This document shows positions 1 to 29,748 of a stretch of 29,748 bases of DNA, in pieces. Position 1 is the stretch's first letter. The number at the start of each line of letters is the position of its first letter. The notes beneath the pieces were generated by a model. It did no database searches. It was not told the DNA's origin and saw nothing but the letters and a program-made list of their open reading frames with translations. Both the position numbers and the translations under genes were made by a program. The DNA is taken from positions 1 to 29,748 of the IMG/VR virus record IMGVR_UViG_3300033182_000852; one strand, written 5' to 3'. Source of the DNA: a virus.

Positions 1-17
1 ATTTTTGTAAAAAATGG

Positions 18-45
18 TTGATTTTTTGCCAAAAAACACTATAAT
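18..45 (+). promoter_or_regulatory. Candidate sigma70 promoter upstream of the hsp20 leader
   Basis: A TTGATT -35-like hexamer (18-23) and a perfect TATAAT (40-45) are separated by 16 bases, the same spacing as the stronger promoters later in the window. Transcription from here would give a leader of about 270 bases before the Hsp20 start at 324. The -35 box matches consensus at four of six positions, so this is a candidate only. Confidence 0.5.
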
Positions 46-61
46 AATATATAAGTTTAAT

Positions 62-304
62 AAATAAACTTGCATTTTAAAACATACTTGTATGACTTTA
101 GAATGTGAGATGTGAGGACTATGCCTATGCAAAATCCTCATATTAGCCCTGCCAGGACAGGCTCATAGACGGCAACGGTTATGAGCAGTAAGCGAAGTTA
201 GGGAAGGATATAGCAGGACAGGACACACACTAACGAATGCCCTGCTATAAACGACTTTTTAGATCGCCGATAGGGATCTATAAAGATTATTAAAATAAAC
301 TTGC
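62..304. repeat. 12-bp direct repeat flanking the structured leader
   Basis: The sequence AAATAAACTTGC occurs at 62-73 and again at 293-304, bracketing the hairpin-rich stretch upstream of hsp20. The copies lie in AT-rich sequence, but an exact 12-mer repeat only 231 bases apart is unlikely by chance. It may mark the limits of an inserted or duplicated unit, or shared regulatory sequence; nothing here decides between them. Confidence 0.45.
113..280 (+). ncRNA. Candidate structured RNA in the hsp20 leader
   Basis: Several perfect stems follow each other: TGAGGA/TCCTCA (113-118 with 135-140), GCTCATA/TATGAGC (161-167 with 180-186), TATAGCAGG/CCTGCTATA (209-217 with 241-249) and TAGATC/GATCTA (260-265 with 275-280). 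In addition GTTAG (197-201) can pair with CTAAC (230-234), which crosses the 209-249 stem and would form a pseudoknot. A competing hairpin at 145-163 overlaps the 161-186 stem. The stretch has no convincing open reading frame. It could be a cis-acting leader of hsp20 (the SD AAGGAG lies at about 312-317) or an independent small RNA. It matches no RNA family I recognise; tmRNA, RNase P, tRNA and hammerhead signatures are absent. Confidence 0.4.
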
Positions 305-323
305 TTAAAAAAAGGAGATTATT

Positions 324-764
324 ATGGTAGCAAAGCAACAATATCGTATCACAACTGATACACTTTCCCCACTATTTAGAGCCTCTATTGGCTTCGACAA
401 CTTGGTAAACGAGTTCTTCAACGAACCTGCGTTTGTCAATACATCAGGGTATCCTCCCTACAACATCAGCAAAGGCGACAACGATGTCTATGAAATTACT
501 CTTGCAGTAGCAGGGTTTAAAAAATCTGACATTGAAATCGAACTTGAAGATGGTTCTTTAAAGATTACTGGTAAATCAGATGTAATCGATGAGGGCAGAG
601 AATACTTACATAAAGGTATTGCAGAGAGAAACTTTGTGAGAACCTTTAAACTTGCCGAATATGTGGAAGTAAAAGATGCAAAACTTGAGGATGGCATCTT
701 GAGAGTATCATTGTTCAAGAATGTTCCTGACGCAATGAAACCACAAAAGATCGCTGTCAAATAA
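324..764 (+). CDS. Small heat-shock protein (Hsp20/IbpA-like)
   Basis: This 146-residue protein is an alpha-crystallin-type chaperone, an ATP-independent holdase that binds unfolding proteins. The alpha-crystallin domain runs from about residue 40 to 130, with the IbpA-like start GYPPYNI, the EITLAVAGF strand, LHKGIAERNFVRTFKLAEYV, and DGILRVSLFKNVP near the end. A C-terminal I-x-V-like tail (KIAV) replaces the usual I-x-I anchor. Length is normal for the family. The start is supported by AAGGAG about seven bases upstream. Hsp20 genes are common in T4-like marine phages, where they are thought to help virion assembly or protect proteins during infection. The long structured leader and the terminator at 783-811 make it look like its own transcription unit. 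Confidence 0.95.
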   Translation: MVAKQQYRITTDTLSPLFRASIGFDNLVNEFFNEPAFVNTSGYPPYNISKGDNDVYEITLAVAGFKKSDIEIELEDGSLKITGKSDVIDEGREYLHKGIAERNFVRTFKLAEYVEVKDAKLEDGILRVSLFKNVPDAMKPQKIAVK

Positions 765-782
765 GATAGTCGGTAAATAATG

Positions 783-811
783 GGGAGGAGACAAATGCTC
801 CTCCCTTTTTT
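783..811 (+). terminator. Rho-independent terminator after hsp20
   Basis: A perfect 8-bp stem GGGAGGAG/CTCCTCCC (783-790 with 798-805) and 7-base loop are followed by six T. It lies 19 bases after the hsp20 stop. The next gene's ATG begins at 814, almost directly on the T tract, so that gene depends on read-through or on another promoter. Confidence 0.9.
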
Positions 812-813
812 AT

Positions 814-1020
814 ATGGCAAGCAAAAGTAATAAAAAGAAAACAATAGTATACATGATTCCGGAAGGTGAGACTAGAGATAGCCATACATATCATTATACA
901 GCAGTAAAAACTAAAACACTCATACAAGAAAATAGAAAACTTAAACTCAAGAAGTACAATCCTGTTAAACGTAAACACGAAATGTTTATTGAGGCAAAAT
1001 TACCAAAACATCAAAAGTAA
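814..1020 (+). CDS. rpmG: Ribosomal protein bL33-like
   Basis: This 68-residue basic protein resembles the large-subunit protein bL33. After a Lys-rich start it has HTYHYTAVKTK, which parallels the family's H/F-Y-T-x-x-K strand, then LKLKKYNPVKRKHEMFIEAKL, which parallels ELKKFDPVVRQHVIYKEAK in E. coli L33. It lacks zinc-ribbon cysteines, as the zinc-free form does. It is slightly longer than the usual 50-56 residues because of its N-terminus and a small insertion near residues 14-23. No clear Shine-Dalgarno sequence precedes ATG 814, which abuts the hsp20 terminator; an internal ATG at 853 would cut into the homologous region. Ribosomal proteins are known in phage genomes, mostly bS21 and bL12 types. 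A role in altering host ribosomes is inference. Confidence 0.75.
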   Translation: MASKSNKKKTIVYMIPEGETRDSHTYHYTAVKTKTLIQENRKLKLKKYNPVKRKHEMFIEAKLPKHQK

Positions 1021-1022
1021 TC

Positions 1023-1051
1023 TTGACAATACAGTAAAACTGTTATATAAT
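1023..1051 (+). promoter_or_regulatory. Consensus sigma70 promoter of the clpS-suf operon
   Basis: TTGACA (1023-1028) and TATAAT (1046-1051), both perfect, are separated by the ideal 17 bases. The clpS start at 1074 follows with a short leader. This is one of the strongest promoter matches in the window. It suggests the Fe-S operon is transcribed by unmodified host RNA polymerase, probably early in infection. Confidence 0.85.
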
Positions 1052-1073
1052 AAGTTTTTATTAGGGTATTTAA

Positions 1074-1373
1074 ATGGCTAAAGAATCGACAAGTACTGTT
1101 TCAAAAATAGAATTAAAATTTCCTTCAAGATATAATGTTGTCTTGATTAATGACGACTACACCCCTATGGATTTTGTTATTCAGTTGCTGATCGAAATTT
1201 TTAATCGAAGCATTAACGAAGCAAAAGATATTACAATGCAAATTCATGAGAATGGGAAGGGCATAGCAGGCACTTACAGTCACGAAGTTGCAGAACAAAA
1301 ACATGCAGAATCTGTAATGATATCGAGGCATCATGGCCACCCATTAAAAATCATTATAGAGAAAATGCAGTGA
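1074..1373 (+). CDS. clpS: ClpS, ATP-dependent Clp protease adaptor
   Basis: The 99-residue product matches the adaptor that hands N-degron substrates to ClpAP/ClpCP. The recognition pocket is intact: N26-D27-D28-Y-T30-P-M32-D-F-V (family NDDYTPMEFV), M55 and H58 in MQIH, and L91 in [24 protein letters not shown] is also typical. It is the first gene after the consensus promoter, and its stop (TGA 1371-1373) overlaps the GTG start of sufB, so the two are translationally linked. The product could redirect the host Clp protease or speed turnover of particular proteins; which ones is unknown. No Clp ATPase or protease gene is present in the window, so it would have to use the host's. Confidence 0.95.
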
Positions 1374-2818
1374 CCGAATATAGAGAACTAGATAACAAAT
1401 ACACAGCAGGATTTAGCACAAACGTAGAGAGTGAAGACTTTGCACCTGGGCTAGATGTTAACGTTATCAAACGAATCAGTGCAATTAAAAATGAGCCTGA
1501 GTGGGTCACTGAGTTTAGACTTAATGCATTCAAACATCTACAAACAATTACTGAACCCAATTGGGCAAATGTCAAATACAATCCTATAGATTATCAAGCA
1601 CTCAGTTATTATTCAGCACCCAAGTATAGAAACAAAGAGGACATACCACAAGAGATATTAGATACATTTGAAAAGTTAGGTGTGCCCTTACATGAACGAG
1701 ATGCATTACTGGGCATAGAAGAAAAAGATCCAAACATTATTCCTACAGTGGCAGTTGATGCAGTTTTTGACAGTGTCAGTGTAGCAACAACATTCCAAGA
1801 AGAACTTAAAAAGCACGGCATCATATTTTGCAGTATGAGCGATGCTATACAAAACCATCCAGAATTAGTTAAAAAATATTTAGGTAGTGTTGTTCCATCT
1901 AAGGACAATTACTTTGCTTGCCTAAATAGTGCCGTCTTTACGGACGGCACATTTTGTTATATTCCAAAAGGAGTTAAATGTCCTATGGAATTGAATACAT
2001 ACTTTCGTATCAATGCTAGGAACACAGGACAGTTTGAACGCACTTTGATCATAGCAGATGCGGACAGTTATGTCAGTTACTTAGAAGGCTGTACAGCACC
2101 AGCATATGATGAAAACACACTACATGCCGCTGTAGTAGAACTAGTAGCACACGATAACGCAGAGATCAAATATAGCACAGTACAAAACTGGTACCCAGGT
2201 GACGAGAATGGAGTGGGTGGTGTACTAAACTTTGTAACAAAAAGAGGATTATGTAAAGGTGAAAATTCAAAAATTAGTTGGACTCAAGTTGAGACAGGCA
2301 GTGCTGTTACTTGGAAATATCCCTCCTGTATATTACGAGGCGACAATAGTGTTGGTGAGTTTTACAGTGTTGCGGTAACCAAAGGCAAACAACAAGCAGA
2401 CACCGGAACAAAAATGTTCCATGTAGGAAAGAACACAAAGAGTACTATTATCAGCAAGGGCATAAGTTTTGATGATAGTGTAAACACTTATCGAGGAAAG
2501 GTTAGAATCAATAAAAGTGCTAATAACAGTAGAAACTATACACAGTGCGATAGTTTGATGTTAGATAACAGTAAGGCATTGACATTACCGGTAGTTATGC
2601 AGTATAATAATAATAGCATTGTAGAGCACGAAGCAAGCACAGGTAAACTTTCAGAGGATGCTCTATACTATCTACAAAGCAGAGGTTTTAGTGAAGAAGA
2701 TGCTGTGAATTGTATTGTAAGCGGTTTTTGTAAAGACGTATTTCAGCATTTGCCGTTAGAGTTTGCGGCAGAAGCAAATAAATTGTTGAGTGTTACACTT
2801 GAAGGAGCAGTAGGGTAA
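1370..2818 (+). CDS. sufB: SufB, Fe-S cluster scaffold subunit
   Basis: SufB is the scaffold subunit of the SufBC2D complex on which new Fe-S clusters are built. The 482-residue length is close to E. coli SufB (495). The N-terminus has [18 protein letters not shown], a family hallmark, and the beta-helix core is present. In [10 protein letters not shown]393 corresponds to the sulfur-accepting Cys405 of E. coli, and H420-E421 in VEHEAST to the essential His433-Glu434 pair. The C-terminal [18 protein letters not shown] is also typical. The start is GTG 1370, overlapping the clpS stop; the next gene starts in the overlap TAATG. All key residues are retained, so the protein should be functional. 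Confidence 0.97.
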
Positions 2819-3525
2819 TGTTAGTTACACAAGAGTTTACAGTAAAAGTCGATGGGGGCATTATTCTAGATGACTTACATTTAGAATTTGGTCCAGGCAT
2901 TCATATTGTCATGGGGCCTAATGGTGTAGGTAAAAGTACTTTTGCTCATGCTCTTATGGGTAATCCCAAATATCAAACAGAAGGAGCAGTGCAAATTGAT
3001 GGTAAAGATTTGCTGTGTTTAGAAACATATGAACGTGCTCAAGCAGGATTGTTTTTGAGTTTTCAGCACCCTATACCTATAGAAGGTCTTAGCAACTTTC
3101 AATTTTTAAGGCAGGCAATAAAAACTTCTAGCATATCTAACAGTTTATCGACGTATAGAGAACTACTCAGTAAATTTAACTTGCCTGAGGGCTTTGAAAG
3201 AAAAAGTTTAAATGTAGAGGCCAGCGGTGGAGAGCAAAAGAAAAACGAAATTATTCAAATGTTAATGCTTGATCCTAAAGTTGCCATTTTAGATGAACCT
3301 GATAGTGGTCTTGATATTGATGCTATAAATGTTTTAAGTGAACAATTAACAAATTTTGCTAATCAACAAAACAGAACACTGATTGTGATAACACACTATC
3401 AACAACTAATAGAAAAATTATCACCGGTGTCAATTACCATATTTAAAAATAAACGAGCAAAACAGTTTGATGATATCTCTGTTGCTTACGAAATATTAGA
3501 AAACGGATTTAGTATAGATGTCTGA
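2818..3525 (+). CDS. sufC: SufC, ABC-type ATPase of the SUF complex
   Basis: This 235-residue ATPase powers conformational change in SufBC2D. Visible motifs are Walker A GPNGVGKS (33-40), Q-loop Q83 in LSFQHP, a signature SGGEQKK (136-142) in the family context ASGGEQKKNEIIQM, Walker B AILDEPDSGLD (from 156), and the switch His193 in ITHYQQL. The signature and Q-loop resemble SufC rather than transporter ATPases, and no transmembrane partner is encoded nearby. The ATG overlaps the sufB stop by one base, with GAAGGAG upstream. The next start (3518) lies inside its end. Confidence 0.97.
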   Translation: MLVTQEFTVKVDGGIILDDLHLEFGPGIHIVMGPNGVGKSTFAHALMGNPKYQTEGAVQIDGKDLLCLETYERAQAGLFLSFQHPIPIEGLSNFQFLRQAIKTSSISNSLSTYRELLSKFNLPEGFERKSLNVEASGGEQKKNEIIQMLMLDPKVAILDEPDSGLDIDAINVLSEQLTNFANQQNRTLIVITHYQQLIEKLSPVSITIFKNKRAKQFDDISVAYEILENGFSIDV

Positions 3526-4672
3526 TTTTGTTTATCCTTTTGGCAATTTCCAAACATTGTTAGCGATGGGTTATCGTAATAACCTACTTTCTGGCAAACG
3601 CTTTTCAGATGAAATATATAACAGTTCTAGAAACGAAAATAAAAAAACATTGGAAACAAATTTTTTAAAAGAAGAATTTTACAAAAATATGCAACTCGAA
3701 AAGTTAATGAGTGCAACTGTAAACACAAAGCCTACTAAAAATACTAAAGTTGAGGATTACGTTATACTAGTATCTGACGGGCAAATAGAGTGGCATCCAA
3801 ATTTAAAATATAATAGTAGAAGAGCAGTAAGAACATTTGATTACTTTAACAGCAATAATAATTTTTCGTTATATCAAAAATACTGCAAAAGGAATAATAG
3901 GCTAGGAGATTTAGCATATCTAAATTGTATTTCTCCTGTAGGTATGTCTATAAGTGGTAATGTAGATCCTAAAATAACATATAGTTCGCTTGCTAAAGAC
4001 AGCCTAGATTGTAATGTAGTGTTTATTGATATTAGTAAAGGCAACAACGTAAGACTACAAGAAGAGTTTATTAATAATAACATCATGTTAACAAAGATTT
4101 ACTACATTATCAGGGAAGGTGCATCTCTAGAATTAATAAGAAGTCATTCAAAGTCGAATTACAGTGTAACAGAAAGTTGCGTGATTCAACATCCTAATAG
4201 TCATTTTTATGCAGATGTATATTCTGATTTAGGTACTTACTCACAAGACATATTTGATATTGATTCGTATAAAAATTGTACTTCTTATTTCTATAGCAGA
4301 AACAAAATAGCAGACAACACTTCTAACAATGTAAGTGTTAATATAAATCACTATGGAAAAGATAGCAAAAGTTTAATCGATATTAAAACAGTTTTAGATG
4401 ATAAGTCCTATAGCTCATTTCGAGGAAATATTAACATTGTAAAGAAAGCAGAAAATGTATCTGCAAAAATGATTAATAAAAATTTATTATTAAGTAACGA
4501 AGCAGTAGCAGTTACTGAACCAAATCTAGATATTAACACTAAAGAAGTAGAATGCTCACATGGTTGTACAATAAGTAATATCGACAAGGACGTTTTGTAT
4601 TATTTAAACTCTAGGGGTTATAATGATACACAAGCAAAACAAACTATCATACAAGGATTTTTATCTAAATAG
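3518..4672 (+). CDS. sufD: SufD, Fe-S scaffold subunit
   Basis: The 384-residue product is the SufB-related partner that forms the SufB-SufD interface where clusters assemble. Family identity is clearest at the C-terminus: VECSHGCTISNIDKDVLYYLNSRGY, which matches the CSHG-x-x-x-x-x-ID-x-x-x-x-FYL-x-SRG pattern. H348 (with C346) corresponds to the His360 region of E. coli SufD. The N-terminal 200 residues diverge strongly, which is normal for SufD, and the gene is noticeably AT-rich. It is somewhat shorter than E. coli SufD (423). Its ATG lies eight bases inside sufC, and the stop is four bases before sufS. Confidence 0.93.
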   Translation: MSDFVYPFGNFQTLLAMGYRNNLLSGKRFSDEIYNSSRNENKKTLETNFLKEEFYKNMQLEKLMSATVNTKPTKNTKVEDYVILVSDGQIEWHPNLKYNSRRAVRTFDYFNSNNNFSLYQKYCKRNNRLGDLAYLNCISPVGMSISGNVDPKITYSSLAKDSLDCNVVFIDISKGNNVRLQEEFINNNIMLTKIYYIIREGASLELIRSHSKSNYSVTESCVIQHPNSHFYADVYSDLGTYSQDIFDIDSYKNCTSYFYSRNKIADNTSNNVSVNINHYGKDSKSLIDIKTVLDDKSYSSFRGNINIVKKAENVSAKMINKNLLLSNEAVAVTEPNLDINTKEVECSHGCTISNIDKDVLYYLNSRGYNDTQAKQTIIQGFLSK

Positions 4673-4676
4673 AACC

Positions 4677-5855
4677 ATGAAAGACTTTTTTAAAACATTA
4701 ACAAATAACCCTGAATTAGCATATTTTGATAGTGCGGCCAGCACACAAACATTTCAAGGTGTAGTGAATCGCATAACTCAATACTATGAGCACGAACGAT
4801 GCAACGTACATAGAGGAGACTTCCCTCAGAGTATAAAAGTAACACAAGATTGCGAAGAGTCAAGAGAAAGTATTGCAAAGTTAATTAATGCTGATGCTGA
4901 ACAAATTATGTTTACCTCTGGTGCCACAGATGGATTAAACATGGTTGCTAAGTGGTGCGAAAATGCCAAAGTTGTAATTATTAGTGAAGCAGAACATAGT
5001 GCAAACATATTGCCCTGGATAGCTCAAGGCAGAACAATAGATAATGGTAGATTAGTAGTATTACCATTATCTGAAAGAGGTGTTGTAGACCCAGATGTTG
5101 CGAATGAGGCATTTAAAAAATACTCCGATGCTGTGCTAAGTTTAATATCAACTAGCAACGTAAACGGTCTTACTAACGATTTAAAAACAATTATAAGCAT
5201 GGCACACGATCATGGTATACCAGTATGTATAGATGCGTGTCAAACATTGAGCAGTCACAAAGTTGATGTGGAAGAACTTAAACCCGACTGGTTAGTTGCT
5301 AGTGGTCATAAAATGTTTGGGCCTACCGGCATAGGCTTTTTATATAGCAGAGTAAACTATAAAGAGTTTAAACCAATTAAATTTGGAGGCGGAACTGTAA
5401 ACAGTTATAACTTTCATGGTTCGGTAGATTTTTATGATGGCCCTATTAAACATGAACCAGGCACACCTAATATAGCAGGCATATTAGGCTTAGGTGTTGC
5501 GGCAGAATGGATTAATTACATCGGGTACGACGAAATAAGAGAACATTTATCTAAGGTTCAAAACACATTAATAGATCAAGGACTGTTCAATATTAGTGGT
5601 ATGCATTTGATTCATCCTAGTGACAGTATTAGAAATGTTTTTAGTTTTACAACTGATGTGCATCCTGCAGATATTAGTGCATTTCTCGGTTTACAAAATG
5701 TTGCAGTTAGAGTAGGTAAGGTTTGTGCTCACCCATTAGTAAATAAGTACGGAAAGGGATCTATACTTAGGGTTAGCACACACATATACAACGACGAACA
5801 AGATTGTAAAAAATTAGTAGAAACATTATGCCAGACGATACAGAAATTAAGTTAG
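4677..5855 (+). CDS. sufS: SufS, class II (SufS-type) cysteine desulfurase
   Basis: This PLP enzyme takes sulfur from cysteine and passes it on as persulfide. From ATG 4677 the protein has 392 residues (E. coli SufS 406). Hallmarks are AYFDSAAST at the N-terminus, HRGDFP, TSGATDGLN, the PLP lysine K212 in ASGHKMFGPTGIG, EPGTPN, and the catalytic C350 in RVGKVCAHPL, whose short loop is of the SufS/CsdA class, not IscS. The frame is open upstream to 4623, but that extension overlaps sufD and has no family match. SufS enzymes normally need SufE or SufU to accept the sulfur; neither is seen here, so a host partner or direct transfer to SufB is required. Confidence 0.96.
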   Translation: MKDFFKTLTNNPELAYFDSAASTQTFQGVVNRITQYYEHERCNVHRGDFPQSIKVTQDCEESRESIAKLINADAEQIMFTSGATDGLNMVAKWCENAKVVIISEAEHSANILPWIAQGRTIDNGRLVVLPLSERGVVDPDVANEAFKKYSDAVLSLISTSNVNGLTNDLKTIISMAHDHGIPVCIDACQTLSSHKVDVEELKPDWLVASGHKMFGPTGIGFLYSRVNYKEFKPIKFGGGTVNSYNFHGSVDFYDGPIKHEPGTPNIAGILGLGVAAEWINYIGYDEIREHLSKVQNTLIDQGLFNISGMHLIHPSDSIRNVFSFTTDVHPADISAFLGLQNVAVRVGKVCAHPLVNKYGKGSILRVSTHIYNDEQDCKKLVETLCQTIQKLS

Positions 5856-6151
5856 AAGATAGAGTACGCAGTAACTTGCGTAAAGTGATTGATCCTGAAA
5901 TAGGAATCAATATTGTTGACTTAGGATTAGTTTACAATATAGATGTTAATCAAGAGAACGATGTGCAAGTGTTAATGACATTAACAGCACCTAACTGTCC
6001 TTTCGGTGAAATGATAATGATGGAAACCGAATTTGCAGTGAGGAGTGTTAAAGATGTAAATTTAGTAAAAATTAATTTGACTTTTGATCCGCCATGGGAT
6101 CCTGATCAACATGTTTCAGACGAAGCCAAATATCAAATGGGTATTTACTAA
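5828..6151 (+). CDS. sufT: SufT-like DUF59/MIP18 Fe-S assembly protein
   Basis: The 107-residue protein belongs to the DUF59 (MIP18/PaaD/SufT) family, which helps cluster maturation or carrier transfer to target proteins. It has VIDPEIGINIVDLGLVY (20-36), LTAPNCPFGEMI with the conserved C57, and the C-terminal FDPPWDPDQHVSDEAK pattern seen in SUF-operon members. Its ATG lies 28 bases inside sufS, indicating strong coupling. DUF59 genes sit at this place in many alphaproteobacterial SUF operons, usually followed by a SufA-type carrier. Here the next gene is a peroxiredoxin and no A-type carrier is seen. Confidence 0.92.
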   Translation: MPDDTEIKLEDRVRSNLRKVIDPEIGINIVDLGLVYNIDVNQENDVQVLMTLTAPNCPFGEMIMMETEFAVRSVKDVNLVKINLTFDPPWDPDQHVSDEAKYQMGIY

Positions 6152-6156
6152 GCCCT

Positions 6157-6164
6157 AATAAATA
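6157..6164 (+). promoter_or_regulatory. Late-type promoter box, one mismatch
   Basis: AATAAATA differs from the T4-type late box TATAAATA only at the first base. It lies in the 40-base gap between sufT and the peroxiredoxin gene, 27 bases before that ATG. It might let the peroxiredoxin be expressed late, independently of the suf operon. In AT-rich DNA a one-mismatch hit is weak evidence. Confidence 0.3.
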
Positions 6165-6191
6165 GTCGCATAACAACACGGAGGATTTTAA

Positions 6192-6707
6192 ATGAATACA
6201 GTACCTGACGTAACTTTTATTGCTAGAGTGAAATCTGATAATGCACCTGGCTGGACCTGGGCAAACATCTCAACAGACGAAATTTTTAGCGGTAAAACTG
6301 TTGCAGTTTTTGCATTGCCTGGAGCATTTACGCCAACATGTTCTAGCACACATTTGCCAGGCTACGAATCAAATTACGATGAATTGCGTAAACAAGGAAT
6401 CGACGAAGTATATTGTTTGAGTGTGAACGATACCTTTGTTATGAACTCTTGGCTGTCATCACTACAAGTAGATAATGTAAAAGCACTGCCAGATGGCAGT
6501 GGCGAATTTACTCGTAAGATGGGAATGTTAGTAGATAAGGATAATCTTGGTTTTGGCTTTAGGTCTTGGAGATATTCTATGATTGTAAAGAACAGAGAAA
6601 TTACTAAGATGTGGGTAGAGCCTGGATTCGCTGATAATGCTGAGGGCGATCCTTTTGAAGTATCAGATGTCTACACTATGCTGACATATCTCAAAGCAAA
6701 TGCCTAA
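6192..6707 (+). CDS. Peroxiredoxin, Prx5 type
   Basis: This 171-residue thiol peroxidase reduces hydrogen peroxide and alkyl hydroperoxides. The active site is intact: P43-GAF-T47-PT-C50, with peroxidatic Cys50, followed by HLPGY. Other Prx5 features are EVYCLSVNDTFVMNSW, GFGFRSWRYSMIV with the conserved Arg, and a C-terminal PGFADNAEGDPFEVSDV. The start has a strong SD, GGAGG, seven bases upstream. No fused glutaredoxin is present, so reducing power must come from host thiols. Its place after the Fe-S genes suggests protection of clusters or of their assembly against peroxide. The stop overlaps the next gene by eight bases. Confidence 0.95.
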   Translation: MNTVPDVTFIARVKSDNAPGWTWANISTDEIFSGKTVAVFALPGAFTPTCSSTHLPGYESNYDELRKQGIDEVYCLSVNDTFVMNSWLSSLQVDNVKALPDGSGEFTRKMGMLVDKDNLGFGFRSWRYSMIVKNREITKMWVEPGFADNAEGDPFEVSDVYTMLTYLKANA

Positions 6708-7350
6708 TGAAAAACTAGAGATCATATCATGGAGCGAATATCAAAAAGGTATTGCTCCATTATGGAAAATAGAAGATCCTAGCACAATACCAATATGGAA
6801 TAATCCTTACTATATTGTACAGTATCCGCAACACATGTGGCACACTGATATAATGCTATTTCCTGTAAAATACACTGTAGACAGCGTTACAGTAGCACAC
6901 AGTTGCGTATATAACATAGACGATATGTTTATACGAACAAGAGGCATATTTGTAGAGCAAGAACATAGAGGTAAGGGCTATGGTCATAAAATGCAACAAG
7001 CACAGTGGGACTTGTTCCCAGAAACATTTTTTCGAGCATTCGGCTTTTGGCGAGAAGACTCTGCCCCACGTTTTCAAAAGTATAGCGACATGCAAGTAGT
7101 CCCGGGCACCGATTGGATATGGAGTGACTTCAGCAAAGTGAATATGCGATTCTTATATGTCGAACGAGGACCTAAACCTACAAAAAAACAACTGCTAGAT
7201 AATAAAGACTTTATAGAATCAAACAGAGAAAAATATTCGCTAGGAGGAACCAATAACCTGAATGTTAATTGGGATATCATCGAATGGGAAAATTATTTCG
7301 AAACACACAAAGGAAATTACAAAAATCTTCAAATAAATTTAAATTTTTAA
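6700..7350 (+). CDS. GNAT-family N-acetyltransferase
   Basis: The 216-residue protein has the acetyl-CoA-binding motif A of the GNAT fold: RGIFVEQEHRGKGYGHKM, with the pyrophosphate loop R90-GKG-Y-G95 after a beta strand. The flanks (a domain rich in W, Y and P before, and an Asn/Lys-rich tail after) are not diagnostic, so the substrate is unknown; a small molecule, sugar or protein amine are all possible. It overlaps the peroxiredoxin by eight bases and ends the overlapping run that begins at clpS. A 22-base gap with a late promoter box separates it from the next gene. Confidence 0.8.
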   Translation: MPNEKLEIISWSEYQKGIAPLWKIEDPSTIPIWNNPYYIVQYPQHMWHTDIMLFPVKYTVDSVTVAHSCVYNIDDMFIRTRGIFVEQEHRGKGYGHKMQQAQWDLFPETFFRAFGFWREDSAPRFQKYSDMQVVPGTDWIWSDFSKVNMRFLYVERGPKPTKKQLLDNKDFIESNREKYSLGGTNNLNVNWDIIEWENYFETHKGNYKNLQINLNF

Positions 7351-7359
7351 ATAGTGCAT

Positions 7360-7367
7360 TATAAATA
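7360..7367 (+). promoter_or_regulatory. T4-type late promoter box TATAAATA
   Basis: This is an exact TATAAATA, the box recognised in T4 by the sigma-gp55/gp33 system. It lies five bases before the ATG at 7373. T4 late transcripts start a few bases after the box, so a transcript from here would have almost no leader; no SD is visible before that ATG. Another exact box at 29717 has the same five-base distance to a possible ATG. Confidence 0.6.
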
Positions 7368-7372
7368 TATGC

Positions 7373-8509
7373 ATGAAACAAAACACACTAGATCCCAGAT
7401 GGGACAATCAAATAGTAAACTACGATTTACAAAAATATAACTGGCGAGAATATTTTTTAGAAGCAGTAAGAGACAAGTATCCTCAAGTAACAGAACTAGA
7501 AACTGTGCATGAAATTTTTAAGCCTAACGAAATAAACGATTTCGTTTGGAACGTACAGCGTATATGTAAATCTGAAGAGTTTGCTAGAATGCTTGATAAC
7601 TTTGTAGGCGAAAACTTTGCACATCTGCTAGACAACGAAGAATTTATGATTCAAGATGTTGTGGGTATGCGAGTCGTCATTCCTAATCAAAGCAAACACG
7701 GCAGAACACTTAACTTCCATCAAGGTATTTGGTACGGACATGGCCCTGGTATGTACAGTATCTGGACTCCTCTAACTAAAGCATGGGATAGTAATACTAT
7801 GCAAATCTTACCCTGGGATGCGAGCAGAAAAATAACACAACAGACTTATGACAACAAATGGAGTTATAAGAAAATACAGGAAGAGTGTTTAAAGCATGCT
7901 ATCCCATGCAACACTGAACCAGGACAGAGTTGGTTATTCCAGCAAGGTCATATTCACGGCAATATAAACAACGATACAGACATAACTCGTTGGAGTTTTG
8001 ATACTAGAGTGCTGTTAAGAGGGGGAAATTACGGGAAGAGAAGACCGGGTGGCTATTTTAGATTGTACAAAACTTATAGAAAACCTATTACAGATATAGA
8101 TACTAGTTTGAACTGGATTAACTATATTGATATGGAAACAAGATTTAATAAAACAACACCGTTCTTTTGGACTTCTATGGTAATGGATCAGTTCTGCAAA
8201 GACAACGGCATTACACCAGTTGATTATCCATTAGAACTTAGTTTCTGTACATGGGAGCCTATGCTAGAAGATTTTTTAAAAGACGAACATATTGGCGGCA
8301 TAATTATACCTAGTATTTTAGGTATGACTGCAGATAAAGAACGTAGAGACTATTTGCTCAACTTGGCACTGGAAAAGAAGAAGCCAATTATTTTTGTTGA
8401 CGAAAGAATTAAACTTGATAGTGCAGAAGAATTATATTATATTAACAGTCTACTAGAGTTCATCACGGATGAACCAGAACCAGACTTACTTTTAGGACAC
8501 ACACGATGA
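7373..8509 (+). CDS. PhyH-like oxygenase fold fused to LIC12192-like domain, paralogue 1 (HxG variant)
   Basis: This 378-residue protein has two parts. Residues about 100-230 resemble the 2OG-Fe(II) oxygenases of sporadic carbohydrate clusters: IPNQ, FHQGIW, WTPLTKAW, NTMQILPW, then PGQSWLFQQGHIHGN, DITRWS and PGGYFRL. Residues about 265-365 resemble the small LIC12192-type partner protein of the same clusters (GGIIIPSILGM, ERRDYLLNLALEKKKPIIFVDE). These families are recalled from memory and not searched. The expected iron ligands are H116 and H195, with R206 as the likely 2OG anchor, but the usual Asp of H-x-D is G118. That pattern is known from Fe/2OG halogenases, and it could also mean loss of activity. 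The start is confirmed by alignment with the tandem paralogue, which shares LDPRWDNQ near its N-terminus. Confidence 0.8.
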   Translation: MKQNTLDPRWDNQIVNYDLQKYNWREYFLEAVRDKYPQVTELETVHEIFKPNEINDFVWNVQRICKSEEFARMLDNFVGENFAHLLDNEEFMIQDVVGMRVVIPNQSKHGRTLNFHQGIWYGHGPGMYSIWTPLTKAWDSNTMQILPWDASRKITQQTYDNKWSYKKIQEECLKHAIPCNTEPGQSWLFQQGHIHGNINNDTDITRWSFDTRVLLRGGNYGKRRPGGYFRLYKTYRKPITDIDTSLNWINYIDMETRFNKTTPFFWTSMVMDQFCKDNGITPVDYPLELSFCTWEPMLEDFLKDEHIGGIIIPSILGMTADKERRDYLLNLALEKKKPIIFVDERIKLDSAEELYYINSLLEFITDEPEPDLLLGHTR

Positions 8510-9642
8510 GCTTACACGACTTAGACCCAAGATGGGATAATCAAACATACAGTTATGATTTAGAAAAGCACAACTGGCCAGAGTACTGGTTAAATGTTGC
8601 TAAAGAAAAATTTCCACAAATAGAATCACTTGAAACGGTACACAAGATATTAACACCGGATGAAATTTTAGAATTGGGCAGGCACTGCCAAACAAAATTT
8701 GATACAGTAGAACTACAAGATAAGATTGACGCATACTATAGTGATGCAGTACCAGGGCTAATTGATGTCGACGATTGGATGATACAGCGATTCTTTACAG
8801 TAAGAATTGTTATCCCTAATCAAGCAAAAGTAGGCAGACTGTTAGCATTCCATCAAGGCATTTGGGTTGGTAACGGTTTAGGATTAAGAACAGTGTGGAC
8901 ACCATTCACTAAATGCTACGGTAACAACAGCATGCAAATCATGGACTGGGAAGAGAGCGATAGAATAACAAAAGATGCGTATACTAATCGTTGGAGTTAT
9001 GATAGATTACAGGAAGAGTGTGCAACACACTGCTGGCCGGTTACACTAGAGCCAGGACAGGCACATTTATTCCAACAACATCACATACACGGCAACTTTA
9101 ACAACGACACTGACATTACCCGTTGGAGTATGGATGGTAGAATACTGCCAGTAGGCGGGCACTACCATAGGAAATTACCTGGTGGGTATTTTAGATTTAT
9201 CGGCGAAAGACCAGATACAAGAACTATAGATACTAGCAAGAAGTGGATCAGTTATGCAGGATGGAATAGTGAGTTTAGTAATCCTATTCCTTTACCAATG
9301 CAAAGAGGAATTATTAACGACTACTGTAAAAAGAATGATATTAAGATTAACGACTATCAGTTTGAAAATGAATTTTTAGATTGGTTACCTGGATTAGAAA
9401 AATACATTACAGGTTACGGTGTAGAAGGTATTGTGTTATGTAGTATCTACTGCTTACCCGATGACCCATTTAGAAGACAATCATTATTACAACTCGCCGT
9501 AGAACATAACGTAGAACTTCACTTTGCAAACGAAGTATGTAGTGTAAGAGACTTAGACGACGTTAAACATATTCAAAGAATTTTTAAATTTGTTAATGAA
9601 AACACATCACCAAATGAGACCTTAGGATATGACAAAGTATAG
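8506..9642 (+). CDS. PhyH-like oxygenase fold fused to LIC12192-like domain, paralogue 2 (HxG variant)
   Basis: This is a tandem paralogue of the preceding gene, also 378 residues, co-linear throughout and overlapping it by ATGA. It keeps LDPRWDNQ, IPNQAK, FHQGIW (H116, G118), WTPFTK, NNSMQIMDW, EPGQAHLFQQHHIHGN (H195), DITRWS (R206) and PGGYFRF at matching positions. The C-terminal domain has EGIVLCSIYCLPDD and ELHFANE. The shared Gly in place of the metal-binding Asp shows that the substitution was either present before duplication or selected in both copies. The sequences have diverged considerably, so the copies probably act on different substrates or together. Substrate and reaction are unknown; the neighbouring glycosyltransferase and sulfotransferase genes suggest a glycan or lipid. 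Confidence 0.8.
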   Translation: MSLHDLDPRWDNQTYSYDLEKHNWPEYWLNVAKEKFPQIESLETVHKILTPDEILELGRHCQTKFDTVELQDKIDAYYSDAVPGLIDVDDWMIQRFFTVRIVIPNQAKVGRLLAFHQGIWVGNGLGLRTVWTPFTKCYGNNSMQIMDWEESDRITKDAYTNRWSYDRLQEECATHCWPVTLEPGQAHLFQQHHIHGNFNNDTDITRWSMDGRILPVGGHYHRKLPGGYFRFIGERPDTRTIDTSKKWISYAGWNSEFSNPIPLPMQRGIINDYCKKNDIKINDYQFENEFLDWLPGLEKYITGYGVEGIVLCSIYCLPDDPFRRQSLLQLAVEHNVELHFANEVCSVRDLDDVKHIQRIFKFVNENTSPNETLGYDKV

Positions 9643-10717
9643 ATATCATGTTGTTTACGAGCCTGGATTTGTAAACTACACCGGCAGTAATGTCAGTGAA
9701 GAGTTTTATTGGCACCTCGAACCAGAAAAGATTATGGAAGTGGATCAGCGTCAGACAGTTACGTGGGAACTGAACGACTTACCACTTACCAAAAAATTCA
9801 TAGATGCGTACAGATATAAAGTGCATGCAATTTGTTATGATTTGATGGTAAGACGTAGGAAAAAATCATGGAGAATGATTGCTGACATTTATAAAGGTTT
9901 AACTACAGAAGATGTTTTGGCCAGCAGAAACGAAATGAACTGTATTATAGAATGGCTGAATACTGATTACAGAGATAATATTTGGTTTGATATTCCTAGC
10001 GAATTAAAATTAAATGAAGTTGATATTTTTGATAAACGTGATAAAAGTTTAAACGAGTTGCACGACCATTTTGAAACTAGAATGGTAGAACTAGAATCAA
10101 AAGTTAGTAGAGGCGAAGTCGATGCAGAAACTCATAATATTCTATGGAATAAATTACAATCTATAAATCTATTAGTACATTACAATGAGAGGTTAGGTGT
10201 AGAAAACAGTATTGAAAAATTAGACAGTGCTGAGCCAACATACTTCACCAGTTTGAAATGTGATTCGCCTAAAAGAACAGAAATAAAGTTGTTGCCAGAA
10301 GATTACAAACATTTTACTATGGTACGTTCTAGCAATGCTCTTACATTAGACTTTGGCACTGTTGGAAAAGATTTATTTACATGCAGTGTAACAGAAGACG
10401 AAGAACTAATTTACAAAGATATGATAAGCCAGCAATGGGAGCTCAATCCATGGGTGCAATACGACTTTACTGCTTGCAGTCACGACGAATGGTATGGTGA
10501 TCAAATGGAAATTTATAACAAATGGATTGTGGATAAAAAAATCGGTGATTATTTAGATCTTTCAGATCCAAAGTTTACTCCAGGCAGGCATCAACTAGGC
10601 GAGTGCATAAGTCACAACTTTACATGCGGTAAAGATTTTATTGATCAAATCATTACGACTACACCTAAAATACACGCATTTTTCATTACCGATGAGAACA
10701 ATCAAAGTATACTCTAA
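9629..10717 (+). CDS. Hypothetical protein, 362 residues
   Basis: I recognise no family. The protein is rich in Asp, Glu, Trp and Tyr, with no signal peptide or membrane segment. A Lys/Arg-rich patch (VRRRKKSWRM) lies near residue 75, and a stretch predicted to be helical, ELHDHFETRMVELESKVSRG, near residues 140-160. The second half has several Trp and Cys residues and ends in HQLGECISHNFTCGKDF. It overlaps the preceding oxygenase-like gene by 14 bases and the following glycosyltransferase by 26, so it is a fixed member of the operon and probably takes part in the same glycan-related pathway. That role is inference from position only. Confidence 0.8.
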   Translation: MTKYRYHVVYEPGFVNYTGSNVSEEFYWHLEPEKIMEVDQRQTVTWELNDLPLTKKFIDAYRYKVHAICYDLMVRRRKKSWRMIADIYKGLTTEDVLASRNEMNCIIEWLNTDYRDNIWFDIPSELKLNEVDIFDKRDKSLNELHDHFETRMVELESKVSRGEVDAETHNILWNKLQSINLLVHYNERLGVENSIEKLDSAEPTYFTSLKCDSPKRTEIKLLPEDYKHFTMVRSSNALTLDFGTVGKDLFTCSVTEDEELIYKDMISQQWELNPWVQYDFTACSHDEWYGDQMEIYNKWIVDKKIGDYLDLSDPKFTPGRHQLGECISHNFTCGKDFIDQIITTTPKIHAFFITDENNQSIL

Positions 10718-12038
10718 TGAGTATTTTAACAGCGGCGTAACACTTTTAAGTTTAGGAATCCCTGATCCTAGATGGAAAACTCACAGTGATGATGAGAGCG
10801 AATTCAATAACATAAAAAACAACGATAAACATGCATACATGCCCTATCTCGAAGCAGACATGTTTAGATATATATTAAACAGTGTAGGGTTAGACTGCGA
10901 TTACACCTATAAAAAATCTGACCCACACTCGCTGAGAATAATAGATATTGGCAGTTACCACAACTGGACACAAGTAGCAGTTAAAGCAAACGCTTTTTTC
11001 AGAGGCATGCCTTTTATTCTTTACAGCAGTCAAGAACCCTGTATAGATGTGCAAGAAATATGCAAGCAGTTGCCTAATTGTTTTGTTATGGACATGGCAT
11101 ATGGTGCCTCGTTACACGAAAGACACATACCGTTTCCTTCGTTCTTTACAAGACTTGTAAATAATTTTCTCAATGTCAACATCAATTATCACACAATAAA
11201 TCTCAAACACACAGAATACAAGAGTTTTATTTTTAACAATTTAAAATTTAGATCCGATAGTGTGAAAACTATAACTCAATTCTTCTTAACACATTGTAAA
11301 GGTATTTTGGATAAAGGCATAGTTACATACAGCAGAGATAAAGGACACCTTTCTTCAAGGGCCATGACAGATCAAAAATGGAATTTATTTAAAAGTACAT
11401 ATGAAAATGTTTTCCAAGATAAAAACAGGATTAAGATTTTAAAAGATTACAGTGGTAACGTAGATATAGATATAGATTCATTAATGTCCAACGATTGTTT
11501 TGAGAATTTTTTATATAGAGTAAATGATGTAACATTAAATAATTGGGCTCTTAATTATCTAGGAGATACTCCTTTTAGTAATAGAAGAAGATATCATCCT
11601 ATATGGGTTTATAACAAATCATATTTCAGTATGATAACAGAATCTACATCAGCAAATGGAACATTATGTATTAGTGAAAAAAGCATATATCCAATTATGA
11701 TGGGACATCCTTTTATTATAGACAATAAACAACAAGGATTATATTATAGAAGTTTAACAGAACTAGGGTTTGAATTATTTGATGAGATATTAGATTATCC
11801 TACCTATCCATTAAATGATAATGATCAGCCATTGAGCTCGTTAATAAACTGTGTCGACAATATAGAAAATTTTAGTATTAACAAGTATATTAGAAACATA
11901 GAAAGTATTACGAAAAAATCTGCACACAATAGATCAAATATGTTAAATACACACAGCATACTATGGAAAAGATTAAGGAAAATCATGCATGAGAATTTAG
12001 AAAAATATTTTGATGCATGTACCAATTATGGAAATTAA
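10692..12038 (+). CDS. Glycosyltransferase-like protein (phage/LPS type)
   Basis: From ATG 10692 the product has 448 residues. The C-terminal third carries a pattern shared by a family of viral and LPS glycosyltransferases: SMITEST, then ISEKSIYPIMMGHPFII and LTELGFELFDEILDYP (compare the usual TE-x-x-x-x-x-x-FxTEK-x-x-K-x-x-x-x-HPFI...LGF-x-x-F). The same C-terminal pattern reappears in the broken gene at 26.6-27.6 kb. An open frame extends upstream to 10641, but this lies inside the preceding gene and adds no recognisable sequence. The donor sugar and acceptor are unknown. The gene is AT-rich and overlaps both neighbours, fitting a single operon. Confidence 0.75.
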   Translation: MRTIKVYSNEYFNSGVTLLSLGIPDPRWKTHSDDESEFNNIKNNDKHAYMPYLEADMFRYILNSVGLDCDYTYKKSDPHSLRIIDIGSYHNWTQVAVKANAFFRGMPFILYSSQEPCIDVQEICKQLPNCFVMDMAYGASLHERHIPFPSFFTRLVNNFLNVNINYHTINLKHTEYKSFIFNNLKFRSDSVKTITQFFLTHCKGILDKGIVTYSRDKGHLSSRAMTDQKWNLFKSTYENVFQDKNRIKILKDYSGNVDIDIDSLMSNDCFENFLYRVNDVTLNNWALNYLGDTPFSNRRRYHPIWVYNKSYFSMITESTSANGTLCISEKSIYPIMMGHPFIIDNKQQGLYYRSLTELGFELFDEILDYPTYPLNDNDQPLSSLINCVDNIENFSINKYIRNIESITKKSAHNRSNMLNTHSILWKRLRKIMHENLEKYFDACTNYGN

Positions 12039-12666
12039 ACAAACGGAACTTTTTACACATTTACGAGATAAACAAAACGACACAATAGTAGTAACAGCAT
12101 TAGCATCAGAATTGCCTGAATACGCACCTGAAAGATTATTGTTTACCGGTGTAGGTAAAATTAATGCAACTATGGTATTGACTAGATATTTGATAGAACA
12201 TCCAGAAATAAGAAGGGTGATTAATTACGGAACAGCAGGTGCCGCCTACGGAGTTTCTAAAGGAGACTTGATAAAATGCACAACATTTGTACAAGGAGAC
12301 ATGGATTGTAGTTTAATCACAGATGGTCCTGGTGTCACTTTTGGCGATGACAAGTCTGTGGCAGGCGTAATTAATTTTGGTACTGACGGTTTAATTTGTA
12401 GAACACAAGACCAGTTTGTGACTGATTTAAATGCACTAGATTTATTTCAAAATTTACTAGAAGGCAGAAAGTTTAATGTAGTTGATATGGAAGCATACGC
12501 ATTAGCAAAAGTGTGTGCAACAATGAGCAAAGATTTTATTTGTTACAAATATATTAGCGACGATGCAGACAGTAATGCCGATGATGAATGGGAAGAAAAT
12601 GTACACAAAGGTGAACCTATGTTTTATCAACTACTAGAAGAAGTACATGGATTTGAATACACATGA
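12028..12666 (+). CDS. MTA/SAH nucleosidase-like phosphorylase-fold enzyme
   Basis: The 212-residue protein belongs to the nucleoside phosphorylase/MTAN fold. By alignment with E. coli MTAN the catalytic residues are kept: E28 (Glu12, in VVTALASE), E155 (Glu174, in VDMEAYALA) and D178 (Asp197, in YISDDAD). Other motifs are GVGKINA (41-47) and NYGTAGA (66-72). MTAN enzymes hydrolyse methylthioadenosine, S-adenosylhomocysteine and 5'-deoxyadenosine, the last being the by-product of radical SAM enzymes, two of which are encoded in this window. It is slightly shorter than E. coli MTAN (232). In-frame alternative starts exist at 12013 (ATG) and 12010 (TTG). It overlaps the glycosyltransferase upstream and the sulfotransferase downstream (ATGA). 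Confidence 0.85.
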   Translation: MEIKQTELFTHLRDKQNDTIVVTALASELPEYAPERLLFTGVGKINATMVLTRYLIEHPEIRRVINYGTAGAAYGVSKGDLIKCTTFVQGDMDCSLITDGPGVTFGDDKSVAGVINFGTDGLICRTQDQFVTDLNALDLFQNLLEGRKFNVVDMEAYALAKVCATMSKDFICYKYISDDADSNADDEWEENVHKGEPMFYQLLEEVHGFEYT

Positions 12667-13211
12667 TATTGGTCCTATCTACATATCGAACAGGTAGTAC
12701 AAACTTTTGCAAACATTTAGCACAAGAAAACAACTACGAAAATTTAGATGAATGCTTTCATGAAAATTTAAAAGACAGTCATAAGTCAGCACTACGATAT
12801 ATAGAGCAAAATCCAAACACAGTAGTTAAATTATTTCCCTACCATATACAATCTAGTCAAGTAAAAACATTATTACAAGATTGCGTAAATTTATCTGAAA
12901 AAATTTATTTGCTTATAAGAAAAGATTTTGACAATCAAGTAAAAAGTTACTACATAGCAAAACAAAAAGATAACTGGCACAGTAATTTTGAGAAATCAAT
13001 TGATGTAACACTAATCAACGAACATTGGTCTTGGTGTACAAATTTTTTACATAACCAGTATTTAGATTTAGACGCAATTAGATCATCATTACCGAACTAC
13101 GAAATAATTTATACCCATCAATTAGATCAAAGTAAAAAATACAATAGACCAGCAAAATGGGATCGACAACCCGGTTTTACTAATATTGATATCGAAGAAA
13201 TTTTTTATTAG
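12663..13211 (+). CDS. Sulfotransferase-like P-loop protein
   Basis: This 182-residue protein has the two PAPS-binding signatures of sulfotransferases: an N-terminal 5'-phosphosulfate loop, STYRTGSTNF (6-15), and a later strand-helix, YLLIRKDFDNQVKSYY, with the Arg and Ser that usually contact the 3'-phosphate. It is shorter than cellular enzymes, as phage versions often are, and the acceptor cannot be told. It overlaps the nucleosidase gene by ATGA and ends tail-to-tail with the minus-strand virion gene, sharing four bases. A second sulfotransferase-like gene lies at 25163. Confidence 0.78.
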   Translation: MILVLSTYRTGSTNFCKHLAQENNYENLDECFHENLKDSHKSALRYIEQNPNTVVKLFPYHIQSSQVKTLLQDCVNLSEKIYLLIRKDFDNQVKSYYIAKQKDNWHSNFEKSIDVTLINEHWSWCTNFLHNQYLDLDAIRSSLPNYEIIYTHQLDQSKKYNRPAKWDRQPGFTNIDIEEIFY

Positions 13212-13726
13212 TAGTAACTTACAACAACTGTTGCTGTTCCTTGAGTAGCATTACTTGAAGGAACAAATGCTGTAATCGCTGTATCAGCAACAAAATTAAA
13301 TGTTGTTATTGTTTGATAAGAACTTTGTATATCCAGTTCGTTATAAATTGAACCCATCAATTGATTATTGTCTGAGTTTGTACCAATTGTTATCGAAGCA
13401 TTACCGTCAAATACCTGAGAAACTGTAAGTGTAGTGATAACTGTTTTTGTTCCTGCAGGTATAGTTCCTAACGCACTGTTGCCACCATTGTATGTTAGTG
13501 AGCTAGTAAAAGTTGCTTCAGCAGTCTGTATCGAATCAAGTTGCGACTTTGTTACAAAATCAGATGCATTAATTGCATTAGCACCAGATAAAGTCGTGGC
13601 TACACCGCCTTCATTGGTTACAGATACTGTGCCGGTATCAGCATTGGCTAAAAATCTAGGCCCTTGTTTACCTAGTTGTAAATCACCGCCAACGCCAATT
13701 AAACCGTAATTTTTAACTTGCGCCAC
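13208..13726 (-). CDS. Virion-associated/fibre-like structural protein
   Basis: The 172-residue product begins with the pattern (AQVKNYGLIGVGGDLQLGKQG) found at the start of structural proteins in marine myoviruses, followed by a low-complexity, Thr/Ser/Ala/Asn-rich beta-type region without cysteines. It reads as a tail-fibre, whisker or head-decoration protein rather than an enzyme; the exact position in the particle is unknown. The start is GTG 13726 with an excellent SD (AAGGGAG) seven bases upstream. A late-type box, GATAAATA, lies further upstream on the same strand. It is the only large gene on the minus strand in the window. Confidence 0.8.
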   Translation of the reverse strand: MAQVKNYGLIGVGGDLQLGKQGPRFLANADTGTVSVTNEGGVATTLSGANAINASDFVTKSQLDSIQTAEATFTSSLTYNGGNSALGTIPAGTKTVITTLTVSQVFDGNASITIGTNSDNNQLMGSIYNELDIQSSYQTITTFNFVADTAITAFVPSSNATQGTATVVVSYY

Positions 13727-13749
13727 CTAGGAACTCCCTTAATTACATA

Positions 13750-13757
13750 TATTTATC
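13750..13757 (-). promoter_or_regulatory. Late-type promoter box for the minus-strand virion gene
   Basis: On the minus strand the sequence reads GATAAATA, one mismatch from TATAAATA, about 23 bases upstream of the GTG start at 13726 and with the SD in between. The geometry fits a T4-type late promoter, and the gene looks structural, as late genes are. Confidence 0.5.
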
Positions 13758-13761
13758 ACTC

Positions 13762-13789
13762 TTGACATTTGTATAAAGTGTGCTATAAT
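13762..13789 (+). promoter_or_regulatory. Strong sigma70 promoter with extended -10
   Basis: TTGACA (13762-13767) and TATAAT (13784-13789) are both perfect and 16 bases apart. A TGC directly before the -10 gives an extended -10 element. It drives the overlapping genes from 13816 to 17525. It is divergent from the late-type promoter of the minus-strand virion gene, so early-type and late-type signals meet in this 90-base gap. Confidence 0.85.
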
Positions 13790-13815
13790 ATGTAAACAGT
13801 CAGGAGTGCAAATTA

Positions 13816-14553
13816 ATGAAATTTTTAATTATAGGTGATGTACATGCAGAGTTTGCACCGTTTCAAAAAGCGGTACAATTCGCTGTGGATAACGATTTGC
13901 ATTTGGTGTCTGTGGGAGATCTCATTGATAATGGTCCTGACGGCTTCAAAGTATTAACATTATTTAAACAGTTAGTAGATCAAGATAAAGCAACACTAAT
14001 TATCGGAAACCACGAGTGGAAGATACACAGATGGTTGTTAGGCAGAGATGTTAAGATAACTGCACCAAATCAGGTCACTGTAGATCAGATGAACAGCAAT
14101 CAATTCTTTAAAGATGTGTTTAAAGATTTAATGAGCAAAGCAGTTCACTTTACACAGTTAAACGATAGCATGTTTGTTACACACGCCGCAATGAGCAAAA
14201 ATTTTTGGGACACAAAAGAATTGACTGCTCACAACAGAGATAGAATGATGTACTCTTTTGCTGACCACAGCCAAATTGCTCATTACAGAGGCGAAACATA
14301 CCCTATCAGATTGTACGATTGGGTAGATGATGTTCCTTCAGGTATTAAGTTATTTGTGGGACACGACCCTAGGCCTATGATAGGTGTGCCTAATTTTGAT
14401 AACTTCCAAGTTGCTCCTTCTGTAGTTAAGAACGACAACGGAGGTATTACAGTATTCTTAGATACTGGTTCAGGAAAAGGTGGTACCTTATGGGGTACAG
14501 TAGTAAATAGTGTTACGTCTGAAATAGAGCAGTTTAGGAACTTTAGCATATGA
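13816..14553 (+). CDS. Calcineurin-like metallophosphoesterase (ApaH/PrpE type)
   Basis: This 245-residue protein shows the dinuclear-metal motifs of the calcineurin-like phosphoesterases: GDVH (7-10), GDLIDNG (34-40), GNHE (64-67), then FVTHAAM and FVGHDPRP supplying later histidines. The order and length fit bis(5'-nucleosyl)tetraphosphatase or PP2A-like phage phosphatases, but the substrate (Ap4A-type nucleotides, RNA ends or phosphoproteins) cannot be fixed from sequence. AGGAG nine bases upstream supports ATG 13816. It is the first gene of the operon after the promoter at 13762 and overlaps the next gene by ATGA. Confidence 0.9.
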   Translation: MKFLIIGDVHAEFAPFQKAVQFAVDNDLHLVSVGDLIDNGPDGFKVLTLFKQLVDQDKATLIIGNHEWKIHRWLLGRDVKITAPNQVTVDQMNSNQFFKDVFKDLMSKAVHFTQLNDSMFVTHAAMSKNFWDTKELTAHNRDRMMYSFADHSQIAHYRGETYPIRLYDWVDDVPSGIKLFVGHDPRPMIGVPNFDNFQVAPSVVKNDNGGITVFLDTGSGKGGTLWGTVVNSVTSEIEQFRNFSI

Positions 14554-14996
14554 AACTTGACTACAAAGATTGTGGTAAGATAGGTTTTACATGCAGTACA
14601 TTTGATTTACTACATGCAGGCCACATCACTATGCTAGAAGAGGCTAAAAGGCACTGTGATTATCTAATAGTGGGGTTGCAGGTTGACCCCACTATAGATC
14701 GTCCAGACTCTAAGAACCTTCCTGTGCAAAGTATTGTTGAAAGACAAATACAATTAGCCGCAGTTAAATATGTAGATGAGATTGTAATTTATAACACTGA
14801 GCAAGATTTAATAGACATACTGCTAACACTTCCTATAGATGTAAGAGTATTAGGTGAAGAATACAAAAACAAAGAGTTCACAGGAAAAGATATAGCAAAA
14901 AAACGAGGAAGTAAAATAGTTTATAACGGTAGAGATCACAGTTTTAGTTCTACCAGTTTAAGGAAAAGAGTTTTTCAAGCAGAACAAGGAAAATAA
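14550..14996 (+). CDS. Cytidylyltransferase-like nucleotidyltransferase (TagD/RfaE-C type)
   Basis: The 148-residue protein has the HxGH nucleotidyltransferase signature, STFDLLHAGHITML (HAGH 22-25), and the second nucleotide-binding motif SSTSLRKR (133-140, family form SSTxIRxR). Size and motifs match glycerol-3-phosphate cytidylyltransferases and the adenylyltransferase domain of RfaE/HldE, which join a sugar or polyol phosphate to CTP or ATP. It could make an activated sugar or polyol for the glycosyltransferases encoded elsewhere in the window, but this is inference. It overlaps the phosphoesterase by four bases and abuts the membrane gene that follows. Confidence 0.88.
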   Translation: MKLDYKDCGKIGFTCSTFDLLHAGHITMLEEAKRHCDYLIVGLQVDPTIDRPDSKNLPVQSIVERQIQLAAVKYVDEIVIYNTEQDLIDILLTLPIDVRVLGEEYKNKEFTGKDIAKKRGSKIVYNGRDHSFSSTSLRKRVFQAEQGK

Positions 14997-15442
14997 TGAA
15001 CAATAACTTAAAGGCAGGCATACTATTATTCGGTACATTAATTCTAAGTAGACTTTTGCCGTTGCCGGCAAACAGTGAACCATTATTAGGTATTGCTGTA
15101 CTTACGCCCTACATTTCCAAAAGCAATCTAGCATTTCTATTTCCGCTGGCAGTTATGTTTGTTTCAGATGCTATTATAGGTTTTCATAACAGTATGATAA
15201 TGACATATACAGCAATAGCACTAGCACCATTTGTTAGTAAACTACTGCAAGATAAAATTTATACATCATTGTTTGCCAGTTGGTTAATTTGGCATGTATT
15301 TGCAAACATTGGGCAACTGTATCCGCCTTTTAGTTTAGATTCATTACTGTTTGATATTAGATTTTTAATAAGTGGTTTTAGTGTTGTAGCACTATACGAT
15401 TTAACAAGGAGATTATGGCAGTATCGCGCAAGAGACATATAG
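14996..15442 (+). CDS. DUF6580-like multi-pass membrane protein
   Basis: This 148-residue protein has about four hydrophobic segments (near residues 7-25, 45-63, 65-85 and 120-140). SRLLPLPANSEPLLGIAVL and LAFLFPLAVMFVSDAIIGFHNSMIM resemble DUF6580 proteins, which look like small-molecule transporter S-components. Its substrate and role in infection are unknown. The start ATG shares a base with the stop of the preceding gene. The last 28 bases overlap the next membrane protein gene, so the pair is probably made together. Confidence 0.78.
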   Translation: MNNNLKAGILLFGTLILSRLLPLPANSEPLLGIAVLTPYISKSNLAFLFPLAVMFVSDAIIGFHNSMIMTYTAIALAPFVSKLLQDKIYTSLFASWLIWHVFANIGQLYPPFSLDSLLFDIRFLISGFSVVALYDLTRRLWQYRARDI

Positions 15443-15666
15443 CAAAAACAATCACATGGCGTGTAGTTGCAACCACAGACACATTTATTATAACATTTCT
15501 TGCTAGTGCATTTGGTTTTGGTTATACCACAGAACAAGCAGTAGCACTTGGCGGAGTTGTAGCAGGGTTTGAAGTTGTAACAAAGATGGTGCTGTATTAT
15601 TGGCATGAACGTGCATGGTACAATTATATTGGCTTTGGGTTAGATAAGAAAGATGCTAAAGAGTAA
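15415..15666 (+). CDS. DUF2061 membrane protein
   Basis: The 83-residue protein matches the DUF2061 pattern: KTITWRVVATTDTFIITFL near the start, two hydrophobic helices, and a terminal KMVLYYWHERAWYNYIGFG. DUF2061 genes are found in bacteria and marine phages, and sometimes beside sulfate-assimilation genes in bacteria; the function is unknown. Two membrane helices place it in the inner membrane. It overlaps its neighbours by 28 and 14 bases. GGAG precedes the ATG by about five bases. Confidence 0.87.
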   Translation: MAVSRKRHIAKTITWRVVATTDTFIITFLASAFGFGYTTEQAVALGGVVAGFEVVTKMVLYYWHERAWYNYIGFGLDKKDAKE

Positions 15667-16168
15667 GTTTGTCAAAGCATACATGGACACTGCTTACACG
15701 TTTGCAAATTTAAGCAGTGCAAAACGTGCAAAGGTCGGGTGTGTTGTTGTAAAAGACAATCGCATTATCTCTATTGGCTACAATGGTATGCCTAGTGGAT
15801 GGACTAACGAATGCGAAACACACGAAAAAATAAATGATGTTCCTCACATGAGAGAAGAATATTTAAAGCAAGGTTATCTAATGCACCAAGGAGGTGACAG
15901 TATAACTTGGTATAAATCAATTACTAAAGCAGAAGTGCTACACGCAGAAGCAAATGCCATTGCTAAAGTTGCTCAAAGTAATGAAAGTAGTAAAGATGCA
16001 GATCTATTTTGTACACACATGCCTTGTATAGAATGTGCTAAACTCATACACCAATCTGGAATAAAGAATGTTTATTACTCAATAGATTACGATGCGGCAA
16101 AGGGCTCTGGTAAAGAATTTTTAGAACAAAGCAAAATAGGTTTAGTCAAAGTCGATGTCGAATCTTAA
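15653..16168 (+). CDS. Deoxycytidylate (dCMP) deaminase
   Basis: The 171-residue enzyme turns dCMP into dUMP, the precursor for dTMP. Zinc-binding residues are present: H98-A-E100 in LHAEANAI and C125-x-x-C128 in MPCIECAKL, with the substrate-region YNGMPSGW and NECE. A longer insertion between the two halves (about residues 55-95) is typical of phage and eukaryotic dCMP deaminases. Such enzymes are common in T4-like phages for supplying thymidine nucleotides. No thymidylate synthase lies in this window. It overlaps both neighbours by 14 bases. Confidence 0.93.
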   Translation: MLKSKFVKAYMDTAYTFANLSSAKRAKVGCVVVKDNRIISIGYNGMPSGWTNECETHEKINDVPHMREEYLKQGYLMHQGGDSITWYKSITKAEVLHAEANAIAKVAQSNESSKDADLFCTHMPCIECAKLIHQSGIKNVYYSIDYDAAKGSGKEFLEQSKIGLVKVDVES

Positions 16169-17525
16169 ACATATAGATTTAGAAATTTCAAGTACTTGTC
16201 AAGCAAGTTGCCCTATGTGCGTTAGAAACACTGCTGGCGTACAGATTATTAATCCTGCAAATCAAACATTTGCATCAATCAAAAAAGCATACAAAAGTAT
16301 TTCTAAACAATTAGAAACTGTTACCATGTGTGGCAATATCGGTGACAGTATGGGTAACAAAGAAATAGGATTAATATGTCGTTGGTTTATAATGCGTAAC
16401 CCCGACATACTTATTAATGTTCACACCAACGGTGGCTTAGGCAACCCGGATACATACACAGAACTTGCACAACTTGGTGTTAGAGTTATCTTTGGTATCG
16501 ATGGCTTAGAAGATACCAATCATTATCACAGAGTAGGAGTTAAGTGGTCTAACATTGTTAAGAATCTAGAAGCATATCAACGTGGGTTTGAAAACAAAAT
16601 GAAAGTTCGTTGGACTAAATATTTCAATGACGATGATGACTGCGGTGAGTATGGTATGGCAGAAATTCAAATGATTCTGTGGCGCCATAATCAACATCAA
16701 ATATTAGACATGGCAGAGTTTGCACAAAAGTATAAAGCAGACTTGTGGTACAGAAAACCAGTGATACATGCACAGGACGGCCTCAATGGTGGTATGCCAA
16801 TCTTCAAAGCCAACGGAGAATGGAGCCACAATATTCACGAGCCAGATGAAATGTTAGCAAAGATCAGCAGTTATAGATTTAGTGCGCCACATCAATGGTT
16901 TGATGGTAACAATCTACGAGATCATGTTATCAAAGCAATGGATGACATACATACCAAAGAAGGTATTGCAATACACAAATGGAAAAGAATACTAGCAGTG
17001 CAAATGCCTGTGGACACAACAACTATTACACCTGTAATAAAAGATTGGGGCAAGAATGCAAAACCTTTGTTTATGTTAAACAATGTAGGAAACTATGAAG
17101 CAGATCTAACCAAAGAAGAGATAACAGAATACAGCACACCGGTTGCATGTAAGAGTTTTAATTTTAATAACCCTGCAGACTTAACAGACACAGAAGCAGA
17201 GCGAGAAATATTTGTTGGGGCAGATGGATATGTTATGCCGTGCTGTATGATGGGATCAGCCCTCAGCATGCATTTACAAAACAACGTAGAAGGTAAAATT
17301 AGACAGCACTTTGTAAACAAAGTTTTAGAAATTGGCATAGACAAGTTTGATACTAAAAAACATACTGTAGAAGAAATAATTGCCAGCGATGCATTAGATC
17401 AGTTAGTGTACAATAACATTGCTAACAATGATGTAAGGCACGGTAGATTGCCTATATGCAGTATGTATTGCGGAACGCACAATGCACACGGTCGCCCATC
17501 TTTAGACGAGCGAGATGCCGGTTGA
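16155..17525 (+). CDS. Radical SAM protein with SPASM/twitch-like C-terminus
   Basis: This 456-residue protein has the 4Fe-4S motif C15-x3-C19-x2-C22 in ISSTCQASCPMCVRN and a partial TIM-barrel pattern (VTMCGNIGDS, NVHTNGG, IFGIDG). Cys-rich segments at the C-terminus, GYVMPCCM (C363, C364) and CSMYC (C435, C439), resemble SPASM/twitch domains that bind auxiliary clusters. Members of this class modify peptides or make small molecules. No obvious substrate peptide is encoded directly beside it. It would need one or more 4Fe-4S clusters, a possible client of the SUF genes upstream. It overlaps the deaminase by 14 bases and ends the operon. Confidence 0.9.
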   Translation: MSNLKHIDLEISSTCQASCPMCVRNTAGVQIINPANQTFASIKKAYKSISKQLETVTMCGNIGDSMGNKEIGLICRWFIMRNPDILINVHTNGGLGNPDTYTELAQLGVRVIFGIDGLEDTNHYHRVGVKWSNIVKNLEAYQRGFENKMKVRWTKYFNDDDDCGEYGMAEIQMILWRHNQHQILDMAEFAQKYKADLWYRKPVIHAQDGLNGGMPIFKANGEWSHNIHEPDEMLAKISSYRFSAPHQWFDGNNLRDHVIKAMDDIHTKEGIAIHKWKRILAVQMPVDTTTITPVIKDWGKNAKPLFMLNNVGNYEADLTKEEITEYSTPVACKSFNFNNPADLTDTEAEREIFVGADGYVMPCCMMGSALSMHLQNNVEGKIRQHFVNKVLEIGIDKFDTKKHTVEEIIASDALDQLVYNNIANNDVRHGRLPICSMYCGTHNAHGRPSLDERDAG

Positions 17526-17549
17526 CAAATAACTATTATATAGTATAAT
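17522..17549 (+). promoter_or_regulatory. Sigma70 promoter of the 17.5-21.2 kb operon
   Basis: TTGACA (17522-17527) overlaps the stop of the radical SAM gene. TATAAT (17544-17549) follows after 16 bases. The first gene start is at 17575. Both boxes are perfect. Confidence 0.85.
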
Positions 17550-17574
17550 ATGTATATAAATTAGGATTAATATT

Positions 17575-17790
17575 ATGGTTGCAAAAAGCACAACACAAAT
17601 GACTAAAGCAGAACTGCTTGAACTCATATCTGACAAAAACAGAATCATTGCAGAATTAAATTCTAAAATTGATGATCTTGAAGGTATGGCTGTGGCCAGT
17701 CAAAGTAAACCTCTTGATGCGGATGTCAGCAGATTGATCAGCAGTTTGAATCAAAGGATCAAAATACTAGAAGACAAGATTGATGGCTAA
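17575..17790 (+). CDS. Small coiled-coil protein, unknown
   Basis: This 71-residue protein is mainly helical: heptad-like segments (LLELISDKNRIIAELNSKIDDLE and RLISSLNQRIKILEDKID) are separated by a short Ser/Gln/Pro linker near residues 40-47, so it is likely a coiled-coil oligomer. I recognise no family. It is the first gene behind the promoter at 17522, with TAGGAT upstream of the ATG, and its end overlaps the next gene by eight bases. Confidence 0.75.
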   Translation: MVAKSTTQMTKAELLELISDKNRIIAELNSKIDDLEGMAVASQSKPLDADVSRLISSLNQRIKILEDKIDG

Positions 17791-18166
17791 AGTATTCGTG
17801 TACGGCACATTAAAAAGCGGTGGTGAACTTCGAGGCTTAGATCGCTTTGGAGACGGTGCTACCATTGTGGGTAAGGCAAAGACTGTTTATCCGGACTATG
17901 AAATGGCAGATTTGGGTGCATTTCCAGGTGTGTTCCTCAATGGTGAATATCACATTGAAGGTGAAGTATGGGAAGTTGATGAAGACACTATGAAAGACCT
18001 AGATGCTATTGAAGGTTACCCGGACTTCTATAATAGACAACTAACACATACCACAGAAGGCAAAGCATGGATGTATTACCTTGCAGGTGACACATACAAG
18101 AGCTACAAAGGCCAAAGAGGAAACCAAGTAATAGAGGACGGAGACACACTTAGATGGCAACGGTAA
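17783..18166 (+). CDS. Gamma-glutamylcyclotransferase-like (GGCT/AIG2 fold)
   Basis: From ATG 17783 the protein has 127 residues. It shows the GGCT-like fold: FVYGTLKSGG (5-14) forming the substrate loop, FPGVFLNG, EGEVWEVDED, and the proposed catalytic acid E77 in LDAIEGYP, ending with MYYL. Family members act on gamma-glutamyl peptides or amines, and the fold is common in phages with an uncertain substrate. A TTG three bases earlier is the only other possible start. It overlaps both neighbours. Confidence 0.9.
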   Translation: MAKVFVYGTLKSGGELRGLDRFGDGATIVGKAKTVYPDYEMADLGAFPGVFLNGEYHIEGEVWEVDEDTMKDLDAIEGYPDFYNRQLTHTTEGKAWMYYLAGDTYKSYKGQRGNQVIEDGDTLRWQR

Positions 18167-18459
18167 ATGAACTTATCGATAATATTGCACGATGGCATCA
18201 CGATAGAAACTTAATTGACGGCAGTGATGACAAAAGCCAGTTTGCTAAACTTATTCAAGAAGCAGGCGAACTATCAGACAACATCTGCAAAGGCAAAGAC
18301 ATTGCAGACGACATCGGCGATATGATTGTGGTGTTGATCAACATTGCAGAACGTAACAACCTTACCATTGAACAATGCTTAGAGCAAGCATGGGACGATA
18401 TCAAAGACCGCAAAGGTAAAATGGTCGACGGAGTATTTGTAAAAGAATCAGACCTATGA
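18154..18459 (+). CDS. MazG-like NTP pyrophosphohydrolase
   Basis: The 101-residue protein has the metal-binding motifs of all-alpha NTP pyrophosphatases: QEAGEL (E36 and E39) and ADDIGDM (D52, D53, D56), followed by VVLINIAERNNL and WDDIKDRKGKMV. MazG-type enzymes hydrolyse (d)NTPs or alarmone-related nucleotides to monophosphates and are frequent in marine phages. It overlaps the GGCT-like gene by 13 bases and the next gene by ATGA, among other nucleotide genes (GMP reductase, dCMP deaminase). Confidence 0.92.
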   Translation: MATVNELIDNIARWHHDRNLIDGSDDKSQFAKLIQEAGELSDNICKGKDIADDIGDMIVVLINIAERNNLTIEQCLEQAWDDIKDRKGKMVDGVFVKESDL

Positions 18460-18815
18460 CACTGGCATTAATCACATTGCTAATGGCCAAACACATTATT
18501 GCAGATTACTTTATGCAATACAGTTGGATGATCAAAGACAAAGGCACTTATGGTGCTTGGGGCGGTATTGCACACAGTGGGTATCATGGATTACTAACAT
18601 TGGGTGTACTGATGTTGTTTCCTATTCCAACTATGTATGCACTACTGTTAAGCATCGGTGACGGTGTTATACACTATCACGTAGACTATACCAAAAGCAA
18701 TTTTTGGAAAAATAAAAAATTAACACCAATGGATCAGCAGTATTGGATTGTACATGGTGTTGATCAATTTGCACACTTTTTAACTTATGTAGGAATCGTA
18801 ATACTATGCGTATAG
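18456..18815 (+). CDS. DUF3307 membrane protein
   Basis: The 119-residue protein resembles DUF3307: an N-terminal hydrophobic helix with KHIIADYFMQYSWM, a His-rich GIAHSGYHGLLTL, two further hydrophobic stretches, and [20 protein letters not shown] at the end. Three to four membrane helices with conserved histidines are visible. DUF3307 proteins occur in bacteria and phages without a known function. It overlaps its neighbours by four and ten bases. Confidence 0.87.
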   Translation: MTLALITLLMAKHIIADYFMQYSWMIKDKGTYGAWGGIAHSGYHGLLTLGVLMLFPIPTMYALLLSIGDGVIHYHVDYTKSNFWKNKKLTPMDQQYWIVHGVDQFAHFLTYVGIVILCV

Positions 18816-19936
18816 AAGCAGATGTAAAACTGGATTATTCAGATGTACTGTTTAGACCCAAACGTAGCACAATGGGCAGTAGAAAAGAAGTAGATCTACA
18901 TCGCGAGTTTCGTTGGCGTAACACAGATAAAACATACAAAGGTGTGCCTATCATGGCCGCTAACATGCAGGGTGTGGGCACATTTGATATGGCTCTAGCA
19001 TTGGCCAAGAAGAGCATGTTTACCTGTTTGGACAAGAGCTATGGTGTAGCAGACATATACGATTGGATGTTGACCAATGTATACAGACAGGATCTCATGC
19101 AGAGTGTTGCGTTCTCTACTGGCATCACAGACGTAGATGCACAACGCATTAACAAACTGTTAGACTATTTGCCCGACATTGAATATGTGTGCATTGATGT
19201 TGCTAATGGTTATAGTGAAAGATTTATCAACTATGTTGCTGATTTCAAAGCACGTCATCCTGATGTGGTGATCATTGCAGGCAACGTGGTTACACCAGAT
19301 ATCACAGAGGAGTTGATCTTAAATGGGGCCGATATCGTTAAAGTTGGTATTGGGCCTGGTAGTGTTTGTACTACTAGGGTTAAGACTGGCGTTGGGTACC
19401 CGCAGTTATCCGCAGTCATTGAGTGTGCTGACGCCGCTCATGGTCTTGGTGGACACATCATTGCTGATGGCGGTTGTACTAGTGCTGGAGATGTAGCCAA
19501 AGCATTTGGAGCAGGTGCAGACTTTGTGATGTTGGGCGGTATGTTTGCAGGCTGTGATGAGGGCGGTGGTGAAGTGATCACCAAACACATTGCTACCAAT
19601 CAAGTACACTACGAAGTAGGCAAACACACAGATCGAGAACGACACATGATCAACGCTCAACAGTTTGTTCGCTTCTATGGCAGTAGCACAACTGTGGCAC
19701 AAGAACATAACGGCGGTGTACAGGATCATAGAACCTCAGAAGGGCGAGTAGTAGAAGTGCCCTACAAAGGATCAGTTAACACCGTGATCACAGACATACT
19801 AGGCGGAGTAAGATCGGCATGTACTTATGTGGGTGCCAAGAAGCTCAAACACTTATCCAAGTGTACAACCTTTATACAGGTCAACAACGGCAAAACACAC
19901 AACACTGTGTTCACGCAATATCAAACAGGCGAATGA
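18806..19936 (+). CDS. guaC: GMP reductase
   Basis: The 376-residue enzyme converts GMP to IMP with NADPH. The similarity to E. coli GuaC is very high around the active site: [47 protein letters not shown] with catalytic C188 (E. coli Cys186), [23 protein letters not shown], and [18 protein letters not shown]. The C-terminal [17 protein letters not shown] is also present. No CBS domains are present, unlike IMP dehydrogenase. It is about 30 residues longer than E. coli GuaC (347). It overlaps the neighbours by ten and four bases. The gene is clearly less AT-rich than the suf region. Confidence 0.96.
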
Positions 19937-20094
19937 TCACTGTACACTACAATCATCGATTAAGCAGTACCACTCATTGGTTTACTGAGCAGGTACCTGC
20001 ACACCGTGTAGATGCATTCATAGATGACTTAATAGATCAAGGATACATCTGCAGAATAGTTCACACAGAGGAGAAAAATGACACACCCAAGTAA
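19933..20094 (+). CDS. Small protein, 53 residues, unknown
   Basis: The ATG overlaps the guaC stop (ATGA), with AGGCG directly upstream, and the product is a short polar protein: HYNHRLSSTTHWFTEQ, then HRVDAFIDDLIDQGY, ending in a charged tail. No family is recognised. The frame is open further upstream inside guaC, but the coupled ATG is the natural start. Its stop lies 17 bases inside the next gene. Confidence 0.7.
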   Translation: MITVHYNHRLSSTTHWFTEQVPAHRVDAFIDDLIDQGYICRIVHTEEKNDTPK

Positions 20095-20539
20095 ACACAC
20101 CCGGAGCACCACTGCTGAATTTGCACACACATCAGCGGGTAAAGGTGTTCTCACATTCACCATGCTGTTACCAGATCTCAATGATCTACAGCAGTTAACA
20201 GACAGCGTCAGCATAGACACACCTGATCTAGATGCTTTCGTTCAGTCGATCACAGAAGACTTTCGTCACGGTGCAGTAACACAATTCTTTCACAGACCCA
20301 TACAAGCAGGCCGTTGGATCACTCGTGTTAAAGATGTGGTTGTAGACAAACAAGCAGATTCACTGCACCGACTCACAGTGTGGTGTGAACACAGCAGTAA
20401 GTTTCCCACCGCCATAGACACATACACCAACAGCATCAAAAGCACCAATTGCAATGATGCACTAGACAGATCAGCAATAGATCACTATATAACCACAACC
20501 ATAGACAGAGTACAAACAACCAAGGGGGCCGAAGGTTAG
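20078..20539 (+). CDS. Hypothetical protein, 153 residues
   Basis: The start is supported by GAGGAG six bases upstream of ATG 20078. The protein is soluble, Thr- and Asp-rich (DLNDLQQLTDSVSIDTPDLDAF), with a central QFFHRPIQAGRWITRVKDVVV and a His/Cys patch, LTVWCEHS. I recognise no family. The gene is GC-richer than the early part of the window and is followed by a 51-base GC-rich spacer (20540-20590), in which CGACCG occurs twice. Confidence 0.72.
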   Translation: MTHPSKHTRSTTAEFAHTSAGKGVLTFTMLLPDLNDLQQLTDSVSIDTPDLDAFVQSITEDFRHGAVTQFFHRPIQAGRWITRVKDVVVDKQADSLHRLTVWCEHSSKFPTAIDTYTNSIKSTNCNDALDRSAIDHYITTTIDRVQTTKGAEG

Positions 20540-20590
20540 GGGCCGACCGTTCCGACCGCCGCGGTTACACCCACCCGAAAAGAGGTTTTT

Positions 20591-20992
20591 ATGAACGAAA
20601 ATAAAATCAAACGTATTCGTAGCAGAGCCAAATCCACAGTGGAAAATACGCCTGCACCAGATCCCACCGCAACTATAACCACAGATAGAGGCGAGGAGTT
20701 CACAGTAGCAGAGATTGAACACAGCAGTCGCATATACAAAAGCAAGACTCCCAAAGGTGATCTCAGTTGGTGGATTAAATGGATCAGCTCAATCTGTGTG
20801 CTGTGTGCTATGAGCATGCGTGGTATTGAACCCCTAGTACAGTATGATTTGGTACTGAGTCTGATAGGTGTGATAGGTTGGTGTTGGGTAGGTATTCTGT
20901 GGAAAGATCGTGCTCTTATACTGTTAAATGGTACTGGAGTACTGCTACTGTTTAACACACTGCTACGTGAATATGTATTCATGGTGAATTAA
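20591..20992 (+). CDS. Membrane protein, 133 residues, unknown
   Basis: A basic N-terminus (IKRIRSRAKS) and a polar, Pro/Thr-rich stretch are followed by about three hydrophobic helices: WWIKWISSICVLCAMSM, LVLSLIGVIGWCWVGILW and ALILLNGTGVLLLFNTLL. This suggests an inner-membrane protein with a cytoplasmic N-terminal tail. AAGAGG precedes the ATG. No family is recognised with certainty. The stop is followed without any gap by the ATG of a 26-residue membrane peptide. Confidence 0.78.
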   Translation: MNENKIKRIRSRAKSTVENTPAPDPTATITTDRGEEFTVAEIEHSSRIYKSKTPKGDLSWWIKWISSICVLCAMSMRGIEPLVQYDLVLSLIGVIGWCWVGILWKDRALILLNGTGVLLLFNTLLREYVFMVN

Positions 20993-21073
20993 ATGGACGT
21001 TATCACAGCTCTACTGATATTGTTAATACTGTATACACTGTTCAGTGATGATGATGACGATTGGCCCAGTTAA
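20993..21073 (+). CDS. Tiny single-pass membrane peptide, 26 residues
   Basis: This short frame starts directly after the preceding TAA (TAAATG). It encodes one hydrophobic helix (ITALLILLILYTLF) followed by an acidic tail with a run of five Asp and ending WPS. A second tiny membrane frame follows, again with TAAATG. The chain of three abutting membrane genes argues that this is a real translated peptide and not chance. No function can be assigned. Confidence 0.55.
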   Translation: MDVITALLILLILYTLFSDDDDDWPS

Positions 21074-21184
21074 ATGTGGAATTGGCTTAAAAACTGCGTG
21101 ATTAACACACTGCTGTACAGCATACTGATGATCTCAGTGTTTCTATTACTGTATGCTGGCATATTGATCACTGCTAATACATAG
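21074..21184 (+). CDS. Tiny single-pass membrane peptide, 36 residues
   Basis: ATG 21074 follows the previous stop without a gap. The product has a short amphipathic start (MWNWLKNCVIN) and one long hydrophobic helix (LLYSILMISVFLLLYAGILI). It is the last gene of the plus-strand operon that begins at 17575. Small phage membrane peptides can modulate lysis, superinfection or host membrane enzymes; nothing here selects among these. Confidence 0.55.
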   Translation: MWNWLKNCVINTLLYSILMISVFLLLYAGILITANT

Positions 21185-21469
21185 TCTTAGACGCTGTATA
21201 ACGCCGTGTGTGCAACGTTATACACTGATATGCGTATAAGGTTCTAGGAGAAATTTTAAGTCACTGTACAGCAATAAAACACACACTTAATCTCAGGGCC
21301 AGGCCTATATAGCAGTGAAAAAAATCATTTTTCAAGAAAATTTTTTGAGGGTGGTCCTCATATATGGTGAGAAAAAAACTAGATTTCGGATAGGCCAAAA
21401 TTCAAAATTTGCAACCCCTGCACAAAAGAGCCACCTACCCCCACCCATTTTGAAAAAAATATTTTTTCC
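21185..21469. other. Non-coding stretch with one perfect hairpin
   Basis: No convincing gene is seen. TGTATAACG (21195-21203) and CGTTATACA (21216-21224) form a perfect 9-bp stem 10 bases after the last operon gene; it lacks a T tract but may stabilise the 3' end of the operon RNA. The rest has A- and T-runs, a C-rich patch near 21430-21447, and no promoter I can identify. An 85-codon open frame starting at GTG 21315 has no SD and Lys/Phe/Pro-biased composition, and I regard it as chance. Confidence 0.6.
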
Positions 21470-21496
21470 AAAAAAAAGCACACCCAAAAGTGTGCT
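21470..21496 (-). terminator. Rho-independent terminator of the minus-strand small gene
   Basis: Read on the minus strand, AGCACAC and GTGTGCT form a perfect 7-bp stem with a 6-base loop, followed by eight T. It lies 38 bases after the stop of the 46-residue gene. A competing 8-bp stem, GTGTGCTA/TAGCACAC (21490-21497 with 21515-21522), shares one arm and would prevent the terminator from forming. Confidence 0.85.
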
Positions 21497-21533
21497 AGAG
21501 AAATGCTACGGTTGTAGCACACATGATCTCCCC

Positions 21534-21674
21534 TTATTCTGCTCGATCAAGGTCGATATAAAGAAATTGTAATTCGTAGTTGATAACTTCAAATGATTGG
21601 TAGTCCATTTCATCTAACGATTCCAACTCTTCTTCCAACTCAGCGATCTTTGCTAGAATTTCTGCTCGGTTCAT
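21534..21674 (-). CDS. Small acidic protein, 46 residues, minus strand
   Basis: The minus strand reads a 46-residue frame, MNRAEILAKIAELEEELESL and onward through DEMDYQSFEVINYELQFLYI to a TAA stop. The N-terminal half is a strongly predicted helix/coiled coil rich in Glu and Leu. The start has GGGAG six bases upstream. A TTGACA-17-TATAGT promoter and a perfect terminator flank it, so it is a self-contained transcription unit opposite to its neighbours. No family is recognised; a small acidic helical phage protein could be an inhibitor or adaptor of a host factor. Confidence 0.8.
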   Translation of the reverse strand: MNRAEILAKIAELEEELESLDEMDYQSFEVINYELQFLYIDLDRAE

Positions 21675-21715
21675 GTCTCGCTCCCATGCATGTCGCTTAT
21701 CGTACATATGTGTAT

Positions 21716-21744
21716 ACTATAACAGCATACACACACGTTGTCAA
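21716..21744 (-). promoter_or_regulatory. Sigma70 promoter, minus strand
   Basis: On the minus strand, TTGACA (21744-21739) is followed after 17 bases by TATAGT (21721-21716). The 46-residue gene starts about 40 bases downstream. The -35 is perfect and the -10 has one mismatch. Confidence 0.8.
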
Positions 21745-21916
21745 CCAGTTTTTAGCCAAAACACAAAAAACTTTTGGTGATCGGCAAGTTCAACAGTAGC
21801 ACTATTTGCTTCATGTTCTTTCTAGACAGTGCCTCTAAGCCATTGATCTACAGTGATTTTTTATTGAGTGAACGTGAAAGACCTAGGCCTAGGGGAGGGA
21901 ATTCACTTTTTGAGTG

Positions 21917-21936
21917 TTATCCACAGGTTATCCACT
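21917..21936 (+). other. Pair of DnaA-box-like 9-mers
   Basis: TTATCCACA (21917-21925) is a perfect DnaA-box match, and TTATCCACT (21928-21936) differs at the last base. They are in the same orientation and 11 bp apart, about one helical turn. AT-rich sequence lies on both sides. They could recruit host DnaA at a replication origin, but two sites alone are weak evidence. Confidence 0.4.
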
Positions 21937-21957
21937 ACCACCATTTTTACAGCGAAA

Positions 21958-22041
21958 TGTTACATTTCCTCAGTAGATCTGAATTTTGCCATAGGAAATG
22001 TAACAATATTGTTACATATGTACAATATCAATATACATATG
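21958..22041. repeat. Nested inverted repeats with TGTTACA half-sites
   Basis: TGTTACATTTCC (21958-21969) is exactly inverted at 21994-22005. The second arm is part of a perfect 20-bp palindrome, ATGTAACAATATTGTTACAT (21998-22017). CATATGTA (22015-22022) is inverted at 22034-22041. The three TGTTACA/TGTAACA elements look like half-sites for a dimeric DNA-binding protein, or arms of an origin hairpin. Confidence 0.6.
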
Positions 22042-22145
22042 CCGGAAATTGTGGTGCAGAACCAGTAGAAAATTTCGTTTGGTTGATAAGCCAAGTAGAC
22101 CCAGAAATTCTGGCCGGTCTTAGAGTGCCATAAACAGGGCGTTTG

Positions 22146-22176
22146 CGACCGGTGGTTTGTGATCGTTAACCGGTCG
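22146..22176. repeat. Perfect 8-bp inverted repeat
   Basis: CGACCGGT (22146-22153) and ACCGGTCG (22169-22176) form a GC-rich stem with a 15-base loop just before the late-type box at 22185. It has no T tract, so it may be an operator or a weak terminator of upstream transcription. Confidence 0.5.
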
Positions 22177-22184
22177 AACAAGGT

Positions 22185-22192
22185 GATAAATA
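22185..22192 (+). promoter_or_regulatory. Late-type promoter box GATAAATA
   Basis: GATAAATA is one base from TATAAATA and identical to the box upstream of the minus-strand virion gene. It lies eight bases before the ATG at 22201, which has no SD. Confidence 0.4.
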
Positions 22193-22200
22193 CTGTTACA

Positions 22201-22455
22201 ATGAAGATTTCAGAAGTCATAACCACAATCAAGTCAGAAGCCAAAGCCAGCAAAGAGCTTTGTACCTCATCAATCCCAGACAAGGAGTTGGGTGCCAGCC
22301 AATTGGCTAGTTGCAAGAGCCAAGGTTATCGCAGGCGTGAAGGTGACAAGAGCCACAAGATCGGCGCCAAGCGAGTCAAGATGGGTGGCAAGAAGATCAA
22401 AGGCAAGAAGTATGGCGGCCCAATCCCGGACTGGGGCACCAGAAAGAACACCTAG
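22201..22455 (+). CDS. Small basic protein, 84 residues, marine-phage type
   Basis: The product starts with a short helix (MKISEVITTIKSEAKAS). It continues with LGASQLASCKSQGYRRREGDK and ends in a strongly basic segment rich in K and G (GAKRVKMGGKKIKGKKYGG) followed by PIPDWG. This KxxGKK...YGGP(I/L)PD pattern resembles small basic proteins in marine myoviruses, but I cannot name a function; DNA binding or internal head location are possible. The late-type box eight bases upstream would fit a virion protein. Codon use is even and the frame is well conserved in style, so I consider it real. Confidence 0.78.
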   Translation: MKISEVITTIKSEAKASKELCTSSIPDKELGASQLASCKSQGYRRREGDKSHKIGAKRVKMGGKKIKGKKYGGPIPDWGTRKNT

Positions 22456-22548
22456 AACCTACCCCTATCAGTTCGCTGAATAGCAGAGTATAGCACAAAA
22501 ATCCCATTCTGTCTACCAAATCCCGCCCAACAGCACAAAATAAATGTG

Positions 22549-22576
22549 TTGACATCTCCCCGTTATAGTGTATAAT
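22549..22576 (+). promoter_or_regulatory. Sigma70 promoter
   Basis: Perfect TTGACA (22549-22554) and TATAAT (22571-22576) boxes are 16 bases apart. The downstream ATG at 22586 is only about 10 bases past the -10, so the transcript would be nearly leaderless. Confidence 0.8.
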
Positions 22577-22585
22577 ACATGTGTT

Positions 22586-22894
22586 ATGGGAGTCAGGAGC
22601 TCAAATTCAGTCAGTTTCGCCACAGATGCAGAGCGAGAATTCTGGAATGCAAGTGAATATAGTGTAAAATACGACAGTCGAACTCTGCTACAGTCGATAA
22701 ACAGTGGTGGTTATCCCATGCAGAGACTGACCACTCGAGGCCTATATGAATACATATACACCATATGTGGGGTTCAACCTGGAGAATGTCTGATCAAACG
22801 TGTTAATGATCGTTATGGTTATGGAAAATTTTCTATAGAAATTCGCTTTGTAGACGCCTACACTGCCAGCCTATTTAAACTGGGTAGCACATAG
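22586..22894 (+). CDS. Hypothetical protein, 102 residues
   Basis: The frame from ATG 22586 encodes a soluble protein with SFATDAEREFWNASEYSVKY, a central GGYPMQRLTTRGLYEYIYTI and a C-terminal FSIEIRFVDAYTASLFKLGS. No family is recognised. An earlier in-frame GTG (22568) lies inside the promoter spacer next to the -10 box and cannot be the start if that promoter is used. No SD precedes the ATG. The gene stands alone, with non-coding repeats after it. Confidence 0.65.
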   Translation: MGVRSSNSVSFATDAEREFWNASEYSVKYDSRTLLQSINSGGYPMQRLTTRGLYEYIYTICGVQPGECLIKRVNDRYGYGKFSIEIRFVDAYTASLFKLGST

Positions 22895-22903
22895 TCGATT
22901 GTG

Positions 22904-22962
22904 TGGCACAATATATAGTGTATACATGTAATGCATGGCACAATATATAGTGTATACATGTA
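22904..22962 (+). repeat. 27-bp perfect direct repeat, two copies
   Basis: A 27-base unit beginning TGGCACAATATATAGTG and ending TATACATGTA occurs at 22904-22930 and again, without mismatch, at 22936-22962, a period of 32. The unit contains the ATAGTGTATACATGTA motif that recurs in degenerate form near 23157-23174 and 23315-23328. Confidence 0.85.
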
Positions 22963-22976
22963 CATGCATGCGTGCT

Positions 22977-23230
22977 TGCGTACAGCGGGGCCTCCACATC
23001 ATACCACTTTTCGGGTATGGGGATGGAGTTTTTAACTGTATATAGGGTGATTTACTACACTATAGGCGTTTTAATCCCATTGGTTACACTTCGTGGGGAA
23101 GGTCTCATCAACTTATTTTCGCCATTGTAGGTATTTTAAATGCATTTCGGCCAGAATAATAGTGTATATATGTACCCGGGTGGGGAAGGTCTCATCAACT
23201 TATTTTTCACTATATGCGTACAGCGGGGCC
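22977..23230 (+). repeat. 16-bp direct repeat, two copies
   Basis: TGCGTACAGCGGGGCC occurs at 22977-22992 and 23215-23230. Just after the first copy, an imperfect inverted repeat (CATACC/GGTATG with further pairing, about 22991-23029) can form a hairpin. Confidence 0.8.
23093..23206 (+). repeat. 27-bp perfect direct repeat within an 87-bp degenerate tandem unit
   Basis: A 27-base unit starting GTGGGGAAGGTCTCATCAAC occurs at 23093-23119 and 23180-23206. Both copies are followed, at varying distance, by a degenerate block (GCCATTG, TAGG, ATTT-AAAAT, TTCGGCC or TTCCGCC) and an AATAGTGT motif. This makes an approximately 87-bp tandem duplication that has since diverged. An open frame through it (from 23093) simply reads the repeats and is not a gene. 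Confidence 0.8.
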
Positions 23231-23310
23231 ATTGCTTGTAGGGCATTTAAAATATGGTTCCGCCCAACACCTGACTCAATCATTAATAGTGTGCATCAAG
23301 TGTTCTAGAG

Positions 23311-23318
23311 TGTAAATA
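23311..23318 (+). promoter_or_regulatory. Possible late-type box TGTAAATA
   Basis: TGTAAATA is one mismatch from TATAAATA and lies six bases before ATG 23325, close to the arrangement at 7360 and 29717. The match is weak alone. Confidence 0.25.
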
Positions 23319-23324
23319 GTGTAC

Positions 23325-25166
23325 ATGTATTCTATTTCATTAGTTCAACCAAACTTTGCACAGGGCTCTCAGTCATATAAGAGCTACTGGCTACCACACT
23401 CTATTGCTTGTGTTTATGTGTATACAGCATATTCCAGTGAGTTTGAGGGTGTATATAAACTAAATCAAATTGTTTTTAAACGTGATTCAATTGGTAGTAC
23501 AGCATTGGCGCTTGCAGGTGATGATGTTGTGCTGTTTTCAAATTACATGTGGAATTGGGAATACAATAAGAGTTTAGCACACAGTATAAAATCAATTAAT
23601 CCTCGAACACGCATAGTATTTGGAGGACCTCAAGTAAGCGAACATCGATTGGAATCTCAACGTGAATCAATGCCATATGTGGACACTTGGATTATTAGTG
23701 AGGGTGAACTGAGTTTTCGGGAATATACACGTGATTTAATATCAGGCCAAACCAAAACTGTATATGATATCAAGCGACTGGAAGATTTAGACATACCCAG
23801 TCCCTATTTGGTAGGGTTTTTTGATCATCTGCTGGCTCAAAATCAGGCGCTTCGGTGGAATACAACGCTGGAAACCAACAGGGGGTGTCCATTCAAGTGT
23901 ACATTTTGTGATTGGGGTTCATTGACCTATGCCAAAGTCAAGCGTTTTCCCATCTCTAAAGTTGAAGGGGAAATAGAATGGATTGCTCGCAATGGCATAG
24001 AGTATGTGTTTGTGGCTGATGCTAACTTTGGCATGTTTCCAGAACGTGACATGCAGATAGCACAATGGATGACCAAATACCAAAGGCAGTATGGTTATCC
24101 TGAAGTTTGGAACGCAAATTGGCACAAAAACAGCCGTCAAAATGTGTTGCCCATAGTGGAACATTTAACGCAAGGTGGTAAAAACCGTGCCATGACCATC
24201 AGTGTGCAATCAATGAATGAGGGTGTGCAAACAGCAATTGAACGCAAAAACATGGATATTTCGCACATGCAAGACATGTTTGATCTGATCAATTCAAAAG
24301 GTTTAGCCAGTTATACAGAATTAATACTGCCACTGCCATTAGAAACAGTACAATCGTGGCGTGATGGTCTAGCAGAAGTGTTACGCATAGGACAACACAA
24401 CAGTATAGAAATATGGTTTCATCAATTGTTGGAAAATGCAGAAAGCACCAAGAGTCATGTGAGTGAATATGGCTTTGAAACTCGTGAATTAAGTGGTTAT
24501 GTGAGTGGAGAAATAGAACCTGGCGATGAAGATATTCTAGAAAAAACAGAGGTTGTTGTGGCCACCAACACTATGAGCTATAGTGAATTCATTGACTGTT
24601 GGCAATATGCCAGCATGATAATCAATTTTCACTGTGGAGGTTGGACACAATTAATCAGTCGTGTGCGAGTTGGTCAGGGTGAAACAGATTATTTGACATT
24701 TTATAATGATTTATTTGAACGATTAAATGCCAGTCCCTGCATAATTGGTGCCAATTGGCGTGAACAACGACAGCATTTAGACTTATTTTTAGAGGGTCGT
24801 GCGCCTAATGGATTCAGTGCCCACACATTTTTATGGAATTTCAACAGATTATTACATGAGAATTACACAGCCAGTTGGGCATTTATCACTGACGCAACTG
24901 GGTTAGAAGGCAGTTTGGCCTATGCACAAAAAGAATTTATTCATAATTATTACGATGGTTATCCTAAAAAAATAATATTACCAGGTAATTATTATGAATA
25001 TTTGAATAATTATTCAGATCAATTAAAGGGAGGTTTATTTGAATATCAAATTGATCCAAATAATAAACCTGATTCAGTTGAAAAACATTTGGATAATTTA
25101 TATTTCAAACGCCGTATGGGTTATGGCAAGAACACAATCACAGAAATCAGTCGCAGAGAAAGATGA
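23325..25166 (+). CDS. B12-binding radical SAM enzyme
   Basis: From ATG 23325 the protein has 613 residues. The N-terminal 150 residues read as a cobalamin-binding domain (SISLVQPNF, DDVVLFSNYMWNWEY, INPRTRIVFGGPQVSE, WIISEGELSFREY). The radical SAM domain follows with C188-x3-C192-x2-C195 in NRGCPFKCTFCDWGS, then EYVFVADANFGMF, TISVQSMNEG and SYTELILPLPLET. The long C-terminal region (about 370-613) is unassigned. Such enzymes include methyltransferases and ring-forming enzymes; the reaction is unknown. The gene is the first of an overlapping set with a sulfotransferase-like and glycosyltransferase-like genes, so a glycan or lipid substrate is plausible. It requires a 4Fe-4S cluster and cobalamin, the latter probably from the host. 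Confidence 0.9.
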   Translation: MYSISLVQPNFAQGSQSYKSYWLPHSIACVYVYTAYSSEFEGVYKLNQIVFKRDSIGSTALALAGDDVVLFSNYMWNWEYNKSLAHSIKSINPRTRIVFGGPQVSEHRLESQRESMPYVDTWIISEGELSFREYTRDLISGQTKTVYDIKRLEDLDIPSPYLVGFFDHLLAQNQALRWNTTLETNRGCPFKCTFCDWGSLTYAKVKRFPISKVEGEIEWIARNGIEYVFVADANFGMFPERDMQIAQWMTKYQRQYGYPEVWNANWHKNSRQNVLPIVEHLTQGGKNRAMTISVQSMNEGVQTAIERKNMDISHMQDMFDLINSKGLASYTELILPLPLETVQSWRDGLAEVLRIGQHNSIEIWFHQLLENAESTKSHVSEYGFETRELSGYVSGEIEPGDEDILEKTEVVVATNTMSYSEFIDCWQYASMIINFHCGGWTQLISRVRVGQGETDYLTFYNDLFERLNASPCIIGANWREQRQHLDLFLEGRAPNGFSAHTFLWNFNRLLHENYTASWAFITDATGLEGSLAYAQKEFIHNYYDGYPKKIILPGNYYEYLNNYSDQLKGGLFEYQIDPNNKPDSVEKHLDNLYFKRRMGYGKNTITEISRRER

Positions 25167-25738
25167 TACAGTTAGAAAAACACGGATTAATATTGATTAA
25201 AACTCAACGCACTGCCAGCACTGCCGTTGCAACTGCAATGAATTTGCATGCATGTGAAACAGATATTGTGGCAGAATTAGAAACACCTGTGCATTTTTAT
25301 AGAGCTCGCAACAGCGAAGGCTATAGCGAATGGACTATTGCTCGAGATATTCCCACACAATTACGCAAAACTCACAAACTGTTTTGCATAGAGCGTGAGC
25401 CTGTGAGCAAATGCATCAGTCATTACAGTTGGCTTGTGGATAAAAATAGATCTATCACACAGAGATTGCAAATGACTTGGGGTCAATACATCAACAGCAC
25501 ACTGCTACCTATAGATCATTTTCGCTACACAGATGACAATAATAAATTAATTGTTGATAAAATTATTAAATATGAAAATTTACATGAGGAATTATCTGAA
25601 TATTTGCCAATTAAATTGGATAAAAAAATCATAAACAGGCAAAGCAACACGATTGATATTGAAGTAGGCGATGAATTACGTGAATTTATTTACGATAAAT
25701 TCTCAGAGTCAAACAGGCACACTGGCTATGCACTATAA
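25163..25738 (+). CDS. Sulfotransferase-like P-loop protein
   Basis: This 191-residue protein has the 5'-phosphosulfate loop KTQRTASTAVATAM near residues 13-26 and a 3'-phosphate-binding segment, FCIEREPVSKCISHYSWLV, with the conserved Arg and Ser. This resembles the carbohydrate sulfotransferase families. It overlaps the radical SAM gene by ATGA, and its last 11 bases overlap the next gene. It is the second sulfotransferase-like gene of the window (the other is at 12663); the two are not close copies. Confidence 0.8.
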   Translation: MIQLEKHGLILIKTQRTASTAVATAMNLHACETDIVAELETPVHFYRARNSEGYSEWTIARDIPTQLRKTHKLFCIEREPVSKCISHYSWLVDKNRSITQRLQMTWGQYINSTLLPIDHFRYTDDNNKLIVDKIIKYENLHEELSEYLPIKLDKKIINRQSNTIDIEVGDELREFIYDKFSESNRHTGYAL

Positions 25739-26597
25739 TATATTAAATGTAACATTTCGCGAAGATATATTTCGCAGTGAAATTTTGTGTTATTCTTTGA
25801 ATAAATTCTGCAATGATGATTACACTATACATGTTGTTGTCAATGACGATATAGGAATATTTGAAAATAATAAACCAATATTCGATAAATTCCCTAAAGT
25901 TAATTACTTACATCACAGTGAATTTGTAGACCCATGGCCGACGAATATTACAAATTATCCAAATCAAAATAATGGTTGGATAACTCAGCAAGTGGTCAAG
26001 TGTAGTTTTTTTAAATATTGTAAAACTGATTATTTGATAATTGACAGTAAAACAATAATTATGAAACCTATACAACTGAGCGATTGGGCACATTGGGGTG
26101 GCACTACTAAAATGTCATGGGGCAATTATGAAAATGAAAATATAATTGCAGTAGATGCTTATAAAAAACAATTAAATAAACCTGAAATTGAACCAACTAA
26201 ATTAGGTCGTATTCAAGGAATACCGTTTTGGTGCCCTGCAGATGTATGGAAAGATTATAATTTCGATAATTTATATAATGATTTATTTGTGTTAAAGCCA
26301 CATGGAGATGGTGTGCGAGGCAGTATAACACCTATGGAATATGCACTTATGGCAGTGCTAGTAGGTGATGAATATACCAGTAAACATCAAAAACAAAAGC
26401 CTGTTGGCGGTTATTGCAATAAATTTAAACCATTAAACGTATTAGAACAATACAATATACTTGGCTGGAAACCAGAGTTTTGGTCAATTGATGGTATTGA
26501 TGTTTTGTACAAATTATGTCTAAGCAGAGGCTTAGAACTAGAAAAAATTGACACTGTACATCGAGGTGATCCCTGTACAGAATTTAAATTAATATGA
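25728..26597 (+). CDS. GT-A-like glycosyltransferase (DUF6492-like)
   Basis: From ATG 25728 the protein has 289 residues. It starts with a Rossmann-type strand pattern (YNILNVTFREDIF, YTIHVVVNDDIGIF) and has NNGWITQQVVKCSFFKYCKTDYLIIDSKTIIMKP, which parallels the 'QQ-x-x-K...D-x-D' core of DUF6492-type sugar transferases, though the D-x-D reads D-S-K here. The later HGDGVRGSITPMEYALMAVL fits a catalytic acidic region. The loss of the second Asp is a caution about activity. An open frame begins earlier at 25671 inside the preceding gene but adds nothing recognisable. The gene overlaps both neighbours. Confidence 0.72.
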   Translation: MHYNILNVTFREDIFRSEILCYSLNKFCNDDYTIHVVVNDDIGIFENNKPIFDKFPKVNYLHHSEFVDPWPTNITNYPNQNNGWITQQVVKCSFFKYCKTDYLIIDSKTIIMKPIQLSDWAHWGGTTKMSWGNYENENIIAVDAYKKQLNKPEIEPTKLGRIQGIPFWCPADVWKDYNFDNLYNDLFVLKPHGDGVRGSITPMEYALMAVLVGDEYTSKHQKQKPVGGYCNKFKPLNVLEQYNILGWKPEFWSIDGIDVLYKLCLSRGLELEKIDTVHRGDPCTEFKLI

Positions 26598-27379
26598 AAT
26601 TTTATATTCACAAAATGTTCACACATGACTACTTTAAATACGTAAGTCAAAGTCTTTTAATTTATATATTACCTAGAGTAAATCACGAACTATATGATTG
26701 TGAAATAGTTGATGACTACAAAAGTATACAGGCAGACTTAAACACTTGGCTAGTTGTACCTTACACAGTAGGTGCTGAAAAACATTGGCCTGTAAATTTT
26801 TTAGACTTTTTATCAAAAAACAATCAATTAAATATTTTAATAGATTGGTCAGGCGAACCATGGGAAACAAGACTTGGTTCTACTTTGTTGAACAGGTTTA
26901 AAAATAGATCAGGACATGTAGTTTTAGTACATGGTGAGTTGACTGTAAAAAATAAATATAATTTGCCCGAAAATGTATTAGGTATGCCTGCACAAATAAT
27001 ATATCACAGTATATTTTCAAAAGAATATTATCAACATTTTTACGGTCGGAATTTTGCTTTAATTAAAAATGTTTTTAAATTTGCTACGCACGACTTCTTA
27101 TGTTTGAATGGTACAAGTGACCCAAGACGAACAGCATTAGTAAATCGTTTTTTAGATTCATCCCAAAGCATAATTTATACCTTAGACCGTAGTGAATTAA
27201 GTAATTGGAAGGACGCAATTTTATGGTTTCTAAGCAGAAGCCTGCCGGTAGAGAAGGTATGCGATAGTAAAATATATGTAGCAACAGAAACTTTCGGTGG
27301 TAATAACGGTGGTAATAAGATGTTTATCACATCACAGAGAAGACTGCAAGAGCCTTTTCTATGGGTAAACCATTTGTAA
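26594..27379 (+). pseudogene. Frameshifted glycosyltransferase, N-terminal part
   Basis: This frame begins with ATGA overlap and reads glycosyltransferase-like sequence up to about KIYVATETFGGNNGG-NKMFIT. It then runs into an unrelated tail and stops at 27379. The expected continuation of the family motif, T-EKTARAFSMGKPFV, is found in the frame of the next entry. A tandem TCACA TCACA at 27327-27336 explains it: deleting one copy restores a single 349-residue frame (26594-27648) with an unbroken FITEKTARAFSMGKPFV motif. The broken protein of 261 residues lacks the donor-binding C-terminus and is probably inactive unless slippage restores the frame. The family is the same as the gene at 10692. 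Confidence 0.75.
27327..27336 (+). repeat. 5-bp tandem duplication TCACA causing the frameshift
   Basis: TCACA occurs twice in a row (27327-27331 and 27332-27336). One copy gives TTTATCACAGAGAAGACT, coding FITEKT, the conserved start of the glycosyltransferase C-terminal motif. Two copies shift the frame. Confidence 0.8.
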
Positions 27380-27648
27380 TTATGGGCCCTATAGGTATTC
27401 ACAAACAGTTAAGTGATTGGGGCTTTAAATTATTTACAGACAGCCAGCACAACGATACAAATAATTTATATGATGATGTTGAGTGGACATTTGATCAAGC
27501 AATGCAAATTAAAGAAAAATATTCTGCAGAAAATTATTTAGATTTGTGTTTGTTTAACTTAGAACTATTTCACAGTGTTGAATTTCAACGTAAACTACTG
27601 CAAGAATACTTGCTAACACCATTAAAAATAACGGTTGACAAAAACTAA
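27361..27648 (+). pseudogene. Frameshifted glycosyltransferase, C-terminal part
   Basis: This frame carries the rest of the glycosyltransferase motif, KPFVIMGPIGIHKQLSDWGFKLFTD (compare GHPFII...LTELGFELFDEILDYP at 10692). The homologous sequence already starts upstream of ATG 27361, from about 27337 in this frame, so the fragment is not a gene with its own natural start. If translated separately from 27361 it would give a 95-residue C-terminal piece. No SD precedes that ATG. The two pieces together have the size of a complete enzyme. Confidence 0.72.
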
Positions 27649-27662
27649 AAAGATCATATACT
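27635..27662 (+). promoter_or_regulatory. Sigma70 promoter of the ParB-like gene
   Basis: TTGACA (27635-27640) overlaps the end of the broken glycosyltransferase. TATACT (27657-27662) follows after 16 bases. The leader to 27752 contains a small GTAA-TTCG-TTAC hairpin (27716-27727). Confidence 0.78.
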
Positions 27663-27751
27663 AATAGTTGGAGTGACCCAATCATTCGTGATGCGGTCGC
27701 ACAATTAACGCCCCAGTAATTCGTTACGCAGGCTTAATACAAGGATATTAT

Positions 27752-28882
27752 ATGAGTAAAATTAAAGGCAAAGTCGGAGCCTATAACCGACAACAGGAAA
27801 TCAATAATTTTCTTGCAAGATATGAGAAAAAATTTGATATGAAGGACGATGCTATTGATACTAGAACAATGGCAGAGAACTATGAACATGGAATTATTCC
27901 ATTAGAGGACATTGCACAAGCAATTGATGTTGTGTTAGGTCCAAACAAAAGACCTAAAGTAAGGACATTCGATCCTGAATTACAAGGATATTTACATTTC
28001 GATTGGCATAACTGGGCTGACTTATATTTGTGGCCAAGATTCCAACGTGATGTTGCACCTAATCATATCTTTAAAATAGAAGGGGACTGGGACGATACTT
28101 GTCCTATAGTACCTTGTGCAATTAAAGTAACTGTAGATGGTGTGCAAAAAACATTTATCTGGGACGGACATCACACTTGTCAGGAAATGAAGCGACAAGG
28201 ATATACTAAATTCCCTGTGTGGTTTTTAGATGTTGATGCTATGTTAGAAGATGGTGTTGAAATTCCAGAAGAATTTGATAATATTGTTGAATTTGCTGTG
28301 AATAAAGCAGGTACTAATATGGTACGAATTAACAGCAAAAACAAAAGAAAACTTAGTGCCTACGATGAGTTTATGATTTTGTTAGAAGTTAAAGACTCGG
28401 CTACAGTTTCAATGAATAATATTTTATCAGCAGTTGGTTATGTGCCTAAAAGGCACCCAGTTGAAGGCGGCTTTACACAGATTAAAAGCGGACAAGCAAT
28501 CTTTGATATGACAGATGACTACGGAACTAAAGGCAAATACTTTAAACGAGGTTTGCAATTTCAAAAACGCCATTGGCCAATGGCTCCTGCGGAGTTAGAA
28601 ATATGGCGTCCTATGGCACTACTTTATAAGCAGTGTGAAATAGAAGGCTTTACTCTAGACGAGCAGTTTGATATTGAACTAGGAGAATACCTAACTAAAA
28701 CTTATGGCGATCCCAGTAGCACACAAGAAAGTCTAAAAGAACTTTATTATGATGAATTACATAATAAAGGCTTCAAAGAGCCAAGAGATCATGACCAATG
28801 GAGAGTTTATGACACAATAATTAATGTGTATAAAAAGAATATTGGTAGAATTGATTTACCACAAGCACAGTGTAGGTTCTAA
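27752..28882 (+). CDS. ParB/sulfiredoxin-like domain protein
   Basis: This 376-residue protein has a ParB/Srx-like core around residues 100-160: LWPRFQRDVAPNH, then TFIWDGHHTCQEMKRQGYTKFPVWF, in which D138-G139-H140-H141 corresponds to the family's DGHHR-x-x-A loop. The remainder (about 190-376) is unassigned, mostly helical and charged. Phage ParB-like proteins may be nucleases or CTP/ATP-using regulators; the activity here is unknown. AAGGA eight bases upstream supports the start. The GIY-YIG-like gene follows after two bases, so they form an operon behind the promoter at 27635. Confidence 0.82.
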   Translation: MSKIKGKVGAYNRQQEINNFLARYEKKFDMKDDAIDTRTMAENYEHGIIPLEDIAQAIDVVLGPNKRPKVRTFDPELQGYLHFDWHNWADLYLWPRFQRDVAPNHIFKIEGDWDDTCPIVPCAIKVTVDGVQKTFIWDGHHTCQEMKRQGYTKFPVWFLDVDAMLEDGVEIPEEFDNIVEFAVNKAGTNMVRINSKNKRKLSAYDEFMILLEVKDSATVSMNNILSAVGYVPKRHPVEGGFTQIKSGQAIFDMTDDYGTKGKYFKRGLQFQKRHWPMAPAELEIWRPMALLYKQCEIEGFTLDEQFDIELGEYLTKTYGDPSSTQESLKELYYDELHNKGFKEPRDHDQWRVYDTIINVYKKNIGRIDLPQAQCRF

Positions 28883-28884
28883 TT

Positions 28885-29277
28885 ATGAAGTTTTTATATT
28901 TAAAATTAGATCCGTTTGGTGCTGATGCATGTAAAATAGGTATTACCTCCAAGCCAGATGTTAGGCTTGGAGTGTACCAAAACAGTTATTACCACGGAAG
29001 TCATACTGCGACATTTGATTATTTGTGGGTTGGTGACGATAAAAACATTAATAATATCGAAAAAACCCTAAAAACCCAAATGGGCCTTAGTATTCAAAAA
29101 GAAGGCAGAGGACATTCAGAGTGGATAAGCGAACCTGCAGACGTTGTTTTAAACCAAATTAGCGAAACTATAAAAGGTTATCGGTATAAGGTATTTAGAG
29201 CAACAGAACGCCCGGTCACTATTTATAACTTAGATCAAGTTATAGATAAGTGTAAAAAAATGGTTGACAACAATTAA
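28885..29277 (+). CDS. GIY-YIG-like (T5orf172/MUG113 type) nuclease
   Basis: The 130-residue protein starts FLYLKLDP and continues ACKIGITSKPDVRLGVYQ, which fits the GIY-YIG-type pattern in which KIGIT and the following R27 lie at the active site. YLWVGDDKNINNIEKTLK (with E59 as a likely metal ligand) and GHSEWIS follow. The size fits compact phage members of the T5orf172/MUG113 group. Target DNA is unknown; such proteins may be homing or host-DNA-degrading enzymes. It ends just downstream of the next promoter's -35. Confidence 0.8.
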   Translation: MKFLYLKLDPFGADACKIGITSKPDVRLGVYQNSYYHGSHTATFDYLWVGDDKNINNIEKTLKTQMGLSIQKEGRGHSEWISEPADVVLNQISETIKGYRYKVFRATERPVTIYNLDQVIDKCKKMVDNN

Positions 29278-29291
29278 TTTGGTGTTATACT
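29264..29291 (+). promoter_or_regulatory. Sigma70 promoter with extended -10
   Basis: TTGACA (29264-29269) and TATACT (29286-29291) are 16 bases apart, with a TGT before the -10 that resembles an extended -10. The -35 lies inside the end of the upstream gene. The leader contains TTGGAGT (29302-29308) and ACTCCAA (29325-29331), which can pair. Confidence 0.8.
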
Positions 29292-29366
29292 ATTATCAAG
29301 TTTGGAGTTTAGGACTCTTTCCCTACTCCAAGCGATTTGTTTAATGTTGAAAAAATAGGAGGTCAT

Positions 29367-29639
29367 ATGACTACATCAACTACAACTGTAACCAAAGAGT
29401 CTAAAGTACTTGCGGCTCTTCAATCCGGCAGAACTCTTTCTTCTGCTCAACTTAGAAGCCAATTTAATGTTGGTAACCCACAGGCTGTTATTCAGTCTCT
29501 TAGATTCAAGGGATTTCCAATCTATTTGAACACTGTAACTGACACTAAAGGCAGAACTAGAAACGTTTATCGTTTAGGTACTGCTTCTAGAGCAGTTATT
29601 GCCGCTGGTTACAGAGCAATGGCTAACGGTACTGTCTAA
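29367..29639 (+). CDS. Small winged-helix/HTH protein
   Basis: From ATG 29367 the product has 90 residues: a Thr/Ser-rich start, VLAALQSGRTLSSAQLRSQF and VGNPQAVIQSLRFKGFPIYL forming a helix-turn-helix, then a wing (TDTKGRTRNVYRLGT) and a helical end (VIAAGYRAM). Proteins of this kind are widespread in marine T4-like phages and are probably DNA-binding regulators. AGGAGG five bases upstream fixes the start; an in-frame TTG start at 29337 has no such support. Its own promoter and perfect terminator make it a single-gene unit, consistent with strong, dedicated expression. Confidence 0.88.
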   Translation: MTTSTTTVTKESKVLAALQSGRTLSSAQLRSQFNVGNPQAVIQSLRFKGFPIYLNTVTDTKGRTRNVYRLGTASRAVIAAGYRAMANGTV

Positions 29640-29657
29640 TCTAATTAGACTTGAACC

Positions 29658-29684
29658 AAAAAAAGGGCCTGCGGGCCCTTTTTT
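29658..29684 (+). terminator. Rho-independent terminator after the HTH gene
   Basis: GGGCC/GGCCC (29665-29669 with 29674-29678) with a TGCG loop is extended by seven A pairing with the T tract (29679-29684). It directly follows the HTH gene and stops just before the late promoter at 29717. Confidence 0.92.
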
Positions 29685-29716
29685 ATTCATAAATACCTGT
29701 AACAATTAAAACATCT

Positions 29717-29724
29717 TATAAATA
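29717..29724 (+). promoter_or_regulatory. T4-type late promoter box TATAAATA
   Basis: An exact TATAAATA lies five bases before a possible ATG at 29730, as at 7360. A weaker CATAAATA lies at 29688-29695. The site follows the terminator of the HTH gene and so opens a new late unit running off the window. Confidence 0.65.
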
Positions 29725-29729
29725 TATTT

Positions 29730-29748
29730 ATGACAGTTTATGACAGAC
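29730..29748 (+). CDS. Start of a gene running off the window
   Basis: ATG 29730 could start a frame MTVYDR that continues beyond the window. A second ATG at 29740 (MTD) in another frame is a competitor: TTTATGACAG is repeated at both sites. The late promoter just upstream suggests a structural gene. Too little is visible for any assignment. Confidence 0.35.

Follow-up and report, generated by a model that had tools for sequence, protein, structure and literature searches.

Uncultivated aquatic phages encode a family of fused HxG oxygenase-fold proteins that may include Fe/2OG halogenases of sugars or sugar precursors

The window analysed here, a 29,748-bp stretch from an IMG/VR virus record fragment, encodes two adjacent proteins, A and B, whose genes overlap by 4 bp (ATGA). 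Pairwise alignment gives 42% identity across 378 amino acids, with one gap. Each protein combines an Fe/2OG-type oxygenase domain with a fused C-terminal domain resembling LIC12192 (Table 1). Codon reading agrees with the earlier note on this DNA, which had placed His-Gln-Gly at residues 116-118, H195 and R206 in both 378-residue tandem paralogues. Comparison of A and B with close relatives gives dN/dS values of 0.02-0.06, which point to strong purifying selection and, with the open frames, rule out an annotation artefact.

Table 1. Positions of the tandem pair, its domains and predicted active-site residues, and the flanking reading frames in the window
Feature	Position	Strand	Basis or remark
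GNAT-like ORF upstream of A	6700..7350	+	neighbour retained in relatives (cluster 45)
Protein A, 378 aa, HxG Fe/2OG-type oxygenase domain with fused LIC12192-like domain	7373..8509	+	ATG start
A, TIGR04324-like oxygenase domain, residues 39-230	7487..8062	+	
A, HxG motif H116-Q117-G118	7718..7726 (H116 7718-7720, G118 7724-7726)	+	codons; conservation
A, H195, putative second iron-ligand histidine	7955..7957	+	homology
A, R206, putative 2OG-binding arginine	7988..7990	+	homology
A, C-terminal LIC12192-like domain, predicted serine-recombinase fold	8090..8506	+	
Protein B, 378 aa, tandem paralogue of A	8506..9642	+	ATG start
B, TIGR04324-like oxygenase domain, about residues 39-230	8620..9195	+	
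B, HxG motif H116-Q117-G118	8851..8859 (H116 8851-8853, G118 8857-8859)	+	codons; conservation
B, H195, putative second iron-ligand histidine	9088..9090	+	homology
B, R206, putative 2OG-binding arginine	9121..9123	+	homology
B, C-terminal LIC12192-like domain, predicted serine-recombinase fold	9223..9639	+	modelled
362-aa ORF downstream	9629..10717	+	adjoins B in four related loci (cluster 90)

We used NCBIfam profiles to assign the two domains. The oxygenase part matches TIGR04324 (SpoChoClust_2, a cellular 2OG-Fe(II) oxygenase family with a carbohydrate context by name) with 83.1 bits in A (E 2e-23) and 79.9 bits in B (E 2e-22), and the C-terminus (residues 261-362) matches TIGR04323/LIC12192 with 28.4 bits in A and 42.4 bits in B. 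All four scores lie below the NCBI curated cut-offs of 150 bits for TIGR04324 and 55 bits for TIGR04323; the LIC12192-like domain described in the earlier note is thus present in both proteins at sub-cut-off similarity. PhyH matches are weak. Among 74 family members, all match TIGR04324 and 70 match TIGR04323 at E<=0.01. Judged by sequence, A and B are homologous to TIGR04324 yet form a separate clade.

The cellular proteins show where this clade departs from the canonical family. Cellular loci above the TIGR04324 cut-off (L126-L131) carry HSD or HAD, and in them a separate LIC12192-like ORF begins just before the oxygenase ORF ends, overlapping it; the statement that LIC12192 is normally a separate gene beside the oxygenase holds for these loci. 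In weaker cellular relatives, every motif that could be read is HxD or HxE. A and B share with the canonical proteins the homologous residues 39-230, the distal histidine, the arginine, their surroundings and the LIC12192 partner, but they differ in having HxG and in the fusion. A scan of viral contigs for the canonical family found one locus, using poor patterns derived from near-identical rows.

We then considered whether HxG is a trait of the family. A first viral scan yielded 43 loci encoding relatives, later scans contributed the best 80 of 287 and the best 80 of 259, and pattern scans added further relatives, giving a conservation set of 185 distinct full-length proteins, nearly all from viral contigs. 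The HxG family is large and found in aquatic phages; no match to it turned up among INPHARED phages or PLSDB plasmids. One pattern match (L219) falls on a DNA-polymerase-like ORF and was rejected as chance. H116, H195, R206, G124, G126, W131 and D210 are invariant in all 185 proteins, whereas residue 118 varies, with Gly in 181 and Asp in the other 4. The invariance of the two histidines and the arginine, with the near-fixation of G118, shows that HxG is a family trait and not chance.

The earlier note had proposed aligning these proteins with the sporadic carbohydrate cluster oxygenases. In a profile-profile alignment, G118 pairs without a gap with the Asp of the cellular HSD motif (FHQG against THSD), which indicates a true substitution and, together with the 185 sequences, excludes an alignment slip. 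The match to PtlH, in which FHQ-G stands against FHQDG, raised a one-residue Asp deletion as an alternative; this was rejected because canonical TIGR04324, HKD and HxG proteins share the same H-to-W spacing. The viral clade is therefore best described, from these alignments, as having dropped the carboxylate while retaining both histidines and the putative 2OG arginine.

The earlier note also held that another acidic residue completing the triad would count against its reading. D210 is the sole invariant acid in the oxygenase domain, and it coexists with an intact HxD in PtlH, in an HVD protein in L132 and in the HKD members. Because it also occurs in HxD proteins, D210 looks unlike a relocated ligand, and we consider it unlikely to replace the lost aspartate at the iron.

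The four full-length proteins with Asp at position 118 (L070, L073, L226 and L228) have HKD in place of HQG, as do a partial copy (L227) and a frameshifted B copy in L009. The HKD members form one clade within the B group, nested in the HxG family (SH-aLRT 91), and the D/G state changes twice in all on the tree, which was built by a quick method and has a soft root because its outgroup is a single, very long branch. Given this nested position and the two changes, HKD was rejected as the ancestral state, subject to the soft root; we infer one D-to-G change followed by one later G-to-D reversion. L070 and L073 further depart from other B-group members close to the motif, at residues 117, 119, 121, 127 and 128. 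The return of Asp to precisely position 118 would be surprising in a protein that no longer needed iron, and the apparent reversion therefore favours a maintained, functional iron site. In L009, the HKD-type B copy (2024-3147) is split by an apparent frameshift, reflecting either decay or an assembly error, and adjoins an intact HQG A copy.

To examine the fold, for which the earlier note had called for structure prediction, an AlphaFold model of A was built with 74 aligned sequences (pLDDT 95.2, pTM 0.90). Foldseek returned the halogenase CurA as the best PDB match (E 1e-8), with the halogenase SyrB2 at rank 6 (E 2e-7); the leading matches were CurA, ThoJ, SyrB2, SptF, proline hydroxylase H11, PtlH and EctD, and many hydroxylases appear in the list at similar E-values. 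TM-scores normalised by query length are low (0.30-0.37) because the chain has two domains. At the sequence level, no match to PDB halogenases was detectable, and a single-protein search of the PDB gave only chance matches to LC3. The model settles the predicted fold of the oxygenase domain as a PhyH-like double-stranded beta-helix, a fold that leaves the reaction undecided.

The C-terminal domain of B, modelled alone (pLDDT 93), best matches the TP901-1 integrase (3bvp; TMq 0.65, E 2.4e-5), followed by gamma-delta resolvase and an IS607-like TnpA, and the top-ranked matches are nearly all serine recombinases. Pfam Resolvase is also the commonest sub-threshold match among the members (8 of 74, best E 0.027). 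By eye, the alignment shows no conservation at the recombinase Y-x-R-x-S and D-R-x-x-R positions; as the catalytic Ser and Arg positions are unconserved, the domain is not a working recombinase, and our guess from the model is a role in dimerisation or docking. The domain is thus homologous to LIC12192 but fused, and predicted to have the fold of a serine-recombinase catalytic domain. We know of no earlier statement of this fold for LIC12192, and a literature search found no mention of LIC12192 or of 'sporadic carbohydrate cluster'; the fold would be the first structural handle on this uncharacterised carbohydrate-cluster family.

We assessed gene context across the family using a gene-order permutation test on 127 surveyed loci with 2000 shuffles. 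Four neighbours lie nearer the family gene than expected by chance, each at p about 0.0005, which is the floor of the test: an amidinotransferase (59 loci), whose best solved relative is inosamine-phosphate amidinotransferase (1bwd, E 4.5e-119); a small protein with a conserved HxD and a later His and Arg (56 loci); an aminotransferase-like, PLP-type protein with a weak Pfam match (42 loci); and an NAD epimerase/dehydratase (40 loci). The small HxD protein looks like an oxygenase from its sequence; profile searches gave it no family match and no PDB match, and a PDB profile search with the PLP-like neighbour was also without a match. In L193, L088, L160 and L078, and in some 55 viral loci besides, the StrB/SxtG-like amidinotransferase, PLP-type enzyme, small HxD protein and sugar epimerase recur as a module around the HxG gene; the set looks like a pathway to a guanidino or amino sugar or amino acid. 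In another subset of loci, ORFs that we take from their sequences to be glycosyltransferase-like recur (clusters 25 and 33).

A bacterial copy lies in a different setting. The Roseivirga member, 59% identical to B, is on a 957-kb contig (L046:8607-12304) beside ABC-2 exporter genes, a GDP-mannose dehydratase (GMD), an epimerase, a sulfotransferase and glycosyltransferases, and lies between two genes with a weak fucosyltransferase likeness that score below the Pfam cut-off. Among the matches listed, this polysaccharide locus holds the only HxG copy on a long bacterial contig. On other contigs the family gene adjoins phage-type ribonucleotide reductase, PhoH and exonuclease genes, which supports phage carriers.

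The neighbours of A and B in the window include Suf genes, the GNAT-like ORF and a nucleoside phosphorylase. These form no clear glycan cluster, and the link to glycans therefore rests on the family. The earlier note had envisaged an enzyme acting on a glycan or lipid: the glycan contexts of relatives speak for this, whereas the window's own surroundings do not. Downstream, a 465-aa ORF (10641-12038) overlaps the end of the 362-aa ORF; family and PDB searches with it gave no match, and its C-terminal stretch (ISEKSIYPIMMGHPFI) is, we presume, reminiscent of phage glycosyltransferase-like proteins.

Our leading reading, which we hold tentatively, is that A and B are active enzymes that use Fe(II) and 2-oxoglutarate, have the PhyH fold, share ancestry with TIGR04324 and act on a sugar or sugar precursor. 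Iron would be held by two histidines only (H116 and H195) and 2OG by R206, and the site vacated by the lost aspartate would be occupied by an external ligand, most likely chloride. A ferryl or ferryl-chloro species would then attack an unactivated C-H bond in a substrate of a glycan or metabolite pathway encoded by the phage, whether a sugar, a nucleotide sugar or a sugar-like precursor. The product would be a chlorinated or otherwise oxidised sugar that may alter a host-surface or phage glycan. The fused, non-recombining module of serine-recombinase fold would probably serve in dimerisation or docking. Among single reactions, chlorination would be the likeliest candidate. The HxG motif, distal histidine, putative 2OG arginine and halogenase-like fold expected of a halogenase were all found, and hydroxylases match the predicted fold as well. 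That the uncultivated phage clade as a whole consists of putative Fe/2OG halogenases of sugars or their precursors, with the nested HxG-to-HxD reversion perhaps leading back to a hydroxylase, we consider possible, if doubtful.

Searches based on HXG/A motifs have led to new Fe/2OG halogenases (PMC11186838), and in plants the emergence of the halogenase Menispermum DAH went together with a D-to-G switch (PMC12346261). DAH and its DAHy-like relatives are natural HxD/HxG relatives with D-to-G on the tree, as in the phage family (PMC12346261), but DAH is a plant 2ODD, and for the phage family one later G-to-D change is inferred in addition. SyrB2 and CurA-Hal (HxG/A) have likewise lost the carboxylate and kept two histidines and an arginine, and are among the top structural neighbours of A; they differ from A and B in gene context, and A and B are known from sequence and model. 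The earlier note's reading of HxG as a halogenase signature is accordingly borne out as regards the lost carboxylate and the CurA and SyrB2 neighbours, but not as a diagnostic of the reaction, because a human hydroxylase, AspH, shares this HxG site (PMC13168262); chlorination is for that reason unproven.

AspH is the basis of the strongest rival. Human AspH binds iron through two histidines and a water held by D721, four residues before H725, and hydroxylates at this halogenase-like site without halogenating (PMC13168262). A and B may likewise hold a water through second-sphere residues, perhaps Q191, and oxidise a sugar-related substrate without halide. Q191 sits at the same H-4 offset as D721 and is conserved in 183 of 185 proteins, the exceptions (L226 and L228) both being HKD members; the parent family is, moreover, named an oxygenase, and hydroxylases are numerous in the Foldseek list. 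A and B thus resemble AspH in a predicted carboxylate-free two-His site and a polar H-4 residue, but AspH belongs to another subfamily, acts on a protein substrate and has Asp where A and B have Gln, which can hydrogen-bond but is not acidic. Q191 also occurs in canonical HxD relatives and in HKD L070 and L073, so it is not specific to HxG, and the H-4 residue does not decide between a halogenase and an AspH-like hydroxylase. With halogenases as the best structural matches, we regard hydroxylation of this kind as somewhat unlikely.

The same phenomenon could also arise if the iron site has decayed, leaving a non-catalytic sugar- or 2OG-binding or regulatory domain that acts, for example, with a partner enzyme; the earlier note had named such a dead binding protein as its alternative. 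Loss of a triad residue is a usual sign of enzyme decay, and the nearby small HxD protein of 56 loci could do the chemistry. However, H116, H195 and R206 are invariant, purifying selection on A and B is strong, and a nested clade, itself diversified, seems to have regained Asp at exactly position 118. These observations weaken the alternative, which we now judge unlikely.

A third iron ligand from the substrate or from a partner chain (as in an A-B heteromer), with a reaction other than halogenation, for instance epimerisation or desaturation, is very improbable: the tandem is retained in several contigs and would permit a heteromer, and nucleotide-sugar phosphates could bind metal, but 165 of 185 loci have a single copy within the stretch retrieved per locus and nothing points to an outside ligand. 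In L171, L188 and L190-L194, two HxG paralogues lie on opposite strands, without a tandem.

The earlier note had also regarded a phage halogenase as new. Flavin-dependent phage halogenases of the VirX1 type are already known (PMC10452541); they are a phage-borne precedent, but with flavin chemistry and from an unrelated protein family, and only the Fe/2OG type would be new. A literature search at the level of titles and abstracts found no phage Fe/2OG halogenase and no glycan-acting one. No chlorinated glycan of a phage or its host is known to us. If chlorination is correct, phages would represent a large and so far untapped reservoir of carbohydrate-acting aliphatic halogenases, and halogenated glycans a new kind of phage-host chemistry. 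Even if the proteins are hydroxylases, more than 180 HxG members and a nested clade that appears to have regained HxD would offer a natural test of halogenation versus hydroxylation.

Elsewhere, the stretches 1370-6151, 16155-17525 and 23319-25166 of the window together hold phage-borne SUF Fe-S assembly genes (SufB, a SufC-like ABC ATPase, SufD and SufS), a MIP18-like ORF and two radical SAM proteins, one with a SPASM and one with a B12-binding domain. With this combination the phage may equip enzymes of its own with Fe-S clusters. The MIP18-like assignment, and that of a peroxiredoxin-like ORF also in the window, are presumptive readings of the translations. A metallophosphoesterase, a cytidylyltransferase-like protein, a DUF6580 protein and a dCMP deaminase lie close together at 13816-19936, with an IMPDH/GMP-reductase-like protein at 18806-19936.
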